From NCBI GenBank assembly GCA_016215645.1, contig JACRIX010000104.1, positions 1 to 64,000 of the forward strand: a DNA stretch of 64,000 nucleotides, written 5' to 3'. Positions 1 to 64,000 of this stretch are shown one piece after another. The number at the start of each line of letters is the position of its first letter. The stretch's first letter is position 1. The translations under genes were made by a program, and so were the position numbers. A model generated the notes under the pieces. That model was not told where the DNA came from. It did not search any database and was given only the letters and a program-made list of their open reading frames with translations. The stretch comes from Rhodocyclales bacterium. Lineage in GTDB: Bacteria > Pseudomonadota > Gammaproteobacteria > Burkholderiales > Rhodocyclaceae.

Positions 1-1076
1 AGATAGACATCCTGGCCAAGGGCCAGCACTACGGAGTCGGCTTCGAGGGTTTCGAATTCGCCGGTCGGCTGCGGGAAGCCCTTGTCGTCGAGCGCCATAT
101 ATTCGATGGTGATCTCTTTGTCGCCGGCCTGCTTGATGGTCGACAGCCACTTGACCATGACGCCTTCCTGCAGCGCTTCCTCAATCTCGAAATCGTGGGC
201 CGGCGCCTTGTCGCGGGTACGGCGGTAGACGATGATCGGCTCGGCGCCCATGCGCTTGACCGAGCGCGCGACGTCGATCGCCGTGTTGCCGCCGCCATAG
301 ACCACCACGCGGCGGCCGAGCATGGGCTTGTCTTCACCTTCCATGCTGCGCAATACCGAAATGGCATCGACGATCTTGGCCGCGTCGCCGGAGGGGATCA
401 TGGCGCGCTTGCCGATGTGGGCGCCGACGGCGAGGAAGGCGGCGTCGAACGCGCCCGCCTTCATCTGTTCAAGGATGTTGTCGACCTTGCTGTTCAATTT
501 GACCGTGACGCCCATGTCGACGATGCGCTGCATCTCGGCGTCGAGCACTTCGCGCGGCAGGCGGTACTTGGGGATGCCGAAGCGCATCATGCCGCCCATG
601 TAGGGTCCGGCGTCCATCACCGTGACGGCGTGGCCCATGCGGCGCAAGTGGTAGGCGGCCGACATGCCCGAGGGGCCGGCGCCGACGATCAGCACCTTCT
701 TGCCGGATTCCTTTGTCGGCGCGGCGAATTGCCAGCCGCGCTTGATCGCCTCGTCGCCGAGGAAGCGCTCCACCGAGTTGATGCCGACGGCCTCGTCGAT
801 CTTGCCGCGGTTGCAGGCCGACTCGCAGCTGTGGTAGCAGACGCGGCCCATGATCGCGGCGAAGGGGTTGTCGCGCGTGAGATGCCGCCAGGCGGACTCG
901 TAATTGCCGGATTCGGCATGGAACAGCCAGCCCTGGATGTCTTCGCCGGCGGGGCACTGGTTGTTGCAGGGCGGCAGGCGGTCGAGGTAGACCGGACGCG
1001 CGGTGCGCCAGGAGCCGGTGTGGTTGGCCAGCGAGGAGCCGGGGTTGAGGGTGATTGCAAAGGGCTTGTCCATCAT
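1..1076 (-). CDS. GltD-like FAD/Fe-S oxidoreductase subunit (partial, C-terminus off left edge)
   Basis: Reading leftward from the ATG at 1076, the frame stays open to the window edge, so the C-terminus is missing. The start reads MMDKPFAITLNPGSSLANH. A cysteine-rich N-terminal segment follows (CNNQCPAGEDIQ, then CYHSCESACNRGK), typical of the [4Fe-4S] domain of the glutamate synthase small-subunit family. Next come an FAD-binding GAGPSG and a pyridine-nucleotide GGGNTAID motif. Lying 112 bp behind the 2-oxoacid oxidoreductase beta subunit, it most likely passes electrons from that enzyme to NAD(P)+, as PadH does for phenylglyoxylate dehydrogenase (analogy, inferred). A ferredoxin-like delta domain or subunit has not been seen and may lie beyond position 1. 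Confidence 0.88.
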   Translation of the reverse strand, partial: MMDKPFAITLNPGSSLANHTGSWRTARPVYLDRLPPCNNQCPAGEDIQGWLFHAESGNYESAWRHLTRDNPFAAIMGRVCYHSCESACNRGKIDEAVGINSVERFLGDEAIKRGWQFAAPTKESGKKVLIVGAGPSGMSAAYHLRRMGHAVTVMDAGPYMGGMMRFGIPKYRLPREVLDAEMQRIVDMGVTVKLNSKVDNILEQMKAGAFDAAFLAVGAHIGKRAMIPSGDAAKIVDAISVLRSMEGEDKPMLGRRVVVYGGGNTAIDVARSVKRMGAEPIIVYRRTRDKAPAHDFEIEEALQEGVMVKWLSTIKQAGDKEITIEYMALDDKGFPQPTGEFETLEADSVVLALGQDVY

Positions 1077-1088
1077 GCTGCCTCCGTC

Positions 1089-1173
1089 GGGCCGCCCCAA
1101 GAAGGCAGCGAGTCATTGGCCGGACGCCGCATATGCGGCGGAACACGGATCGCCCCCTTTCTCGGAAAGGGGG
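1089..1173 (-). repeat. Intergenic hairpin/leader element, copy 1
   Basis: The gap before the FAD subunit holds, read on the minus strand: a hairpin with 9-bp arms (1173-1165 and 1161-1153, loop 1162-1164), a perfect 16-bp palindrome (1125-1140), and the box CTTGGGGCGGCCC (1101-1089) that ends 12 nt before the ATG. The same order of parts occurs before glcD (46838-46922), and the box also precedes the acyl-CoA synthetase gene (50806-50817). It may be a dispersed element or a structured 5' leader. Confidence 0.6.
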
Positions 1174-1188
1174 ATGGGGGGAATGTGC

Positions 1189-2205
1189 TCATGATGCCTC
1201 CTTGGCAAGCAATCCATATCTGCGGATGTTCTTGTCCGCCTGGGCCTGGATGCGGGCAATGGTGTCGACGGCGGGGTTCTTGCCGAACAGGTGGGCGAAG
1301 CGCTTTTGCGGCTTGAGGTAGTCCTCCACCGGCAGCGGTCGCCGTATCGCCAGCGCCGACTTTACTTCCCCATACTCGGCTTCGAACACCGGGAAGATGC
1401 CGGTTTCCTTGGCCAGGCGCGCCATGCGGATGGTGTCGTGCGAGGCCGTGCCCCAGCCCAGCGGGCAGGGCACCAGGATGTGGATGTAGCGCGCGCCGCG
1501 AATGCTCATTGCGTGGGTGACCTTGTTCTCCAGGTCGCGCAGGTCGGCCACGGTGGCGGTGGCGACGTAGGGGATTTCGTGCGCCATGGCGATGGCGGGA
1601 ACGAACTTGCCCTGGCCGAAGGGATTGCCCGGTTCGGGGCCGATGGGCATGGTGGTCGCCGTACGCGCCGCCGAGGGCGTGGCGGAACTGCGCTGCACGC
1701 CGGTATTCATGTAGCCACCGTTGTCGTAGCAGATGTAGAGCACGTCGTCGTTGCGTTCGAACATGCCGGAGAGGCAGCCGAAGCCGATGTCCGTGGTGCC
1801 GCCGTCGCCGCCCTGGGCGACCACGCGCACATCCTGGCCCTGGCCCTTCTGCTGCTTGACCTTGATCGCCGCGGCGATGCCGGTGGCGACCGCCGCCGTG
1901 TTGCCGAACAGCGAGTGGATCCACGGGATCTGCCAGGAGGTTTCGGGGTAGGGCGTGGAAAACACTTCGAGGCAGCCGGTGGCGTTGGCGGCGATCAACT
2001 GGCGGTTGGTGGCGTTCATCGCCGCGTCGATCGCGTAGCGCGCGCCCAGCGCCTCGCCGCAGCCCTGGCAGGCACGGTGGCCGGAGTTGAGCGAGTTGGT
2101 GCGCTGCATGTTGGCCTGCACGCTGCGCTCTTCGGGCGCCAGCAGGCGGTTGCCGACGGTGAAGGTGCCGGTCTGGTAGAACTTGACGGTCTGGAGTGCG
2201 GACAT
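1189..2205 (-). CDS. 2-oxoacid:acceptor oxidoreductase, beta (TPP-binding) subunit
   Basis: 338 residues. It resembles the beta subunit of the pyruvate/2-oxoacid:ferredoxin oxidoreductase family, which binds thiamine diphosphate and decarboxylates the 2-oxoacid. Visible motifs are the cluster-ligand ACQGCGEAL near residue 46 and the TPP/Mg2+ motif GGDGGTTDIGFG followed by DNGGYMNTGVQRSSATP, the pattern usual for pyruvate-type enzymes. It lies 15 bp behind the alpha subunit on the same strand and is part of one operon. The substrate cannot be fixed from sequence: pyruvate is favoured by the NTGVQRS motif, and phenylglyoxylate or another aromatic 2-oxoacid is possible in this lineage. Confidence 0.9.
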   Translation of the reverse strand: MSALQTVKFYQTGTFTVGNRLLAPEERSVQANMQRTNSLNSGHRACQGCGEALGARYAIDAAMNATNRQLIAANATGCLEVFSTPYPETSWQIPWIHSLFGNTAAVATGIAAAIKVKQQKGQGQDVRVVAQGGDGGTTDIGFGCLSGMFERNDDVLYICYDNGGYMNTGVQRSSATPSAARTATTMPIGPEPGNPFGQGKFVPAIAMAHEIPYVATATVADLRDLENKVTHAMSIRGARYIHILVPCPLGWGTASHDTIRMARLAKETGIFPVFEAEYGEVKSALAIRRPLPVEDYLKPQKRFAHLFGKNPAVDTIARIQAQADKNIRRYGLLAKEAS

Positions 2206-2220
2206 GGTTCCCCCCGGTTC

Positions 2221-3474
2221 TCAGTAATTGCGGGCTGCCACTGCGCCGATGTCGCGCAGCATGGCTTCGGCGGCCGGGCCCGTGCGGCGCTTTTCGCGTT
2301 CGCGCTCAAGCTGCTTGTTCACCACCTTCCAGTCGAGGTCGAGGAAGGTGACGAGGTCCAGTTCATCGCGCCCGGCCTTTTCGAACAGGCCGGTCAGCGA
2401 CTTCATGGTGATGGCGCGGCCGCCGAGGCCGGCGACCACGGTGTAACCCTTGAGGCCCATGCCGGTGACGGCCATGCGCACGTTGGTGGCGACGATGCCG
2501 CCGATGCCGACGGCGAGGCTCTTTTCCAGCACCACGAAACGCTTGCAGTGCTTCAGTGCGGCGGCGACCTCGACCAGCGGGAAGGGACGGAAGCTGGTGA
2601 TGCCGAGCACGCCGATCTTGTGACCGGCCTCACGCATCTCGTCGACGGTGTCCTTGATGGTGCCCAGCACCGAGCCCATGGCGATGACGATGGTCTCGGC
2701 ATCCTCGGTACGGTAGGTACGGATCAGGCCGCCGCTGTCGCGGCCGAACACGGTCTTGAATTCCTGCGCCAGTTGCGGGATCAGCTCCAGCGCCTGCATC
2801 TGCTTGGCATGGGCGAGGTAGCGCACCTCCATGAAGGCCTCCGGGCCGACCATGGCGCCGATCGACACCGGCTCATTGACGTCCAGTACCTGGCGCGGCT
2901 CGTAGGGCGGCAGGAAGGCATCGACCTGTTCCTGCGTCGGCATGTCCACGCGCTCGTAGGCATGGGTCAGGATGAAGCCGTCCATGCACACCATCACCGG
3001 CAACGAAATCTCCTCGGCCAGCTTGAAGGCCTGGATGTGCAGGTCGAGCGCTTCCTGGTTGGTTTCGGCGAACAGCTGGATCCAGCCGCAGTCGCGCTGC
3101 GAGAGCGAGTCGGAATGGTCGTTCCAGATGTTGATCGGGGCGCCGATGGCGCGGTTGGCCACGGTCATCACGATCGGCAGGCCCAGGCCGGAGGCGTTAT
3201 AGACCGCCTCGACCATGTAGAGCAGGCCCTGCGAGGCGGTGGCGGTGTATGTCCGCGCGCCGGTAGCCGAGGAGCCGATGGCCACCGACATGGCGGCGAA
3301 TTCGGATTCGACGTTGATGAATTCGCAGTCCTTGAGTTCGCCGCCCTTCACCATTTCGCCAATGCCTTCGACGATGTGGGTCTGCGGCGAGATCGGATAG
3401 GCGCAGATCACTTCCGGCCGGCACAGGGCGACGGCCTCGGCCACCGCATGGGAACCTTCGCATTGCTTAAGCAT
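2221..3474 (-). CDS. 2-oxoacid:acceptor oxidoreductase, alpha subunit
   Basis: 417 residues. The ATG at 3474 overlaps the end of the gamma gene by 8 bp, which decides the start over a longer upstream reading. The N-terminal pyrimidine-binding domain shows AYPISPQTHIVEGIGE and the acidic NVESEFAAM stretch. A transketolase C-terminal-like domain follows (IGVLGITSFRPFPL). The alpha chain forms the active site with the beta chain in this enzyme family. Gene order gamma-alpha-beta-FAD resembles the split pyruvate synthase and phenylglyoxylate dehydrogenase loci of anaerobic betaproteobacteria (recalled, not searched). Confidence 0.9.
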   Translation of the reverse strand: MLKQCEGSHAVAEAVALCRPEVICAYPISPQTHIVEGIGEMVKGGELKDCEFINVESEFAAMSVAIGSSATGARTYTATASQGLLYMVEAVYNASGLGLPIVMTVANRAIGAPINIWNDHSDSLSQRDCGWIQLFAETNQEALDLHIQAFKLAEEISLPVMVCMDGFILTHAYERVDMPTQEQVDAFLPPYEPRQVLDVNEPVSIGAMVGPEAFMEVRYLAHAKQMQALELIPQLAQEFKTVFGRDSGGLIRTYRTEDAETIVIAMGSVLGTIKDTVDEMREAGHKIGVLGITSFRPFPLVEVAAALKHCKRFVVLEKSLAVGIGGIVATNVRMAVTGMGLKGYTVVAGLGGRAITMKSLTGLFEKAGRDELDLVTFLDLDWKVVNKQLEREREKRRTGPAAEAMLRDIGAVAARNY

Positions 3475-4051
3475 GATGCAGTGCCTCCTCCATCTCTCCA
3501 CGCACGATGTTGTAGGCCTCGGTCGCCGCGGCGATGTTGCCGTCGGCCACCTTGCCGGAGAACTTGTCGCGGATCGCCATCGCCACCGATTCCAGCTTGA
3601 TGATGCCGGACACCGCGGCAAAGCCGCCCAGCAGCGGCACATTGGGCACCGGACGACCGACATGCTTGATGCTGAGTTCGGTGGCCGACACCGTGCACAG
3701 GCGCTCCGGGTGCCAGTCGCGGATGAAGTCGCCGAGGCCGAGCTGCTCGAAGGTCTTGGTGGTGTTGATCAGGATGTAGCCGTCCTTCTTCAGGCCGGCG
3801 AAGACGTCGACCTGGTGCAGCAGGGTCGGATCCTGGATGATGATGGCGTCGGGCGCCATGATCGGTTCGCGCAGGCGGATCTCCTTGTCGGCGATGCGGC
3901 AGAAGGCCACTACCGGCGCGCCGGTGCGCTCGGAACCGAAACTGGGAAAGGCCTGCGCGTGGCGGCCCTCCTCGAAGGCCGCGATGGACAGCATCTCGGC
4001 CGCCGTGACGACGCCCTGGCCGCCCCGGCCGTGAATTCGAACCTGGAACAT
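3467..4051 (-). CDS. 2-oxoacid:acceptor oxidoreductase, gamma subunit
   Basis: 194 residues, first gene of the operon. It begins MFQVRIHGRGGQGVVTAAE, the glycine-rich signature of the gamma domain of pyruvate/2-oxoisovalerate ferredoxin oxidoreductases, which contacts CoA. FPSFGSERTGAPV follows at about residue 39, also typical. The ATG at 4051 matches the family start; extending upstream would add 81 unrelated residues that run antisense to the DAHP synthase gene. It is divergent from the DAHP synthase gene across a 136-bp gap that must hold both promoters. Confidence 0.9.
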   Translation of the reverse strand: MFQVRIHGRGGQGVVTAAEMLSIAAFEEGRHAQAFPSFGSERTGAPVVAFCRIADKEIRLREPIMAPDAIIIQDPTLLHQVDVFAGLKKDGYILINTTKTFEQLGLGDFIRDWHPERLCTVSATELSIKHVGRPVPNVPLLGGFAAVSGIIKLESVAMAIRDKFSGKVADGNIAAATEAYNIVRGEMEEALHHA

Positions 4052-4187
4052 GATTCCCCCTTGTTTTGGCAAGCCGAATGACTTTACCCCCTGCGCGGCC
4101 GGATGGGAACTAGGGAAAACCGCAATTCGCAGGCGCCGTCGATTGGCGGCCGGTACAATTGCCCCTTTTACCGCCTCCAGGCCTGCC

Positions 4188-5255
4188 ATGAAACACGTAA
4201 CCGATGACGTCCGCATCCGCGAGATCAAGGAACTCTCGCCGCCCGGACACATATTGCGCGAATTCCCCACCACCGATGCCGCGGCGGAAACCACTTACGA
4301 AGCGCGCCAGGCCCTGCACCGCGTGCTGCACGGCGCCGACGACCGCCTGGTGGTGGTGGTCGGTCCCTGCTCGATCCACGACTACGACGCGGCCATGGAC
4401 TACGCCCGGCGCCTGCGCGAGGCCGCGCCCCGCCTGGCCGAGGACCTCCTGGTGGTGATGCGCGTGTATTTCGAAAAGCCGCGCACCACGGTGGGCTGGA
4501 AGGGGCTGATCAACGATCCGCGCTTGGACGGCAGCTTCAAGATCAACGAGGGCCTGCGCCTGGCGCGCAAGCTCCTGTGGGAAATCAACGAACTGGGCCT
4601 GCCCTGCGGCACCGAGTTCCTCGACACGATCACGCCGCAATACACGGCCGACCTCATCAGCTGGGGCGCCATTGGCGCGCGCACCACCGAATCGCAGGTG
4701 CATCGCGAGCTTTCCTCCGGCCTGTCTTGCCCGGTCGGGTTCAAGAACGGCACCGACGGCAACATCCGCATCGCCGTCGATGCGATCAAGGCCGCCGCCA
4801 GCCCGCACCATTTCCTGTCGGTCACCAAGGCCGGGCACTCGGCCATTGTCTCCACCAACGGCAACGAGGACTGCCATGTCATCCTGCGCGGCGGCAAGGC
4901 GCCCAACTACGATGCCGCCGCCGTCGATGCCGCCTGCGGCGAACTGGCCAAGGCCGGCCTGGCCTCGCGCGTGATGATTGATTTTTCCCACGCCAACAGC
5001 AGCAAGCAGTTCAAGAAGCAGCTCGATGTGGCGCGCGACGTCGGTGCCCAACTGGCGGCAGGCGAGGACCGCATTTTCGGCGTCATGATCGAATCCCACC
5101 TCAAGGAAGGGCGCCAGGACCTGAAGCCGGGCAAGGCGCTCGACTACGGTGTTTCGGTCACCGATGCCTGCATCGGCTGGGAGGATACGGTGGCGACCTT
5201 CGACATCCTGAGCGATGCCGTCAAGGCGCGTCGCGTCGCACTCGCGGAAAAGTAA
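4188..5255 (+). CDS. aroG: 3-deoxy-7-phosphoheptulonate (DAHP) synthase, type I
   Basis: 355 residues, about the length of E. coli AroG. It catalyses phosphoenolpyruvate + erythrose-4-phosphate to DAHP, the first step of the shikimate pathway. Family motifs are VVGPCSIHD, RVYFEKPRTTVGWKG, GTEFLD, GARTTESQ, FKNGTDG and the metal-ligand region DFSHANSSK. An upstream in-frame extension exists, but the ATG at 4188 gives the normal family N-terminus. A TACAAT box (4154-4159) lies 28 nt upstream and could be the -10 element; no convincing -35 is seen. Which aromatic amino acid inhibits it cannot be told from sequence. Confidence 0.93.
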   Translation: MKHVTDDVRIREIKELSPPGHILREFPTTDAAAETTYEARQALHRVLHGADDRLVVVVGPCSIHDYDAAMDYARRLREAAPRLAEDLLVVMRVYFEKPRTTVGWKGLINDPRLDGSFKINEGLRLARKLLWEINELGLPCGTEFLDTITPQYTADLISWGAIGARTTESQVHRELSSGLSCPVGFKNGTDGNIRIAVDAIKAAASPHHFLSVTKAGHSAIVSTNGNEDCHVILRGGKAPNYDAAAVDAACGELAKAGLASRVMIDFSHANSSKQFKKQLDVARDVGAQLAAGEDRIFGVMIESHLKEGRQDLKPGKALDYGVSVTDACIGWEDTVATFDILSDAVKARRVALAEK

Positions 5256-5261
5256 ACCCCG

Positions 5262-6767
5262 GTGACCGGCCGCCTCTTCGCCGCGCTGCTGGTCCTCACG
5301 CTGGCCTTCCGCTTCTGGCTGGGGGCGGCTTTTCCCATCACCGGCGACGAGGCGTATTTCGTCTGGTGGGGCTGGATGCCCGACTGGGGTTTCTACGACC
5401 ACCCGCCGATGATCGGCTGGTGGCTGGCGGCCCTCTCGGTCGTCAGCAAAGCGGAATGGTGGCTGCGTCTGCCGGTGATCGTCCAGCCGGCGCTGCTGGC
5501 GCTGGCCGTGTATTGGGCCCTGCCGAAACTTGTGTCGGGCGTGGGCGAGCCGCGTCGCCTGTGGGCCGCGACCCTGGTGCTGCTGGCGCCGGTGAATGTC
5601 TGGAATGTCTTCATCACCACCGACACGCCGCTGATCTATTTCAGCGTGCTCTCGGGCCTGGCTTGGATACGCGCCGCACGGGACGACAGCCCGCACTGGT
5701 ACTTCGCTGCCGGCCTGCTGCTGGCCGGTGCCGTGCTCTCCAAATACTTCGCCGCCATCCTCGGCTTCGCCTACCTGGTCGATGTGCTGCGCCGCCGGCG
5801 TGCCGGTGCCGCCGCCGGGCTGGCCATCGCCTATGCCTGCACCCTGCCGGCCCTGGCGCTGATGGCCTGGTGGAACAGCGCCAACTGCTGGCCGAACTAC
5901 ATGTTCAACTTCGTCAATCGCCATGGCGATGCCGGCTGGTCGCTGAAGACGCCGTTGCTGTATGCCGTGACCCTGATCTACGTGCTGGGGCCGCCGGTGC
6001 TGTGGCTGGCGCTGAAGAATCGCCGTAGCGTGAGCGCCGACTCTTGCTTGCCACCCTCCCTGGGCACCCTCGCCTGGCTGCCCTTCCTGCTGTTCGCACT
6101 GCTCTCGGGGGTAAAGCAGATCGGGCTGCACTGGCTGCTCTCTTTCGTGCCCTTCACCCTGATCTGGCTGACCCTGCGCCTGCAGCCGGCGACCCTGCAA
6201 AAGCTTGGCCTGTTCGTTGCCGCCTTCGCCACTTTGCACATTGCCGGCATCCTGGTCGTCTCGCGCGTGCCCCTGGAAGCCTGGCAGAAGACCCGGCTCT
6301 ACGACGGCATCGTGCTGACCTTCGAACACGACGCCCTGGCGCGGGAACTGGAACCCTTCAGAAAGGACTGGGTGCTGGCCATGGACGGCTATTCCAATGC
6401 CGTCACCCTGGGTTACAACCTGCGCCAGTACGTGGTGGTGTTCGGCGAGGCATCGAGCCATGCGCGCCACGACGACCTGGTCACCGACTTTCGTAGCTTG
6501 GCCGGGCGCAACTTCCTCATCCTGAGGAAGTCGGAACCGGGGCTTGACGACTACCGCAAGTACTTTCGCCGCGTCGGCGTCGACAGCGTCGAGATTCGCG
6601 GCGCGCGTTTCTGGCGCGTCAAGGGCGAGGGCTTCGATTACGCCGCCTATCGCGACGGGGTACTCGCCGGCGTTCGACGCAAGTACTATGCGATTCCGAC
6701 CTGGTTGCCGCAGAGGGCCTGTTACATGTGCGACCGCTATTTTCAGGGAGAGCCATGCCGCCGCTGA
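5262..6767 (+). CDS. PMT/ArnT-like (GT39 superfamily) membrane glycosyltransferase
   Basis: 501 residues with many hydrophobic segments. The N-terminal loop FPITGDEAYFVWWGW followed by FYDHPPMIGWW is the acidic-residue signature of dolichyl/polyprenyl-phosphate-sugar:protein or lipid glycosyltransferases such as ArnT. These enzymes use a polyprenyl-phosphate-linked sugar and act on the periplasmic face. A C-terminal soluble part (from about residue 350) follows the membrane region. The start is the GTG at 5262, 6 bp after the DAHP synthase stop. The coding end overlaps the UbiA-family gene by 13 bp, suggesting that the latter helps make the lipid-linked donor. The acceptor is unknown. Confidence 0.8.
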   Translation: MTGRLFAALLVLTLAFRFWLGAAFPITGDEAYFVWWGWMPDWGFYDHPPMIGWWLAALSVVSKAEWWLRLPVIVQPALLALAVYWALPKLVSGVGEPRRLWAATLVLLAPVNVWNVFITTDTPLIYFSVLSGLAWIRAARDDSPHWYFAAGLLLAGAVLSKYFAAILGFAYLVDVLRRRRAGAAAGLAIAYACTLPALALMAWWNSANCWPNYMFNFVNRHGDAGWSLKTPLLYAVTLIYVLGPPVLWLALKNRRSVSADSCLPPSLGTLAWLPFLLFALLSGVKQIGLHWLLSFVPFTLIWLTLRLQPATLQKLGLFVAAFATLHIAGILVVSRVPLEAWQKTRLYDGIVLTFEHDALARELEPFRKDWVLAMDGYSNAVTLGYNLRQYVVVFGEASSHARHDDLVTDFRSLAGRNFLILRKSEPGLDDYRKYFRRVGVDSVEIRGARFWRVKGEGFDYAAYRDGVLAGVRRKYYAIPTWLPQRACYMCDRYFQGEPCRR

Positions 6768-7630
6768 TCCGACTCCTGCGTCCGCACCAGTGGCTGAAAA
6801 ACGGCTTCGTTTTTCTCGGCCTGCTGTTCGGCCATGCCTGGTCTGACCCGGTCAAGCTCGGGCAGGCGCTGGCGGCCTTTGCCGCGTTCTGCCTGCTGGC
6901 GTCCGCCGTATATGTAATGAATGATCTGATCGACCGCGAACAGGATCGACTGCATCCGAAGAAGAAGGACCGACCGCTGGCAGCGGGCACGGTCGGTGTC
7001 GGTCCGGCGCAGGCGCTGGCCATCGCCTGCCTGGTCGGCGGCGGTGTGATCGCCTGGTTCTGGGCCGGCTCGGCGCCGTGGATCTTCCTTGCCTACGTGC
7101 TGCTCAACGTCGGCTACAGCGTCGGCCTCAAGCACGTGGTGATTCTTGACGTGTTCATCATTGCCGCCGGTTTCATGCTGCGCATCCTTGCCGGCACGCT
7201 GGGCATCGGCATCGCGCCTTCGCAGTGGCTGCTGCTGTGCGGCCTGATGTTGACCCTGTTCCTCGGCTTCGCCAAACGCCGCGCCGAGCTTAACGCCTTG
7301 CACAGCGAAAGCGCCGGCCATCGCCGTGTGCTGGAGCAGTACACGGCGCCCATGCTCGACCAGTTCATCGGCATTGCCGCCGCCGGCACGGTGATTTCCT
7401 ATGCGCTGTATACGGTCAGCGCCGAGACCGTGGCACTGCACGGTACGCGCGCCCTGATCGCCACCGTGCCCTTCGTGCTCTATGGAATGCTGCGCTACCT
7501 GTGGAAACTGCATGCACGCGGCGGCGGCGACCCGGCCCAGGAGTTGCTGCGCGATCCGCACCTGCTGGCGGCAACGGCTGGCTGGCTGTTGCTGGTACTT
7601 ATGCTGCTCGGCGGCCATACGCTACAATGA
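6755..7630 (+). CDS. UbiA-family prenyltransferase, similar to polyprenyl-phosphate phosphoribosyltransferase
   Basis: 291 residues, multi-spanning. The N-terminal LLRPHQWLKNGFVF and the aspartate-rich motif NDLIDREQDRLHPKKKDRPL identify a UbiA-superfamily enzyme. The RPHQWLKN start is characteristic of the decaprenyl-phosphate 5-phosphoribosyltransferase (DPPR synthase) branch, not the quinone branch. Such an enzyme would make a polyprenyl-phosphate pentose usable by the preceding glycosyltransferase, with which it overlaps by 13 bp. The ATG at 6755 has a purine-rich CAGGGAG upstream. Function is inferred from family and neighbour; quinone or haem prenylation is less likely. Confidence 0.78.
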   Translation: MPPLIRLLRPHQWLKNGFVFLGLLFGHAWSDPVKLGQALAAFAAFCLLASAVYVMNDLIDREQDRLHPKKKDRPLAAGTVGVGPAQALAIACLVGGGVIAWFWAGSAPWIFLAYVLLNVGYSVGLKHVVILDVFIIAAGFMLRILAGTLGIGIAPSQWLLLCGLMLTLFLGFAKRRAELNALHSESAGHRRVLEQYTAPMLDQFIGIAAAGTVISYALYTVSAETVALHGTRALIATVPFVLYGMLRYLWKLHARGGGDPAQELLRDPHLLAATAGWLLLVLMLLGGHTLQ

Positions 7631-7637
7631 CGCAACC

Positions 7638-8168
7638 ATGAACCTCATCGAAAAGGTCCCTGACATCAAGAACCTCGGCGATGCCGTCCCCTTCGTAGAG
7701 CGCATTCGCGAGATTATCGAGGTGATCCAGCTGTTCGAGGATTTCGAACCGCCGGAGCTTGAGGCCTTGGCGCGTTACATGCGCGCCTATCGCGCGCCGC
7801 TGGGCGCCGAAGTGATCCGCGAGGGTGATGACGGCGACTTCATGCTGCTGATCCTTGAAGGCAGCGTCGAGATCGTCAAGAAGGACGTGCGCGGCCAGGC
7901 GCAGATCATGGGCTCGGCCGGGCCGGGCAAGACCCTCGGCGAAATGTCGCTGATCGACGGCGAGCCGCGCTTCGCCAGTTGCGTGGCGCTTGAGCCGGTG
8001 ACCTTTGCCGTGCTTGACCGCGAAAGCCTGTCGCGCATCCTCGCCGAAGAGCCGCGCCTCGGCGTCAAGCTGATGATGGAACTGCTGATGCTGTTGAATC
8101 AGCGCCTGCGCAGTGTCAGCGCGCAGCTCATGGAGTGCATGGAAGCGCGCCGTTCGCGCATCCGCTAG
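7638..8168 (+). CDS. Cyclic nucleotide-binding domain protein without HTH
   Basis: 176 residues. A single cNMP-binding beta-roll covers roughly residues 45-150: VIREGDDGDFMLLILEGSVE, then the phosphate-binding cassette LGEMSLIDGEPRFASCVA, where the arginine that contacts the cyclic phosphate is kept. A helical N-terminal extension precedes it and no DNA-binding domain follows, so it is not a CRP/FNR transcription factor. It probably acts as a regulatory partner. The start lies 7 bp after the UbiA-family gene. Its stop codon overlaps the stop of the convergent FmdE-like gene by 2 bp. Confidence 0.85.
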   Translation: MNLIEKVPDIKNLGDAVPFVERIREIIEVIQLFEDFEPPELEALARYMRAYRAPLGAEVIREGDDGDFMLLILEGSVEIVKKDVRGQAQIMGSAGPGKTLGEMSLIDGEPRFASCVALEPVTFAVLDRESLSRILAEEPRLGVKLMMELLMLLNQRLRSVSAQLMECMEARRSRIR

Positions 8169-8794
8169 GCCGGTATCGACGCCCTCGCCACGGGGCGCAG
8201 CACGAAAACTTCCGGGTCGTCGCCGTGTTCCAGCAGCAGCTTGCGGACGCGCTCCTGCCAGCCGTCGCGGAATGCGGTGGCTTCTTCCGCGCTGGCCGTT
8301 CCGTCCAGGCATTTCTGCAACAAGGCCGGTGTTTGCGGCGCAAATGGAACGCCTTGCAGTTCGGCGCGGACGTCCACAGCGGCCCCCGTATCCAGGCGCG
8401 TAAAGCGGATCTCCTCGCCGATGTCGGCCAGGAAGTACATCCGCTTGCGCCGGTCGAAGCGCCCGGCAAGGCCCTTGAAACCGGTGTCGTGAGTGGCGCC
8501 GGTGATCAGCGTGACCACGCTGGCGATGACACCGGTAACACCGGACAGACGGTCGGCGCGAAAGTCGGTGCGAATCGCGCCGCGTTCGGGCAGGGTATCC
8601 GGATACAGCGCCAACAGCGCCCGCCGCGTCATGCCGTAGGCGGCGGCCACCGTCGGGCAGGAATGACCGGCCAGGCGCACCGCATCGACATAGCGATACT
8701 CGATCAGCCCGCCCTCCGTCGCGCCGAGGAATTCGGCCAGCGAATCATGCAGGACGATGCCCGGGATGGCGTCGAAGAAAGCCGGCGTCTTGAT
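8165..8794 (-). CDS. FmdE-domain protein, probable non-canonical AUC start
   Basis: Resembles proteins with the FmdE (formylmethanofuran dehydrogenase subunit E) domain: LAGHSCPTVAAAYGMTRRAL near the N-terminus, then GVTGVIASVVTLITGA. The first ATG/GTG/TTG in frame is the GTG at 8680, giving 171 residues. However, the frame upstream reads as normal protein (IKTPAFFDAIPGIVLHDSLA), continuous with the domain. Translation from an AUC codon at 8794, 8 nt after the DUF2249 stop, would give 209 residues where homologues are expected to begin. It is co-transcribed with the DUF2249 gene. Function is unknown; a Cys/His metal site is plausible. Confidence 0.7.
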   Translation of the reverse strand: MKTPAFFDAIPGIVLHDSLAEFLGATEGGLIEYRYVDAVRLAGHSCPTVAAAYGMTRRALLALYPDTLPERGAIRTDFRADRLSGVTGVIASVVTLITGATHDTGFKGLAGRFDRRKRMYFLADIGEEIRFTRLDTGAAVDVRAELQGVPFAPQTPALLQKCLDGTASAEEATAFRDGWQERVRKLLLEHGDDPEVFVLRPVARASIPA

Positions 8795-8802
8795 GGCCTG
8801 GC

Positions 8803-9054
8803 CTACTGCGTCTTGACGAAATCGATGACGATGCTGCCCGGCTCGCGCTGGCGGTAGCCCACTTCGATCGCGGCACCATAGCGCTGCGACAACTGGTCGA
8901 GCAGCGGCAGGGGGTCGTGGTCGTTCACGAAGCGCATGGTTTCGCCGGCACGCAGCGCGTCGAGTGCGCCGAAGATGGCGGCGTGGCGGAAGCGCTTGGC
9001 GATGCCGCGCGCATCGAAGGGGTAGATCGAATCGGGCGAGAGATGGAGGTGCAT
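8803..9054 (-). CDS. DUF2249 domain protein
   Basis: 83 residues. MHLHLSPDSIYPFDARGIAK starts the domain, and FVNDHDPLPLLDQLSQRYG is the usual DUF2249 core that resembles the small TusA-like fold. DUF2249 genes are often found beside denitrification and nitric-oxide-response genes (family knowledge). Here an FNR/Dnr-type box stands upstream, which agrees with anaerobic or NO control. It is followed at once by the FmdE-like gene. The biochemical role is not established. Confidence 0.85.
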   Translation of the reverse strand: MHLHLSPDSIYPFDARGIAKRFRHAAIFGALDALRAGETMRFVNDHDPLPLLDQLSQRYGAAIEVGYRQREPGSIVIDFVKTQ

Positions 9055-9087
9055 GGCGAGTTTCCTGTTTGTCGAGGGGATGTCGCC

Positions 9088-9129
9088 ACTATGCAGCCCG
9101 AGGACTGTCCAAAAATTGATGTAAATCAG
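9088..9129 (-). promoter_or_regulatory. FNR/ANR/Dnr-type box with class II promoter spacing
   Basis: TTGATGTAAATCAG at 9116-9129 matches the FNR consensus TTGAT-N4-ATCAA with one mismatch. On the minus strand a -10-like CATAGT lies at 9093-9088. Placing the start site at 9081 puts the box centre exactly at -41.5, the classic class II activator position. The promoter reads toward the DUF2249 and FmdE-like genes (start codon at 9054). The surrounding 9110-9160 stretch is AT-rich, unlike the rest of the window. Confidence 0.7.
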
Positions 9130-9188
9130 TTTAAAAACATAAACTTAAAACCATACTCCCAACCTTGGTTTTTCACGCATCGGCAGCG

Positions 9189-9740
9189 TCAGGCGTGCTT
9201 GCCCTTCTGCCAGAGCACGTCACCGCTGCCGGCGACCCTGTTGAGCCAGCGCGCGAGGACGAAGAGCAGGTCGGACAGGCGGTTCAGGTATTGGCGTGCC
9301 GCATCCGAGATGGCCTCGTCGTGCGCCAGTACCACCACGGCGCGCTCGGCGCGACGACAGACGGTGCGCGAGTGATGCGTCAGCGCGGCGGCGCGCGTAC
9401 CGCCGGGCAGGATGAATTCCTTGAGCGGTTCCATCTCGGCGTTGAATCGGTCAATCGCCATTTCCAGGCGCCCGGGCTGGCTGTCCTTGAGGAAGCTGGC
9501 GCCCGGTACGGAGAGTTCGCCGCCGAGGTCGAACAGGTCGTGCTGCACACCCGTCAGCAATTCCCGAACCTCGTCGGGCATGACTTCGCCTAGCAGGACG
9601 CCGATCGTCGCATTCAGTTCATCGACGTCGCCCAGGGCGGCGATGCGCGGCGCATCCTTGCCGACCCGCGAACCGTCGCCGAGGCCGGTGGTGCCGGCAT
9701 CACCGGTACGGGTGTAGATCCTGGAGAGGCGATGTCCCAT
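9189..9740 (-). CDS. PduO-type ATP:cob(I)alamin adenosyltransferase
   Basis: 183 residues. MGHRLSRIYTRTGDAGTTGL is the conserved ATP-binding start of the PduO/MMAB family. Later signatures are GDVDELNATIGVL, LPGG and the C-terminal YLNRLSDLLFVLARW. It converts cob(I)alamin to adenosylcobalamin, a cofactor for enzymes such as methylmalonyl-CoA mutase and B12-dependent ribonucleotide reductase. No cobalamin biosynthesis genes are adjacent, so it probably serves salvage. It is separated from the DUF2249 gene by the FNR-box region. Confidence 0.92.
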   Translation of the reverse strand: MGHRLSRIYTRTGDAGTTGLGDGSRVGKDAPRIAALGDVDELNATIGVLLGEVMPDEVRELLTGVQHDLFDLGGELSVPGASFLKDSQPGRLEMAIDRFNAEMEPLKEFILPGGTRAAALTHHSRTVCRRAERAVVVLAHDEAISDAARQYLNRLSDLLFVLARWLNRVAGSGDVLWQKGKHA

Positions 9741-9791
9741 GGCGGGTGTCCGAGTCGGAGGGAAGCCTTGGATTATTGCAGAAAGTCGCGC

Positions 9792-12410
9792 TCAGGCCAG
9801 TTGGGCAAAGGCCTTGTTCTGGTCGCGGGCTTCCGCGCCAAAGCGCACCAGCAGCACTGCGCAGGCCAGGCCGCCGATGATGCGATCCGGTGCTCCGCCG
9901 GAACCATGTTTGCGCCCCAGCACCACGAGATCGGCGCCAAGTTCGGTGGCAAGCGCCGGGATCGCCAGCTCGGGCGAGCCTGCGACCACGCGGGTGTCGC
10001 AATCCACACCATCAACCCGCATGCGCCCGGCCTTGAGTGCCAGATCTTCGGTGGCCGACGAGGTGTCCTTTTCCCCGCCAATCACGGTCACGAGCGTGAC
10101 CGGCGCACGGGTGATGCGACCAATCAAGGCGGCGAGGTCGGCCACCTGGTCGCTTTGCTCCGAGCCGTCGCAGGCGACGAGGATGCGATGCGACCACATC
10201 CTGGCCTGCCAGCCGGCCACCAGCACATGGCAATGGGCACCGGCGATGATCTGCGCGGCGATGTCGCCCACCAGGCGTTCGCGCAGGTCGCCGCGTGGCG
10301 GACGCCGGCCGATGACGAGGATGTTGGTATCCATGGACCGCGCAGCGGCCAGGATTTCCTGCACCGCCTGGCGGCCCTGGCGCAGGATCGGCTCGGTATC
10401 CACACCGGCGGTCAGCGCTGCGCGGGTTGCCACCGCCAGCCTGGCGCGCGCCGATTCTTCATCGTCTACCGTTGGTACCGTCGTCATGACGTCGAGGGTG
10501 ACGCCGAAACTTTGCGCCAGCGCGATGGCGATTTCCTGCGGCGCCTGGCTGAATTCGCTGCCGTCGGTGGCCAGCATCAGGCGCTGGCGGCGGAAGCCGT
10601 CGGGCAGCAGTTTGCCGGTGCAGGGCTTGAAAATGCGTGTCTTGCAGCGGCGGCATACATCCGGATCAAGGGTCCAATAGAGCGCGGCCGTGACGTCGGT
10701 CATGACCGGAAAAAAGGCGCCCTCGCCGATTTCGTGCGTGTAGCCGCCCTGGCGCAGGAAGTGGTAATTGGGCTGGTTGAGCCGGTAGAAGTAAAGGCCG
10801 CCGCCGAGCCGCCGCCGCCGCCGTGCCTCCTGCGCCAGCACTTCGGCACCGGCGATGTCAATGGTATTGAGGCTGTTGGCGGCGATCAGCACCGATTTCT
10901 GCAGCGGGTTCTCTTCGTCGATCTGTTGCAACGCCGATTGCACATAGCTGGCGGCGCCGAAATACACCGAGCCGTTGATGCGCACGATGCGCAGTTGCGG
11001 GCACTCCGGCCGGCCTCTGGCGCGGGTGAAGTGATAGGCCCCGGCCTCGGCGGCCGGCACCAGGGGCACGATCTCCGGCTTGGAAGAGCGATACAGGTAC
11101 ATCACCAGCGACAGGAACACGCCGATGAAAATCCCGGCTTCGAGGTTGAACAGGGTGCCGACCAGGGTTGCAGCGAGGATCGCGGATTCCGCCTTGCTGC
11201 TATGCCAGATGTGCTTGATGTGATCGACGTCGATCAGGCCCCAGGCGACAAGGAACAGGATGCCGGCCATGGCGGCATCGGGCAGGTAGGCGGCGAGCGG
11301 CGCCACCAGCAGCAGCACCAGGATCAGGAAGAGCGTGGCGAACACCGAGGCCAGCGGCGTGCGTGCCCCGGCTTCGTAATTCACGCCGCTTCGGTTGAAC
11401 GAACCAGAGGAGGCGTAGGACGAAAAGAAGGCGCCAACGATGTTCGACAGGCCCTGGCCGATGAACTCCTGGTTGGCGTCGATGCGTTGCTCCGAACGCA
11501 CGGCGATCGCACGTGAGATCGAGACCGCCTCGGTCAGCGCCAGCATGGTGATCACCAGGGCCGGGCCCAGCGCATGCTGCAGTGTGCCGAGCGAGAAATC
11601 CGGCAGCGACAGCGGTGGCAGCGTTGCCGGCAGGGCGCCGACCGTGCGTATGCCGCTGGCCTCCTGGCCGATCCAGAGGACGATCGCCTCCGCGGCGAAG
11701 CTGCCGACGACCATGGCGGCGATCATGTAGGGCAGCTTCCTGAAATGGCGCCGGGTGAGAATGCCCGATGCCAGGGTGACCAGGCTGACCGCCAACACCC
11801 AGGGATTGATGTGGGAGAACTGGATCACCAACTGGCGCAGGATTTCATAGAAGGGCGTGCCGCGCGCGATCTCGATGCCGAAGAAGTTGCGCACCTGGCT
11901 GGCCGCGATCAGGATCGCGGCACCGGTGGTGAAGCCGATCACCACGGTATGCGAAATGAAATTCACCAGCGCACCCATGCGTGCCAGGCCCAGCACCAGT
12001 TGAAACACGCCGACCAGGAAGGTCATGGTCAGCACCAGGTTGATGTACTGCGCGGAACCCGGTTCGGCCTGATGCGAGAGTGCGGCAAACACCGCGATCG
12101 ATATGGCCGTGGTCGGGCCGGATACCAGGTGCCAGCTAGACCCGAAGAGCGCGGCGACCACGGCGGGAATCATCGCCGCGTAGAGGCCGTATTGCGGTGG
12201 CAGGCCGGCAATGGTGGCAAAGGCCACACCCTGCGGCAGTACGATCAGGGCACCGGTGAGCCCGGCGAGCAGGTCGTCGCGCAGGCTGTTGCGGTTGACC
12301 AGCGGCCACCAGAGCAGGAAGGGAAACAGTTTTGCCAAAAGGCCGACAGGCGGTTTCATCTGGGCAGGCGCCGGCATGGCGACACCCGGCTGCGGGGGAA
12401 GGGATGGCAT
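9792..12410 (-). CDS. SulP anion transporter fused to STAS and two universal-stress (USP) domains
   Basis: 872 residues, far longer than a plain SulP (about 550-600). Residues 1 to about 470 are a SulP permease (AGLTGALIVLPQGVAFATIA near the start, then GQGLSNIVGAFF and SGSFNRSGVNYEAGARTPL). A STAS domain follows (VYFGAASYVQSALQQ, NSLNTIDIAGAE) and then a CRRCKTRIFKPC cysteine motif at about 580. Two tandem USP domains end the protein (LMLATDGSEFSQ at about 608 and ILVACDGSEQSD at about 738), each with the ATP-binding type glycine region (VIGRRPPRGD, VLGRKHGSGG). The substrate could be sulfate, bicarbonate or another anion. It lies next to the two-component system and on the same strand. Confidence 0.9.
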   Translation of the reverse strand: MPSLPPQPGVAMPAPAQMKPPVGLLAKLFPFLLWWPLVNRNSLRDDLLAGLTGALIVLPQGVAFATIAGLPPQYGLYAAMIPAVVAALFGSSWHLVSGPTTAISIAVFAALSHQAEPGSAQYINLVLTMTFLVGVFQLVLGLARMGALVNFISHTVVIGFTTGAAILIAASQVRNFFGIEIARGTPFYEILRQLVIQFSHINPWVLAVSLVTLASGILTRRHFRKLPYMIAAMVVGSFAAEAIVLWIGQEASGIRTVGALPATLPPLSLPDFSLGTLQHALGPALVITMLALTEAVSISRAIAVRSEQRIDANQEFIGQGLSNIVGAFFSSYASSGSFNRSGVNYEAGARTPLASVFATLFLILVLLLVAPLAAYLPDAAMAGILFLVAWGLIDVDHIKHIWHSSKAESAILAATLVGTLFNLEAGIFIGVFLSLVMYLYRSSKPEIVPLVPAAEAGAYHFTRARGRPECPQLRIVRINGSVYFGAASYVQSALQQIDEENPLQKSVLIAANSLNTIDIAGAEVLAQEARRRRRLGGGLYFYRLNQPNYHFLRQGGYTHEIGEGAFFPVMTDVTAALYWTLDPDVCRRCKTRIFKPCTGKLLPDGFRRQRLMLATDGSEFSQAPQEIAIALAQSFGVTLDVMTTVPTVDDEESARARLAVATRAALTAGVDTEPILRQGRQAVQEILAAARSMDTNILVIGRRPPRGDLRERLVGDIAAQIIAGAHCHVLVAGWQARMWSHRILVACDGSEQSDQVADLAALIGRITRAPVTLVTVIGGEKDTSSATEDLALKAGRMRVDGVDCDTRVVAGSPELAIPALATELGADLVVLGRKHGSGGAPDRIIGGLACAVLLVRFGAEARDQNKAFAQLA

Positions 12411-12497
12411 CTATATTAGCAGAGTGCGATGTACGTCCGAGGCTCGGCAGCCTTGGAAATCTGGCCGGATGCTAACGGGTACTGCGTGAAGCCAGCG

Positions 12498-13772
12498 TCA
12501 AGCGGCCCTGAAGCGGATGTCGATCCTGGTACCTGCGGGTGCGTCACTTTGCAGTGAAGCCGTCCAACCCAGCCGATCGCAAATGCGCTGGACAAGGAAC
12601 AAGCCAATGCCGGCGCCCTCGCTGTCGGTACCGCGGTAAAGGCGCTCGAAGACCCGCTGCTGCTCGGCTTCTTCGATCCCGCTACCGTTGTCGCGAACGG
12701 TAAGCGAGGTTGCCTCGAGCGTGATCGCGATGCGCCCGTTCAGGGTGTGGGCAATGGCGTTCCTTACCAGATTGGCAAGAACGATGGCGAATAGCGCCGG
12801 TGGAGCCGCGAGCGTCACCGGTGATGTCGCCGTCAGTGTCATGACGGTACCGCGCGCCGTCGCCTGGCCGCGATAGCGTTCGATGCATTGGCGGGCGATA
12901 TGCCGCGCATCGCAGGCTTCCCCGGCTGCCGGTTCGTCTTCGCGCGCCAGCAACAGCAGGGCCTCGACGAGCTGGGTCATCTCCTCGCTGGCGCGCTCGA
13001 TCCGAGCCAGGCGTTCGCGCAGTTCGGGATCGAGGCCGGGTTTGGCCGCGATCACGTCGACGGCACCGCGGATCACCGTCAGCGGGGTACGCAACTCGTG
13101 GCTGGCATCGGCGGCGAAGCTTCGCTCACGCTCGACAAACAGCCGCAGGCGCATCAGGTAGCGTTCGAAGGCCCGCGCCAGGTCATCGACTTCGTCGCCG
13201 GGGGTGCCGGCGGACGGGATGGACAACAATGGCGGCGGCTCGTCCGGGCGGGCATTGGTGACAGCGCGGGCGAGTTCGGTGACCGGGGCGATCACGCGTC
13301 CTGCCAGCCACCAGCCTCCGCTTGCAGCGAACAGGGTCATGGTCAGGGCACCGATCACCAGGTAGGCAAGGAAGCGTTGCTCGCGATGTTTCTGGCGGAC
13401 TTCGTCGAACAGGATCACATAGCGCCGGCCGTGCTCGTCGGCGACCGCGACACGGTAGGGAATGCCGTCCAGGTCGATCTCGTGCTGGCCGGGTGCGAGT
13501 TGCCGCAGCGGCGGCGGCAATTCGGTGATGGCCGCGTCGGTGGTCGTGTAGTAACCGCGCAGGCTGGCGGTCGCCGGCGGCAGGGATCCGGGATTGCGCG
13601 CATGTCGGGCCATGTAGTCCTCGAGTTCGGCGCGCAGCGTCTGGTCCATCAGCCGCTGCGAGACGTCGCGCGCCGCAAACCAGAGGCTTACGCTGAGCAG
13701 CATGCTCAGCGCCGCGCCCAGCGAGGCAAAGCCGATCGCGACACGCAGGCGCAGGCTACGCCGCGGTCCCAT
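12498..13772 (-). CDS. Sensor histidine kinase (EnvZ/QseC type)
   Basis: 424 residues. TM1 is at about 11-33, a periplasmic domain of about 100 residues follows, and TM2 is at about 135-157. Then come a HAMP linker, a HisKA domain with ADASHELRTPLTVIRG (phospho-acceptor His225) and a HATPase domain with NLVRNAIAH, DNGSGIE and GAGIGLFLV. The start at 13772 (MGPRRSLRLRVAIGF) overlaps the response-regulator gene by 17 bp and gives a sensible positively charged N-terminus before TM1. The signal is unknown; its position between two SulP genes suggests a link to anion or stress sensing. Confidence 0.92.
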   Translation of the reverse strand: MGPRRSLRLRVAIGFASLGAALSMLLSVSLWFAARDVSQRLMDQTLRAELEDYMARHARNPGSLPPATASLRGYYTTTDAAITELPPPLRQLAPGQHEIDLDGIPYRVAVADEHGRRYVILFDEVRQKHREQRFLAYLVIGALTMTLFAASGGWWLAGRVIAPVTELARAVTNARPDEPPPLLSIPSAGTPGDEVDDLARAFERYLMRLRLFVERERSFAADASHELRTPLTVIRGAVDVIAAKPGLDPELRERLARIERASEEMTQLVEALLLLAREDEPAAGEACDARHIARQCIERYRGQATARGTVMTLTATSPVTLAAPPALFAIVLANLVRNAIAHTLNGRIAITLEATSLTVRDNGSGIEEAEQQRVFERLYRGTDSEGAGIGLFLVQRICDRLGWTASLQSDAPAGTRIDIRFRAA

Positions 13773-14466
13773 CCGCCCCTTCCCCGGGCGGCGCAAGCCG
13801 CCAGCCAAGTCCGCGCGCGGTGTGCAGCATCGGCTGACCGAACGGCTTGTCGATGGTGGTGCGCAAGACGTGCAGGTGGCTGCGCAAGGCATCGGAGTCG
13901 GGCGGTGCATCGCCCCAGATGGTGCGCTCCAGCTCTTCGCGGGCCAGAACTCCTGGCGCGGCTCGCATCAGGGCTTCCAGCAGGCGTAGCGGAATTCGCG
14001 GCAGGGAAAGTTCCTGACCGCCGCGGCGCACGCTGAGGCTGCCGGTATCCAGCGTGAGGTCGCCGACACACAATACCGGTCCGATCATGCCCGGGCGGGA
14101 GCGTCGCGCCAGGGCCTGGATGCGGGCCGCCACCTCGCGCATGGCAAAGGGTTTGACCAGATAGTCGTCGGCGCCTGCCTCCAGCCCGGCGATCTTCTCG
14201 TCCAGGCTGGCGCGGGCCGTCAACATCAGGATTGGTGTTGCCTTGCCGTGTTGGCGCAGGCGACGGCAGATATCCATTCCCGAGAGATTCGGCAGCATCA
14301 GGTCGAGCAGTATCACGTCGAAATGCCCGCGCTCGGCAAGCCGCAGTCCGCTCAGGCCGTCGCCCGCGGCATCGACCAGGTGGCGCTGCGCCGCGAGGAA
14401 GTCGATCAGGTTGGCGGCGAGATCGGGGTTGTCCTCAACGACGAGGATTCGCAAAGGGGCATCCAT
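13756..14466 (-). CDS. OmpR/PhoB-family response regulator
   Basis: 236 residues. The receiver domain starts MDAPLRILVVEDNPDL with phosphorylation site Asp55 (VILLDLMLP) and the LVKPF lysine. A winged-helix output domain follows (LPRIPLRLLEALMRAAPGVL, LRSHLHVLRTTIDKPFG). The ATG at 14466 is preferred over an extension that would add 11 residues. It is cotranscribed with the kinase and divergent from the second SulP gene across 210 bp, so it may regulate that gene, the SulP-USP gene, or both (inferred). Confidence 0.93.
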   Translation of the reverse strand: MDAPLRILVVEDNPDLAANLIDFLAAQRHLVDAAGDGLSGLRLAERGHFDVILLDLMLPNLSGMDICRRLRQHGKATPILMLTARASLDEKIAGLEAGADDYLVKPFAMREVAARIQALARRSRPGMIGPVLCVGDLTLDTGSLSVRRGGQELSLPRIPLRLLEALMRAAPGVLAREELERTIWGDAPPDSDALRSHLHVLRTTIDKPFGQPMLHTARGLGWRLAPPGEGADGTAA

Positions 14467-14676
14467 GCGCCGATTATGGGGCCGCGAGACAGGCGTCAAT
14501 TTCGGTCCTGCGCGACGAGTTCATGTTGCAATGCAAGATACGTGGTCCTGATCGGACAATAAAAAGCTTGTGGGGTCACGTGAAATTGACCCTGTTAATA
14601 TCATGCGCTTCGTCAAGCGAGCGTGAAGAAATGGGGTAGACCACCGCCCCGGAGGCGCCCGCAAGAATCGCCCGAC

Positions 14677-16818
14677 ATGAGCCCGTCCCCGCTGCTGCAG
14701 CGCTTTCTGCCTTTCCTGCGTTGGTTTCCCTACAAGGGCGAAACGCTGCGCGCCGATTTTCTCGCCGGCCTGACCGTCGCCCTGGTGCTGGTGCCACAGT
14801 CCATGGCCTATGCGCAACTGGCGGGCATGCCGGCCTACTATGGGCTGTATGCCGCCTTCCTGCCGGTGGCGGTGGCGGCACTGTGGGGCTCGTCCAACCA
14901 GCTCGGCACCGGCCCGGTGGCCGTGGCTTCCCTGCTCACGGCATCGTCGCTGACGCCGCTGGCAGCGCCAGGTTCCGAGAGCTTCATCGCCCTGGCCATC
15001 CTGCTCGCCCTGCTGGTCGGGCTGATACAACTGACGCTGGGCGTATTCAAGCTCGGCGTGGTGGTGAACTTTCTCTCGCACCCGGTGATTGTCGGCTTTA
15101 CCAATGCCGCCGCCATCATCATCGCCTTGTCGCAAGTCAACAAGCTGCTGGGCGTGCCCATGGGGCGCTCGGAATCCTTCCTGGCCGACATCTGGGGTGT
15201 GGCAAATCTCTTTGGCGAAACCCACCTGCCGACCCTGGCGATGGGCCTGGCAGCGATCGCCCTGATCTGGGTGATTCGCAAGAAGGCGCCCAAGCTGCCT
15301 GGCGTGCTGATTGCCGTGGTGCTGACCACGGTGGTGTCCTGGCAGATCGGCTATGAACGCAATGCCACGGCAGCGCTTGCCCAAATTGCCGACGCCGAAG
15401 CGCAAAGCCTGCTCGGCGAGTTCATTCGCACCGAGGCGCGCATCCGCGAAATCAACGGCGAGATCATCGCCAGGAGCGGCGAAATGAAGGCGCTGCAAAA
15501 GCGCAGCGGTGAGCAGGCCCACGAAATCGCCACGCTGAACTACGAAGTCGAGTTGCTCAAGCTGCAGCTCAAGGACCGCGAGGACGAGAATCGCCGGCGC
15601 AATCGCGCCGTGCGCAGCATGGTGTTCGAGCAAGTGCCGGGGGCGGCAGGCGACGCGCCGAAATACGTTGCCGCCGGCCGCGTGCCGGCCGGGGTGCAGA
15701 CCGATGGCCGGCAATGGCACATCGCCCGCGCCGCCAGCGGCAGCCTGAAGCTTACCGGCGGCGGCGAAGTGGTCGGCAAGGTCCCCGAGGGTTTGCCGTC
15801 CATTGGCCTGCCAAAGTTTTCCTGGGATATGTTCGGCAGCCTGCTGGCGTCGGCCATCGTGATCTCGCTGGTCGGATTCATGGAGGCGATCTCGATTGCC
15901 AAGGCCATCGCCGCCAAGACCAAGCAGAAGATCGATCCCAACCAGGAACTGATCGGCCAGGGCCTTGGCAACCTGGTGGGCGCGGCAACCCAGTCTTTCC
16001 CGGTATCGGGTTCGTTCTCGCGCTCGGCGGTAAATATCAATGCCGGGGCCAGGACCGGCATGTCCTCGGTGATTACCGCGGCCTTTGTCCTGCTGACCCT
16101 GCTGTTCCTCACGCCCCTGCTTTACCACCTGCCGCAGGCCGTGTTGGCGGCAGTGATCATCATGGCCGTGATCGGCCTGGTGAATTTCGGTGCGATCAAA
16201 CACGCCTGGCAGGCCAATCGCCACGACGGCGTGGCGGCGGTGGTGACCTTCCTCGCCACCCTGGCGTTTGCGCCGCATCTTGACAAGGGCATCATCGTCG
16301 GCGCCGGGCTGGCCATCGGCCTGTATCTCTACCGCACCATGACCCCGCGCGTGGCGATCTTGGGGCGGCATCCGGATGGCACGCTGCGCGACGCGGCGGT
16401 GCATAAGCTGCCGCCCTCGAAAGTGGTCACCGCGGTGCGCTTCGACGGCCGGCTGTATTTCGCCAACGTCGCCTATTTCGAGGACGCCATCCTCGAAGCC
16501 GTCGCCGCCAATCCGGAGGCTCGGGCGCTGCTGGTGGTGGGGGAGGGCATCAACGAGATCGATGCCTCGGGCGAGGAGGTCATGCACCATGTGGTGCAGC
16601 ACCTGCGCGACGCCGGTGTCGAGGTGGCCTTCTCCGGGCTGAAGAAGCAGGTGGTCGACGTCATGCGCGCCACCGGCCTGCTCGGCTTCATTGGCGAGGG
16701 GCGGCTGTTTGCCACGGCGGACGCGGCGCTGGAAGCGATTCACGCCGAGGCGGCGGCGCGCGGCGAAGACCACGCGACGAGCCCGCTGCGTCCGGTACCG
16801 CAACAACGCTTTGCCTGA
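14677..16818 (+). CDS. SulP anion transporter with a coiled-coil/linker insertion
   Basis: 713 residues. SulP motifs: AGLTVALVLVPQSMAYAQLA (about 30-49), GTGPVAVASLLTA, FLSHPVIVGFTNAAA, GQGLGNLVGA, PVSGSFSRSAVN. A C-terminal STAS domain includes VRFDGRLYFANVAYFED and VVGEGINEIDASGEEV. Between two membrane segments, at residues about 227-368, there is a hydrophilic insertion. It starts with about 80 residues of heptad-like coiled coil (EARIREINGEIIARSGEMKA, YEVELLKLQLKDREDENRRR) and ends with a Gly-rich linker before VPEGLPSIGLPKF. The start at 14677 is chosen from the family N-terminus. Substrate unknown (sulfate or bicarbonate plausible). Confidence 0.9.
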   Translation: MSPSPLLQRFLPFLRWFPYKGETLRADFLAGLTVALVLVPQSMAYAQLAGMPAYYGLYAAFLPVAVAALWGSSNQLGTGPVAVASLLTASSLTPLAAPGSESFIALAILLALLVGLIQLTLGVFKLGVVVNFLSHPVIVGFTNAAAIIIALSQVNKLLGVPMGRSESFLADIWGVANLFGETHLPTLAMGLAAIALIWVIRKKAPKLPGVLIAVVLTTVVSWQIGYERNATAALAQIADAEAQSLLGEFIRTEARIREINGEIIARSGEMKALQKRSGEQAHEIATLNYEVELLKLQLKDREDENRRRNRAVRSMVFEQVPGAAGDAPKYVAAGRVPAGVQTDGRQWHIARAASGSLKLTGGGEVVGKVPEGLPSIGLPKFSWDMFGSLLASAIVISLVGFMEAISIAKAIAAKTKQKIDPNQELIGQGLGNLVGAATQSFPVSGSFSRSAVNINAGARTGMSSVITAAFVLLTLLFLTPLLYHLPQAVLAAVIIMAVIGLVNFGAIKHAWQANRHDGVAAVVTFLATLAFAPHLDKGIIVGAGLAIGLYLYRTMTPRVAILGRHPDGTLRDAAVHKLPPSKVVTAVRFDGRLYFANVAYFEDAILEAVAANPEARALLVVGEGINEIDASGEEVMHHVVQHLRDAGVEVAFSGLKKQVVDVMRATGLLGFIGEGRLFATADAALEAIHAEAAARGEDHATSPLRPVPQQRFA
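15355..15780 (+). other. Coiled-coil insertion inside the SulP permease domain
   Basis: This stretch codes for residues about 227-368, which break the SulP membrane domain between SWQIGYE and VVGKVPEGLP. In the neighbouring SulP-USP protein the same junction is only a short linker. The reading frame and GC character continue unbroken, so this is an in-frame domain insertion and not a frameshift. Confidence 0.8.
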
Positions 16819-16933
16819 GGCCCTGTGCACGTCGTGGGTTTTGAACGTTAAAATGTCAATGATGCATCCATCTTCGCCGCGACCCGGAATCCGGCGCCGG
16901 ATCCGGAAATCACTGCGCGGAAACCACTGAGCA

Positions 16934-18943
16934 ATGCCTGGCCTCCTGTCACTCGATCTGTTGCTGATCGCCGCTGCGGCATGGCTGGCGATCGGCCTGT
17001 GCGGGCTCCTGGCGGCGCGCCATCAGGCCCTGGTCAGCCAGGTGCTGTTCCCTGCCGGCGCGCTGGTCGGCCTGTGGGTGGGGGTGACAGGAATCGCGGC
17101 GCTGGGCGGCGATCCGCAAACCGCGGTGCTGGCAATCGGCCTTCCCGACCTGCCCTTTCATTTGCGCCTCGACAATCTCTCGGCGACCTTCGCGATCCTG
17201 CTGGGCCTGACCTCCGCCGGCATTTCGGTGTATTCCGCCGGCTACTTCGGCAAGGGCGATGTTGCCGGCCTGGGCACGCTCTGCCTCGAATACCACCTCT
17301 TTCTCGCCAGCATGCTGATGGTGCTGCTGGCCGATGATGCCTACGCCTTCATGGTGGCCTGGGAGTGCATGGCTTTGTCGTCGTTCTTTCTCGTCACCAC
17401 CGACCACAAGCACGAGGAAATCCGCAACGCCGGTTTTCTCTATCTGCTGATCGCCCATATCGGCGCCATCGGCATCCTGCTGTGCTTCGGCGTCATGACC
17501 GGCGGTGCCGGCGATTACAGCTTCGCCGCGATGCGCAGCCAGGAACTCGCGCCCTTCTGGACCTCGGCCGCCTTCCTGCTGGCGCTGGCCGGCTTCGGCG
17601 CCAAGGCCGGCCTGGTGCCCTTGCATGTCTGGCTGCCCGAGGCGCACCCGGCGGCGCCCTCGCCGGTGTCGGCGATGATGTCCGGCGTAATGCTGAAAAC
17701 GGCAATCTACGGCTTGCTCCGGGTCAGCTTCGATCTGCTGCACACGACGATCTGGTGGTGGGGTGTGGTCGCCCTCGTTGTCGGTCTCGTCACCGCCCTG
17801 TTCGGCGTGCTCTATGCCACGGTGCAAAACGACATGAAGCGCCTGCTGGCCTATTCCTCGATCGAGAACATCGGCCTGATCGCCGTGGCCATCGGCCTGA
17901 CCCTGATCTTCCACGCCTATGGCATGGATGCACTGGCGGCGCTGGCCATGACGGCCGTGCTCTACCACTGCCTGGCCCATGCCGGCTTCAAGAGCCTGTT
18001 GTTCCTGTGCACCGGTTCGGTGCTGCATGCCACCCAAGAGCGCAACCTCGGCAAGCTGGGCGGCCTGATCCATCCCATGCCCTGGGTGGCCTGGCTGGCC
18101 CTGGCCGGGATCATCGCCGGCGCCGGCCTGCCGCCGCTCTCCGGCTTCGTCTCCGAATGGCTGCTGCTGCAAGGCTTCCTCTTTTCGCCGGGACTCCCTC
18201 ATCCCTGGCTCAACATGGTGGTGCCGGTGGCCGCCGCCCTGGTGGTGCTGGTCGCGGCGCTGGCCGGCTTCGCCATGGTCAAGTTCTACGGCATCATCTT
18301 CCTCGGCCAGATGCGCGAGCCGGCGCTCAAGGATGCCCACGACGCCGGTCCATGGGAGCGGGTGGGGCTGGTCTGGCTTGCCCTGATCACGCTGTTCCTG
18401 GGCGTCATGCCCTCGACGGTGATCCTGCGCCTGGATGCTGCGACACGCCAGCTGCTCGGTGCCGGGCTGTCCGATACCCTGAAGGAGCAGGGCTGGTGGA
18501 TGCTGGCGCCGATCTCGGCCGAGCGCGCCAGCTACGAGCCCATGCTGGTGCTGGTGACCATCGCCGCGACACTGCTGTTGTCGCGCTGGCTGGTGCGCAG
18601 TCTTTACCACGGCCGGGTGCGGCGCAGTTCGCCCTGGGATTGCGGTTACCACTTCGAGGGGCCGCGCGCCCAGGACACGGCCGAGGGCTTCAGCCAGCCG
18701 ATCCGCCGCATCTTCGAGCCGGTATTCCGCATGCAGCGGCACTTCCCTGCCGCGCGCGACACGCAGCCCTTCTACAGCGTCAAGGTCGAGGATCATTTCT
18801 GGTACTGGTGCTATCTGCCGATCGCCCGGCTGGCCAACTGGATTTCTGCCCTGATCGTGACCTTGCAAGGTGGGCGCATCGCGATTTACCTCATGTACAG
18901 CTTCATCACCCTGCTGGTGTTGTTGATGGTGGCGAGGCCATGA
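16934..18943 (+). CDS. hyfB: HyfB-like antiporter-type subunit of an Ehr/hydrogenase-4-like complex
   Basis: 669 residues, multi-spanning, NuoL/MrpA-related. Antiporter-type motifs are AWECMALSSFFLVTTDHKHE (conserved Glu), GAKAGLVPLHVWLPEAHPAAP (conserved Lys), KRLLAYSSIENIG and HAGFKSLLFL. HyfB homologues form proton-pumping arms of membrane-bound hydrogenases. The C-terminal extension (SPWDCGYHFEGPRAQDTAEG) is usual for HyfB. It is the first gene of six; the 115-bp gap before it has an AT-rich TAAAAT (16849-16854) that may be a -10 box. The stop codon lies inside the first hairpin of the array that follows. Confidence 0.9.
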   Translation: MPGLLSLDLLLIAAAAWLAIGLCGLLAARHQALVSQVLFPAGALVGLWVGVTGIAALGGDPQTAVLAIGLPDLPFHLRLDNLSATFAILLGLTSAGISVYSAGYFGKGDVAGLGTLCLEYHLFLASMLMVLLADDAYAFMVAWECMALSSFFLVTTDHKHEEIRNAGFLYLLIAHIGAIGILLCFGVMTGGAGDYSFAAMRSQELAPFWTSAAFLLALAGFGAKAGLVPLHVWLPEAHPAAPSPVSAMMSGVMLKTAIYGLLRVSFDLLHTTIWWWGVVALVVGLVTALFGVLYATVQNDMKRLLAYSSIENIGLIAVAIGLTLIFHAYGMDALAALAMTAVLYHCLAHAGFKSLLFLCTGSVLHATQERNLGKLGGLIHPMPWVAWLALAGIIAGAGLPPLSGFVSEWLLLQGFLFSPGLPHPWLNMVVPVAAALVVLVAALAGFAMVKFYGIIFLGQMREPALKDAHDAGPWERVGLVWLALITLFLGVMPSTVILRLDAATRQLLGAGLSDTLKEQGWWMLAPISAERASYEPMLVLVTIAATLLLSRWLVRSLYHGRVRRSSPWDCGYHFEGPRAQDTAEGFSQPIRRIFEPVFRMQRHFPAARDTQPFYSVKVEDHFWYWCYLPIARLANWISALIVTLQGGRIAIYLMYSFITLLVLLMVARP

Positions 18944-19130
18944 GCAAGGCACACCTTGCTCATGGCCTTGCCTTGCCGGCCCAATTGGGGGCACCCCCTC
19001 CCAACCGCCCACGGCAGGCTTTGCAAAGCCTGCCGGCTGCGGCGGCGCAGAGCAGTGCTCTGCGAAACCCCGCCTTCGCCCCCCGCCGAGCGGGGGAGGC
19101 GACCAGTGAGCCCTGCCAGTTTGGCAGGGC
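18940..19130. repeat. Array of five consecutive hairpins between hyfB and hyfC
   Basis: Five inverted repeats in 191 bp: (1) 10-bp arms at 18940-18949 and 18954-18963, spanning the hyfB stop; (2) a perfect 24-bp palindrome at 19012-19035; (3) 9-bp arms with a 1-nt loop at 19046-19064; (4) CCCCCGC/GCGGGGG at 19080-19096; (5) 9-bp arms at 19110-19118 and 19122-19130. No U-tract follows any of them, so they are not classical terminators. The region encodes no convincing protein. Every other junction in this operon is 4 bp or less. Confidence 0.8.
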
Positions 19131-19142
19131 AGGGTTGGGCAA

Positions 19143-20099
19143 ATGATCAGCATTTCCGGATTCCTCGGCCAGGCCTTCGCCATCCTCCTGGCGCTGTTCC
19201 TTGCGCCACTGCTTTCGGGCTGGGTGGGCCAGTGCCGCGCCTGGTTCCAGAGCCGCACGGCGCCGCCACTGCTGCTGCCGTATTACATGTTGCAGAAGCT
19301 GTTCAACAAGGATGTGGTGCTGGCACACAACGCGTCCTCGCTGTTCCGCGCCGCGCCCTTCGTCATCTTTGGCTGCATGGTGTTGGCCTGCGCCATCGTG
19401 CCGACCCTGTCCACCGACCTGCCCTTCGCGCCGGCGGCCGATGCCCTGGCCCTGGTCGGCGTCTTTGGCCTGGCGCGCATTTTCATCGCCCTGGCGGGCA
19501 TGGACATCGGCACCGCCTTCGGCAGCCTCGGCGGGCGGCGCGAGATGCTGGTCGGCTTCCTCGCCGAGCCGGCCCTGCTGATGGTGTTTTTTACCCTGGC
19601 GATGATTGCCCAGTCGACCTCGCTGGCCACCATCGTCGAGACCCTGGCCCATCGCGAACTGGTGATCTACCCGAGCCTGGCGTTTGCCGGCGTCGCCTTC
19701 ACCTTCGTTTCGCTGGCCGAAAACGCCCGCGTGCCGGTGGATAACCCGGCGACGCACCTCGAACTGACCATGATCCACGAGGCCATGATCCTCGAATACA
19801 CCGGCCGCCACCTGGCGCTGATCGAGTGGGCCGCCAGCCTCAAGTTGTACGCCTATTCCTGTCTCGGGCTGGCGCTGTTCTTTCCCTGGGGCATTGCCCC
19901 GGGCGATGACATCGTCGCCCTGATTGCGGCGATTCCGCTGCTGGTGTTCAAGCTCGCCATCGGCGGTTTCCTGCTTGCCGCGATTGAGACCGTCAACGCC
20001 AAGATGCGCATCTTCCGCGCCCCCGAGTTCCTCGGTACGGCCTTCATGCTGGCGGTGCTCGGCCTGCTGGTGCGCCTGCTGCTGGAGGTACGGACGTGA
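19143..20099 (+). CDS. hyfC: HyfC-like (NuoH-type) membrane subunit
   Basis: 318 residues with about eight hydrophobic segments. Signatures of the NuoH/HyfC/HycD family: WFQSRTAPPLLLPYYMLQKL near residue 35, DIGTAFGSLGGRREM, FVSLAENARVPVDNPATHLE and LTMIHEAMILEYTGRHLAL. This subunit anchors the soluble HyfG-HyfI module to the membrane. The start follows the hairpin array by 12 bp. The stop overlaps the next start (GTGA). Confidence 0.92.
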   Translation: MISISGFLGQAFAILLALFLAPLLSGWVGQCRAWFQSRTAPPLLLPYYMLQKLFNKDVVLAHNASSLFRAAPFVIFGCMVLACAIVPTLSTDLPFAPAADALALVGVFGLARIFIALAGMDIGTAFGSLGGRREMLVGFLAEPALLMVFFTLAMIAQSTSLATIVETLAHRELVIYPSLAFAGVAFTFVSLAENARVPVDNPATHLELTMIHEAMILEYTGRHLALIEWAASLKLYAYSCLGLALFFPWGIAPGDDIVALIAAIPLLVFKLAIGGFLLAAIETVNAKMRIFRAPEFLGTAFMLAVLGLLVRLLLEVRT

Positions 20100-20764
20100 C
20101 CGCGTCCATACCCCTGTCCGCGCAGCTGATCAACCTGTTCGCTGCGGTGATCCTGCTGCTGGCCTTTGCCATGCTGGCGCAGCGGCGCATGCATTCGCTG
20201 GTCAATCTGTTCGCCCTGCAGGGCCTGGCCTTGTGCCTGGCGACGCTGGTGGCGGCGGTCTCCACCGGACAGGTGCATCTTTACTTCTCGGCGGGACTGA
20301 CCCTGCTGCTCAAGGTGCTGGCGCTGCCCTGGATCCTTTACCGCCTGGTACGCCAACTCAACATCAAGGGCGACGTCGAAGCGCTGATCAACATTCCCAC
20401 CATCATGCTGGTCGGCATCGGGCTGGTGATGGTGGCCTTCAACGTCGCGCTGCCGATTTCGGAGCTTTCCCACACCATCACCCGTGGCACCCTGGGCATT
20501 GCCCTGGCCGTGGTCATGCTGGCCTTCCTGATGATGATCACGCGACAGAAGGCGATCAGCCAGGTGGTCGGTTTCCTTTCGATGGAAAACGGCTTGTTCC
20601 TCGCCGCTACCAGTGCCACCTACGGCATGCCCATGGTGGTCGAGCTCGGCATCGCGCTCGACGTGCTGGTCGGCATGATCATCCTCGGCGTGTTTTTCTT
20701 CCAGATCCGCGACCAGTTCGACAGCCTGGACATTCGCCACATGGAAAAACTGAAAGATAGCTGA
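20096..20764 (+). CDS. hyfE: HyfE-like membrane subunit
   Basis: 222 residues, multi-spanning, related to HyfE and the NuoK/MrpC-type subunit. It contains SLVNLFALQGLALCLATLVA and the C-terminal FLSMENGLFLAATSATYGMP with a membrane glutamate, typical of HyfE. The GTG at 20096 overlaps the hyfC stop. It probably contributes to the proton path beside the antiporter-type subunits. Confidence 0.9.
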   Translation: MTASIPLSAQLINLFAAVILLLAFAMLAQRRMHSLVNLFALQGLALCLATLVAAVSTGQVHLYFSAGLTLLLKVLALPWILYRLVRQLNIKGDVEALINIPTIMLVGIGLVMVAFNVALPISELSHTITRGTLGIALAVVMLAFLMMITRQKAISQVVGFLSMENGLFLAATSATYGMPMVVELGIALDVLVGMIILGVFFFQIRDQFDSLDIRHMEKLKDS

Positions 20765-20768
20765 GGTC

Positions 20769-22220
20769 ATGGATTTCTTCATCCTCATGCTTTCCATTCC
20801 CCTCGTCAGCGGCGCGCTGCTGACGATCGTGGGCGAACGCGACTGGGCGCCCAACCTCAATGTCATCGCCAGCCTCGGCACCTTCCTTGCGGCCGTCGGC
20901 CTCACCGGCGAGATCGTCGCCAACGGGCCGCGCTTTGCCGTCGGCGAGCAGTTTTTCATTGATTCGCTGAACGTCTTCTTCGTTGCGCTGACGGCCTTTG
21001 TCGGTTTGACCACCAGCATTTTCTCCGGTCCCTACATGAGGATCGAGCGCGATCGCGGGCGTCTGACCAAACCGCGCCTGCGCCTCTACAAGAGCATGTA
21101 CCAGCTCTTCATGTTCACCATGCTGGCGGCGCTGACCACCAACAACCTCGGCATCCTCTGGGTGGCGATGGAGGCGGCGACGCTGACCACGGTGCTGCTG
21201 GTTTCGCTCTACCGCAGCCCGGCCAGCCTCGAAGCGGCGTGGAAGTACTTCATCCTGTGCGGCGTCGGCATCGCCCAGGCGCTGTTCGGCACCGTGCTGC
21301 TCTACTTCGCCGCCGAGCGTGTGCTGGGCGCGGCGGGCAATGCGCTGCTGTGGACCCACCTGGTCGATGTCAAGAGCCAGCTTGAACCGACCATCATGGC
21401 GCTGTCCTTCATTTTCCTGCTGGTCGGCTACGGCACCAAGGTGGGTCTGGCGCCATTGCACAACTGGCTGCCCGACGCCCACGCCGAGGGCCCGACGCCG
21501 GTGTCGGCGGTACTTTCCGGCCTGCTGCTGAACGTCGCCCTGTACGCCATCCTGCGCTGCAAGGTGCTGGCCGACGGTGCCTTGCCCGAGGGCTATGCCG
21601 GCAATTTGATGATCGGCTTCGGCCTGTTCACCCTGCTGCTCGCGGCCTTCTTCCTGTCGCGGCAGAAGGACGTCAAGCGCATGTTCGCCTACTCGTCGAT
21701 CGAGCACATGGGCCTGATCACCTTTGCCTTCGGCATGGGCGGGCCGATCGCCAACTTCGCCGGCCTGCTGCACATGACCATGCATTCGCTGACCAAGTCG
21801 GCGATCTTCTTTGCCGTCGGCCATGCCACGCAGAAGACCGAAACCCAACTCATGGAACACATCCGCGGCCTGATGAAGATCAACCCGCTGATCGGCTGGG
21901 GCCTGATGCTGGGCACCCTGGCGATACTCGGCATGCCGCCCTTCGGTGTCTTCGCCAGCGAGTTCATGATCCTGACCCACGCCATGAAGCATTTCCCCTG
22001 GACCACGCCCATCCTGCTGCTGGCGCTGGGCGTCGCCTTCGCCTCGATCTTCAGCAAGGTGCAACCCATGGTCTTCGGTGAGACCGAGGCGAAGCGCCTG
22101 CCGCATGCGCCGGCGATCACGCCGGTGTTCCTGCATCTGGGCATCGTGCTGATGCTGGGCCTCTACATTCCGCCTTACCTGACGCGCTGGTTCCACGAAG
22201 CCGCGCGCATGCTCGGCTAG
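20769..22220 (+). CDS. hyfF: HyfF-like antiporter-type subunit
   Basis: 483 residues, NuoN/NuoM/MrpD-like. Motifs are LGILWVAMEAATLTTVLLVS (conserved Glu), YGTKVGLAPLHNWLPDAHAE (conserved Lys), KRMFAYSSIEHMGLITFAFG and HSLTKSAIFFAVGHA. This is the second antiporter-like subunit of the complex. No HyfD-type third one is present in the window. It starts 4 bp after hyfE. Confidence 0.92.
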   Translation: MDFFILMLSIPLVSGALLTIVGERDWAPNLNVIASLGTFLAAVGLTGEIVANGPRFAVGEQFFIDSLNVFFVALTAFVGLTTSIFSGPYMRIERDRGRLTKPRLRLYKSMYQLFMFTMLAALTTNNLGILWVAMEAATLTTVLLVSLYRSPASLEAAWKYFILCGVGIAQALFGTVLLYFAAERVLGAAGNALLWTHLVDVKSQLEPTIMALSFIFLLVGYGTKVGLAPLHNWLPDAHAEGPTPVSAVLSGLLLNVALYAILRCKVLADGALPEGYAGNLMIGFGLFTLLLAAFFLSRQKDVKRMFAYSSIEHMGLITFAFGMGGPIANFAGLLHMTMHSLTKSAIFFAVGHATQKTETQLMEHIRGLMKINPLIGWGLMLGTLAILGMPPFGVFASEFMILTHAMKHFPWTTPILLLALGVAFASIFSKVQPMVFGETEAKRLPHAPAITPVFLHLGIVLMLGLYIPPYLTRWFHEAARMLG

Positions 22221-22222
22221 CC

Positions 22223-23785
22223 ATGCAGATCTGTTCCTTCCCCGCCATCGACTTCAGCCGCCAGCCGGGAATCGGCGCGCCGGTGTGGCGCGGTCGTGCC
22301 GCCAGCGGTGCCGAGCTGCACGATTTCGCTGGGGCGGCGAGAGAAGTCGGCGCCCGCATCACGGCGATCTGGGGCAGCGACCGTCGCGGGCAGGGGCAGG
22401 GATTCCGCCTGCATTGCGTGTTCGGCATCGAAGCCGGCCATGCCTGGGTCAGCCTCGACTTGCCGGCCGCGGCGCCGAGCTATCCGGATCTCGCGAATGT
22501 GTTCGCCGCCGCCAATCGCATGCAGCGCGCCACGCGCGACATGGTCGGCATCGGCATTGACGGCGGCGACCAGCGACCCTGGCTGCGCCACGGCGGCTGG
22601 CCGGCGGACTGGTTCCCGCTGCGCCACGATGCCGGTGAGCCGCCAGAATTCGCGAACCTGCCGACCGACTACGATTTCGTCAAGGTGGGCGGCGAAGGCG
22701 CGCACGAAATCCCGGTCGGCCCCATCCATGCCGGGATCATCGAGCCGGGCCACTTCCGCTTTTCGGTGGTCGGCGAACGCGTGCTGCGCCTCGAACAACG
22801 TCTGGGTTACCAGCACAAAGGCGTGGAAAGGCTGTTCATCGGCGCCGACATCGCGCAGGGTGCGAAGCTGGTCGGCCGTGTCTCCGGCGATTCCGCCTGC
22901 GCCTTTGCCTGGGCCTATGCCGATGCCGTCGAAGCCGCCTGCGCAACCGCCGCACCGCCGCGGGCACTGGCCTTGCGCGCGCTGATGCTGGAGCGCGAGC
23001 GAGTCGCCAACCACCTTGGCGACCTTGGCGCGCTGGGCAACGACGCCGCCTTCGCCTTCGGCCTGACGCACTACCTGCGCCTCAAGGAAGACTGGGTGCG
23101 GCTCAACGCCAGGCTATTTGGCCATCGCTTCCTGTTCGACCGCATCGTTCCCGGCGGCGTCGCCTGCGACATCGATGCGGCGGGTCTGGCCGCCATCGTC
23201 GAGCAATGCGGCGCCATCGAGACTGCGGTGAAGGCGCTGCGCGAACTGTACGACGAGCACTCCGGCCTGCAGGACCGCTTCGTCACCACCGGCATCATCG
23301 ACAGCGACCTGGCGCGCGAGCTGTCGCTTTCCGGCATGGCGGCGCGCGCCACCGGCATGCTGCTCGACGGCCGCGCCCATCGCCAGGGCTATACGCCGCC
23401 GCCGCCCTACACCGGGCTCGGCGTGCGTCCCGCCACCGACGAGCGCGGCGACGTCGCCGCCCGTGTTGCGGTGCGCTTCGACGAGATTTTTGAATCCCTG
23501 CGCCTGCTGCGCCTGCTGGCGGTGGGCATGCCCGGTGGCGCCACGTGCATCGATGTCGCCCCGGTCGCCGGTGGCTCTGGCCTCGGTGTCGTCGAAGGCT
23601 GGCGCGGCGAAGTCGCGGTGGGTGTCGAACTCGACGGCGCGGGCCGCCTGGCGCGGGTGCATCCGCATGATCCCTCCTGGCAGGCCTGGCTGGCGCTGGA
23701 GTTCGCCGTGCTGCGCGACATCGTTCCCGATTTCCCGTTGATCAACAAGTCCTTCAATCTCTCGTATTCGGGGGTGGATCTGTGA
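22223..23785 (+). CDS. hyfG: HyfG-like large subunit lacking all four Ni-Fe ligand cysteines (Ehr type)
   Basis: 520 residues. Residues 1 to about 150 are a NuoC-like domain and the rest is the NuoD/hydrogenase large-subunit fold (VGPIHAGIIEPGHFRFSVVG, RLEQRLGYQHKGVERLF). In true [NiFe] enzymes the first ligand pair is R-x-C-G-x-C; here it reads RVSGDSAC (219-226), with Ser221 and Ser224 in place of the cysteines. The C-terminal DPC-x2-C is replaced by KSFNLSYSG (509-517). It therefore cannot build a Ni-Fe centre and should belong to an energy-converting hydrogenase-related (Ehr) complex that couples another redox reaction to ion transport. It starts 2 bp after hyfF. Confidence 0.9.
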   Translation: MQICSFPAIDFSRQPGIGAPVWRGRAASGAELHDFAGAAREVGARITAIWGSDRRGQGQGFRLHCVFGIEAGHAWVSLDLPAAAPSYPDLANVFAAANRMQRATRDMVGIGIDGGDQRPWLRHGGWPADWFPLRHDAGEPPEFANLPTDYDFVKVGGEGAHEIPVGPIHAGIIEPGHFRFSVVGERVLRLEQRLGYQHKGVERLFIGADIAQGAKLVGRVSGDSACAFAWAYADAVEAACATAAPPRALALRALMLERERVANHLGDLGALGNDAAFAFGLTHYLRLKEDWVRLNARLFGHRFLFDRIVPGGVACDIDAAGLAAIVEQCGAIETAVKALRELYDEHSGLQDRFVTTGIIDSDLARELSLSGMAARATGMLLDGRAHRQGYTPPPPYTGLGVRPATDERGDVAARVAVRFDEIFESLRLLRLLAVGMPGGATCIDVAPVAGGSGLGVVEGWRGEVAVGVELDGAGRLARVHPHDPSWQAWLALEFAVLRDIVPDFPLINKSFNLSYSGVDL

Positions 23786-24294
23786 TTCCGCTCATCCGCC
23801 ACATCTTCCGCACCGGCATCCTCACCGAGCCGCAGGCGCCTGCCACGGACGGACCGCAGCGCGAGGTCGAACGCCTGCACGACGAACTGCTCGGCATCCT
23901 CGGTCGCGCCCTGACCATCCGCGAAGTCGATGCCGGCTCGTGCAACGCCTGCGAGCTGGAAGTGCATGCGATGAACAACCCCTATTACAACCTCGAAGGC
24001 AAGGGGATCAAGTTCGTCGCCAGTCCGCGCCATGCCGACATGCTGCTGGTCAGCGGCCCGGTGACCAAGAACATGGAAAACGCCCTGCGGCGCGCCTGGG
24101 AATGCACGCCCGATCCCAAGCTGGTGGTGGCGATCGGCGACTGCGGCTGCGATGCCGGCGTGTTCGGCAAGAGCTACGCCAGCTGTGGTGGCGTAAGCGA
24201 CGTGGTGCCGGTCGATGTGCGGGTGCCGGGCTGCCCGCCGACGCCGCTGGCGATGATGCAGGGCATCCTCGCGGCGGTGCGCAAGGCGAGGTAG
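23782..24294 (+). CDS. hyfI: HyfI-like (NuoB-type) [4Fe-4S] subunit
   Basis: 170 residues. The four cluster ligands expected for the proximal [4Fe-4S] centre are present: SCNACE (Cys54, Cys57), GDCGCD (Cys121) and PGCPPTP (Cys151). Thus the electron-entry cluster is intact while the catalytic partner HyfG has lost its metal site. The GTG at 23782 overlaps the hyfG stop (GTGA). It ends the cluster; HyfA, HyfH, HyfD and maturation genes are not nearby. The next gene, lldD, is convergent after 37 bp. Confidence 0.92.
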   Translation: MIPLIRHIFRTGILTEPQAPATDGPQREVERLHDELLGILGRALTIREVDAGSCNACELEVHAMNNPYYNLEGKGIKFVASPRHADMLLVSGPVTKNMENALRRAWECTPDPKLVVAIGDCGCDAGVFGKSYASCGGVSDVVPVDVRVPGCPPTPLAMMQGILAAVRKAR

Positions 24295-24331
24295 GGCGCC
24301 ACAAGAGTCGGCGCTCACGACACGGCGATTT

Positions 24332-25501
24332 TCAGCCCGGCAGGGCGCCGCGGTCGAGCGAGCGTACGTCGGTAACGCCGGTCAGCGCCAGCGCGACGTC
24401 CATTTCCTTCTTCATCGTCGCCAGTACATGGGCAACACCGGCTTCGCCGCGTGCGGCGACGGCATAGCCCCAGGCGCGGCCGATCATGCAGGCGCGGGCA
24501 CCCAATGCCAGTGCCTTGACCACGTCGAGTCCGCTGCGCACCCCGCCGTCCATCAGCAGCTCGATCCGGTCGCCGACGGCATCGGCAATGCGTGGCAGGG
24601 CGGTGATGGCGGCCTCGACGCCGTCGAGCTGGCGCCCACCGTGGTTGGAAACGACGATGCCGTCGGCGCCGACGCTCGCGGCCTGGCGCGCATCCTCGAC
24701 GTCGAGCACGCCCTTGAGCACGATCTTGCCGGGCCAGTTCTCGCGCACCCAGGTGATGTCATTCCAGGTCACGGCCGGGTCGAACTGGCTGTCCACCCAG
24801 GCCTTGAACTCGGGCAGGCTGCGCGCATCCGGTACTGCACGGGTGAGGTTGCCGAAGGTCAGCGGCTTGCCGCGGATGCCGACATCGAGCAGCCAGCCGG
24901 GGTGGGAGAGGATGTCCCAGGCCTTGCACAGCTTGCCGCCCAGTGAAAGACCGCCGGCCATGCCGTTGCGGATGTCGCGGTAGCGCGCGCCCATCACGGC
25001 GAGGTCCACGGTCAGCACCAGCACCGGGCAGCCGGCGGCGTGGGCGCGCTGCATCAGCTCACGGGCGAAGCCGCGGTCGCGCATGACGTAAAGCTGGTAC
25101 CAGAAAGGAGAGGCAGTGGCGGCGCGGACTTCCTCGATCGAGCAGATCGACACCGTGGATTCGCAGAAGGGAATCCCGGCGGCTTCGGCGGCCCGCGCCG
25201 CCTGTACTTCGGCACGGCGGGCGAAGGCGCCGGCAATGCCGATCGGCGCCAGCACCACGGGCATGGCAAGTTCCTGGCCGAGCACGCGGGTCGACAGCTT
25301 GAGCGAGGAAACATCGCGCAGCACACGCTGGCGCAGCTTCAGGCGCTGGAAGCCGCGCAGGTTCTCGCCGGCCGTGACTTCGTCATAGGCGGCGCCATCC
25401 ATGTAGTCGAACAGGTGGCGCGGCAGGTGCCGGCGCGCCAGTTCCCGGTAATCGGCGGCTGTGGCGGGGGCGAGGCCCATTCCGCGGGTATCGGGGTTCA
25501 T
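24332..25501 (-). CDS. lldD: L-lactate dehydrogenase / FMN-dependent alpha-hydroxy acid dehydrogenase
   Basis: 389 residues. Family motifs: RHLFDYMDGAAYDEVT near residue 25, LAPIGIAG, YQLYVMRDRG, VLTVDLAVMGARYRDIRNG, the Lys of IVLKGVLDVEDA and the active-site SNHGGRQLDG, then DGGVRSGLDVVKALALGA. It oxidises L-lactate (or a related 2-hydroxy acid) to the 2-oxoacid and passes electrons to the quinone pool. The start at 25501 fits the family N-terminus. It lies directly behind the regulator gene (30-bp gap), so lactate use may be controlled by that two-component system. Mandelate or glycolate are alternative substrates. Confidence 0.88.
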   Translation of the reverse strand: MNPDTRGMGLAPATAADYRELARRHLPRHLFDYMDGAAYDEVTAGENLRGFQRLKLRQRVLRDVSSLKLSTRVLGQELAMPVVLAPIGIAGAFARRAEVQAARAAEAAGIPFCESTVSICSIEEVRAATASPFWYQLYVMRDRGFARELMQRAHAAGCPVLVLTVDLAVMGARYRDIRNGMAGGLSLGGKLCKAWDILSHPGWLLDVGIRGKPLTFGNLTRAVPDARSLPEFKAWVDSQFDPAVTWNDITWVRENWPGKIVLKGVLDVEDARQAASVGADGIVVSNHGGRQLDGVEAAITALPRIADAVGDRIELLMDGGVRSGLDVVKALALGARACMIGRAWGYAVAARGEAGVAHVLATMKKEMDVALALTGVTDVRSLDRGALPG

Positions 25502-25531
25502 CCGGACTCCTCCTTGGCGGTGGGCAAGCAC

Positions 25532-26164
25532 TTATTCGGCAAGCCTGTGTTCGACGGCATAGCGGATCAGGTCGGCGTTGTTTGCCAATCCGAGCTTTTC
25601 CATCAGGTGGGCCTTGTGGGTGGTGACGGTTTTCGGGCTCAGATGCAACTGCTCGGCAATCTGCGCCAGTGGAACACCTTGCGCGATGAGGCGCAAGACC
25701 TGCCATTCCCGCGGGCTGAGCATGTGTTGCGGGTCATCGTGGTCGAGCGCAATGGCGTCGAGCGCCAGGGATTCGGCCAGCGTCGGGTCGATGTAACGTT
25801 CGCCGGCGGCGACGCGGCTCACCGCCGTGAACAGCACGTCCGGGCTGGAACCCTTGGTGATGTAGCCCGAAGCGCCCGCCTGCAGCGCGCGGCGTACCGT
25901 GCCCGGCTCGTCGTGCATGCTCAATACGAGAATCGGCAGCGCCGGACATGCCTTGCGAATTTGCTCGATCAGGCTGGTGCCGGTGGCACCCGGCATGGTC
26001 AGATCGAGGACGATCAACTCGGCCTCATCGCGCTGCGCCGCCGCGAGGGCTTCCGTGGCGTCTATTGCCTCCCTCACGACCTTGAGCCCGGCGAAGGAGT
26101 GCAGCATTTGGCGCAGGCCGACCCGAAACAGGGTGTGGTCGTCGGCGATGATGATGCGGATCAT
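25532..26164 (-). CDS. NarL/FixJ-family response regulator
   Basis: 210 residues. Receiver domain: MIRIIIADDHTLFRVGLRQM, phospho-acceptor Asp54 in LIVLDLTMPG, and the conserved Lys in YITKGSS. The C-terminal LuxR-type HTH has LSPREWQVLRLIAQG and LSPKTVTTHKAHLMEKLGL. The ATG at 26164 overlaps the kinase stop by 4 bp (ATGA), so the two are translationally coupled. Confidence 0.93.
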   Translation of the reverse strand: MIRIIIADDHTLFRVGLRQMLHSFAGLKVVREAIDATEALAAAQRDEAELIVLDLTMPGATGTSLIEQIRKACPALPILVLSMHDEPGTVRRALQAGASGYITKGSSPDVLFTAVSRVAAGERYIDPTLAESLALDAIALDHDDPQHMLSPREWQVLRLIAQGVPLAQIAEQLHLSPKTVTTHKAHLMEKLGLANNADLIRYAVEHRLAE

Positions 26165-27396
26165 GCGGTGCCCCCTGGTTCTGCCGGGAACGGCAAGCAC
26201 ACCGACAGGCGGGCGCCCGCGCCCGGGCTGCTGTCAATCTCAAGTGTGCCGCCGAGCGCGGTGACGCGCTCTGAAATCCCCAGCAGGCCGAAGTGCGTCG
26301 AATGGTCGACGCCATCGGCGTCGAAGCCCTTGCCATCATCCTCGACCAGTAGATGCAATTCCGCGTCGATCCGGCCGAGGGTGATATGCACGCGCCTGGC
26401 CCCGGCGTGGCGCACGGTATTGTTGAGCGATTCCTGGACGATGCGGAACAGGGCGATGGCGTGGCTGTCATCCAGCCGGTCTGCAGTGGGGGTGATCGAT
26501 ACCGAATAGCCGATTCCGGCAGGCGCCAGCACCCGACCGGCAAGCCATTCGACCGCAGCGGAAAGGCCAAGGTTGAGCGCGGCGGGGCGCAGGTCGGAGG
26601 CGATGGCCTTGACGCTGCGGCTGGCCTCGCCAATCATTGCCTCGATATCCTGCGCGGCCGCTCGTGCATCGGTGGCATCGGCCGGCAACTGGCGTTCGAG
26701 CAGTTGGGCGTGCATGCGCGCGGTGGTCAGCACCTGCCCCAGTTCATCGTGGAACTCGCGCGCCAGGCGGGCACGCTCCTGCTCCACGCGTTCCTCGCGG
26801 TGGCTGGCGAGGCGGCGCAGTTCGTCGTGCGAGCGTTCCAGATCCTGCTGGGCACGCTTGAGCGCGCTGACGTCCAGCATCGCGCCGTGGATCGCGCGTT
26901 CGCCGGCGGCGGTGACGCCGGTGGTGGCGCGAATCTGCAGCCAGCGTGGCTCGGCGGCGGCGATCAGACTGCGGCCTACCCATTCGAAATCCCGCACCGG
27001 CGCTGCGCCGGGCGCGCGCCAGGCCAGGCCATCGACGTCATCGGGGTGGATGCCGGCGAAAAATACCGAAGCGTCTTTGAGGATTTCTTCGGCTGTACCC
27101 GGGAGCAGGCGCGCCACGCCTTCGCTGATCGAGTGAAAGCGCGGCGGAGACGCCGGCAAGTACTCGAAAATTGCCACCGGCAACTGGCTCGACACCTGGC
27201 GCAGGCGTTCCTCCGAGGCGCGCAAGGCGATCTCGGCCTGACGTCGCCGCGAGGCCAGGCCCTGGCGTCGCCGCCAGGACCAGAAGGCGAACGCTGTCAT
27301 CAAGGCCAGCGTGATCGCGATCAGGACCATGGCCGAAAGCGTCAGCTGGCGTGACGAGGCGACAGTGATGTTCTCGGCGGCGTGGGCGAGTGACAA
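26161..27396 (-). CDS. PAS-type sensor histidine kinase (HisKA_3)
   Basis: 411 residues from a TTG start at 27396, with GGGAGCC about 10 nt upstream as Shine-Dalgarno. One membrane segment is seen (about 19-41), then a PAS-like domain (about 60-175, SEERLRQVSSQLPVAIFEY), a HisKA_3 dimerisation helix with the phospho-His in AREFHDELGQVLTTARMHAQ, and HATPase (VQESLNNTVRHAGA, EDDGKGFD, FGLLGISERV). NarX/DegS-like soluble core. If the TTG is wrong the next internal Met would cut into the membrane segment, so TTG is preferred. The signal is unknown. Confidence 0.9.
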   Translation of the reverse strand: MSLAHAAENITVASSRQLTLSAMVLIAITLALMTAFAFWSWRRRQGLASRRRQAEIALRASEERLRQVSSQLPVAIFEYLPASPPRFHSISEGVARLLPGTAEEILKDASVFFAGIHPDDVDGLAWRAPGAAPVRDFEWVGRSLIAAAEPRWLQIRATTGVTAAGERAIHGAMLDVSALKRAQQDLERSHDELRRLASHREERVEQERARLAREFHDELGQVLTTARMHAQLLERQLPADATDARAAAQDIEAMIGEASRSVKAIASDLRPAALNLGLSAAVEWLAGRVLAPAGIGYSVSITPTADRLDDSHAIALFRIVQESLNNTVRHAGARRVHITLGRIDAELHLLVEDDGKGFDADGVDHSTHFGLLGISERVTALGGTLEIDSSPGAGARLSVCLPFPAEPGGTA

Positions 27397-27428
27397 GGCC
27401 GGTGGCTCCCGGGGCGGATGGTCGGCCG

Positions 27429-27457
27429 ATTATAGACACGGCGGATTTGGGGCGAAC
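27429..27457 (-). promoter_or_regulatory. Candidate sigma-70 promoter of the kinase-regulator-lldD operon
   Basis: On the minus strand a perfect TATAAT lies at 27434-27429, with TTCGCC (27456-27451) 16 bp upstream as a weak -35. The expected start site, near 27423, is about 27 nt before the TTG codon of the kinase gene. The remainder of the 254-bp gap up to pilE (27397-27650) is AT-richer than its surroundings. It holds AT-rich stretches such as TATAGA (27515-27520) that may drive pilE, but no clear second promoter. Confidence 0.45.
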
Positions 27458-27650
27458 CTGACGTGCTTCCTTGGCACCGAATGGTGGTCGCGTGTAGTCA
27501 TTATTCGACTCTTGTATAGATATTGCTGTAGATAAATCGGGGATGCCCTATGGCTGTCCTCGCCCCTGCTTCCTAGACTCTGATCAAGTTGCGGAGCGTC
27601 TGTCGACACTTCGACCGAATCCAACCAACACGTTCCGGGAGCGTCTGCAC

Positions 27651-28112
27651 ATGAAATCCAACAACTCCAGCCGCGGTTTTTCCTTGGTCGAACTCATGGT
27701 GACCGTGGCGGTTATCGGCGTGCTGGCGGCGGTCGCGATGCCCCAGTACGATTCCTACGTGACGCGCGGGCGGCTTGCGGAAGGCATGTCGCTACTTTCG
27801 GAACTGCAGATCCGGCAGGAGCAGTATTACCAGGACAATCGTGCCTACGTGAACGGCATGGCACCGCGGGTGGCCGGGCAATACTGGGGAGGCACCTGCA
27901 CCACTTCCGCGACAACCACCCCGAATCAGCTTTTCACCTGTACCGCCACCCCCACAGCTTCGTCTGGAATCGGCTACATTTTCACCGTAGATCAGGCCGG
28001 TACGAAAGCCACCGGGCTGCCAACTACGCCGGTTACTGGATGGTCGATTCAACCGGTGGCGCCCGCCACAACGGTCCCTTGCTGGCTTAGGACCAAGAAC
28101 GGGACGTGCTGA
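27651..28112 (+). CDS. pilE: Type IV pilin PilE
   Basis: 153 residues. After a short basic leader (MKSNNSSRG) the prepilin peptidase site G/FSLVELMVTVAVIGVLAAVA is intact, with Glu5 of the mature pilin and the hydrophobic N-terminal helix. The C-terminal part has a cysteine pair (NGTC end and PCW) suitable for the D-region loop. In this context it is most likely a minor pilin that helps start pilus assembly. The ATG at 27651 is selected because it gives the normal leader. The first gene of the pilE-fimT-pilV-pilW-pilX-pilY1 cluster. Confidence 0.92.
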   Translation: MKSNNSSRGFSLVELMVTVAVIGVLAAVAMPQYDSYVTRGRLAEGMSLLSELQIRQEQYYQDNRAYVNGMAPRVAGQYWGGTCTTSATTTPNQLFTCTATPTASSGIGYIFTVDQAGTKATGLPTTPVTGWSIQPVAPATTVPCWLRTKNGTC

Positions 28113-28114
28113 AA

Positions 28115-28813
28115 ATGCCCCCGCGAGGCTTCAGCCTGATTGAAATGCTGGTGGTGGTTGCCATCGCCGGCATTGCGCTGGCCATTGCCGTGCCCTCGTT
28201 TCAGGAAACCATGGTCAATGGTCGTTCGCGCGGCGTTGCCGAATCCATACAGTTCGGCCTATTGAAGGCACGCTCCGAAGCCATCAGCCGCAACGCACCC
28301 ATGCGCTTTCAATTGGTGAGCACACTGGACGCGACCTGTACGGCAAGCGCCAGCTCGCGGCTCTGGGTGGTCACCCAATATGTGGGCCTCACCGCACCGG
28401 CCAATACGCGAGGTGTGCCGGCCGGCCGTTGCAACATCGCCCCGTATGTGCCTCCCGATCAGGAAGAGCCCTGCCCGACCACGCCGGCCTATACGGTGAA
28501 TACATCGGCGACGCCGCCGACCGCACCGAGTTGCATCACCGACCCTTTCATTTCCGACAAGAGCCCGGCCGATCGCGTTCCCGACATCGATGTCACGGCG
28601 ACACCGACCATGGGCACGCCGGCAGGATTCATTGTCACCTTCGGCGCGCTCGGGCAATTGCTGGCCAACCTGGAGGGTGCCGTTCCGGTCGGTTCACCTG
28701 CCTACAGGGTACTCATCGCCCCGGCTGCCGGCGTCACCGGCCGCAGCTACTGCGTTGAGGTCAATTCCAACGGCAACACGCGGCTGTGCACCATGGCCTG
28801 TCCCTGTACCTGA
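28115..28813 (+). CDS. fimT: Minor pilin FimT/GspH
   Basis: About 232 residues. MPPRGFSLIEMLVVVAIAGI has the class III leader and cleavage G/F with Glu5. The domain after the helix, beginning NGRSRGVAESIQFGLLKARS, is typical of FimT/GspH pseudopilins. An alternative GTG at 28106 overlaps the pilE stop and would add three residues. Several cysteines in the C-terminal half (ending MACPCT) may form disulfides. Confidence 0.9.
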   Translation: MPPRGFSLIEMLVVVAIAGIALAIAVPSFQETMVNGRSRGVAESIQFGLLKARSEAISRNAPMRFQLVSTLDATCTASASSRLWVVTQYVGLTAPANTRGVPAGRCNIAPYVPPDQEEPCPTTPAYTVNTSATPPTAPSCITDPFISDKSPADRVPDIDVTATPTMGTPAGFIVTFGALGQLLANLEGAVPVGSPAYRVLIAPAAGVTGRSYCVEVNSNGNTRLCTMACPCT

Positions 28814-28825
28814 GCGAGTATCCGC

Positions 28826-29272
28826 ATGACGCTGCGCCATTCCCAGCAAGGCTCCTTCATCATCGAGGCCATCATCAGCCTGATCCTGTTCGCGGTCGGA
28901 CTGATCTCGTTGATGTCGCTCTCGGCCCAGGCCCTCAACCAGGTCGGACAATCGAAGGCGCGCAACGACGCCAGCTACCTGGTTGGCGAACTGCTGTCCG
29001 AGATGTGGGTCAGCGGCACCGTGAACGTGACGGCCTGGAACACCCGCCTGCAAACCGTGTTGCCGGATGCCACGGGCCTGGTCTATCTGGCCAATTGCGA
29101 CCATACGGCGACCAGCGGCGCCGACCTCTGCCCTGCGGCGACCTCCGGTACCGCGGTGGCGATCGGAAACTCTCAGGCGGTGACGGTGGTGGTGACCTGG
29201 ACCGATCGCCGCGATCCGACCTATCCGCGCCGCTACCAGGCCAGCAGCATGATTACGCGGAACTCGCAATGA
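28826..29272 (+). CDS. pilV: Minor pilin PilV
   Basis: 148 residues. Leader MTLRHSQQG/SFIIEAIISLILFAVGLISL: cleavage after Gly9, with Ser instead of Phe at +1 and the Glu5 retained, as in many PilV proteins. The helix is followed by ARNDASYLVGELLSEMW, typical of PilV. The stop overlaps the pilW start by 4 bp (ATGA). Confidence 0.9.
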   Translation: MTLRHSQQGSFIIEAIISLILFAVGLISLMSLSAQALNQVGQSKARNDASYLVGELLSEMWVSGTVNVTAWNTRLQTVLPDATGLVYLANCDHTATSGADLCPAATSGTAVAIGNSQAVTVVVTWTDRRDPTYPRRYQASSMITRNSQ

Positions 29273-30315
29273 GCATCCTCTTGCCAACCGGATCGCGAGC
29301 ACGGCGCCGCAGCCGCGGCTTCAGCCTGATCGAACTCCTGATCGGCCTGGTCATCAGCATGATGGGCCTGGCAGCCGTTGCCACGATGATGATGAACTTT
29401 TCCAAGAAGCGCACCAGCATCACGCAGACCCTTGCTTCCCAGGACAACGGCGTCATGGCGCTGTATCGGCTGGAGCGCGACATCGGCCAGGCGGGCTATG
29501 CGTTGCTGCCCTTGCAGGGTTGCGCGACGATCGTCAATGGCGCCAGCGCTTCGTTCGCTCCGTATCCGGTGCAGATCACGGATGGCGGTACCGGTTCGCC
29601 GGACGTGATCACGGTGCGCGGTGCCAACCCGGCTTCCGGAATTCCCGGAACGGAACTCGATGCCAGCAGTGGCACCTCGATGACCAGCAATCAGTACAAC
29701 GTCCGCTCGAGTCTTGGCTTCAGCGTCAATGACATTGTCGCCGCGACCCAGACCTGCACCATGACCCCCATCAATAGCGTGGCCGCCACTGCGCTTGGCT
29801 ATAGCTACACCACGAGCACCTTGCCAACCTCCAGCGCCACGGGCTATCTGGTCTATTTCGGCCAGGCTGGCGAATTCACCAATCGCCAGTACGCCATCGG
29901 CCCCAGCGCCCTGACCGTTGCCGACTACCCGGCCTTCGTCACCAACAACCTGGTGGACAACATCGTGTTCATGAAGGCGCAGTACGGCCTGGCGGGCTCC
30001 ATCACCGGTAGCCCGGCGACGGTCAGCCGGTGGGTCAGCGGCGCGACGACGCTGGACGGCAGCAATTGTCTGGGTACCTCGGTCCACCCGAACTGCGTGG
30101 TGGCAGTCCGCGTCGGCGTGGTCGCACGCAGCGCCAGCGCGGGCCCGGAGACGGTTGATCAGCCCAGTTCGTTTGCGGTATTGCCCCAGATTCTGTCGGG
30201 CGCCACCGAGATCGGTGCCGCGGTGACCTACAGCGTCACGGCGGCGAACAGCACGGTGCGCTACCGCGCTTACTCCACCATCATTCCCTTGAAGAACGTG
30301 ATATGGGGCCGCTGA
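29269..30315 (+). CDS. pilW: Minor pilin PilW
   Basis: 348 residues. RSRGFSLIELLIGLVISMMG is a class III leader and N-terminal helix; the domain then shows LYRLERDIGQAGYALLP, the PilW signature. The ATG at 29269 sits on the pilV stop, which fixes the start against a longer upstream reading. PilW joins PilV, PilX, FimT and PilE in the minor-pilin initiation complex. Confidence 0.92.
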   Translation: MSILLPTGSRARRRSRGFSLIELLIGLVISMMGLAAVATMMMNFSKKRTSITQTLASQDNGVMALYRLERDIGQAGYALLPLQGCATIVNGASASFAPYPVQITDGGTGSPDVITVRGANPASGIPGTELDASSGTSMTSNQYNVRSSLGFSVNDIVAATQTCTMTPINSVAATALGYSYTTSTLPTSSATGYLVYFGQAGEFTNRQYAIGPSALTVADYPAFVTNNLVDNIVFMKAQYGLAGSITGSPATVSRWVSGATTLDGSNCLGTSVHPNCVVAVRVGVVARSASAGPETVDQPSSFAVLPQILSGATEIGAAVTYSVTAANSTVRYRAYSTIIPLKNVIWGR

Positions 30316-31061
30316 ACCACCGAAAAGATGTTACCCGCGCTGCCTTGCAGGCGCGTGCGTGCCGGGGCCGTGGTGGCCAGGGCGGCTTCATGCTGGTGAT
30401 CGCCCTGATCATCATGGTCATCATGACGCTGTCGTCGATCGCCATGGTCGTCAGTTTGCGTGGCGGAATTTCCGCCTCGGCCAACATCGCGTTTCGTCAG
30501 GCGGCCTCGCGCAGCGCCGACGTGGCGGTGGACAGCGCCTATCAATGGGTGAGCACACAAATGGGGGGCTCGACCACGGCCCTCAACAACGATATCGCCC
30601 CGGCAAATGCGGCGGCGGCGACCAGCACCGCGCGCTACTACGCCACCATGAATGGCGCCGATTCCGGCTGCAAGAAAGATGGCGTGGCTGACGTCTTCAC
30701 GCCGACGACCTATCGATTCAGTGACAGCATCAACGGCGGTGACGGCTTTCCCTGCGCCGCCAGGGTTTCCGGCAATCCGGCCGGCTACACGCTCTACTAT
30801 GTCGTGCACCGCATGGCCAACACCAGCGAGGCGGTCTGCCTGGCAGGGGGCGGCGCGGCCGGCTGTGGTACCTGTCCGACCGCCGGCTGCCTGGCCCCGG
30901 CAGTTACCCTGACATCGAGCGGCACCGGCTCATCCCAGGACGCGACCGGGCCAATCCTTTCGAGCAGTTCGTCCACCAATGCCGCGGTCTATTACCGCAT
31001 CACCGTCAAGGTGGTGGGGCCGCGCCAGAACAACCGCTATATCCAGGGCTTCATCTTTTAG
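30303..31061 (+). CDS. pilX: Minor pilin-like PilX
   Basis: 252 residues. An unusually long basic leader (28 residues) ends GGQGG/FMLVIALIIMVIMTL, with a hydrophobic helix and no Glu5 (Ile in its place), as in many PilX proteins. The body includes ASRSADVAVDSAYQW and a Cys-rich stretch GCGTCPTAGC near residue 190. It overlaps pilW by 13 bp. It should cap or prime the pilus together with PilY1. Confidence 0.88.
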   Translation: MGPLNHRKDVTRAALQARACRGRGGQGGFMLVIALIIMVIMTLSSIAMVVSLRGGISASANIAFRQAASRSADVAVDSAYQWVSTQMGGSTTALNNDIAPANAAAATSTARYYATMNGADSGCKKDGVADVFTPTTYRFSDSINGGDGFPCAARVSGNPAGYTLYYVVHRMANTSEAVCLAGGGAAGCGTCPTAGCLAPAVTLTSSGTGSSQDATGPILSSSSSTNAAVYYRITVKVVGPRQNNRYIQGFIF

Positions 31062-31092
31062 CGTGAAGCCGGAATCGCACCGAGGTACGATC

Positions 31093-34000
31093 ATGAATAC
31101 CCATTTTCTGCGCAAGTCCATTGCCTGGTTGCTGATCGGCAGCTTCTGCCATGCCCAACTGGCCCAGGCAACGAGCCTGAGCCTGGCGTCTACGCCCTTG
31201 GCTGCGACCACCACGACCGTGGTGCGTCCGAACCTGATGTACGTGCTCGATGATTCCGGCTCCATGGGCTGGGATTACACGCCGGACTACATCAACGACA
31301 ATCCGATTACCGATGCGACCAATCCGCTATACGGCCCGAATGGCTCGTCAGGCGACATCGGCAATGTCACCATCGCTGGCGGGGTCATTACCGCGATCAG
31401 TGCCGTTGGTGCCAACATTTACGAGCACGCCACGCCCACTGTCCTCATCCAGGGTGACGGCACGGGCGCGGCCGCGACCGTGACCATGAATGCCAACCGC
31501 ACGATCGCGTCGGTGACGGTGAACAACGGTGGCACGGGCTACACGGCGGCCAATACCTATGTCACCTTTCTTGGTGGCCTGAAGACCGCGGGTTGGGGCA
31601 TGTGCTGGGGTACCACGGGCACCAGCAACCAAGGTGGCGCACCGAAGGATACATCTTCGTCTCCGGCCTGCACCACGCGCTCGCAGATGCCCTACTCTAC
31701 CGCCAAAGTTAACTACCAGTTCTACGACCCGGTAGTCCGCTACCTGGCACCGCTGAAGGCCGACGGCACCAGCTATGCCGCCTCCGTGTCGACCGCGGCC
31801 AAGACCGATGGTTTCGCTGGCACCGGGTCGACCAATCTGACTACCTCCTACGAGCACGAGATCTGGTGCAGCACGGCCACACCAAGCCCGACGCCGAGTG
31901 CCGCCAACATCGCGACGCACACCCAGTGCAAGGAGAACTCGGACACCACGAACAACAACCTGTATCCGAACGCTACTTACACCTTCCGCAAGACCTACCT
32001 CGGGCCGGCTACCTACTTCACCATGGAGCCGTCCGAGTATTGCACCAGCACGGACTATACGAATTGCATCACCCGCGACCAGGCGTTGGCGGCGATCCCG
32101 GCCTTCGTCGTTGGTGGCGTGACCTTCAACGTGCCGTCCTATTTCCGCTGGTGCGCCTACTACAATCCGAAGGCAAAGGCATTTGGCAACTGCCAGGGTA
32201 GGCGCGATCTCGACCACTACATTCCGAATTACCTCGGCGGCTGGATCAGTACCGGCTCTGCCGGCACGCAGTCGACAGCCAGCCTGGTAATCAACGCCAC
32301 CACCGCCGGGCAGCAGTTGACCAGCGTGACCATCGGCGGCGTGGACGTTGTTGGCGGCACCACCTTCACCTCGGCGGCCAATGGTGACCAGAACACCGTG
32401 GCGACCAATGTATGCAACGCGATCAAGGCCAACACCGGCACCACCGGCTACAGCTGCGCGGCGACCACCAATACGGTGTCCATCCAGACCGCGATTCTTG
32501 GTACCGCTGCCAACGGACTGCCTGTCCTGGCAACGGGGCCGGCCGATGGCGTGGCCGTCAATTCCACCGGCGAAATCCGTGTCACCACCGCCACAGCGGG
32601 CCTGACCATCACCTCCATTACGATCAACAGCAACCAGCTCCTCAGTGCCACCATTACCGCCAACGGCAGCCAGGCCGACACCGCGCGCATGATTTGCGAG
32701 GGGATCAACTCCGGCGCACAGCAGGGCGTGTACATCGCACGTTCCGGTTCCCAGGCAGGCGCCGCGGCTGACTCCTATGCCTTCGGCACGTGCGGCACAG
32801 ATGCCGATGCCTATGTTCAGATCAAGCGTATCCCGGCCGACACGACCGACAATGGCCAGGCGATCACAGTCACGGGTCCGGCGACCGCGACCATCAGCAG
32901 CGGTTCGATCCAGATCAATTCGACCGCCGGGGCCACCACCATCAGCGACGTAACCAAGGCCGGCGTGTCGATCATGACCGCGCCCGCACTGTCGATCGCC
33001 GACGGAACCCAGACCACGACGATCGCCACCTCGCTGGCGGCGAAGATCACCGGCAATGGCGGTTGTACCGCGACGGCATCCGGAAACCTGATTACGATCA
33101 CCGGCTGCGCCGGAGCCCTGGCCGTGGTATCGAGCAGCGCGCAGGCGACGGCAACGATGAAGGTCACCAGCACCACCCACACCTATGGCGCCGACCTTGG
33201 CGGCGTTCAGGTAAGCGCCACCAGCATCGCCGCTGCCATCGGCAGTGGCACGCTGAGCAACGGAACCTCGGTGTCGACCAACGCGACCGCGATCCGCACG
33301 GCAATCAACAACGGTACCGGCACCCACGGCTTCACCGCTGCCGCGCCGACCGCCAACGGGGACGGCACCTATAACATGGTGGTCACGGCGCCGGTGGGTA
33401 CCGCCTACAACGGTCAGTCCTTTACCTTCCAGAACGGCACGGCGGTGGCCGGTGGCGTGTCCACCAGCCCGACCTGGAGCTTCGGCATCTCCGGCGCCAG
33501 CAGCGACAGCAAGCTTATCGACTACCTGCGCTGTAGTGCGGCTTACATGGTCAGTGCCGATGCCAGCACCGGCACCACCAGTGGTTGCGGAACCAATAAC
33601 CTTGATTGCACCACTGCGCTGGCTACCGGCCTCAATGGCGCCGGCATCAACGGTTACAGCTATTCTTGTACTTACGACACGGGGACTCAAAATAACCAGG
33701 ATTGCGTGGTCACCGGGCCAACCGGCGCCAGCGCCTGTACCAGCGATCTCGTATTTACTAACGACGCGGAAATCGCGATCATCAATAGCAGCAAGACCGG
33801 CGGCGCACCCGCGTGCAGTGGCCTTACGGCACCAGTCTGGACCTTCCGCATCCAAGATGCCAACGACAAGAACAAGAAGATCAGCTCTATCAAGTGTGGC
33901 AGCACCAATACCATCACTACCAATACTGTCGCCTCGGGATCGAACGACACTGAAAGCGTTCGTCGGGAGTCCCTGGCCAGCGGTTTGGAGACAAACGGCA

Positions 34001-37000
34001 TCAACGGCTACACCTACTCCTGTACCAACGTCAGCAAGCCGATCTGTACCGTCACCGGCCCCTTAGCTGCGGCAGAATGTACCAGTCTCACCTATTCCTA
34101 TGATGGCAGCATTACCCTGGACACGCGTACCTTCACGCAGACCTGCCCGGGACCAACCTTCCCGACGGTGGCGACATCGTCCACGTGGCAATTTACTATC
34201 GACAATGCGACGGCGCTGGCCAAGAAGATCAACAGCATTACCTGCGGCGGCGTCAATACCATCACCACCAACAGCGTGAACACCGGTGCCGTCGCTGCTG
34301 ACCCGATCTCGGCCCGGATCAACAACCTGACGACGTCGCTGATGGCGAACGACATCAATAGTTATACAGTGTCCTGTACCACGGCCACCAGCACTACCCA
34401 GAGCTCGTCATGCACGGTGACAGGCCCGGCGGGGGTGAATGCCTGTACAGCGGCGGATTTCGATTGCCCGGCCGGATCGATGCGCATCGCCCACGACAGC
34501 ACGATCAGCCTGACGGGCGGCACAGTCGCCGGCGATGTCGGCTCTACCCCGCCCAAGCGCTACTGTGTTGCGGCGACGTCGAACGGCAGTTCCGGTTCCA
34601 CTGCCATCGACGACTTCGCTCCCTACCTGTTTACCGTCAGTGCCTTCTCAGGCGGCTCACCAGCCCAGGGCACGACCATTACCCAGATCACCAGCAACGA
34701 CGTCGGCACGATAGGTACGACGACGACGGCGATGTCCAACGGCGCAGCTTCCTCGCTCAATGCCGTGCCCACCAATGCCACGGGCACCGCGCCCAACGTG
34801 CTGACCATGACCGGTGGCACCAATCCGGATACGTCGGCCAATAAATGGACCAAGGTGGGGATCTTCAAGCGTGCCGACATCATCAATGACGGGCGCACCT
34901 TTACCCGCGCCTCGACCCGTACCGATTGCGCCGGTGCGACCTGCAGCTATACCGAGGAGATGCAGAATTTTGCCAACTGGTACAGCTACTACCGTACGCG
35001 CATGTTGATGATGAAGTCGGCCACTACCCTGGCATTCACCCAACTCGATGGCAACTACCGGGTCGGATTCGACAACATTTGCCAGGCGACGGGTACGACG
35101 GTGGACAATCCGGTCAGCCAGTTCTCGGGTGCCAATCGCACCGCGTGGTGGACCAGCCTGACCGGTGCGACGCCCGCCTGTGCCACACCGCTGCGTGCCG
35201 AAACGGCCAAGATCGGGCGTTACTATGCCTACAAGCTCAATGCCACCCAGGCCGATCCGATGGAATATTCCTGCCAGCAGAATTACATGTTGCTGGTGAC
35301 GGACGGTTACTGGAATGAAAGCGAGAGTTCGACGATCAAGCGTGTCGACGGCAGCGACATCGCCAACACCGACAACACCGAAGCGACGGCGGCGCGGCCC
35401 TACTACGATGGCGCACAGAGTTTGACCACGTGTCCGGCGGTGGGTAGCGGACGCGGGTCGACGGCGTACTCCTGTCGCACTCTGGCGGATATCGCCTACC
35501 ACTACTACAGTACCGACCTGCGCACCTCCGCACTTGGGAATGCCACCAATACGGCATTGGGTCGCGACGTCGCGACCAACAATGTGCTGACCACGGCGGA
35601 CGACAAGAATCTCACCCAGCACATGAACTTTTTTGCCATGGGTCTCGGCATCGAGGGCAAGCTCGCCTTCCGCTCCGACTACCTGACAGCGGGCCTTGGC
35701 GATTATGCGGACATCGTTGCCGGCACAAAGAACTGGCCGGCAGTCGCCAACCTTGACCCGACCGGCGTGGACGACCTCTGGCACGCGACGGTCAATGGGC
35801 GTGGCAAGTATTTCAGCGCGCGCAACGTGCCCAACGTGGTGGCTGGACTGCGCGAGGCCTTGAACAAGATCGGTGCCCGGGTCGGTTCCGCCGCCGCTGC
35901 CGCGACCTCGAACCTCGAGCCGGTGCCGGGCGACAACTTTGCCTACGTCGCCAGCTACCAGACCCAGGATTGGGTCGGCGACCTGCAGTCGCGTTCCATC
36001 AACGTCAGTACCGGCGATGTTTCGCCCGAGACCAACTGTACTGCCAGCGGGGTACAGACGAGCGTCACCGGCACCCTGGGTGCAAGCACCATCACCGTCG
36101 GCGATGCGACCGATCTGGTCGTCGGTGCTGCCGTGACCGGTACGGGTATCGCCACGGGGGCCGTGATCACGGCGATTTCCGGACTTGGGGTCACGCTTTC
36201 CCAGGCCAATACCGCGACGGTCTCCGGCACCGGCACGTTCAAGTACGGCTGCCAATGGTCGGCGCAGACCAAGCTCAACGACACCACCTGGTCCGCCCGG
36301 CGCGTTTATGTCAAGCCGAGCTCGGGTGCGAGTGGTGACCCGCTGCGCGCCTTCACCTACGGCAACCTGAGCGGTGCCGAGCAGGCCTACTTCAATCCCG
36401 GGCCGGATGCGTGCGTCGGCGCCGCCAATCCGGCCCTGACCACCAACCTGAGCCAGTATTGCCCGCTCGGTGGTGTGACCTCGGTCCCGGAGATGACGGC
36501 CGCCAACCTGGTTGACTTCCTGCGTGGCAACCGGGGCCTGGAACAGGACGGCGAGCTGGGCCACGCCCAGGTCTGGCGCAACCGTGCGTTTGTGCTTGGC
36601 GACATTGTCAATACCCAGCCGATCTTCATCAAGGCGCCCAGCGCTGCCTATACCGACACCGGCTATTCGGCGTTCAAGACCGCCCAGGCCAGCCGCAAGC
36701 CGCTGGTCGTGGTGTCTTCGCAGGATGGCATGTTGCATGCCTTCAACGCCTACTCGGCCAGCGTGGATGTCAATGGCACGGCGGTTGCCCCGGGTGAAGA
36801 GATGTGGGCTTTCATGCCGACGGAGGCCATGCAGAACATGAAGTGGCTGGCCGACGCCAATTACAGTCACCGCTTCCTGGTTGACGGTCTGATCGCGGTC
36901 GGCGACGTCGACTTCGGCAGCAACGACTGGCGCACCATCATGGTCGGCGGCCTCGGTTCGGGCGGTTCCTCGTACTACGCGCTGGACATCACCGATCCGA

Positions 37001-38205
37001 CCAATCCCAAGTATCTCTGGGAGTTCAGTCATGCCAACCTGGGCAAGACCTATTCCAACGTTGCCATCACCAAGTTGCAAACCGGTGAATGGACCGTGAT
37101 GTTCAGCTCCGGCTACAACAACACATCCAACGGTGGCGATGGCGCAGGCCATTTGTTTGCGATCAACCCGAGGACCGGGGCCATGATGTCCGGATTTCCG
37201 ATGACCAACCTGTCGGGTACCAGCGGCAGCCCGAGCAACCTGGGCAAGATAACGCCCTGGGCGGACAATCCGGCGACCAACAACACAACCCAGTTCGTGT
37301 ATGCGGGGGACACCAACGGCGACCTCTGGCGCTTCGACATGGATCCCACCGGTACCGGCCATACCGGCACGGCGGTGTTCAAGTTGGCGCACCTGGAAAA
37401 CGCGGGCGTCCCGCAACCGATCACCACCAAACCTGATCTGACCTTGCTTCAGGACGATGTCCGTCTGATCATGGTGGGCACGGGAAAATATCTCGAGGTG
37501 AGTGATCTGACCAACACCGATATCCAGGCTGTCTATGCGATGAAGGACACCATGGGCGCGGCGAACCTGGGCGGAGCGAGCCAGTTGACTTGGAATCCGA
37601 CCACCGACGTATTGCCCAGCGATGCGACCAAACCGATGTTCCTTGAGCGCAAGCTGATCAGTGTCGATCAGAACAGCGATCCGATTACCCATACGGATTC
37701 CTATGGCGTGACCAGTGTGCACCGCAAGATCTGCGCCGGGTCGACTCCGACGGTGACGTCTTCGGGGTCGCCGCCCAATCTCACCTATACCTGTACCGGT
37801 GTGGATGGCACTGCGATTGATTATTCGGTGCATGGTGGCTGGTTTGCGCGCCTGCCGGATTCTGGAGAACGCATCAACGTTGATCCGCGAATTGTCAGTG
37901 GAACGCTGATCTTCGCCTCCAACGTTCCGGCGGCCGACGCGTGTACGGTAGGCGGGAACGCGTGGTTCACCGCCGTTGATGCCGCGACGGGCCTGGCAAT
38001 CGAGGAATTCGCCTCGACCAAGGTGTCCGGCGCACTGGTCGTCGGCCTGACGGTGATTCGTCTCAGTAGCGGCGAATACAAGGCGATTGCCACGCGTTCC
38101 GACTACAAGCAGGAGACCCTGTCAGTCCCCGTCGCTGCTGCCGCCGCCGTATCGAATACCTTCCAGAGCAAACGTGGCCTCTGGCGCGAGTTCGAGGCCT
38201 ACTGA
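31093..38205 (+). CDS. pilY1: Giant PilY1 pilus-tip adhesin with interrupted von Willebrand A domain
   Basis: 2370 residues, about twice the usual PilY1. A signal peptide (to about residue 26) is followed by a MIDAS-type DDSGSM at 53-58 that opens the VWA domain. The usual betaproteobacterial PilY1 segments come next (YDPVVRYLAPLKADGTSY, ATYFTMEPSEYC). About 860 residues of degenerate repeats (about 394-1253) separate these from the later VWA part FANWYSYYRTRMLMMKSA (about 1291) and LLVTDGYWNES. The C-terminal beta-propeller is intact (QDGMLHAFNAY, MVGGLGSGGSSYYALDITD, FVYAGDTNGDLWRFD). The metal loop before FVYAGD reads ADNPATNNTTQ and differs from the Ca2+ loop known in Pseudomonas PilY1. 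Confidence 0.93.
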   Translation: MNTHFLRKSIAWLLIGSFCHAQLAQATSLSLASTPLAATTTTVVRPNLMYVLDDSGSMGWDYTPDYINDNPITDATNPLYGPNGSSGDIGNVTIAGGVITAISAVGANIYEHATPTVLIQGDGTGAAATVTMNANRTIASVTVNNGGTGYTAANTYVTFLGGLKTAGWGMCWGTTGTSNQGGAPKDTSSSPACTTRSQMPYSTAKVNYQFYDPVVRYLAPLKADGTSYAASVSTAAKTDGFAGTGSTNLTTSYEHEIWCSTATPSPTPSAANIATHTQCKENSDTTNNNLYPNATYTFRKTYLGPATYFTMEPSEYCTSTDYTNCITRDQALAAIPAFVVGGVTFNVPSYFRWCAYYNPKAKAFGNCQGRRDLDHYIPNYLGGWISTGSAGTQSTASLVINATTAGQQLTSVTIGGVDVVGGTTFTSAANGDQNTVATNVCNAIKANTGTTGYSCAATTNTVSIQTAILGTAANGLPVLATGPADGVAVNSTGEIRVTTATAGLTITSITINSNQLLSATITANGSQADTARMICEGINSGAQQGVYIARSGSQAGAAADSYAFGTCGTDADAYVQIKRIPADTTDNGQAITVTGPATATISSGSIQINSTAGATTISDVTKAGVSIMTAPALSIADGTQTTTIATSLAAKITGNGGCTATASGNLITITGCAGALAVVSSSAQATATMKVTSTTHTYGADLGGVQVSATSIAAAIGSGTLSNGTSVSTNATAIRTAINNGTGTHGFTAAAPTANGDGTYNMVVTAPVGTAYNGQSFTFQNGTAVAGGVSTSPTWSFGISGASSDSKLIDYLRCSAAYMVSADASTGTTSGCGTNNLDCTTALATGLNGAGINGYSYSCTYDTGTQNNQDCVVTGPTGASACTSDLVFTNDAEIAIINSSKTGGAPACSGLTAPVWTFRIQDANDKNKKISSIKCGSTNTITTNTVASGSNDTESVRRESLASGLETNGINGYTYSCTNVSKPICTVTGPLAAAECTSLTYSYDGSITLDTRTFTQTCPGPTFPTVATSSTWQFTIDNATALAKKINSITCGGVNTITTNSVNTGAVAADPISARINNLTTSLMANDINSYTVSCTTATSTTQSSSCTVTGPAGVNACTAADFDCPAGSMRIAHDSTISLTGGTVAGDVGSTPPKRYCVAATSNGSSGSTAIDDFAPYLFTVSAFSGGSPAQGTTITQITSNDVGTIGTTTTAMSNGAASSLNAVPTNATGTAPNVLTMTGGTNPDTSANKWTKVGIFKRADIINDGRTFTRASTRTDCAGATCSYTEEMQNFANWYSYYRTRMLMMKSATTLAFTQLDGNYRVGFDNICQATGTTVDNPVSQFSGANRTAWWTSLTGATPACATPLRAETAKIGRYYAYKLNATQADPMEYSCQQNYMLLVTDGYWNESESSTIKRVDGSDIANTDNTEATAARPYYDGAQSLTTCPAVGSGRGSTAYSCRTLADIAYHYYSTDLRTSALGNATNTALGRDVATNNVLTTADDKNLTQHMNFFAMGLGIEGKLAFRSDYLTAGLGDYADIVAGTKNWPAVANLDPTGVDDLWHATVNGRGKYFSARNVPNVVAGLREALNKIGARVGSAAAAATSNLEPVPGDNFAYVASYQTQDWVGDLQSRSINVSTGDVSPETNCTASGVQTSVTGTLGASTITVGDATDLVVGAAVTGTGIATGAVITAISGLGVTLSQANTATVSGTGTFKYGCQWSAQTKLNDTTWSARRVYVKPSSGASGDPLRAFTYGNLSGAEQAYFNPGPDACVGAANPALTTNLSQYCPLGGVTSVPEMTAANLVDFLRGNRGLEQDGELGHAQVWRNRAFVLGDIVNTQPIFIKAPSAAYTDTGYSAFKTAQASRKPLVVVSSQDGMLHAFNAYSASVDVNGTAVAPGEEMWAFMPTEAMQNMKWLADANYSHRFLVDGLIAVGDVDFGSNDWRTIMVGGLGSGGSSYYALDITDPTNPKYLWEFSHANLGKTYSNVAITKLQTGEWTVMFSSGYNNTSNGGDGAGHLFAINPRTGAMMSGFPMTNLSGTSGSPSNLGKITPWADNPATNNTTQFVYAGDTNGDLWRFDMDPTGTGHTGTAVFKLAHLENAGVPQPITTKPDLTLLQDDVRLIMVGTGKYLEVSDLTNTDIQAVYAMKDTMGAANLGGASQLTWNPTTDVLPSDATKPMFLERKLISVDQNSDPITHTDSYGVTSVHRKICAGSTPTVTSSGSPPNLTYTCTGVDGTAIDYSVHGGWFARLPDSGERINVDPRIVSGTLIFASNVPAADACTVGGNAWFTAVDAATGLAIEEFASTKVSGALVVGLTVIRLSSGEYKAIATRSDYKQETLSVPVAAAAAVSNTFQSKRGLWREFEAY
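32272..34850 (+). repeat. Degenerate repeat insertion in pilY1 (about eight modules)
   Basis: The encoded residues about 394-1253 form repeating modules of about 75-120 residues. Each has a strand, an Ile-Thr-rich strand pair, a helical A-x2-I-x-AI-type segment, then a Y/C-containing strand and a T-GP-x2 end. Examples are TSVTIGGVDVVGG with CNAIKANTGTTGYSC, ISSIKCGSTNTITTNTV with GINGYTYSC, and INSITCGGVNTITTNSV with DINSYTVSC. The last three modules are closest to each other and share paired cysteines. They look like stacked Ig-like or tail-fibre-like surface domains. Confidence 0.7.
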
Positions 38206-38226
38206 TGCGGATGGCACGGCCCGGGA

Positions 38227-38874
38227 ATGTGGTTCGTTAGCGAGGAAGACGAGCAGCGCTTCGGCCATGCATTGCTCGCTTCCCTGCTGGTTCATTTGCT
38301 GGTCCTGGGCTACGTCAAGGGCGTCGAGCCCTTGCGCAAGCCGGGTTACGGCGGTGCGCTAACGGTCAACTTCCGGGCGTCGGCCGCAGTCGATGACAAG
38401 CAGGGCATTGCCACGCCACCGCCTGTAGCAGTTCCGGCACCGCCCGCCGCAACACCCGCCATGACCCAGGCGCAGACCCTGGCGCCACCGCTGCCTGCAA
38501 GCAAGCCTCGGCCACAGCCGCCGCCCGCGGCAAGCCGCATCGGTATGCCCCAGCGCGCGGCCGCGCCGGAACGCGCCGCGGAGAACGGCGTTCGTGGCAC
38601 CCGGGTGGCGTCGAGTCGCGGCCCCGGCGTGGTGGACGTCCTGCTGGTGATCGGCGCCGACGGACATCCGCAGGGGATCTACTGGGACGTGCTGCCGGCG
38701 CTGACCAGAGCGCAGTTCGAGCAACTGGAGGGGATACTTCGTCGCCAGGTCTATGCCTCATCCACCGGGGCGCGCCTCACCCAGGAGATCGACGTCTTCG
38801 GCTTGCTCGGCATCGGCCGCGCGCCGATTCCGGTCACACCAGCCCCGACCGCCGAGGGCCTGCCGGCGCAGTAG
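38227..38874 (+). CDS. TonB-like proline-rich envelope protein
   Basis: 215 residues. One N-terminal membrane segment is seen (HALLASLLVHLLVLGYV, about 14-30), followed by a Pro/Ala-rich spacer (about 60-115) and a small C-terminal domain (VVDVLLVIGADGHPQGIYWD) related to the TonB/TolA C-terminal fold. It lies 21 bp after pilY1 and probably belongs to the pilus operon or uses it as a promoter. Whether it energises an outer-membrane receptor is unknown, since no exbBD or receptor gene is near. Confidence 0.75.
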   Translation: MWFVSEEDEQRFGHALLASLLVHLLVLGYVKGVEPLRKPGYGGALTVNFRASAAVDDKQGIATPPPVAVPAPPAATPAMTQAQTLAPPLPASKPRPQPPPAASRIGMPQRAAAPERAAENGVRGTRVASSRGPGVVDVLLVIGADGHPQGIYWDVLPALTRAQFEQLEGILRRQVYASSTGARLTQEIDVFGLLGIGRAPIPVTPAPTAEGLPAQ

Positions 38875-38902
38875 GATTTCTCTGGTCACCCGCCGGTTCG
38901 AG

Positions 38903-38996
38903 GGGGACATACCCGCAAGGGGATACCGTCCCCGCCCTTCGGTTGGGGACATACCCCGCAAGGGGATACCGTCCCCGCCCTTCGGTTGGGGACATA
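38903..38996 (+). repeat. Tandem structured repeat array, 42-43 bp units
   Basis: Two full units (38903-38944 and 38945-38987) and a partial third (38988-38996). Each unit folds as an outer stem GGGGAC/GTCCCC around an inner stem CCCC-GCAA-GGGG closed by a GNRA-type tetraloop. The units are joined by CGCCCTTCGG, itself able to form a UUCG loop. The same core (CGCAAGGGGATACCGTC) occurs at 44619-44760 and 63896-63912. It lies in the gap (38875-39043) between the TonB-like gene and the ferredoxin fusion; the open frames through it look like artefacts. Confidence 0.85.
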
Positions 38997-39043
38997 AAAA
39001 TATTGGAATCGCAGGGCGGCCCGGCTTGGCTATATTGGTGGCC

Positions 39044-40519
39044 ATGAGCCAATGGCTGACCCTTTCGCGCGCGGCACACATCCTCGGCCTATCGCGCGTG
39101 ACCCTGCAAAAGCGCATCCGCGAAGGTGAGCTGCCCTCGTTTGACGGCATGGTCGACGCCGAAGACCTGCAGCGCGCCTGGCCGCAGCTGGACCTCGATG
39201 CCTCGGGCAGCTTCGAGAAGACCCGCGCCATTCGCGAGGACGCCTTCGCCAAGCGCCTGCGCGAACGGGTGCTGCCCTCGCAGGAGGCGCTGGCCCAGCG
39301 CCTCTTCGCGCAGGGCCAGGAGCTGGCCGAGTTGCAACGCACGCTGACCCGCTACCACCGCCTGGTCGAGGATTTGCGTGGTCGTCTCGGCAGCCTGCCG
39401 CGGCCGCTGGCCGCAGACCTGGGACGCATCCTCGACGAGGGGCTGGCGCGGGCCATATCCGCACCGGCACCGCGGGAAGACCTGCGCGCGCTCGATGCTA
39501 TGCTGAGGGTCATGTCGGCCCACGTCACGGTCAAGCCCTCCGGACACGAGTTCTTCGTTGAAGGCTCGGAAACCCTGCTCAAGGCGGCGCTGCGCGCCGG
39601 CCTGTCGCCCAACTACGGTTGCGGCAACGGCAACTGCGGCTTGTGCAAGGCGCGCGTGGTGTCTGGCGAGGCCCGTGCGGTGGCGCCGTCAGACTACTGC
39701 TTCTCCGAAGCCGAGAAGGCGCAGAACCATGTGCTGATGTGCACCTGCACGGCGCACAGTTCGGACCTCGTGATCGAGGTGCTCGAAGCCGGCCTGCCCG
39801 AGGACATCCCGGAGCAGCGCATCGTCACCAAGGTACGTGCCGTCGATGCGCTGGGCGAGGACATGATGCGCCTGCACCTGCAGACGCCGCGCAGCAATCG
39901 CCTGCGCTTCCTTGCCGGCCAGCGCGTGACGCTGGGAATTTCGGCCGGTGTCGCAAGCGGCGACGATCTGCATGCCGAGTTGCCTGTGGCGAGCTGTCCC
40001 TGCGACGATCGCAACCTGATCTTCCATGTTCGCCGTCCCGCCAGCGCCGACTCTCAAGATCACGAGGCCAGTCACTTCGCTGCCTGCCTGTTTGCCGGCC
40101 TGGTCAAGCCCGGCGCCGAGGTTTCTGTCTGGGGTCCCTGGGGGCGCTTCGTGCTGGAACGCGAATCCATGCGCCCGCTGGTCTTCGTCGCCATCGACGA
40201 GGGCTTCGCGCCGATCAACAGCCTGATCGAACATGCCATTGCCGTCGATGCCGCCGAGTCGATCACACTCTATTGGGCGACGACGCAGGCCGGTGGTCAG
40301 TATTTGCCCAACCAGTGTCGCGCCTGGGCGGCGGCACTCGACGAGTTCCATTACCGGCCGCTGGATCTTGCTGCGCTGGAGGCGGCCCTGGCTGCGGACA
40401 GCACGCTCGCCGCCAGCGATATCTACCTTGCCGGTCCGGCGACGCTGGTGTCATCCGTCGAGAGTACATTGCGTGCCACCGGTCTGCCGGCCGCACAACT
40501 GCATGTCGAGGCCTTGTAG
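39044..40519 (+). CDS. HTH - [2Fe-2S] ferredoxin - flavin/NAD(P) reductase fusion
   Basis: 491 residues. Residues 1-48 form a MerR/excisionase-like helix-turn-helix (LSRAAHILGLSRVTLQKRIR). A helical linker follows (55-150), then a plant-type [2Fe-2S] domain (158-246) with ligands Cys193, Cys198, Cys201 and Cys233 or Cys235 (NYGCGNGNCGLCKARV, VLMCTCT). A ferredoxin-reductase-like module is last, with FAD region LRFLAGQRVTLGI and LPVASCPCD and NAD(P) region FVAIDEGFAPINSLIEH ending YLAGPATLVSSVESTLRATG. DNA binding by a redox enzyme would allow redox-dependent gene control (inference). A TATATT (39031-39036) is a possible -10. Confidence 0.88.
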   Translation: MSQWLTLSRAAHILGLSRVTLQKRIREGELPSFDGMVDAEDLQRAWPQLDLDASGSFEKTRAIREDAFAKRLRERVLPSQEALAQRLFAQGQELAELQRTLTRYHRLVEDLRGRLGSLPRPLAADLGRILDEGLARAISAPAPREDLRALDAMLRVMSAHVTVKPSGHEFFVEGSETLLKAALRAGLSPNYGCGNGNCGLCKARVVSGEARAVAPSDYCFSEAEKAQNHVLMCTCTAHSSDLVIEVLEAGLPEDIPEQRIVTKVRAVDALGEDMMRLHLQTPRSNRLRFLAGQRVTLGISAGVASGDDLHAELPVASCPCDDRNLIFHVRRPASADSQDHEASHFAACLFAGLVKPGAEVSVWGPWGRFVLERESMRPLVFVAIDEGFAPINSLIEHAIAVDAAESITLYWATTQAGGQYLPNQCRAWAAALDEFHYRPLDLAALEAALAADSTLAASDIYLAGPATLVSSVESTLRATGLPAAQLHVEAL

Positions 40520-40523
40520 AGTC

Positions 40524-40892
40524 ATGGCCGAAGCCCGACGCCAGATTCCCATCCTGCCGCAGGCCGCCGACCCGGCGCTGGAAGCCTGCGCCGCCGCCGA
40601 ACCCTTTGCGCTGATGGTGCTGGGCGACTCCATGGAACCGGAGTTCCGTGAAGGCGAAGTGATCCTGATCGAGCCGGAAGGCCTGGCTACCGATGGCTCG
40701 TTTGTGCTCGCGCAACTCGGCGGCGAATGGATCTTTCGTCAGTTGGCGAAAGCGGGCGAGGCCTGGCAATTGCGGGCCTTGAATCCGGCGTATCCGTCGG
40801 CAGATATACCTGACCTCGCCGCCGTCAAGGGCGTGGTCATCCAGAAATCCCAGCCCGGCCGGCGCCGGGCCAGCAAACGTTACGTGGAATAG
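40524..40892 (+). CDS. Stand-alone S24/LexA-like domain protein, catalytic Lys replaced
   Basis: 122 residues, starting 4 bp after the ferredoxin fusion. It has the S24 peptidase fold: LMVLGDSMEPEFREGEVILI carries the nucleophile-position Ser36. The general-base lysine expected about 37 residues later falls in GGEWIFRQL, where Arg72 stands instead. No HTH domain is present, unlike LexA or phage repressors. Autocleavage is therefore doubtful, and it may act as a binding or dimerising module. Co-transcription with an HTH-bearing redox protein suggests a joint regulatory role. Confidence 0.78.
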   Translation: MAEARRQIPILPQAADPALEACAAAEPFALMVLGDSMEPEFREGEVILIEPEGLATDGSFVLAQLGGEWIFRQLAKAGEAWQLRALNPAYPSADIPDLAAVKGVVIQKSQPGRRRASKRYVE

Positions 40893-41022
40893 GAGCCTAT
40901 GATCGGGCGCGCTGCCACGTTGTCGGTCGCTAACATGGATGCACCATGCTGCGCTCCCTCCGCCTCGCATCGCATCCCAATGCCAGGTGGCGCGGGGCAC
41001 GATTCCCACTGACATAGGCTCC
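40892..41022. repeat. Inverted-repeat-bounded spacer
   Basis: GGAGCCTATG (40892-40901) is repeated inverted as CATAGGCTCC (41013-41022), so the whole gap between the S24-like gene and the next small gene is bracketed by 10-bp arms. Inside them, GCGCGCTGCCAC and GGTGGCGCGG add weaker pairing. No coding sequence is seen. It could be a long RNA hairpin or the remains of a miniature element. Confidence 0.4.
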
Positions 41023-41026
41023 AGCC

Positions 41027-41260
41027 ATGCCGTATTACCTCTATCGCATTACCCAGACCGGCCCGATCCGGCAACTGAGCAAGCTCACCCAGTTCGATGT
41101 GTTCAAGGAGGCATCGAACGAGGCCAAGCGCCTGCGTCGCGAGACCGAACTCGGGCCCGGCGACGCAATCAAGACGATGTTCGCCGCCAACGAGCTCGAG
41201 GCGGAGGATCTGCTCAATCAGCCCCCGAAGGAAGATCTGACCACGGGGGAGGACTACTAA
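41027..41260 (+). CDS. Small conserved-looking protein of unknown function
   Basis: 77 residues: starts MPYYLYRITQTGPIRQLSKL and is rich in charged residues with a Glu/Asp-rich tail (EDLLNQPPKEDLTTGEDY). No signal peptide, membrane segment or known motif was recognised. It is tightly followed by the next gene (4-bp gap) and appears to belong to a four-gene unit with the S24-like and two larger unknown proteins. Confidence 0.7.
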   Translation: MPYYLYRITQTGPIRQLSKLTQFDVFKEASNEAKRLRRETELGPGDAIKTMFAANELEAEDLLNQPPKEDLTTGEDY

Positions 41261-41264
41261 GGCC

Positions 41265-41714
41265 GTGGACGAGACCGCCTATCGCAACGCGAAAGGCGAA
41301 ATCAACCGCCTGCCTTGCGTGTTTGAACGCGCGTTGCTGGCGCGCCATGCGGTGTGCGAACTCGCCGCCAGCCACCAGATCGCCGAGCGCGAAACCGTGG
41401 CCTGCTCCCAGGCGGCGGCCCATGCCGACTGCACGCGACTGGCAGAAATGCTGCGCGCGAAATCGGCCTTCGCGCTGGGTGTCACCGATACCCACGGCAT
41501 CCTGCCCCACGCCATGCTGATGAAAATCCAGTGCGGCGGCCTGGACGGCATGAAACGCGTCTTCGATCCGGATGCCCTGGCGGCCAACGTGCGTCGCCTG
41601 CTGCGCCTGGCGCAGGACCAATGCGGCGGGCTTGAGTCACTGCCCTTTTCCGAGATCGTCAAGGGCGTCGCGGCCTGGAAGGGGCGTCGCCGTCGCGCGG
41701 GAGATCCGTCATGA
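41265..41714 (+). CDS. Hypothetical protein with spaced cysteines
   Basis: 149 residues from a GTG at 41265. Mostly helical by composition (ERALLARHAVCELAASHQIA), with six cysteines, several in GG or Q contexts (IQCGGLDG, DQCGGLES). The family is not recognised. The C-terminus is basic (WKGRRRRAG). The stop overlaps the next start by 4 bp (ATGA), implying coupled expression. Confidence 0.7.
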   Translation: MDETAYRNAKGEINRLPCVFERALLARHAVCELAASHQIAERETVACSQAAAHADCTRLAEMLRAKSAFALGVTDTHGILPHAMLMKIQCGGLDGMKRVFDPDALAANVRRLLRLAQDQCGGLESLPFSEIVKGVAAWKGRRRRAGDPS

Positions 41715-42739
41715 TCCAGGGTATGGCCGCGCTGGTGAGCGCGGTACAGAACAATTGCGACATCGCCGATGCGCGCCATGCGCGCGATGTCAGCCTGTGC
41801 ACCTACCTGCTGGGCATGCGTGAGTTTTTCCGCTGGGAGCATCAGTTGCCCTTCGGCGTGGCGCCGCCGCGCGAGGAGGTGGGGCGCTGGATCGCCGCAC
41901 GCGAAGCGCGCTGGGATGAATTGGCGCACGGCGATTTCATTGATCTGCCGGTGGCGGGCAGGAAGCTGGATCCCTTCGATGCGGAAGCGGTGAACGCCGC
42001 CCTGGTCGGCAGTGGGCTGGTCTATGGAGCCGGCATCGGCCGCTTCCGCAAGCCGCATTTCTTCCTGGGTGAACTGGCGCGCGACGAGCAGCGTGGCGAA
42101 GCGCACCTGCTGGTCTGCGGCTGCGAATATGCGCGCGATGCGGCGGCAATTCCGGCGGCCTCGCAGGGCAGCACCGTGATCGTGCGCCGCGAGGCCTTGC
42201 GCCAGTGGCTGTGGGAAAAGGCCGATGGCTGGAACCACAAGCAGCAGGACGGCGCGCTGAAGTCGGCTTTGCTGGCCTACGGCTACGATGTCGATCCGCA
42301 AGCCGCGATCGAACGCATGACCGAAAGCGAGATCGAAACCCTGATCCTGCACGAGGAGGGCGAATTGGCTGCCGGTCGCCTGTTGGGCAATGCCTGGCCC
42401 GCCATGCTGGACCGCATCGGCGGCAAGCGTGCCGAGATTTTTGCCCGCGCCGTCAAGGACAACCTTGCCGATTGCCTGTTGACGCTGCCCGGTTTGCTGG
42501 CGCGCGAGGGCGCGGATTCCCTGCATTTCTGGTTCGCGACCTTCGACGGCCTGCGCCGCGAGATGTTTCCGCGACTGGTGGCGGCCTATGGTTCAGGAGT
42601 CGGCGCCGGCGGTACGGCGATTGCCGCCGCGGCGGCGGCGGGTCGCGAACATTTCGCCGCCCTCGCCAAACGCGTGCTGGAAATGGACGAGAGCGCCATC
42701 GAGGCGCTCTCGCACGAGGTCGGCACCATTGCCCTGTAG
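41711..42739 (+). CDS. Hypothetical protein, 342 residues
   Basis: Begins MIQGMAALVSAVQNNCDIAD. No family was recognised. Visible features are an acidic/helical body, a KPHFFLGELARDEQRGEA stretch, a VCGCEYARDA segment with two cysteines, and a Gly/Ala-rich SGVGAGGTAIAAAAAA near the C-terminus. No signal peptide or transmembrane helix is apparent, so it is likely cytoplasmic. It is the last gene of the plus-strand group and is convergent with the YceI genes. Confidence 0.75.
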   Translation: MIQGMAALVSAVQNNCDIADARHARDVSLCTYLLGMREFFRWEHQLPFGVAPPREEVGRWIAAREARWDELAHGDFIDLPVAGRKLDPFDAEAVNAALVGSGLVYGAGIGRFRKPHFFLGELARDEQRGEAHLLVCGCEYARDAAAIPAASQGSTVIVRREALRQWLWEKADGWNHKQQDGALKSALLAYGYDVDPQAAIERMTESEIETLILHEEGELAAGRLLGNAWPAMLDRIGGKRAEIFARAVKDNLADCLLTLPGLLAREGADSLHFWFATFDGLRREMFPRLVAAYGSGVGAGGTAIAAAAAAGREHFAALAKRVLEMDESAIEALSHEVGTIAL

Positions 42740-42756
42740 GCGGCGCCGGGGGATGC

Positions 42757-43323
42757 TTACTCCTTGACCGCCTCGACAGCGATCGACAGGGTCACTTCGT
42801 CGCCAACATAGGGCACGTTCTTGCCCATGTTGAATTCCGAGCGCTTGACCTTGGCCACGGCGTTGGCGCCGATGGCATCCTTCTTCAGCATCGGGTGCGG
42901 CATGGAATGGAAGTGGGTCAGCGTCAGGGTCACCGGCTTGGTCACGCCCTTGATGGTCAGATTGCCCTCGACCGCCATCGGCTTGTCGCCGTCGAACTTG
43001 ACCGAGGTCGATTTGAAACTGATGCTGGGGAATTTCTCGGTGTCGAAGTAGTCCTCTGCCTGGATGTGCTGATTGAACAACGCATAGCCGGTGTTGACCG
43101 ACTTGGCGTCGATCGTGACCTCGACCGACCCCGTCTTCGCCGCGCGATCGAGCACGATCTTGCCGCTGGTCTTGTCGAAGCGGTGCTGCTGGAAGGAATA
43201 GCCAAGGTGGCTGTACTCGAAGCGCGGCAGGGTATGGCCGGCGTCGACATTGAAGGTCTCGGGCGCGGCAAAGGCGCTGGCGGTGAGGGCGGAAAGCGTG
43301 GCGGCGAGTGCGAGTGGCTTCAT
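42757..43323 (-). CDS. YceI-family periplasmic protein (second of pair)
   Basis: 188 residues. A Sec signal peptide (MKPLALAATLSALTASAFAA) is followed by the YceI lipocalin-like domain: FNVDAGHTLPRFEYSHLGYS, TVTIDAKSVNTGYALFNQH-type strands and KGVTKPVTLTLTHFHS. Such proteins bind isoprenoid lipids (for example polyprenyls or ubiquinone) in the periplasm. It lies 23 bp behind a second YceI gene and shares the unit with a cytochrome b561. Confidence 0.92.
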   Translation of the reverse strand: MKPLALAATLSALTASAFAAPETFNVDAGHTLPRFEYSHLGYSFQQHRFDKTSGKIVLDRAAKTGSVEVTIDAKSVNTGYALFNQHIQAEDYFDTEKFPSISFKSTSVKFDGDKPMAVEGNLTIKGVTKPVTLTLTHFHSMPHPMLKKDAIGANAVAKVKRSEFNMGKNVPYVGDEVTLSIAVEAVKE

Positions 43324-43346
43324 GGTGTCTCCTGTCGTGAGGTGGG

Positions 43347-43913
43347 TTATTTCGCGGCAGTTGCCACGATGCGGAACTTGATCTGGACTTCGTTGGCGAC
43401 GGTACCGAAATCGGCCCAGACGCCGTCGCCGATGCCATAGTCGGCGCGCTTGAACACCAGGGCGCCGTCGAAGCTGGCACTGTTGCCCTCCTGCGTGACG
43501 GTGAGCGGGGCGACGAGATCAAGGGTCTTGCCCTTGATGCTCATCTTGCCGGCGAGTTCGTAGCGATTGCTGCCCAGCGGCTTGACGGTGGTCGACACGA
43601 ACTTCGCCACCGGAAATTCCCTGGTGTTGAACCAGGGTTTGCCGGCGACCTCGTCGTTGGCTTCTTTCGATCCGGCGTCGATGCTGGCGAGGTCTATTTC
43701 GAGTTCAGCCTTGGCCGCGGCGGGTTTCGCCGGGTCGAAGGCCAGCTTGCTGCGGAAGCTCCTGAAACGGCCGTCGACCGGCACGTTCATTTGCTTCGAG
43801 ACGAAAGACAGTGAGCTCTTCGCCGGCTGGAACTGGTTGAATTCGATGGCCTGTGCCGGCGGCGCAAGGAACAGCAGGGTGGCTAGTGCGAGCGTGGTTT
43901 GGCGGGTATTCAT
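43347..43913 (-). CDS. YceI-family periplasmic protein (first of pair)
   Basis: 188 residues. Signal peptide MNTRQTTLALATLLFLAPPAQA, then a YceI domain (PAKSSLSFVSKQMNVPVDGR, KAELEIDLASIDAGS, FNTREFPVAKFVST, GVWADFGTVANEVQIKFRIV). It overlaps the cytochrome b561 stop by 3 bases. The two YceI proteins are clearly divergent and not recent duplicates, so they may bind different ligands. Confidence 0.92.
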   Translation of the reverse strand: MNTRQTTLALATLLFLAPPAQAIEFNQFQPAKSSLSFVSKQMNVPVDGRFRSFRSKLAFDPAKPAAAKAELEIDLASIDAGSKEANDEVAGKPWFNTREFPVAKFVSTTVKPLGSNRYELAGKMSIKGKTLDLVAPLTVTQEGNSASFDGALVFKRADYGIGDGVWADFGTVANEVQIKFRIVATAAK

Positions 43914-44485
43914 TTGGAGGCTCCGGTGCCGGGTTTTCCAAGAAAGGGCAGCATGCGTGAGAGTATGTCGTCGCGGTCGAGGACGTGATGCTTGAGCGCC
44001 GCGCCCAGATGCGCCAGCACCAGGCCGGCCATGCTGAAGTTGAGGATCATGTGCACCTGCTGCAACAAGTCGCCAAGTTCGGTGTCCTTGCTCAGCAGGT
44101 CGGGCAGGGGCAGCACGCCGAACCAGACGGTCTGGAAGCCCTTCGCCGAACTCATCAGCCAGCCGGACAGGGGCACGGCGAACATCAGGACATAGAGCAG
44201 CACATGCGTGGCTTCCGCGGCCAGGCGCTGCCAGGCCGGCATCAGGACGGGCAAGGCCGGCGGGCGATGGCCGAGGCGCCAGACCAGGCGCAGGATCACG
44301 AACAGGAAGATCGTCACACCGGCCCATTTGTGCCAGGAATAGAGCTTGAGCTTTTGCGGCGACAGCGGCAGCTCATGCATGTAGAGGCCGAGTCCGAACG
44401 TTCCGACCAGCGCGAAGGCAATCAGCCAGTGCAGGGCGATGGCGGTGTGGGTGTAGGTGGAAGGCAGGCGTGCCGGAGAATTCAT
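43910..44485 (-). CDS. Cytochrome b561 family protein
   Basis: 191 residues with four hydrophobic segments. Haem-ligand type histidines are seen in TAIALHWLIAFALVG, YSWHKWAGVTIFLFVILRLV, AEATHVLLYVLMFAVPLSGW and MAGLVLAHLGAALKHHV, the pattern of bacterial di-haem b561. It probably moves electrons between quinol and periplasm, and YceI-b561 operons are common. The start at 44485 gives MNSPARLPSTYTHTAIALHW; longer extensions run into the repeat array. Confidence 0.92.
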   Translation of the reverse strand: MNSPARLPSTYTHTAIALHWLIAFALVGTFGLGLYMHELPLSPQKLKLYSWHKWAGVTIFLFVILRLVWRLGHRPPALPVLMPAWQRLAAEATHVLLYVLMFAVPLSGWLMSSAKGFQTVWFGVLPLPDLLSKDTELGDLLQQVHMILNFSMAGLVLAHLGAALKHHVLDRDDILSRMLPFLGKPGTGASK

Positions 44486-44618
44486 GAAGCGCGACGAGAA
44501 CAATGGAATTGACGAGTCCTGAACTCTACGCTGTGTCAGGCGATGAAAAAACACGTGCGACTTCAATTGATTGATGCATCGTTTGCAACAATGGCACCGT
44601 TTTCTCGGGAACTTTTCC

Positions 44619-44760
44619 GCGACATATCCCACAAGGGGATACCGTCCCGTCACTGTGGTGCCGGGACAAATCCCGCAGGGGGATACCGTCCCGTCACTGT
44701 GGTGCCGGGACAAATCCCGCAGGGGGATACCGTCCCGTCACTATGGTGCCGGGACATATA
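44619..44760 (+). repeat. Tandem structured repeat array, 44 bp units
   Basis: Three full units (44619-44662, 44663-44706, 44707-44750) and a 10-bp partial fourth. Units 2 and 3 differ at one base; unit 1 is more diverged. Each can fold as GGGAC/GTCCC around ATCCC-GCAGG-GGGAT. The unit core is related to the array at 38903-38996 although the spacer (TCACTGTGGTGCC) is different. It ends 8 bp before the hydroxypyruvate isomerase start and fills much of the 283-bp gap; the rest (44486-44618) shows nothing recognised. Confidence 0.9.
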
Positions 44761-44768
44761 ATCACCTG

Positions 44769-45545
44769 ATGCCCCGTTTTGCCGCGAACCTGTCCTTCCT
44801 GTTCACGGAGCGTCCGTTTCTGGAACGCTTCGGCGCGGCTCGGGCCGCCGGCTTTGCCGGCGTCGAATTCCACTTTCCCTATGCCTTCGATCGCGCCGCA
44901 CTGGCCGAGGTGGTGCTGACCTCGGGCCTGGACGTGGTGTTGTTCAATCTGCCGGCCGGCGACTGGGGCGCGGGCGATCGTGGTATTGCCTGCCATCCGC
45001 GGCGAATTGCCGAGTTCCAGGATGGTGTCGGCCTTGCCATCGAATACGCCCGCCTGCTCGGCTGTCCGCGACTCAACTGCCTGGCCGGGATCGCACCACA
45101 GGAGGTCGGCGTCGAGCGGGCGCGCGAGACCCTGATCGAGAACCTGCGTTTTGCTGCCGCCGTAACGCAGCGCGCCGGCATTGAACTGCTGGTCGAGCCG
45201 CTCAACACGCGCGATACCCCGGGTTTCTTCGTTGCCACCAGCCGTGCCGCGCTGGATCTGATCGAGAAGGTTGGTCACGCCAACCTGAAGCTGCAATACG
45301 ACATCTACCACGCCCAGGTGATGGAAGGCGATCTCGCGCGCCGTCTGCAAGAAGCGCTGCCGCGCATCGGCCACATACAGCTGGCCGACAATCCGGGGCG
45401 CAATGAGCCCGGCACCGGCGAGATCAATTTCCCTTTCCTGCTGAAACACCTCGACCGCATCGGTTACGTCGGATGGGTGGGTTGCGAATACAGGCCGAGC
45501 GGCGCGACGGAAGACAGCTTCGGCTGGATGGCGCCCTGGAAATGA
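44769..45545 (+). CDS. hyi: Hydroxypyruvate isomerase
   Basis: 258 residues, TIM-barrel of the xylose-isomerase-like superfamily. MPRFAANLSFLFTERPFLER and GFAGVEFHFPYAFD are the typical Hyi start; metal-site motifs are IELLVEPLNTRDTPGFF, LQYDIYHAQVMEGDL and HIQLADNPGRNEPGTGEINF. It interconverts hydroxypyruvate and tartronate semialdehyde in glyoxylate metabolism. An in-frame extension upstream runs through the repeat array, so the ATG at 44769 is used. Its stop overlaps the glycerate kinase start (ATGA). Confidence 0.92.
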   Translation: MPRFAANLSFLFTERPFLERFGAARAAGFAGVEFHFPYAFDRAALAEVVLTSGLDVVLFNLPAGDWGAGDRGIACHPRRIAEFQDGVGLAIEYARLLGCPRLNCLAGIAPQEVGVERARETLIENLRFAAAVTQRAGIELLVEPLNTRDTPGFFVATSRAALDLIEKVGHANLKLQYDIYHAQVMEGDLARRLQEALPRIGHIQLADNPGRNEPGTGEINFPFLLKHLDRIGYVGWVGCEYRPSGATEDSFGWMAPWK

Positions 45546-46822
45546 GCTATCTGCACCAGCGTGCCCTGCTGCGCGATCTTTTCGATGCAGCAGTGGGCGC
45601 GGCCGATCCCGCGCATTGCCTGTCAACCTGCCTGCCCGATCCACCCAGGGGGCGCACGGTAATCGTCGGCGCCGGCAAAGGCGCGGCCGCGATGGCGCGT
45701 GCCGTCGAGACGCATTGGCGCGGTGATGTCGGCCAGCTCTCCGGACTTGTCGTCACGCGCTACGGCCACGGTGCGCCGACAAGTCGCATCGAAGTTGTCG
45801 AGGCGGCGCATCCGACACCGGATGCCGCCGGGCAGAAGGCGGCGCAGCGCCTGCTGCAAACGGTGCAGGGTCTGACGGCGGATGACCTGGTGCTGGTGCT
45901 GCTCTCGGGTGGCGGCTCGTCCCTGTTGGCGGCGCCGATGCCCGGCATCACACTCGACGAAAAGCGTTCGGTGACCAAGGCGCTGCTGGCCTGCGGGGCC
46001 AGCATCGCCGAGATCAACTGCGTGCGCAAACATCTGTCGACCATCAAGGGCGGCCGCCTGGCCCTGGCGGCGGCGCCGGCGCGGGTGGTCACGCTGGCGA
46101 TTTCCGATGTGCCGGGAGACGATCTGTCGACCATTGCCTCGGGGCCGACCGTGCCCGATCCGACCACCTGCGCCGACGCACTGGAGATTGTCGATCGCTA
46201 CGCCATTGAACTGCCGGCGCCGGCGCGTGCGGCACTTGAGCGCGGCGCCGCGGAAACTCCCAAACCGGGCGATCCAGGCTTCGCCCGCTGCGCATCGCAC
46301 ATCATTGCCACGGCCCAGGGCTCGCTCGCGGCCGCCGCGGCGCTGGCGCGACGCCAGGGCTTGACGCCGCTGGTGTTGGGCGATGCCATCGAAGGCGAGG
46401 CGCGTGAAGTGGCGCGCGTGCTGGGCGGCATTGCCCTGTCCTGTGCCGAGCATGGCGTGCCGCTGGCCGGCCCCTGCGTGCTGCTTTCCGGCGGCGAAAC
46501 CACGGTGACGGTGAAGGGACGGGGGCGTGGCGGGCGCAACCTTGAGTTCCTGCTTGGACTGGCGTTGGCGCTCAATGGCCATGCGCGCATCCATGCCATT
46601 GCCGGCGACACCGACGGCATTGACGGGTCCGAAGACAATGCCGGCGCGATGCTGCTGCCGGACACCCCGGCGCGCGCCGCGGCCGATGGAATTGATTTGC
46701 GCGCGCGGCTGGTCGACAATGATGCCTACGGCGTGTTTTCCGCCCTGGGCGACCTTGTTGTCACCGGGCCGACGCGCACCAACGTCAATGATTTCAGGGC
46801 CATCCTGATCGAACAACCATGA
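45542..46822 (+). CDS. Glycerate 2-kinase / TtuD-type (MOFRL family)
   Basis: 426 residues. MOFRL-family glycerate kinase: VIVGAGKGAAAMARAVE, LVLLSGGGSSLLAAP, INCVRKHLSTIKGGRLA, SDVPGDDLSTIASGPT, and the C-terminal GGRNLEFLLGLAL, DTDGIDG and TNVNDFRAILI. Members are named hydroxypyruvate reductase (TtuD) or glycerate 2-kinase (GckA); biochemical evidence in the family favours the kinase. With Hyi and GlcDEF it leads from glycolate/glyoxylate to 2-phosphoglycerate. Glyoxylate carboligase and tartronate-semialdehyde reductase are not in the window. Confidence 0.9.
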   Translation: MSYLHQRALLRDLFDAAVGAADPAHCLSTCLPDPPRGRTVIVGAGKGAAAMARAVETHWRGDVGQLSGLVVTRYGHGAPTSRIEVVEAAHPTPDAAGQKAAQRLLQTVQGLTADDLVLVLLSGGGSSLLAAPMPGITLDEKRSVTKALLACGASIAEINCVRKHLSTIKGGRLALAAAPARVVTLAISDVPGDDLSTIASGPTVPDPTTCADALEIVDRYAIELPAPARAALERGAAETPKPGDPGFARCASHIIATAQGSLAAAAALARRQGLTPLVLGDAIEGEAREVARVLGGIALSCAEHGVPLAGPCVLLSGGETTVTVKGRGRGGRNLEFLLGLALALNGHARIHAIAGDTDGIDGSEDNAGAMLLPDTPARAAADGIDLRARLVDNDAYGVFSALGDLVVTGPTRTNVNDFRAILIEQP

Positions 46823-46837
46823 CAAACTTCCCCCCAG

Positions 46838-46922
46838 CCCCCTTCCCGAGGAAGGGGGTGACCCTGGTTCAGCCGCGTTGCGGCTTCGGTGTCATTGTCA
46901 TGTTGTATCCTTGGGGCGGCCC
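46838..46922 (+). repeat. Intergenic hairpin/leader element, copy 2
   Basis: Between glycerate kinase and glcD: a hairpin with 9-bp arms CCCCCTTCC/GGAAGGGGG (46838-46846 and 46850-46858), a second short stem GCCGCGTTGCGGC (46872-46884), then the box CTTGGGGCGGCCC (46910-46922), 18 nt before the glcD start. The order is the same as in the element at 1089-1173, including the CCCCCCA leading into the first hairpin. No U-tract is present. Confidence 0.6.
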
Positions 46923-46940
46923 TGCGGAGACAATCCAGCC

Positions 46941-48443
46941 ATGAACCAGCGAGAACACTCTGCCGACGTCGCTCAGGATTTTTCCGGCATTGATCGCGTC
47001 GCACTGGTTGCCGAGCTGGCGCGCCATCTGCCGGCGAGTTCCTTGCTGCACGCCGACGAGGATCTCAAACCCTATGAATGCGACGGGCTTTCCGCCTACC
47101 ACCAGCTGCCGGTGGCCGTGGCCCTGCCGGAAACCGAAGCGCAGGTGGTTGCGGTACTCAAGGCCTGCGCGGCTGCCGGCGCGCCCATCGTGCCGCGCGG
47201 CGCCGGCACCGGGCTTTCCGCCGGGGCCCTGCCGCATCCTCAGGGCGTGGTGCTGAGCCTGGCGAAGATGAAGCGCATTCTTCATGTCGATCCGATGGCG
47301 CGGGTTGCCGTGGTGCAACCGGGTGTGCGCAACCTGTCGATTTCCGAGGCGGCGGCGCCCCTGGGCCTTTACTACGCGCCGGATCCGAGTTCGCAGATTG
47401 CCTGTTCCATCGGCGGCAACGTCGCCGAAAACTCCGGCGGCGTGCATTGCCTGAAGTACGGACTGACCTTACACAATGTCTTGCGCGTGCGTGCCGTGTT
47501 GATGAACGGCACGATCGTCGAGATCGGCAATGCCGCGCTGGATGCCCCGGGCTATGACCTGCTGGCGCTGGCCATCGGTTCCGAGGGCATGCTGGCCATC
47601 GTTACCGAGGTCACGGTGAAGCTGGTGCCCAAACCCGAGATGGCCCAGGTGATCATGGCCAGTTTTGACGACGTCATGAAGGCGGGCGAGGCCGTGGCGG
47701 CGGTGATTGCCGCCGGCATCATCCCCGCGGGGCTGGAAATGATGGACAAGCCGGCCACCGCCGCCGTCGAACCCTACGTCAAGGCCGGCTACGACCTGAA
47801 TGCCGAGGCCATCCTGCTCTGCGAATCCGACGGCACGGCGGAAGAAGTGGCGGAAGAGATCGGGCGCATGAAGGCAGTGCTGGAGACCAGCGGCGCCACC
47901 GAAATCCGTGTCTCGCAGTCCGAGGCCGAGCGCCTGCGCTTCTGGGCCGGGCGCAAGGCGGCCTTCCCCGCCGCCGGCCGCATTTCGCCGGACTACTACT
48001 GCATGGATGGCACGATTCCGCGCAAGCGCCTCGGCGAAATGCTGACCGCGATCACCGCAATGGAAAAGAAGTACGGACTGCGCTGCATCAACGTCTTCCA
48101 TGCCGGCGACGGCAACCTGCATCCCCTGATCCTCTACGACGCCAACGTACCGGGCGAGTTGGAGCGCACCGAGGCCTTCGGCGCCGAGATCCTCAAGCTG
48201 TCGGTCGATCTCGGTGGCACCATCACCGGTGAACACGGCGTCGGCTACGAGAAAATCAATTCCATGTGCGACCAGTTCGGCAGCGACGAGTTGCGCCTGT
48301 TCCACGCCGTCAAGAGCGCCTTCGACCCGCAGGGGTTGCTGAATCCGGAGAAGGGCGTGCCGACGCTGCACCGTTGTGCCGAGTTCGGCCGCATGCACGT
48401 GCATGGCGGCAATGTGAAGTTCCCGGAATTGGAGCGCCTGTGA
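46941..48443 (+). CDS. glcD: Glycolate oxidase subunit GlcD (FAD-linked)
   Basis: 500 residues. FAD-binding PCMH-type domain (IVPRGAGTGLSAGALP, QIACSIGGNVAENSGGVHCL, YDLLALAIGSEGMLAIVTEV) and C-terminal domain ending GTITGEHGVGYEKI and HAVKSAFDPQGLLNPEK. It oxidises glycolate to glyoxylate and feeds electrons to the quinone pool together with GlcE and GlcF. The ATG at 46941 follows the leader element. Related D-lactate dehydrogenases are an alternative, but the glcDEF order supports glycolate. Confidence 0.94.
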   Translation: MNQREHSADVAQDFSGIDRVALVAELARHLPASSLLHADEDLKPYECDGLSAYHQLPVAVALPETEAQVVAVLKACAAAGAPIVPRGAGTGLSAGALPHPQGVVLSLAKMKRILHVDPMARVAVVQPGVRNLSISEAAAPLGLYYAPDPSSQIACSIGGNVAENSGGVHCLKYGLTLHNVLRVRAVLMNGTIVEIGNAALDAPGYDLLALAIGSEGMLAIVTEVTVKLVPKPEMAQVIMASFDDVMKAGEAVAAVIAAGIIPAGLEMMDKPATAAVEPYVKAGYDLNAEAILLCESDGTAEEVAEEIGRMKAVLETSGATEIRVSQSEAERLRFWAGRKAAFPAAGRISPDYYCMDGTIPRKRLGEMLTAITAMEKKYGLRCINVFHAGDGNLHPLILYDANVPGELERTEAFGAEILKLSVDLGGTITGEHGVGYEKINSMCDQFGSDELRLFHAVKSAFDPQGLLNPEKGVPTLHRCAEFGRMHVHGGNVKFPELERL

Positions 48444-49504
48444 TGAGTGAACACAGGCTGGAGGCCTTTCGCGCCCGTATCCTCGAACGCAAACCCCTGC
48501 GTATTCGCGGCGGCGGCAGCAAGGATTTCTACGGCGGTACTTCCAGCGGCGAACTCCTGGAAACCAGCGGTCACGCCGGCATCGTCAATTACGAGCCGAC
48601 CGAACTGGTGATCACGGCGCGTTGCGGCACGCCTTTGGCGGAACTGGAGTCGGCGCTGGCGGCACGGCGACAATGCCTGCCCTGCGAGCCGCCGCACTTC
48701 GGCGCTGCGACGGTGGGTGGCGCCGTGGCCGCCGGCCTTTCGGGGCCGCGTCGAGCGGCGGTCGGCAGCCTGCGCGACTTCATCCTCGGCGTGAAGCTGA
48801 TGGACGGTGAAGGCCGCGTGCATCGTTTCGGCGGCGAGGTGATGAAGAACGTTGCCGGATTCGATGTCTCGCGGCTGATGGCGGGAAGCCTGGGAACCCT
48901 GGGCCTGATCCTTGAAGTCTCGCTGAAGGTCTTGCCGATACCGCCGGGCGACGCCAGCCTGCGTTTCGAAATGCCGCAGGACAAGGCACTGGAAGCGCTC
49001 AATCGCTGGGCCGGCCAACCCCTGCCGATGGTGGCGAACTGTTGGCAGGACGGCATCCTGAGCCTGCGCCTTGCCGGTGCACAGGCCGCCGTTTCGTCGG
49101 CCTGTGCCAGTTTGGGCGGCGAGGCGATTCCGGAACTGGAAGCGCAAACCTTCTGGCAGGGCTTGCGTGAGCAGTCCGCGGAATTCTTTGCCGGCCCGGA
49201 TAGCCATGGGCCGCTCTGGCGACTTTCCTTGCCCTCCGTGGCGACACCGCTGGATCTGCCCGGCGATCAGCTCATCGAGTGGGGTGGCGCGCAGCGCTGG
49301 ACCCGGGGTGATGCCGATGCCGCGCGCATGCGTGAAACTGCGGCGGGTGCCGGCGGGCATGCCACGCTGTTCCGAGGCGGCGACAAGGCGGCCGGCGTGT
49401 TTGCCCCGCTCCAGCCCGCCCTCATGGAAGTCCATCGCCGGCTCAAACATAGCTTCGATCCCTACGGCGTGTTCAATCCCGGCCGCATGTACCCGGAATT
49501 CTGA
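48443..49504 (+). CDS. glcE: Glycolate oxidase subunit GlcE
   Basis: 353 residues. A second, shorter FAD-binding protein: RIRGGGSKDFYGG at the N-terminus, LPCEPPHFGAATVGGAVAAG and MKNVAGFDVSRLMAGSLGTL, with the C-terminal HSFDPYGVFNPGRMYPEF. It starts on the glcD stop codon (TGATG overlap). Like other GlcE proteins it is thought to form the FAD heterodimer with GlcD. Confidence 0.93.
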   Translation: MSEHRLEAFRARILERKPLRIRGGGSKDFYGGTSSGELLETSGHAGIVNYEPTELVITARCGTPLAELESALAARRQCLPCEPPHFGAATVGGAVAAGLSGPRRAAVGSLRDFILGVKLMDGEGRVHRFGGEVMKNVAGFDVSRLMAGSLGTLGLILEVSLKVLPIPPGDASLRFEMPQDKALEALNRWAGQPLPMVANCWQDGILSLRLAGAQAAVSSACASLGGEAIPELEAQTFWQGLREQSAEFFAGPDSHGPLWRLSLPSVATPLDLPGDQLIEWGGAQRWTRGDADAARMRETAAGAGGHATLFRGGDKAAGVFAPLQPALMEVHRRLKHSFDPYGVFNPGRMYPEF

Positions 49505-49506
49505 GC

Positions 49507-50748
49507 ATGGAAACCCACCTCGCCGACTTCATCCGCAATACGACTGCCGGCCGCGAGGCCGAGGAAATCCTGCGGCGTTGCGTGCATTGCGGTTTCTGCA
49601 CCGCCACCTGCCCGACCTACCAGTTGCTGGGCGACGAACTGGACGGGCCGCGCGGCCGCATCTACCTGATCAAGCAGGTGCTGGAGGGCGCCGAGCCGAC
49701 CGAGAAGACGCGCCTGCATCTCGACCGCTGTCTGACCTGCCGCTCCTGCGAGACCACCTGCCCCTCCGGCGTGCATTATTCGCGCCTGCTCGACATCGGC
49801 CGCGAGGTGGTGGAGCACAAGGTGCCGCGCGGTGGAAGCGACGCCATGATGCGCGGGGCATTGAAGACCCTGCTGCCGCGCCCGATGCTGTTCGGTGCGG
49901 CGATGAAGCTGGGCCAGTCGGTACGCATGCTGTTGCCGGGTGTGCTGCGTGCCAAGGTGCCGCCGCTGTCATCTGCGGGGCCGCGGCCCCGGCGTACGCA
50001 GGCGCGACAGGTGATCGCGCTGGCCGGTTGCGTGCAACCTTCCATGTACCCCAACATCAATGGTGCGACGCGCCGCGTGCTGGACAAGCTGGGCATCGAA
50101 ATGATTGAATCCAGGGGTGCCGGATGCTGTGGTGCGGTGCGCATGCACCTCAACGAGTCCGAGGGTGCGCGTGAGGATGCGCGGCGCAATATCGACGCCT
50201 GGTGGCCTCTGCTCGACGCGGGCGCCGAGCATGTGGTGACAACGGCCTCGGGTTGCGGCACCCAGGTGGTCGACTATGCCCACCTGCTTCAGGAAGACCC
50301 GGACTATGCGCTCAAGTCGGCGCGCGTGGTGCTGGCGACGCGCGACGTCAGTGAAGTCCTCATCGCCGAAGTCGAAGCACTGAAAGTTCTGCTGGCGGCC
50401 TGCCCGCCCTTGCCGGAGAGCGAGCGCCTGCTGGCCTTTCATTCACCCTGCAGCCTGCAGCATGGGCTCAAGATTCGCGGCCCGATCGAGACGCTGCTCA
50501 CGGCGGCCGGCTACACGCTGACGCCGGTGGCGGATTCGCACCTGTGCTGCGGTTCGGCCGGTACCTACTCGGTGCTGCAACCGGAAATCTCGCAACGCCT
50601 GCAGGCCAACAAGCTGCATGCGCTGACGGCCGGCCGGCCGGCGGCAATCGCCAGCGCCAATGTCGGCTGCATCGGCCACCTCGGCAGCGCCGCCGAGATA
50701 CCGGTGCGCCACTGGATCGAACTCATCGACGCGCGCTTGTCCGGCTAG
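49507..50748 (+). CDS. glcF: Glycolate oxidase Fe-S subunit GlcF
   Basis: 413 residues. Two [4Fe-4S] ferredoxin motifs (CVHCGFCTATCPTY near residue 24 and CLTCRSCETTCPSG near residue 78), then two cysteine-rich CCG domains (GAGCCGAVRMHL, HLCCGSAGTYSVLQP). It links GlcDE to the membrane quinone pool. It starts 2 bp after glcE and ends the glcDEF unit; a leader-type element lies between it and the next gene. Confidence 0.94.
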   Translation: METHLADFIRNTTAGREAEEILRRCVHCGFCTATCPTYQLLGDELDGPRGRIYLIKQVLEGAEPTEKTRLHLDRCLTCRSCETTCPSGVHYSRLLDIGREVVEHKVPRGGSDAMMRGALKTLLPRPMLFGAAMKLGQSVRMLLPGVLRAKVPPLSSAGPRPRRTQARQVIALAGCVQPSMYPNINGATRRVLDKLGIEMIESRGAGCCGAVRMHLNESEGAREDARRNIDAWWPLLDAGAEHVVTTASGCGTQVVDYAHLLQEDPDYALKSARVVLATRDVSEVLIAEVEALKVLLAACPPLPESERLLAFHSPCSLQHGLKIRGPIETLLTAAGYTLTPVADSHLCCGSAGTYSVLQPEISQRLQANKLHALTAGRPAAIASANVGCIGHLGSAAEIPVRHWIELIDARLSG

Positions 50749-50783
50749 GATGAAACAGCCCCCACGCTCACTGCATTCGCTGC

Positions 50784-50817
50784 CCCCCGGGGGGGCGTCA
50801 GTACGCTTGGGGCGGCC
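50784..50817 (+). repeat. Intergenic leader element, copy 3 (partial)
   Basis: GCCCCCC/GGGGGGC (50782-50796) makes a tight GC stem, and CTTGGGGCGGCCC (50806-50817, continuing into 50818) ends about 14 nt before the acyl-CoA synthetase ATG. The box and its distance to the start match copies at 1089-1101 and 46910-46922; the second hairpin is missing. Confidence 0.5.
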
Positions 50818-50831
50818 CGGCGCGGACTGAC

Positions 50832-52505
50832 ATGGACGGAATGCATCTCGACGCCACGGCGCGCGACTGGCACGCCCTGCATTCGACGTTCCGCTGGAAC
50901 GTTCCCGAGCGCTACAACATCGCTCGCGCCTGTTGCGGGCGCTGGGCCGAAGACCGTAGCCGCTTCGCCCTGTATTACGAGGACGAGGCCGGTCACACCG
51001 AGGCCTGGAGTTTCTGGGACGTGCAGCAGGCTGCCAACCGGCTGTCGAATGTGCTCGGTGCCATGGGCGTGATGGCCGGCGACCGCATCGCCATCATCCT
51101 GCCGCAGCGACCGGAAACCGGCATCGCCCACATGGCCTGCTACCAGATGGGTGCGATCGCCTTGCCGATCTCGCACCTGTTCGGCGCCGACGCGCTCGAG
51201 TACCGGCTCTCGCATGCCGAAGTGCGCGTTGCCATCATCGATCAGGGAGGCCTGGAAAAACTCGACGCCGTGCGTGCCAGGCTGCCCGACCTCACGCATG
51301 TGATCGGCGTCGATGGCGCCCGGGAATCCTGGGTGCGCGAGTGGAATACTTTGCTGCCGCTGGCGTCGTCGCGCTATGTGGCGCGCGATACCTTCGCCGA
51401 TGATCCGGCGCTGATCATCTACACCAGCGGTACCACCGGCAATCCCAAGGGTGCGCTGATCGCCCAGCGCAGCCTGATCGGCAACCTGTCGGGCTTCGTC
51501 TGCTCGCACGATTTCTATCCGCAGCGCGGCGACATGTTCTGGTCGCCTGCCGACTGGGCCTGGACCGGCGGCCTGTTCGACGCGCTGCTGCCAAGCTGGA
51601 ATTTCGGCCAGCCGATACTGGGCTACCGCGGCCGTTTCGACCCGGAAAAGGCCTTCTGGCTGATGGAGAAGTACGGCGTTCGCAACAGCTTCCTGTTTCC
51701 GACGGCATTGAAGATGATGATGAAGGCGGTGCCGCAGCCCAGAGAAACATACGACCTCACCCTGCGTTCGATCATGAGCGCCGGCGAGACGGTCGGCGAG
51801 GCCGTCTGCGGCTGGGCCCAGGAAGCGCTGGGCGTGACGGTCAATGAAATGTACGGCCAGACCGAGATCAATTACATCGTCGGCAACTGCGCTGCCGTGA
51901 CGCCGCCGAAATTCGGCGCCATGGGGCGCGGCTATCCGGGACATCGGCTGGGCGTGCTCGATGACGAAGGCAATCCGGTGGCGCCGGGCGAGATGGGTGA
52001 GGTCTGCGTCCAGCGCAGCTGCAATGGCGAGATGGACCCGGTATTCATGCTCGGCTACTGGAAGAACCCGGAAGCGACCAGGGAAAAGTTCTTTGGCGAC
52101 GGCATCGATGACCGCCACGCCTGGGGCCGCACCGGCGACCTGGCGAAAATGGACGAAGACGGCGTGCTCTGGTACCAGGGCCGCTCGGACGATATGTTCA
52201 AGAGCGCCGGCTATCGCATCGGCCCGGGCGAGATCGAGAACTGCCTGGTCAAGCACGAAGCGGTGTTGAATGCGGCGGTCATCGGTGAGCCCGACGCGAC
52301 CCGTGGCACCGTCGTCAAGGCCTTCATCGTGCTGCAGCCGGGGCAGAAACCCTCGGCCGCCCTGGAAGCATCGTTGCAGGACCATGTGCGAAAATACCTG
52401 GCACCTTACGAGTATCCCAGGATCATCGAGTTCATCGACGCCTTGCCGATGACCACCACCGGCAAGGTGCAGCGTCGCCTGTTGCGGCAACGCTGCGAAA
52501 CCTGA
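50832..52505 (+). CDS. AMP-forming acyl-CoA synthetase (ACSM/medium-chain type)
   Basis: 557 residues. ANL-superfamily motifs: the P-loop IIYTSGTTGNPKGALI, SAGETVGEAV, NEMYGQTEINYIVGN, GRTGDLAKMDEDGVLWYQGR and the C-terminal catalytic-lysine loop MTTTGKVQRRLL. Activates a carboxylic acid with ATP and forms the CoA thioester. The N-terminus (TARDWHALHSTFRWNVPERY) and the SPADWAWTGGLFDALLP stretch resemble medium-chain or aromatic acyl-CoA ligases of the ACSM/benzoate group. The acid used is unknown. Confidence 0.9.
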   Translation: MDGMHLDATARDWHALHSTFRWNVPERYNIARACCGRWAEDRSRFALYYEDEAGHTEAWSFWDVQQAANRLSNVLGAMGVMAGDRIAIILPQRPETGIAHMACYQMGAIALPISHLFGADALEYRLSHAEVRVAIIDQGGLEKLDAVRARLPDLTHVIGVDGARESWVREWNTLLPLASSRYVARDTFADDPALIIYTSGTTGNPKGALIAQRSLIGNLSGFVCSHDFYPQRGDMFWSPADWAWTGGLFDALLPSWNFGQPILGYRGRFDPEKAFWLMEKYGVRNSFLFPTALKMMMKAVPQPRETYDLTLRSIMSAGETVGEAVCGWAQEALGVTVNEMYGQTEINYIVGNCAAVTPPKFGAMGRGYPGHRLGVLDDEGNPVAPGEMGEVCVQRSCNGEMDPVFMLGYWKNPEATREKFFGDGIDDRHAWGRTGDLAKMDEDGVLWYQGRSDDMFKSAGYRIGPGEIENCLVKHEAVLNAAVIGEPDATRGTVVKAFIVLQPGQKPSAALEASLQDHVRKYLAPYEYPRIIEFIDALPMTTTGKVQRRLLRQRCET

Positions 52506-52521
52506 AATAGAAAGCGAGACC

Positions 52522-52767
52522 ATGACCGACCCCGCCAGCGGCGCCGAACGCCGCAGCAATCCGCATCTGCGCACGATCTTTGTCGAAGCCTACGATGTCT
52601 TGAAGCCCTTCTTCGACCCGGCCAACGATTGGGGTGGGCAGACCCATGAGCATCTGGCCTACCGCGCCTTGCATGAGCAGTTTCCGGGATTGACGGCGCA
52701 GGAGGTGTTTATCCTGGTGGCGGCGGCGAAGCGGGTGTTCCACAGTTCGGGAACGCTGGCGCCCTGA
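52522..52767 (+). CDS. Small conserved-looking protein of unknown function
   Basis: 81 residues, 16 bp after the acyl-CoA synthetase. It contains HLRTIFVEAYDVLKPFFDPA, NDWGGQTHEHLAYRALHEQF and VFILVAAAKRVFHSSG, which looks like a folded helical domain and resembles small uncharacterised betaproteobacterial proteins (recalled, not searched). It has no signal peptide or cysteine motif and is convergent with corA. Confidence 0.75.
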   Translation: MTDPASGAERRSNPHLRTIFVEAYDVLKPFFDPANDWGGQTHEHLAYRALHEQFPGLTAQEVFILVAAAKRVFHSSGTLAP

Positions 52768-52770
52768 ACG

Positions 52771-53871
52771 CTATTTCAGCCAGCGCCGGCGCCAGAAAAC
52801 GATCGAGAGCGTGGTGGCGACGGCCGCCATCAGGCCGATGGCGACCAGAAAGCCGCTTGGCCAGTCAAGCAGCGGCATGAGCTTGAAGTTCATGCCGAAG
52901 ATACCTGAGATCAGCGTGGCCGGCATGAATATGATGGCGACCACGGTGAGCGCACGCACTTCCTGATTGACGCGGTTGCTGACCGCCGAAAGATAGATGT
53001 CGAGCATGCCGGCGATGACGTCGCGGTTGGCTTCCAGCGATTCGATGGCATGCACTGTGTGGTCGTATACGTCGCGCAGGTAGGGGCGCGTTTCGGGGCG
53101 GAAGAAGCGGTCGTCGGCGCGGGTCAGGTTGTTGATCACTTCGCGCAGCGGCCAGATCGAGCGGCGCAGCGACAAGGTTTCGCGCTTGAGCTGGTGCACG
53201 CTGTGCAGCATTCCCGGCCGCGGATTCGCCAGCATCATGTCCTCGAGTTCCTCGGTGCGCTCGCCGATGCTTTCGAGGATCGTGAAATAGCGGTCAACCA
53301 CGGCATCGATCAGCGAATAGGCCAGGTAGTCGGCGCCCAGCTTGCGGATCTGCCCGCGGTCCTGGCGCAGGCGCCCGCGAATCGGGTCGAAACGTCCGCT
53401 GGGCCGCTCCTGGAAGGTCAGGACGAAATTCCTGCCGAGGATGATGCTGACCTGATCCGACCCGATCTGCCCGGATTGGGTCTCGACCTCGAAAAAACGC
53501 GCGACCAGGAACAAGTAGTCGCCATAGTCATCGACCTTGGGCCGTTGATCGGTATTGAGGATGTCTTCCAGCACCAGCGGGTGGAGGTTGAAGCGGTGAC
53601 CGATCTCGGCCATGACCTCGGGTTCGTGCAGTCCATGCACGTTGAGCCAGAGTACCGGCAGGCGCGGCTGGTAGCCCTGCGAATCGGCCAGCGAGGTGAA
53701 TCGGTGCTCGATGATTTCACCGGTGCCGTATTCGATCAGCGTGATCGCCGCCTGCTCGGTTTTGCGCTCGCCGAGGTGGATCAGCGCCCCCGGCGCCATG
53801 CCGACCTTGGCGGCATTCGAGAGTCGTTTGGCGGCGCGGGCGCGGGCTCGATTCGGCTTGGAATTCGGCAT
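52771..53871 (-). CDS. corA: CorA-family divalent cation transporter
   Basis: 366 residues. A large cytoplasmic N-terminal domain ([33 protein letters not shown]) is followed by a long helix and two C-terminal membrane segments, with the pore signature GMNF ([13 protein letters not shown]). It transports Mg2+ and related ions. It is divergent from pntA across a 130-bp gap. Confidence 0.92.
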
Positions 53872-54001
53872 GATGGCGGGTGAAAGGCGGTATCATAACG
53901 CCGGTAGGGTCTTGGCGCCGGCGAGGTGCCGACAGGCCCGGACGGGGGCAGGCAGAACCGTCCTACCAACCAACTCGAAAGAAAAATGGAATGGGAGCAT
54001 C

Positions 54002-55600
54002 ATGGCGCTGACAATCGGAGTACCCCGGGAAACGCTGGCCGGCGAAAAGCGCGTGGCCACCGTGCCCGAAGTCGTTGAAAAGCTCATCAAGCTGGGTTTC
54101 AAGGTCGCCATCGAATCCGGCGCCGGCGATGCAGCGAATTGCAATGACGATACCTATCGCGCCGTCGGGGCCGAGGTGATCGCCGGGGCTCCCGCGCTTT
54201 TTGCGGCCTCGGACATCGTCTTCAAGGTCGGCGTGCCGACACCGGAGGACGTGGCGCACTTGCGCGAAGGCGGCACCCTGATCGGCTTCATCTGGCCGGC
54301 GCAGAACCCGGAACTGATGCAGCAGTTGGTCGCCAAGAAGGCCACCGTGCTGGCCATCGACGCGCTGCCGCGCCAGCTTTCCCGCGCCCAGAAGATGGAC
54401 GCCCTGACGTCCCAGGCCGGCGTTGCCGGCTACCGTGCTGTCATAGAGGCCGCCAACGCCTTCGGCCGCTTTTTCAACGGCCAGATCACCGCTGCGGGCA
54501 AGGTGCCACCGGCCAAGGTCTTCATCGCCGGTGCCGGCGTCGCCGGCCTGGCGGCGATCGGCACGGCCGCCGGCCTGGGTGCCATCGTGCGCGCCAACGA
54601 TACCCGCGCCGAAGTGGCCGACCAGGTCGTGTCCCTGGGCGGTGAATTCGTCAAGGTCGACTACGAAGAAGAAGGATCCGGTGGCGGTGGCTACGCCAAA
54701 GTCATGAGCGAGGGCTTCCAGCAGGCCCAGCGCGAGATGTACGCCAAGCAGGCGCGCGAAGTCGACATCATCATCACCACCGCGCTGATCCCCGGCAAGC
54801 CGGCGCCCCGGCTGATCACCGCCGAGATGGTGCAGAGCATGAAACCGGGCAGCGTGATCGTCGACATGGCGGCCGAGCGCGGCGGCAACTGCGAACTGAC
54901 CGAGCCCGGGCAGGCGGTAGTGAAGCACGGCGTCACCATCGTCGGCTACACCGACCTGACCTCGCGCCTGGCCAAGCAATCGTCGACGCTGTATGCCACC
55001 AACCTGTTCCGCCTCACCGAGGAACTGTGCAAAACCAAGGACGGCCTCATCGACGTCAACATGGAAGATGACGCCATCCGCGGCCTGACCGTGATCAAGG
55101 ACGGCGAGGTTACCTGGCCGCCTCCGGCGCCCAAGGCGGTCGCCGCCCCGCCCGCGGCGAAGCCTGCCGCCGCGCCCGCGCCCGCGCCCGCGGCGAAAAA
55201 GGGCGGCCACGGTCACGGCGCCGCCAGCGAACCCATGGCGGCCGGAAGCCTGGCCATCATGTTCGCGGTCGCCGCGGTACTGTTCTGGTTTGTAGGTGCC
55301 AACGCTCCGGCGGCCTTCCTCGCCCACTTCACGGTCTTCGTGCTGGCCTGCTTCGTCGGCTACATGGTGGTGTGGAACGTGACGCCGGCACTGCACACGC
55401 CGCTGATGAGCGTGACCAACGCCATTTCCAGCATCATCTGCATCGGCGCCCTGGTGCAGATCGCGCCGCCGCTGGCCGGCGGCCTGCCGCCGGAGCCGTG
55501 GATACGCTGGCTGGCCGTGGGCGGCATCGCCCTGACCGCCGTCAATATGTTCGGCGGATTCGCCGTGACCCAGCGCATGCTGGCGATGTTCCGCAAGTAA
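54002..55600 (+). CDS. pntA: NAD(P) transhydrogenase subunit alpha, PntAA-PntAB fusion
   Basis: 532 residues. Domain I (NAD-binding, alanine-dehydrogenase-like): [77 protein letters not shown]. An Ala/Pro/His-rich linker (about 395-425, ending GGHGHGA) leads to a membrane domain with three or four helices ([20 protein letters not shown]). It uses the proton gradient to drive NADH to NADPH. The ATG at 54002 fits the family start and removes an unlikely N-terminal extension. Confidence 0.94.
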
Positions 55601-55615
55601 GCAGGAGACACCGAA

Positions 55616-57028
55616 ATGTCTGGAAATCTGGCAACTGTCTCCTACATCGGAGCCATCATCCTCTTCATCCTCAGCCTGGGCGGACTGTCCAACCCCGAGA
55701 CCTCGCGGCGCGGCAACCTCTACGGCATGATCGGCATGAGCATTGCCGTGCTGGCCACGGTGTTCGGCCCGCGCGTCACGGCAGCCGGCATCCCCTGGAT
55801 CATCGGTTCCATGGTGGTTGGCGGCGCCATCGGCCTTTACGCGGCCAAGGTCGTCAAAATGACGCAGATGCCCGAACTCGTCGCCTTGATGCACAGCCTG
55901 GTCGGCCTCGCCGCCTGTCTGGTCGGCTTCGCCAGCTACATCGACACCTCGGCGCCGCTGGCCGGTGCCGAGAAGACCATCCACGAGCTTGAAATCTACA
56001 TCGGCATCCTGATCGGGGCGGTGACCTTCTCCGGTTCGCTGATCGCCTTCGGCAAGCTCAACGGCAAGATCGGCGGCTCGCCGCTGCTGCTGCCGGCGCG
56101 CCACTGGCTCAACCTGATCGGCCTCGTGGTGGTGATCTGGTTCGGCGGCAAGTTCATCAACAGCCATTCGATTGCCGACGGCATGACGCCGCTGATCGTG
56201 ATGACGGTGATCGCGCTGCTGTTCGGCATCCACATGGTGATGGCGATCGGCGGCGCCGACATGCCGGTGGTGGTCTCCATGCTCAACAGCTACTCGGGCT
56301 GGGCGGCCGCAGCCACCGGCTTCATGCTCTCCAACGACCTGCTGATCGTGGTCGGCGCGCTGGTCGGTTCCTCCGGTGCGATCCTGTCCTACATCATGTG
56401 CCGGGCCATGAACCGCAACTTCATCAGCGTGATTGCCGGCGGCTTCGGCACTGGCGGCGGTACCCCGGCACCCAAGGGTGACGCAGCGGTGCCAGCCGGC
56501 GAAGTCGTGCCCATCAGTGCCCTCGAAACCGCGGAACTGCTGAAGGACGCCAAGAGCGTGATCATCGTTCCCGGCTACGGCATGGCCGTGGCGCAGGCCC
56601 AGCACACGGTGTATGAAATCACCAAACACTTGCGCGAGAAGGGCGTCAACATCCGCTTCGGCATCCACCCCGTGGCGGGGCGCATGCCGGGTCACATGAA
56701 CGTGTTGCTGGCCGAAGCCAAGGTGCCCTACGACATCGTGATGGAAATGGACGAGTTGAACGACGACTTCCCGACCACCGACGTCGCCATGGTCATCGGC
56801 GCCAACGACATCGTGAACCCGGCGGCGCAGGACGACCCGACCAGCCCGATCGCCGGCATGCCGGTGCTGGAAGTGTGGAAGGCCAAAACTTCGATCGTGA
56901 TGAAGCGTTCGATGGCTTCCGGCTACGCCGGTGTCGACAACCCGCTCTTCTACAAGGAGAACAATCGCATGCTTTTCGGCGATGCGAAGAAGATGCTGGA
57001 CGAAGTGCTGGTGGCGCTGAAGAGCTGA
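55616..57028 (+). CDS. pntB: NAD(P) transhydrogenase subunit beta
   Basis: 470 residues. The N-terminal membrane half (about nine helices, with [20 protein letters not shown]) is followed by the NADP-binding domain [60 protein letters not shown]-type motifs and [20 protein letters not shown]. It pairs with PntA, 15 bp upstream, and is followed by a clear terminator. Confidence 0.94.
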
Positions 57029-57052
57029 TTGCTTCGGCCGCTACTGGTAAAG

Positions 57053-57080
57053 CGCCACGGTTTGCCGTGGCGTTTTATTT
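57053..57080 (+). terminator. Rho-independent terminator of pntAB
   Basis: A perfect 8-bp stem CGCCACGG/CCGTGGCG (57053-57060 and 57065-57072) with a TTTG loop is followed by TTTTATTT. It lies 25 bp after the pntB stop and reads on the plus strand. Confidence 0.93.
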
Positions 57081-57160
57081 CCAGGGTGCGGCAAGCCCCG
57101 CATCCGATTTCATGAAAGTCGGCGACGGCGGTACGGCGTTTTGCGGCGAAAATACGCACC

Positions 57161-57811
57161 ATGAAACCTGATCCGAACGCCCCTCAGCAACTGGTCAGCC
57201 GCACCCTGGGTCATTACCAGGCGCGGGCCGAAGCCTTTTGGGAGGGTACCCGCAACCACGACGTAAGCCAGAACATTGAAGCGCTGCTGCGCCATATCGC
57301 CGCCGAGCCACCTTTGATGTTGCTGGATTTCGGCTGCGGGCCGGGCCGTGACTTGCGCGATTTCAGCCGGCGCGGCCATTGCGTCATCGGACTTGAAGGT
57401 ACTGCGGCACTGGCGCGGATGGCGCGTGAGTACAGCGGCTGCGAAGTCTGGGAGCAGGATTTCCTGAATCTCGATCTGCCGGCCGGCCATTTCGACGGCA
57501 TCTTTGCCAATGCCTCGCTGTTCCATGTGCCCAGACCGGAACTGCCGCGCGTGCTGGGGCAATTGCATGCAGCGCTGAAGCCAGCCGGCGTGCTGTTCAG
57601 TTCGAATCCGCGCGGCGACAACCAGGAAAGCCTGAATGGCGAGCGCTACGGTGCCTACTACGACCTCGAAACCTGGCGTGACTATGTGAATTCGGCTGGA
57701 TTCGAGGAGCTTGAGCACTACTATCGTCCAAGCGGGGTGCCGCTCGAACAGCAACCCTGGCTGGCCACTGTTTGGCGACGGGTTGGCAATCCGGTCGCCC
57801 GGCCGCGGTAG
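57161..57811 (+). CDS. Class I SAM-dependent methyltransferase
   Basis: 216 residues. Motif I LLDFGCGPGRDLRDFSRRGH (SAM binding, about 54-73), the acidic GLEGTAALARMAREY loop, motif ILPAGHFDGIFANASLFHVP-type region and FSSNPRG. Substrate unknown; similar proteins occur as stand-alone methyltransferases with a tellurite-resistance or quinone-type annotation, but none is supported here. It starts 80 bp after the pntB terminator. Confidence 0.88.
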   Translation: MKPDPNAPQQLVSRTLGHYQARAEAFWEGTRNHDVSQNIEALLRHIAAEPPLMLLDFGCGPGRDLRDFSRRGHCVIGLEGTAALARMAREYSGCEVWEQDFLNLDLPAGHFDGIFANASLFHVPRPELPRVLGQLHAALKPAGVLFSSNPRGDNQESLNGERYGAYYDLETWRDYVNSAGFEELEHYYRPSGVPLEQQPWLATVWRRVGNPVARPR

Positions 57812-57860
57812 TTGCCTGGCGACATGGCCAGGATTCCGTCCGGCACTCCACCCCGGACAT

Positions 57861-57888
57861 AAAAAAAGCGGGCCGTAGCCCGCTTTTC
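57861..57888. terminator. Bidirectional terminator between methyltransferase and Lys-rich gene
   Basis: AGCGGGC (57867-57873), loop CGTA, GCCCGCT (57878-57884). It is flanked by an A7 run upstream and TTTTC downstream, so U-tracts form on both strands. It serves the convergent methyltransferase (plus) and Lys/Glu-rich protein gene (minus). Confidence 0.92.
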
Positions 57889-57904
57889 TGGGAAAGAGCG
57901 CCGA

Positions 57905-58177
57905 TTACTTCTTGTCAGCCTTCTTCTCTTCTTTCTTCTCTTCCTTTTTTTCTTCTTTCTTGTCAGCCTTCTTCTCTTCCTTCTTCATTTCCTTCTTTTC
58001 AGCCTTCTTCTCGTCCTTTTTCTCTTCCTTCTTTTCAGCCTTCTTCTCGTCCTTTTTCTCTTCCTTCTTCTCCATCTTCTTGTCGTCCTTGGCGGCGCCA
58101 GCGTGTGATGCGGCAAAAGAACCAGCGGAAACGGTAGCGAAGGCGGCAGCGATCAGGATGGAAAGTAGCTTGCTCAT
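57905..58177 (-). CDS. Secreted Lys/Glu-rich low-complexity protein
   Basis: 90 residues. A Sec signal peptide (MSKLLSILIAAAFATVSAGS, cleaved near AFAA/SHAG) is followed by a mature region made almost only of K, E, D and A. It includes repeats of the type EKKEEKKDEKKA, twice in tandem, then KKADKKEEKKEEKK. A TAGGAGT ribosome-binding site precedes the ATG at 58177. It is probably a highly expressed periplasmic polyampholyte helix; acid-shock or chaperone-like roles are guesses. The nucleotide tract is strongly purine-skewed. Confidence 0.85.
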   Translation of the reverse strand: MSKLLSILIAAAFATVSAGSFAASHAGAAKDDKKMEKKEEKKDEKKAEKKEEKKDEKKAEKKEMKKEEKKADKKEEKKEEKKEEKKADKK

Positions 58178-58244
58178 GTGTAAACTCCTAAGGATTATTG
58201 GAAAGCGTGACGCCCGTTTGGCGAGCACGAAGCACTTAACGCCT

Positions 58245-59471
58245 ATGCCCTTCGCCAAGTTGACTCGTTTTGCGGCGGTTCGCGCGCAACTATTGATTTC
58301 AGCCGTGTTTCTGCTCGCTCCAACTGTTGATGCTGCGCCGCGCAAACCGACCTCCGACACCGAAGTGATCGAACGTTTGCCGGTGCGCGCCAACGACAGC
58401 ACCGTGCGGGAGCTTGTTGAGTTGCGTCGTGCGCAGACGGCGGCCGGACAGAATCCGCAGCTTGCGGCGCAACTTGCCGAGCGCTATTTCGACCTTGCCA
58501 TGGCGCGCGGCGACCCACGCTACGTGGGCTATGCGGAGGCAGTAGTCGCTCGCTTTGCGGAACCGTTGCCGCCCTCGCTGAAGGTCGTCCGGGGCCTGTC
58601 GCGCCAGTATCGGCACGATTTCGCCGGTGCGCTCGACGATTTCGCCGCCGCCCTGGTGCTGGACCCGGACCTTGCCACGGCCCATGCCTGGCGCGGTGCG
58701 ATCTTCCTGGTTCAGGCCGATTATGTTGCGGCGCAAAAGGAATGCGACGCCCTGCAAAGCCTGAATCGTGACGTCTTGCAGGGGGCATGCACTGGTTTGG
58801 TGCTGGCCTACGTCGGCAAGCTCGAGTCCGCCTATCAGACCTTGCAGGCGGCGCTGGCTAAAACGGGCGACCCCGGCAACCGGCTTTGGCTGCTGACCCA
58901 TTTGGGCGAAGTGGCTGACTGGCGCGGCAAACCCGACCTGGCCGAAAAGCATTTTCGCGCAGCCCTTTCCCTGGGCCGTGACGATGTCTACCTGCTCGCC
59001 GCCTGGGGAGATTTCCTGCTCGATGCGGGCCGGCCGCAAGACGTGCTCAAGCAACTCGCCGGCTGGGAATCCTCCGACAACCTGCTGCTTAGGCTGGCGG
59101 AGGCCGAGGCGGAAGTGAAGGGCGCAAACGCGACACGGCTGGCGCAGATGCTGGACGATCGCTTTGCCGCCGCCAGGCAGCGCGGCGACACCACGCACCA
59201 GGCGGAGGAGGCGCGTTACCAGTTGCGCCTGCGCGGCAACGCGAAGGAGGCACTGCGCCTTGCCGCCGACAATTACCGGGTGCAGCGCGAACCGCGCGAC
59301 GCCCGCATCCTGCTCGAAGCCGCGATTGCCGCCGGGGAGGCCGCGCCCGCGCAGGTCGTGCGCGAATGGCTGGCCAGCAGCGGCTTCGAGGATGCGCGAT
59401 TGCGCGACCTGGGCCAAAAGCTATGCAACGCGGTATCCCCTTGCGGGACGGCGCTGGCGACACGGCGATGA
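58245..59471 (+). CDS. Secreted TPR-repeat protein
   Basis: 408 residues from the ATG at 58245; a longer reading would run antisense over the Lys-rich gene. Signal peptide near residues 10-27 (LLISAVFLLAPTVDAAP). TPR-like helical repeats follow: FAGALDDFAAALVLDPDLAT with AHAWRGAIFLVQADYVAAQK, LAYVGKLESAYQTLQAALAK, and PDLAEKHFRAALSLGRDDVY. It is divergent from the Lys-rich gene across 67 bp. Its stop overlaps the next start by 4 bp (ATGA), so it works with the HupE/UreJ-like protein. Confidence 0.85.
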   Translation: MPFAKLTRFAAVRAQLLISAVFLLAPTVDAAPRKPTSDTEVIERLPVRANDSTVRELVELRRAQTAAGQNPQLAAQLAERYFDLAMARGDPRYVGYAEAVVARFAEPLPPSLKVVRGLSRQYRHDFAGALDDFAAALVLDPDLATAHAWRGAIFLVQADYVAAQKECDALQSLNRDVLQGACTGLVLAYVGKLESAYQTLQAALAKTGDPGNRLWLLTHLGEVADWRGKPDLAEKHFRAALSLGRDDVYLLAAWGDFLLDAGRPQDVLKQLAGWESSDNLLLRLAEAEAEVKGANATRLAQMLDDRFAAARQRGDTTHQAEEARYQLRLRGNAKEALRLAADNYRVQREPRDARILLEAAIAAGEAAPAQVVREWLASSGFEDARLRDLGQKLCNAVSPCGTALATRR

Positions 59472-60592
59472 TGCGGCGCTGGTGGCTGCTGGCCCTGTTC
59501 CTGCTGTGCTCGTTGCCGGCCCTGGCGCACAAGGCCAGCGACAGCTACCTGATGCTCGACACCAAGGGCAAAGAGGTGTCCGGGCAGTGGGACATCGCCC
59601 TGCGCGACATCGATTTCGCGCTCGGGCTGGATGCCGACGGCAATGGCGAGATCACTTGGGGCGAGGTGCGCGCGCGCCATACCGACATCGCGGCCTGGGC
59701 ACTGGCGCGCCTGGTGCTGCGGCGCGGCGGCGAGTGCACGCTGCAAGTTGCCGACCACCTGGTCGATGACCACACTGATGGCGCCTACGCGGTGCTGCGC
59801 CTGACCGGATCCTGCCCGGCAGGCGGCGGCGACCTGCAGATCGACTACCGCCTGTTGTTCGAGCTCGATGCGCTGCATCGCGGCCTGTTGCGGCTGGGTC
59901 TGGACGGCACCGCGCAAACGGCAGTGTTCGCGCCACAACGCGCGCAGCAGCGGTTCGCCGCCGCCGAAGTCTCGCGCCTGGCACAGTTTGGGCAATACCT
60001 GGTCGAGGGCATATGGCATATCTGGATCGGCTTCGACCACATCCTGTTCCTGCTTGCGCTGTTGCTGCCGGCCGTGCTGGTGCACGAAGTGCGGCGCTGG
60101 CGCGGTGTGGCCAGCTTCCGTGTCGCGCTGGTCGAGGTGCTGTGGGTGGTGACGGCCTTTACGGTGGCGCATTCGATCACGCTGTCGCTGGCGGCCCTCG
60201 GGCTCATCGAACTGCCTTCGCGCGTGGTCGAGTCGGCAATCGCTGCATCGGTGGTGCTGGCGGCGGCGAACAATCTCAAGCCGCTGGTGGAACGCCGTCG
60301 CTGGCTGGTGGCCTTTTGTTTCGGCCTGATCCACGGCTTCGGCTTCGCCAGCGTGCTGGCGGAGCTTGGACTACCGCAGGAGACGCTGGTGCTGTCGCTG
60401 CTGGGCTTCAACCTCGGGGTCGAAATCGGCCAGTTGGCGATCGTCGCCGTGTTCCTGCCCTTCGCCTGGTTCTTGCGTGATACAGCTTTCTACCGGCGTG
60501 GAATTTTCGTCGGCGGCTCGCTGCTCACGCTGGCCATCGCGTTGGTCTGGTTCGTCGAGCGCGCTTTCGACCTGAAAATCATCAGCGCCTGA
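59468..60592 (+). CDS. HupE/UreJ-like membrane protein with EF-hand-type loop
   Basis: 374 residues. Signal peptide (to about residue 20, LLCSLPALAHKASDSYL), a soluble domain that contains LGLDADGNGEITWGEVRARH (D-x-D-x-N-x-E-x4-E, an EF-hand calcium loop), then a C-terminal domain of about six helices: GIWHIWIGFDHILFLLALLL, VVTAFTVAHSITLSLAALGL, FCFGLIHGFGFASVLAELGL, NLGVEIGQLAIVAV. The His-rich membrane motifs are those of the HupE/UreJ_2 family, linked to metal (Ni/Co) uptake. The metal here is not known. Confidence 0.88.
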   Translation: MMRRWWLLALFLLCSLPALAHKASDSYLMLDTKGKEVSGQWDIALRDIDFALGLDADGNGEITWGEVRARHTDIAAWALARLVLRRGGECTLQVADHLVDDHTDGAYAVLRLTGSCPAGGGDLQIDYRLLFELDALHRGLLRLGLDGTAQTAVFAPQRAQQRFAAAEVSRLAQFGQYLVEGIWHIWIGFDHILFLLALLLPAVLVHEVRRWRGVASFRVALVEVLWVVTAFTVAHSITLSLAALGLIELPSRVVESAIAASVVLAAANNLKPLVERRRWLVAFCFGLIHGFGFASVLAELGLPQETLVLSLLGFNLGVEIGQLAIVAVFLPFAWFLRDTAFYRRGIFVGGSLLTLAIALVWFVERAFDLKIISA

Positions 60593-60601
60593 GATTCGCG
60601 C

Positions 60602-60928
60602 CTATTTCATGCGCAGATCGTGTTCCGCCCACAGGGCGCGGGCGAGTGTCTTCCAAATTGGGCCGCCGTGGGTGTGAATCTGGTCGTCGGCGCTCTCCTT
60701 CATTACCTTCAGCATCAGCTGGATGATGCCGAAGAGTTCCAGCCGCGACCGGTCCTGTGGGTCGTCGGGTTCGCAATCGATCGCGCCGATGCGGCAGTCC
60801 ATGGCCTGGCGGGCCAGTTCGCGAACTTGCACGGGGTCGTCCCAGTTGATGCCGAGGATGATGCCCTTGGTCGCGATCTCGTGCTCCAGATCCCGGGCTT
60901 CCCGCGCATAGTTCTCGAAGGCGCTCAT
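60602..60928 (-). CDS. DUF1841-like small protein
   Basis: 108 residues. [20 protein letters not shown] and [20 protein letters not shown] match a betaproteobacterial protein of the DUF1841 type, with [20 protein letters not shown]. The ATG at 60928 overlaps the uvrA stop (ATGA), so it is translated downstream of uvrA. Function unknown. Confidence 0.8.
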
Positions 60929-63795
60929 GCGGCGGCCTTGCGCTTCCCGGCTGGTTTGGGTTTCGCCGGCGTCGGCCGTGAGGCAAGGAAGCGCGCGAGG
61001 TAACGCCCGGTGTGGCTGCCCTTGGCCCGTGCCACGTCTTCCGGCGTGCCTGTCGCGATGATGCGGCCGCCGCCGTCGCCGCCTTCCGGGCCGAGGTCGA
61101 TGATCCAGTCGGCGGTTTTGATGACGTCGAGGTTGTGCTCGATCACCACCACGGTATTGCCGTGGTCGCGCAGCCGGTGCAGCACCGAGAGCAGCATCTC
61201 GATGTCCTGGAAATGCAGGCCGGTGGTCGGTTCGTCGAGGATGTAGAGGGTGCGCCCGGTGTCGCGCTTGGAGAGTTCCAGCGCCAGCTTGACGCGTTGC
61301 GCCTCGCCGCCGGAGAGCGTGGTCGCCGATTGCCCGAGCTGGATGTAGGACAGGCCAACGTCCACCAAGGTCTGCAGCTTGCGCGCCACCACCGGCACCG
61401 CGTCGAAGAATTCGCGCGCCTGCTCCACGGTCATCTGCAACACCTCGTGGATGGTTTTGCCCTTGTAACGCACCTCCAGGGTTTCGCGGTTGTAGCGTTT
61501 GCCGTGGCAGACGTCGCAGGGCACGAAGATGTCGGGCAGGAAATGCATCTCCACCTTGATCATGCCGTCGCCCTGGCAGGCCTCGCAGCGCCCGCCCTTG
61601 ACGTTGAAACTGAAGCGCCCCGGGCTGTAGCCGCGCTCGCGCGATTGCGGCACGCCGGCGAAGAGTTCGCGGATCGGCGTTAGCAAACCCGTGTAGGTGG
61701 CCGGATTCGAGCGCGGCGTGCGGCCGATCGGTGACTGGTCGACGTTGATCACCTTGTCGAAGAATTCCAGGCCCTCGATCTCGCGATGCGGGGCCGGTTC
61801 CACGGCAGAGCCATAGAGGTGGCGAGCGGCAACGGCGTAAAGCGTATCGTTGATCAGCGTGCTCTTGCCCGAGCCGGAAACTCCGGTGATGCAGGTCAGC
61901 AGGCCCACGGGAATCGCCAGGTCGACGTGCTTCAGGTTGTTGCCGCTGGCCTCGCGGATTTTCAGTTCGCGCAGCGCATTGGGCGGCGTACGTTTTGCTG
62001 GCGTGGCGATCTCGCGCCGGCCGGCGAGAAAGGCGCCCGTGACCGAGGCGGTGTTGGCGGCCACCTGTTTGGGCGTGCCCTCGGCGACGACGCGGCCGCC
62101 GTGTTCGCCCGCGCCCGGGCCCATATCCACCAGATAGTCGGCGGACTCGATGGCTTCCAGGTCGTGCTCGACCACGATCACCGTATTGCCCAGGTCGCGC
62201 AGGTGGAACAGGGTTTCCAGCAGGCGCGAGTTGTCGCGCTGGTGCAGGCCGATGCTGGGCTCGTCGAGCACGTACATCACGCCGGTGAGGCCGGAGCCGA
62301 TCTGCGACGCCAGGCGGATGCGCTGCGCCTCGCCGCCGGAGAGCGTCTCGGCCGAGCGGTCGAGCGAAAGATAGTCGAGGCCGACATTGATCAGGAAGGA
62401 AAGCCGCGAGGTGATTTCCTTGAGGATCTTTTCGCCGACCTGGGCTTTGTGCCCTGCGAGTTGCAGCAGGTTGAAGAAATCGCGGCAATGGATCAGCGAC
62501 AGGCGGCTGATGTCGGAAATGTTCTTGCCGCCGACGAAGACGTGGCGCGCCTCGCGGCGCAGGCGCATGCCGTCGCATTCGGGGCAGGGCTTGTTGTTGA
62601 GGTACTTGGACAACTCCTCGCGCACCGCCATCGAGTCGGTCTCGCGGTAGCGGCGTTCGAGGTTGGGGATGATGCCTTCGAAGGCATGGGTGCGGTCAAA
62701 GCGGGTGCCCTTTTCATTCAGGTAGCGGAACTTGATCTGGTCGCGTCCCGAGCCGTAGAGCACGATGTTGGCGGTGGCCTCCGGCATTTTTTCAAAGGGC
62801 TGTTCGGTGTTGAACTTGTAATGCGCCGCCAGCGATTCGATCATCTGGAAGTAGAACTGGTTGCGCCGGTCCCAGCCTTTGATGGCGCCGGCCGACAGGC
62901 TGAGATGCGGGTAGGCGACGATGCGCGCCGGATCGAAGAACTGGATCTGGCCCAGGCCGTCGCATTGCGAGCAGGCGCCCATCGGGTTATTGAAGGAGAA
63001 CAGCCGCGGTTCCAGTTCCTGCAGCGCGTAGTTGCACACCGGGCAGGCGAACTTCGACGAGAACAGGTGCTCCTTGTCGGTGTCCATTTCCACCGCCAGG
63101 GCGCGGCCTTCGGCATGTCGCAGCGCCGTTTCGAAACTTTCGGCCAGGCGCTGGCGCATGTCTTCGCGCACCTTGAGCCGGTCGACCACGATGTCGACGC
63201 TATGCTTCTGGGTCTTGGCCAGTTTCGGCAAGGCGTCGATGTCATGCACCTTGCCGTCGACGCGCAGGCGCACGAAGCCCTGCGCCTTGAGTTCGGCGAA
63301 CAGGTCGAGTTGCTCGCCCTTGCGATTGGCCACCACCGGGGCGAGGATCATCAGCCTGGTGTCGGCTGGCAGGGCCAGTACGTGGTCGACCATCTGCGAG
63401 ACGCTTTGCGCTTCCAGCGGCAGGTCGTGGTCGGGGCAATGCGGCGTGCCGGCGCGGGCGTAGAGCAGGCGCAGGTAGTCGTGGATCTCGGTGACGGTAC
63501 CGACGGTGGAGCGCGGGTTGTGGCTGGTGGCCTTCTGTTCGATGGAAATCGCGGGACTCAGTCCTTCGATCAGGTCGACGTCCGGCTTTTCCATGAGTTG
63601 CAGGAACTGCCGGGCATAGGCCGAAAGGGATTCGACGTAACGGCGCTGACCCTCGGCGTAGAGCGTATCGAAGGCGAGCGAGGACTTGCCCGAGCCGGAC
63701 AGGCCGGTGATCACCGTGAGGCGGTTGCGCGGCAGGTCGAGGTTGATGTTCTTGAGGTTATGGGTTCGCGCGCCGCGAATCTTGAGGTTTTCCAT
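60925..63795 (-). CDS. uvrA: UvrA, excinuclease ABC subunit A
   Basis: 956 residues, usual size. Two ABC ATPase halves: Walker [10 protein letters not shown] (near residue 31) and GVSGSGKST (near residue 645), signature [20 protein letters not shown] and [20 protein letters not shown]. Zinc-finger cysteine clusters are [20 protein letters not shown] followed by ACSQCDG, and CEACQGDG followed by CDVCHG. It recognises damaged DNA in nucleotide excision repair. A TATATT (minus, 63829-63824) is a possible -10. No LexA box was seen upstream. Confidence 0.96.
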
Positions 63796-63895
63796 GATGC
63801 GGATTCGGATTGGGGAACCGGTGAATATACGCCGCTACGCTCGGCAGAGCGCAGCCGCCGTTCGGGCGAGATTTGTCGCCGTGGCCTAGGCGCCG

Positions 63896-63928
63896 CCGCA
63901 AGGGATACCGTCTCCGGCGTTGCCGGAG
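63896..63928 (+). repeat. Solo copy of the structured repeat core
   Basis: CCGCAAGGGATACCGTC (63896-63912) differs by one missing G from the core shared by the arrays at 38903-38996 and 44619-44760. A stem CTCCGGC/GCCGGAG (63912-63918 and 63922-63928) follows directly. It lies upstream of uvrA, in the opposite orientation to that gene, inside the 142-bp gap before the next frame. Confidence 0.6.
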
Positions 63929-63937
63929 CGATAGCGC

Positions 63938-64000
63938 TCAGCTTGCCCGCAGGCCGTGATACAGGATGCTGAGTCCGCCAATCGCAATCAGGACCTCGAT
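63938..64000 (-). CDS. C-terminal end of an unidentified membrane-like protein (partial)
   Basis: On the minus strand 20 codons stay open from the window edge to a TGA at 63938, reading IEVLIAIGGLSILYHGLRAS. The peptide is hydrophobic with a short basic tail, like the last helix of an integral membrane protein. The length is too small to name a family, and it could be a chance frame. Confidence 0.35.
   Translation of the reverse strand: MEVLIAIGGLSILYHGLRAS

Follow-up and report, generated by a model that had tools for sequence, protein, structure and literature searches.

The window, that is, the whole stretch of 64,000 nucleotides of Rhodocyclales DNA that was analysed, carries a six-gene hydrogenase-4-like set (B, C, E, F, G and I) at 16934-24294, with the open reading frames (ORFs), order and coordinates given in an earlier note on the same DNA. 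Subunits were assigned by Pfam and NCBIfam profile searches of the window ORFs, and the features described lie on the forward strand unless marked (-). The set begins with a hyfB-like antiporter subunit (16934-18943; NF005086, hydrogenase-4 subunit B, 882.6 bits, over the cut-off), followed by a hyfC-like subunit of the NuoH family (19143-20099; PF00146, NADHdh), a hyfE-like membrane subunit (20096-20764), a hyfF-like antiporter subunit (20769-22220; NF005045, hydrogenase-4 subunit F, 858.7 bits, over the cut-off), a hyfG-like large subunit with fused 30 kDa and 49 kDa parts (22223-23785; PF00329, PF00346) and a hyfI-like small subunit (23782-24294; PF01058, 20 kDa). The hyfE match falls under its cut-off (NF008556, 7e-25, 88.1 bits against 136), and the gene holds the equivalent place in relatives. 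Directly upstream of hyfB, co-directional and separated by a gap of about 119 nt, lies a gene for a SulP-family anion transporter with Sulfate_transp and STAS domains (14623-16818; PF00916, 5e-105; TIGR00815, 418 bits, over the cut-off), whose product carries an additional loop of some 131 residues. This gene was not mentioned in the earlier note.

Neither the ORF list nor the profile scan of the window operon revealed hyfA, hyfD, hyfH, hyfJ-type or maturation genes, as the note had claimed for the first three and the last; hypD and [NiFe] large-subunit matches do occur elsewhere in the source genome. An NADH input module (NuoE, F, G) was likewise not found among the window ORFs scanned (9 + 10 + 10). 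The scan for regulatory sites returned no promoter-like sites and 10 terminator-like sites against 6.5 expected. A hairpin 3' of hyfI (z -2.28) has no T run.

The central claim of the note, that all four Ni-Fe ligand cysteines of the large subunit are gone, was borne out. Group 4 [NiFe] hydrogenases bind their metals through R-x-C-G-x-C and D-P-C-x2-C, which are replaced in HyfG by R-V-S-G-D-S (residues 219-224; 22877-22894) and N-K-S-F-N-L-S-Y-S-G-V-D (residues 508-519; 23744-23779). In an alignment of HyfG with the large subunit of E. coli formate hydrogenlyase (7z0s_E), RVCGIC falls opposite RVSGDS and DPCYSC opposite NLSYSG, which puts S at residues 221, 224 and 514 and G at residue 517. 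Across a wider alignment the N-terminal pair is missing in 140 rows, including that of the window; these rows were selected for the conservation counts solely by that absence, and the C-terminal pair was found in none of them. A single cysteine is left in nine (eight at 221, one at 224). The N-terminal CxxC is present in 12 rows, namely L084-L092, E. coli HyfG, E. coli HycE and L108b. A second hyfG that still bears ligands, which the note had named as grounds for abandoning its claim, was not seen in the source genome (79.6% complete), since its PF00346 matches are two, a NuoD on another contig and the window hyfG.

The pocket left behind is strongly conserved. D223 and D274 are invariant in the 140 ligand-less rows, G222 is kept in 139 of 140, and K509, S510, Y515 and D519 are found in all 139 rows with a letter there. 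Judged by alignment, D223 and D274 are new with the ligand loss; N508 and K509 are already present in the ligand-bearing sister L108b, are thus older than that loss and need not mark a new reaction. The structure model of HyfG (pLDDT 87.2) has the formate hydrogenlyase large subunit as its closest fold (TM 0.91/0.89 to 7z0s_E). That resemblance, the [NiFe] matches and hypD elsewhere in the genome, and a sister with all four cysteines could be taken to mean that the complex is a hydrogenase still, with unconventional ligands, but with the cysteines changed to S, S, S and G and the maturation protease gene missing from the operon this is hardly credible. The altered, conserved pocket instead points to a second type of active site in the superfamily and not to a broken hydrogenase.

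A stripped-down complex I, passing electrons from a soluble carrier to membrane quinone with proton pumping and with an incidental SulP neighbour, is a somewhat unlikely alternative that draws on the same subunit. HyfG matches NuoD as well, its model also matched E. coli complex I, and D274 is Asp at the complex I position and Phe in E. coli HycE and HyfG. However, the quinone headgroup residues of complex I, Tyr87 and His38 of Nqo4, have no counterpart in the window HyfG, where Gly222 occupies the Tyr position (E. coli NuoCD also has Tyr opposite Gly222 in the alignment) and Ile173 the His position; the repeated SulP linkage described below also speaks against an incidental neighbour.

The remaining subunits appear fully equipped, in agreement with what the note had stated for the small subunit and the membrane subunits. 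HyfI retains its four [4Fe-4S] cysteines (C54, C57, C121 and C151). The full set is present in 142 of 143 rows, among them those of ligand-bearing loci, and the remaining row is truncated where its contig ends. The TM5 Glu, TM7 Lys and TM12 Glu are invariant in HyfB (115/115 rows) and in HyfF (129/129), as are His205 and His212 of HyfC (120/120), which are E and Q in E. coli HyfC/HycD. Estimates of dN/dS for seven genes, each compared against four relatives, range from 0.03 to 0.36. At the level of sequence, these data show two Mrp-type pump subunits, a NuoH-like coupling subunit and one [4Fe-4S] site that are intact and under purifying selection. With its Ni-Fe ligands missing, the complex might otherwise be taken for one in decay, or for a simple antiporter that has no redox function. 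This is very improbable given the conserved cluster cysteines and the spread over several phyla, and the ligand-less complex is best described as not decayed because D223 and D274 are invariant, none of the 140 rows has a full cysteine pair, the pump Glu and Lys residues are fixed and dN/dS is low.

The ligand-less type forms one clade (SH-aLRT 99 in a tree of 78 rows; 100/98 in a careful tree of 24 rows), which includes the large subunit of Cupriavidus metallidurans CH34 (L181) and Nitrospirota bins; it is found in several phyla and is not peculiar to the source genome, at least 579 relatives having been seen. Genomes in the sample can overlap (L098 is G017, and L138 is apparently G055). The nearest relative found for the clade, L108, keeps all four cysteines, and L108b, a ligand-bearing sister adjoining a ligand-less operon, marks a step on the way from the ligand-bearing to the ligand-less operon.

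The SulP gene of the window is not an isolated case. Ninety-three ligand-less loci had upstream sequence of sufficient length (one identical pair included, hence 92 different rows, with two sampling routes mixed); in 24 of these a SulP gene is the immediate upstream neighbour and runs in the same direction, and in 69 it is missing from that place. A stricter rule gave 22 of 93, the next commonest neighbour being metG with 9. Neighbouring ORFs were clustered after a composition-weighted choice, and the metG and spermidine-synthase neighbours were judged to be housekeeping genes. L072, where the SulP frame is split, and L123, where a small ORF intervenes, were counted as positive; L160 (one gene away), L128 (downstream, opposite strand), L045 (opposite strand), L047 (a fragment, gap 2.5 kb) and L169 (upstream sequence too short) were not. 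On the tree the adjacency changes eight times, at least five of these being forced by well-supported branches, and the operon-linked SulP proteins fall into three groups with 50-81% identity within and 20-37% between them, so the adjacency arose more than once. The plasmid copies in Rhizobium, Azospirillum, Burkholderia, Variovorax and Candidatus Methylocalor have no annotated SulP gene adjoining in a gene table that is incomplete, and the basic function therefore cannot depend on SulP. No hyf-SulP link was found in print in the open-licence PMC literature. The repeated linkage hints at the role of the pump.

As to the anion carried, none of the 11 SulP proteins scanned reached the BicA cut-off (NCBIfam, 880 bits; the window protein scored 145.5 bits). 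SulP proteins also carry sulfate, and an unlikely but concrete alternative is a pump that energises or balances the movement of sulfate, outward or inward, in sulfur oxidisers or as part of assimilation. Eight of the 11 passed the cut-off of the sulfate-permease subfamily, and in Gallionella (L128) a SulP gene is flanked on one side by the hyf operon and on the other by a set of molybdopterin oxidoreductase genes, which presumably resembles a sulfite dehydrogenase. SulP is also described as a proton/sulfate symporter in an excerpt of PMC2702500. Against sulfate stand the co-occurrence with RuBisCO and, in the published portion concerned with Acidithiobacillus caldus, a hyf cluster that adjoins a beta-carbonic anhydrase gene and another that co-occurs with carbon-fixation genes (PMC3826726).

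Of the 42 genomes with the window-type gene, 37 gave strong RuBisCO matches. Among ligand-less carriers the figure was 78 of 107, and among other genomes 59 of 190; by genus the ratio was 27/35 for carriers against 12/33 for others (p 0.0012). The comparison by genome used the 137 genomes with strong RuBisCO, 16 weaker matches being dropped, and the 115 carriers were split into 107 and 8 by identity, motifs being read only for the fetched loci. A separate scan of 34 of the 80 named loci gave 23 positives, four of them weaker matches (E 1e-24 to 1e-68) that may be RuBisCO-like. The association partly reflects shared ancestry. No RuBisCO match was obtained in four SulP-linked Methylococcales genomes (L158, L168, L170 and L172) or in four Paraburkholderia/Burkholderia carriers, and for this reason RuBisCO was rejected as a general explanation. 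A partnership with DabA was rejected for lack of a PF10070 match in the source genome (79.6% complete). The one beta-carbonic anhydrase match of that genome is on another contig.

Among the donors that the note had proposed, a formate-type system has nothing in its favour among the window ORFs scanned. Its other candidate, the nearby 2-oxoacid oxidoreductase, gained modest support. The POR_N/PFOR_II and TPP genes of the window (1189-3663, (-)) are about 13 kb from hyfB, and L078, from the same genus, has their orthologues (84% and 92.5% identity) some 0.7 kb downstream of the hyfI of a different type of hyf operon and in the same orientation as that operon; an Fe-S flavoprotein gene follows them. 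POR_N, TPP and POR genes likewise follow hyfI in L171, a Nitrospirota bin. These are the only two of 145 other records with a match to the window pair, so there is no general rule. A dedicated 2-oxoacid:ferredoxin oxidoreductase, or a formate or CO dehydrogenase, that may dock on the complex, an idea also put forward in several papers, is doubtful as a reading: the three arrangements above and a CO dehydrogenase adjoining hyf in Nitrospira nitrosa, as given in part of PMC5596200, would fit it, but the annotated plasmid copies have no neighbour of any of these kinds. The Variovorax plasmid copy has a 4Fe-4S protein gene about 3.4 kb upstream.

Our tentative reading, which we consider quite possible, is that the complex is a redox-driven ion pump and not a hydrogenase, a member of the complex I and group 4 hydrogenase superfamily that receives its electrons from a soluble carrier of low potential and, in this lineage, works with SulP. 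Electrons would enter at the HyfI cluster, most likely from ferredoxin. Oxidoreductase genes of the 2-oxoacid:ferredoxin type, present in the window and directly behind hyfI in both L078 and L171, point to that donor. A small substrate or a quinone would be reduced at the altered HyfG pocket, and H+ (or Na+) would be driven out through HyfC, HyfF and HyfB. The complex and SulP may cooperate in energising or charge-balancing inorganic anion transport, as their repeated gene linkage suggests, with bicarbonate as the first candidate anion. The RuBisCO co-occurrence and the A. caldus clusters speak for this reading; the 69 loci with no SulP gene in the upstream place, the SulP-linked genomes that gave no RuBisCO match and the SulP profile scores speak against it. 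A bolder version, in which the two form a redox-powered machine for inorganic-anion (bicarbonate) uptake and the Ni-Fe pocket now serves as a binding or proton-transfer site, is decidedly improbable. If true, the machine would join the cyanobacterial NDH-1MS and DAB as a third kind of energised pump for inorganic carbon, with various SulP proteins plugged in, and would also run in methanotrophs without RuBisCO.

Ligand-less complexes stand between hydrogenases and respiratory complex I and are widespread in proteobacteria; annotation often labels them hydrogenase-4 or formate hydrogenlyase, and genome papers should be cautious in naming hyfBCEFGI a hydrogenase. The repeated SulP linkage offers a cheaply testable lead on the physiological role.

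Compared with known systems, NDH-1MS and DAB have antiporter-type subunits tied to inorganic-carbon uptake, and the likeness is one of analogy only. E. coli hydrogenase-4 and formate hydrogenlyase (Hyf, Hyc) have subunits homologous to those of the window, but they carry the CxxC ligands and the additional hyfA, D, H and J, which the window complex lacks. The note's assignment to the Ehr complexes is well founded, as group 4 homology and the cluster cysteines and Mrp-type subunits are combined with the loss of both CxxC pairs. Excerpts on Ehr of comammox Nitrospira, Riflemargulisbacteria and Saganbacteria describe a group 4-related complex without metal ligands (PMC6349859, PMC10284858), with Mrp-like subunits named in the former; the formate dehydrogenase partners proposed for them have no counterpart seen in the window. 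Acidithiobacillus ferrooxidans hyfBCEFGI, likened by published description, also comprises six genes, and its catalytic subunit is classed as non-hydrogenase by HydDB in the relevant section of PMC7735108; sulP adjoins can2 in an excerpt of PMC6458275 in which hyf goes unmentioned. The hyfBCEFGI clusters of C. metallidurans CH34 and C. necator H16 have the same six genes and order as the window, and the CH34 large subunit, from a record without gene annotation, is about 53% identical to that of the window. Part of PMC2864759 describes the CH34 hyf as an incomplete operon that is very unlikely to serve lithotrophic growth, with SulP unmentioned there. As six-gene clusters (in Acidithiobacillus, Cupriavidus and Nitrospira) and the ligand-less Ehr (in Nitrospira) are already in print, the kind of complex is known, and what is new is the repeated occurrence of SulP genes beside it.

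The hyf-like operon was delimited from open reading frames and profile matches at 16934-24294 (+) in the gene order B-C-E-F-G-I, and about 119 nt separate hyfB from a SulP anion transporter gene upstream (14623-16818, +). The HyfG-like large subunit (22223-23785, +) is a fusion of 30 kDa and 49 kDa parts. The earlier note had claimed that this subunit has lost its Ni-Fe ligands while HyfI keeps its cysteines, and alignment to the E. coli formate hydrogenlyase large subunit bears this out: none of the four Ni-Fe cysteines remains (S221, S224, S514 and G517 stand in their places), whereas C54, C57, C121 and C151 are retained in HyfI. The predicted large-subunit structure (pLDDT 87.2, pTM 0.91; residues 166-177 and 193-199 below pLDDT 50) found its best match in the E. 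coli formate hydrogenlyase large subunit (7z0s_E, TM 0.91/0.89), with E. coli complex I second.

The gap of about 200 nt between hyfB and hyfC (18944-19142), genes which abut in close relatives, contains a repeat of about 77 bp, rich in palindromes, that has eight more copies in the genome at E <1e-10. Related copies were found inside the hyf operons of relatives L039, L058, L078 and L093.

Judged from sequence, the ligand-less complex is not a decay product. Among 153 aligned large-subunit rows, 140 lack the N-terminal CxxC pair, E. coli NuoCD being excluded. D223, D274, F504 and I173 are invariant in all 140, G222 and N508 each occur in 139, and K509, S510, Y515 and D519 are present in all 139 rows reaching those columns. 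The C-terminal cysteine pair is found in none of the 140, a single cysteine being left in nine. E. coli HycE and HyfG have the same residues as the ligand-less rows at G222, S510, Y515 and D519, but other residues in the columns of D223, D274, I173, F504, N508 and K509. HyfI has its full set of cysteines in 142 of 143 rows, a count that covers ligand-bearing loci too; a contig end cuts the one exception. The TM5 Glu and TM7 Lys are invariant in HyfB (115/115) and HyfF (129/129), and HyfC carries His205 and His212 in 120 of 120 rows; at these positions E and Q are found in HyfC and HycD of E. coli. Across the seven genes, SulP included, dN/dS against four relatives was 0.03-0.36.

A ligand-bearing sister was found in L108, a locus from a betaproteobacterial bin, where a second, partial set of E, F, G and I begins at the locus start, directly upstream of the ligand-less operon (G and I at 2250-4389). 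With the motifs RICGVC and NKSFELCYSC, its large subunit (L108b) keeps all four Ni-Fe cysteines, a motif unique of its kind among 140 loci; it has F504, N508, K509, I173 and P310 as in the ligand-less clade, yet V223 and G274. In a careful tree of 38 rows the 24 ligand-less rows are monophyletic (100/98) and L108b is their sister (100/100). On this one sequence, the NKS motif would be older than the ligand loss, and D223 and D274 would have arrived with that loss.

A large-subunit match was present in 115 of 297 genomes of the window's family, 107 being of the ligand-less type by identity and eight canonical or NuoD-like. A scan of named genomes gave at least 80 loci, those listed being from Rhodocyclaceae, Gallionellaceae, Thiobacillus, Rhodoferax, Paraburkholderia, Thiomonas, Rhodanobacter, Nitrospirota, Methylococcales, Thiorhodococcus, Mariprofundus and Acidobacteriota; copies also sit on plasmids in Rhizobium, Azospirillum, Cupriavidus, Burkholderia and others. 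In a 91-row tree, built by a quick method that carries a long-branch warning and with ligand-less rows thinned from 139 to 78, a branch with SH-aLRT 99 separates these 78 from the 11 CxxC and two NuoD rows; Cupriavidus metallidurans CH34, whose hyfBCEFGI is published, lies inside the ligand-less side. Two ligand-less BCEFGI operons, adjoining or back to back, were observed in each of L065, L067 and L127, the second copy reading NKSVNGSYSG. L081-L083 form a distant sub-branch on a long branch; position 221 is a lone cysteine in L081 and L082, and L082 and L083 read NKSFDLSYCG.

SulP was the commonest neighbour when 140 loci were oriented and their ORFs clustered over 5 kb on the upstream and 4.5 kb on the downstream side. 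It lies directly upstream and co-directional in 24 of 93 ligand-less loci in which hyfB is present with 2.3 kb or more of sequence upstream; a stricter rule gave 22, followed by metG (nine) and a spermidine-synthase-like gene (five). None of nine CxxC loci has SulP at this position, a number too small for much weight. The adjacency changes state eight times on the tree, at least five of these forced by well-supported branches, and the SulP neighbours are polyphyletic. The window type, 65-81% identical within itself, groups with a second type (L049, L160, L128) that is 50-55% identical to it; those of L102 and L138 resemble the window's other SulP (61% to each other, 32-37% to the first two types), and a Methylococcales type shows 58-73% within and 20-28% to the remaining types. 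Since genomes hold only 0-10 PF00916 matches among thousands of genes, chance would not be expected to yield several independent adjacencies, by our own estimate rather than a formal test.

The hyf-linked SulP of the window has a 150-residue stretch (residues ~232-382) against 18-19 residues in L048, L049, L123, L128 and L160; it is rich in Glu, Arg and Leu and gives a coiled-coil-like impression, and measurement showed the long form in seven other loci as well. The second window SulP (9792-12410, -) is fused to universal-stress domains, and a sensor kinase (12498-13910, -) and an OmpR-type regulator (13756-14499, -) lie between it and the operon. Among the matches listed, a number of relatives have SulP genes ~6-22 kb from hyfG. 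In L128 (8728-15332), SulP and then a molybdopterin oxidoreductase gene set adjoin the hyf operon, the large gene identified by scan and the rest guessed from sequence. Downstream of the operon, L168 and L169 have a histidine kinase and L168 also a sigma-54-type response regulator; a DUF2490 protein occurs in L168 and L172.

An FMN-dependent L-lactate dehydrogenase-like gene (24332-25531, -) converges on hyfI, and in six of the 140 loci, the window's among them, such a gene lies no more than 4.5 kb downstream. Further on, at 45473-50748, genes of the glycerate kinase (MOFRL) type, for an FAD-linked oxidase and for cysteine-rich Fe-S proteins look like a glycolate oxidation cluster; transhydrogenase-like genes come after them (53696-57028).

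With regard to the electron donor, a POR_N/PFOR_II gene (2221-3663, -) and a TPP-domain gene (1189-2205, -) look like a two-subunit 2-oxoacid:ferredoxin oxidoreductase. Only two of 145 other records match both: L078, of the same genus (84% and 92.5% identity), and L171, from Nitrospirota (33% and 28%). The donor-type genes follow hyfI on the same strand in both, after about 0.7 kb in L078 (9481-13453; an Fe-S flavoprotein gene behind) and about 1.2 kb and one unassigned ORF in L171 (13073-16026; a POR-domain gene behind), a gene order that favours ferredoxin as the electron carrier.

The six-gene operon encodes neither a diaphorase nor a ferredoxin-like subunit, and the HyfI cluster is the sole Fe-S site seen in it, conserved in a way that speaks for electron transfer. 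The adjacent pocket lacks both the Ni-Fe ligands and the quinone residues of complex I. From this anatomy and the gene linkage, both observed, we infer donor, acceptor, ion and cargo: electrons would enter from a soluble carrier and react at the altered pocket with a quinone or another small molecule, ions would be pumped via HyfC, HyfF and HyfB, and SulP may use or balance the resulting gradient.

Within the window's family, strong RuBisCO matches are more frequent among ligand-less carriers (78 of 107) than among the other genomes (59 of 190), and 37 of 42 genomes with the window-type gene have one; at genus level the counts are 27/35 and 12/33 (Fisher p 0.0012), which controls only partly for shared ancestry. 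Among named loci 34 of 80 were checked and 23 genomes were positive, including all six with SulP next to or near the operon (L097, L102, L123, L128, L138, L160); no match was found in four SulP-linked Methylococcales (L158, L168, L170, L172) or in four Paraburkholderia/Burkholderia carriers. In the window's genome, RuBisCO, hypD, [NiFe] large subunits and a single beta-carbonic anhydrase have matches on other contigs, and DabA has none. Bicarbonate is therefore the first candidate for the SulP cargo.

The complex belongs to an already published kind. Six-gene hyf clusters are described from Cupriavidus (PMC2864759), Acidithiobacillus, as a non-hydrogenase (PMC7735108), Nitrospira (PMC5596200) and Desulfobacterium, where it was taken as a [NiFe] hydrogenase (PMC2702500); also in print are hyfBCEFG (PMC3826726), ligand-less Ehr (energy-converting hydrogenase-related) complexes (PMC10284858, PMC6349859) and a hyf complex without HyfA (PMC4136832). 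No paper joining hyf and SulP was found in the passages searched in the open-licence PMC literature. What is new compared with these systems is the linkage to SulP, the conservation of the altered pocket and a sister that still bears the ligands.
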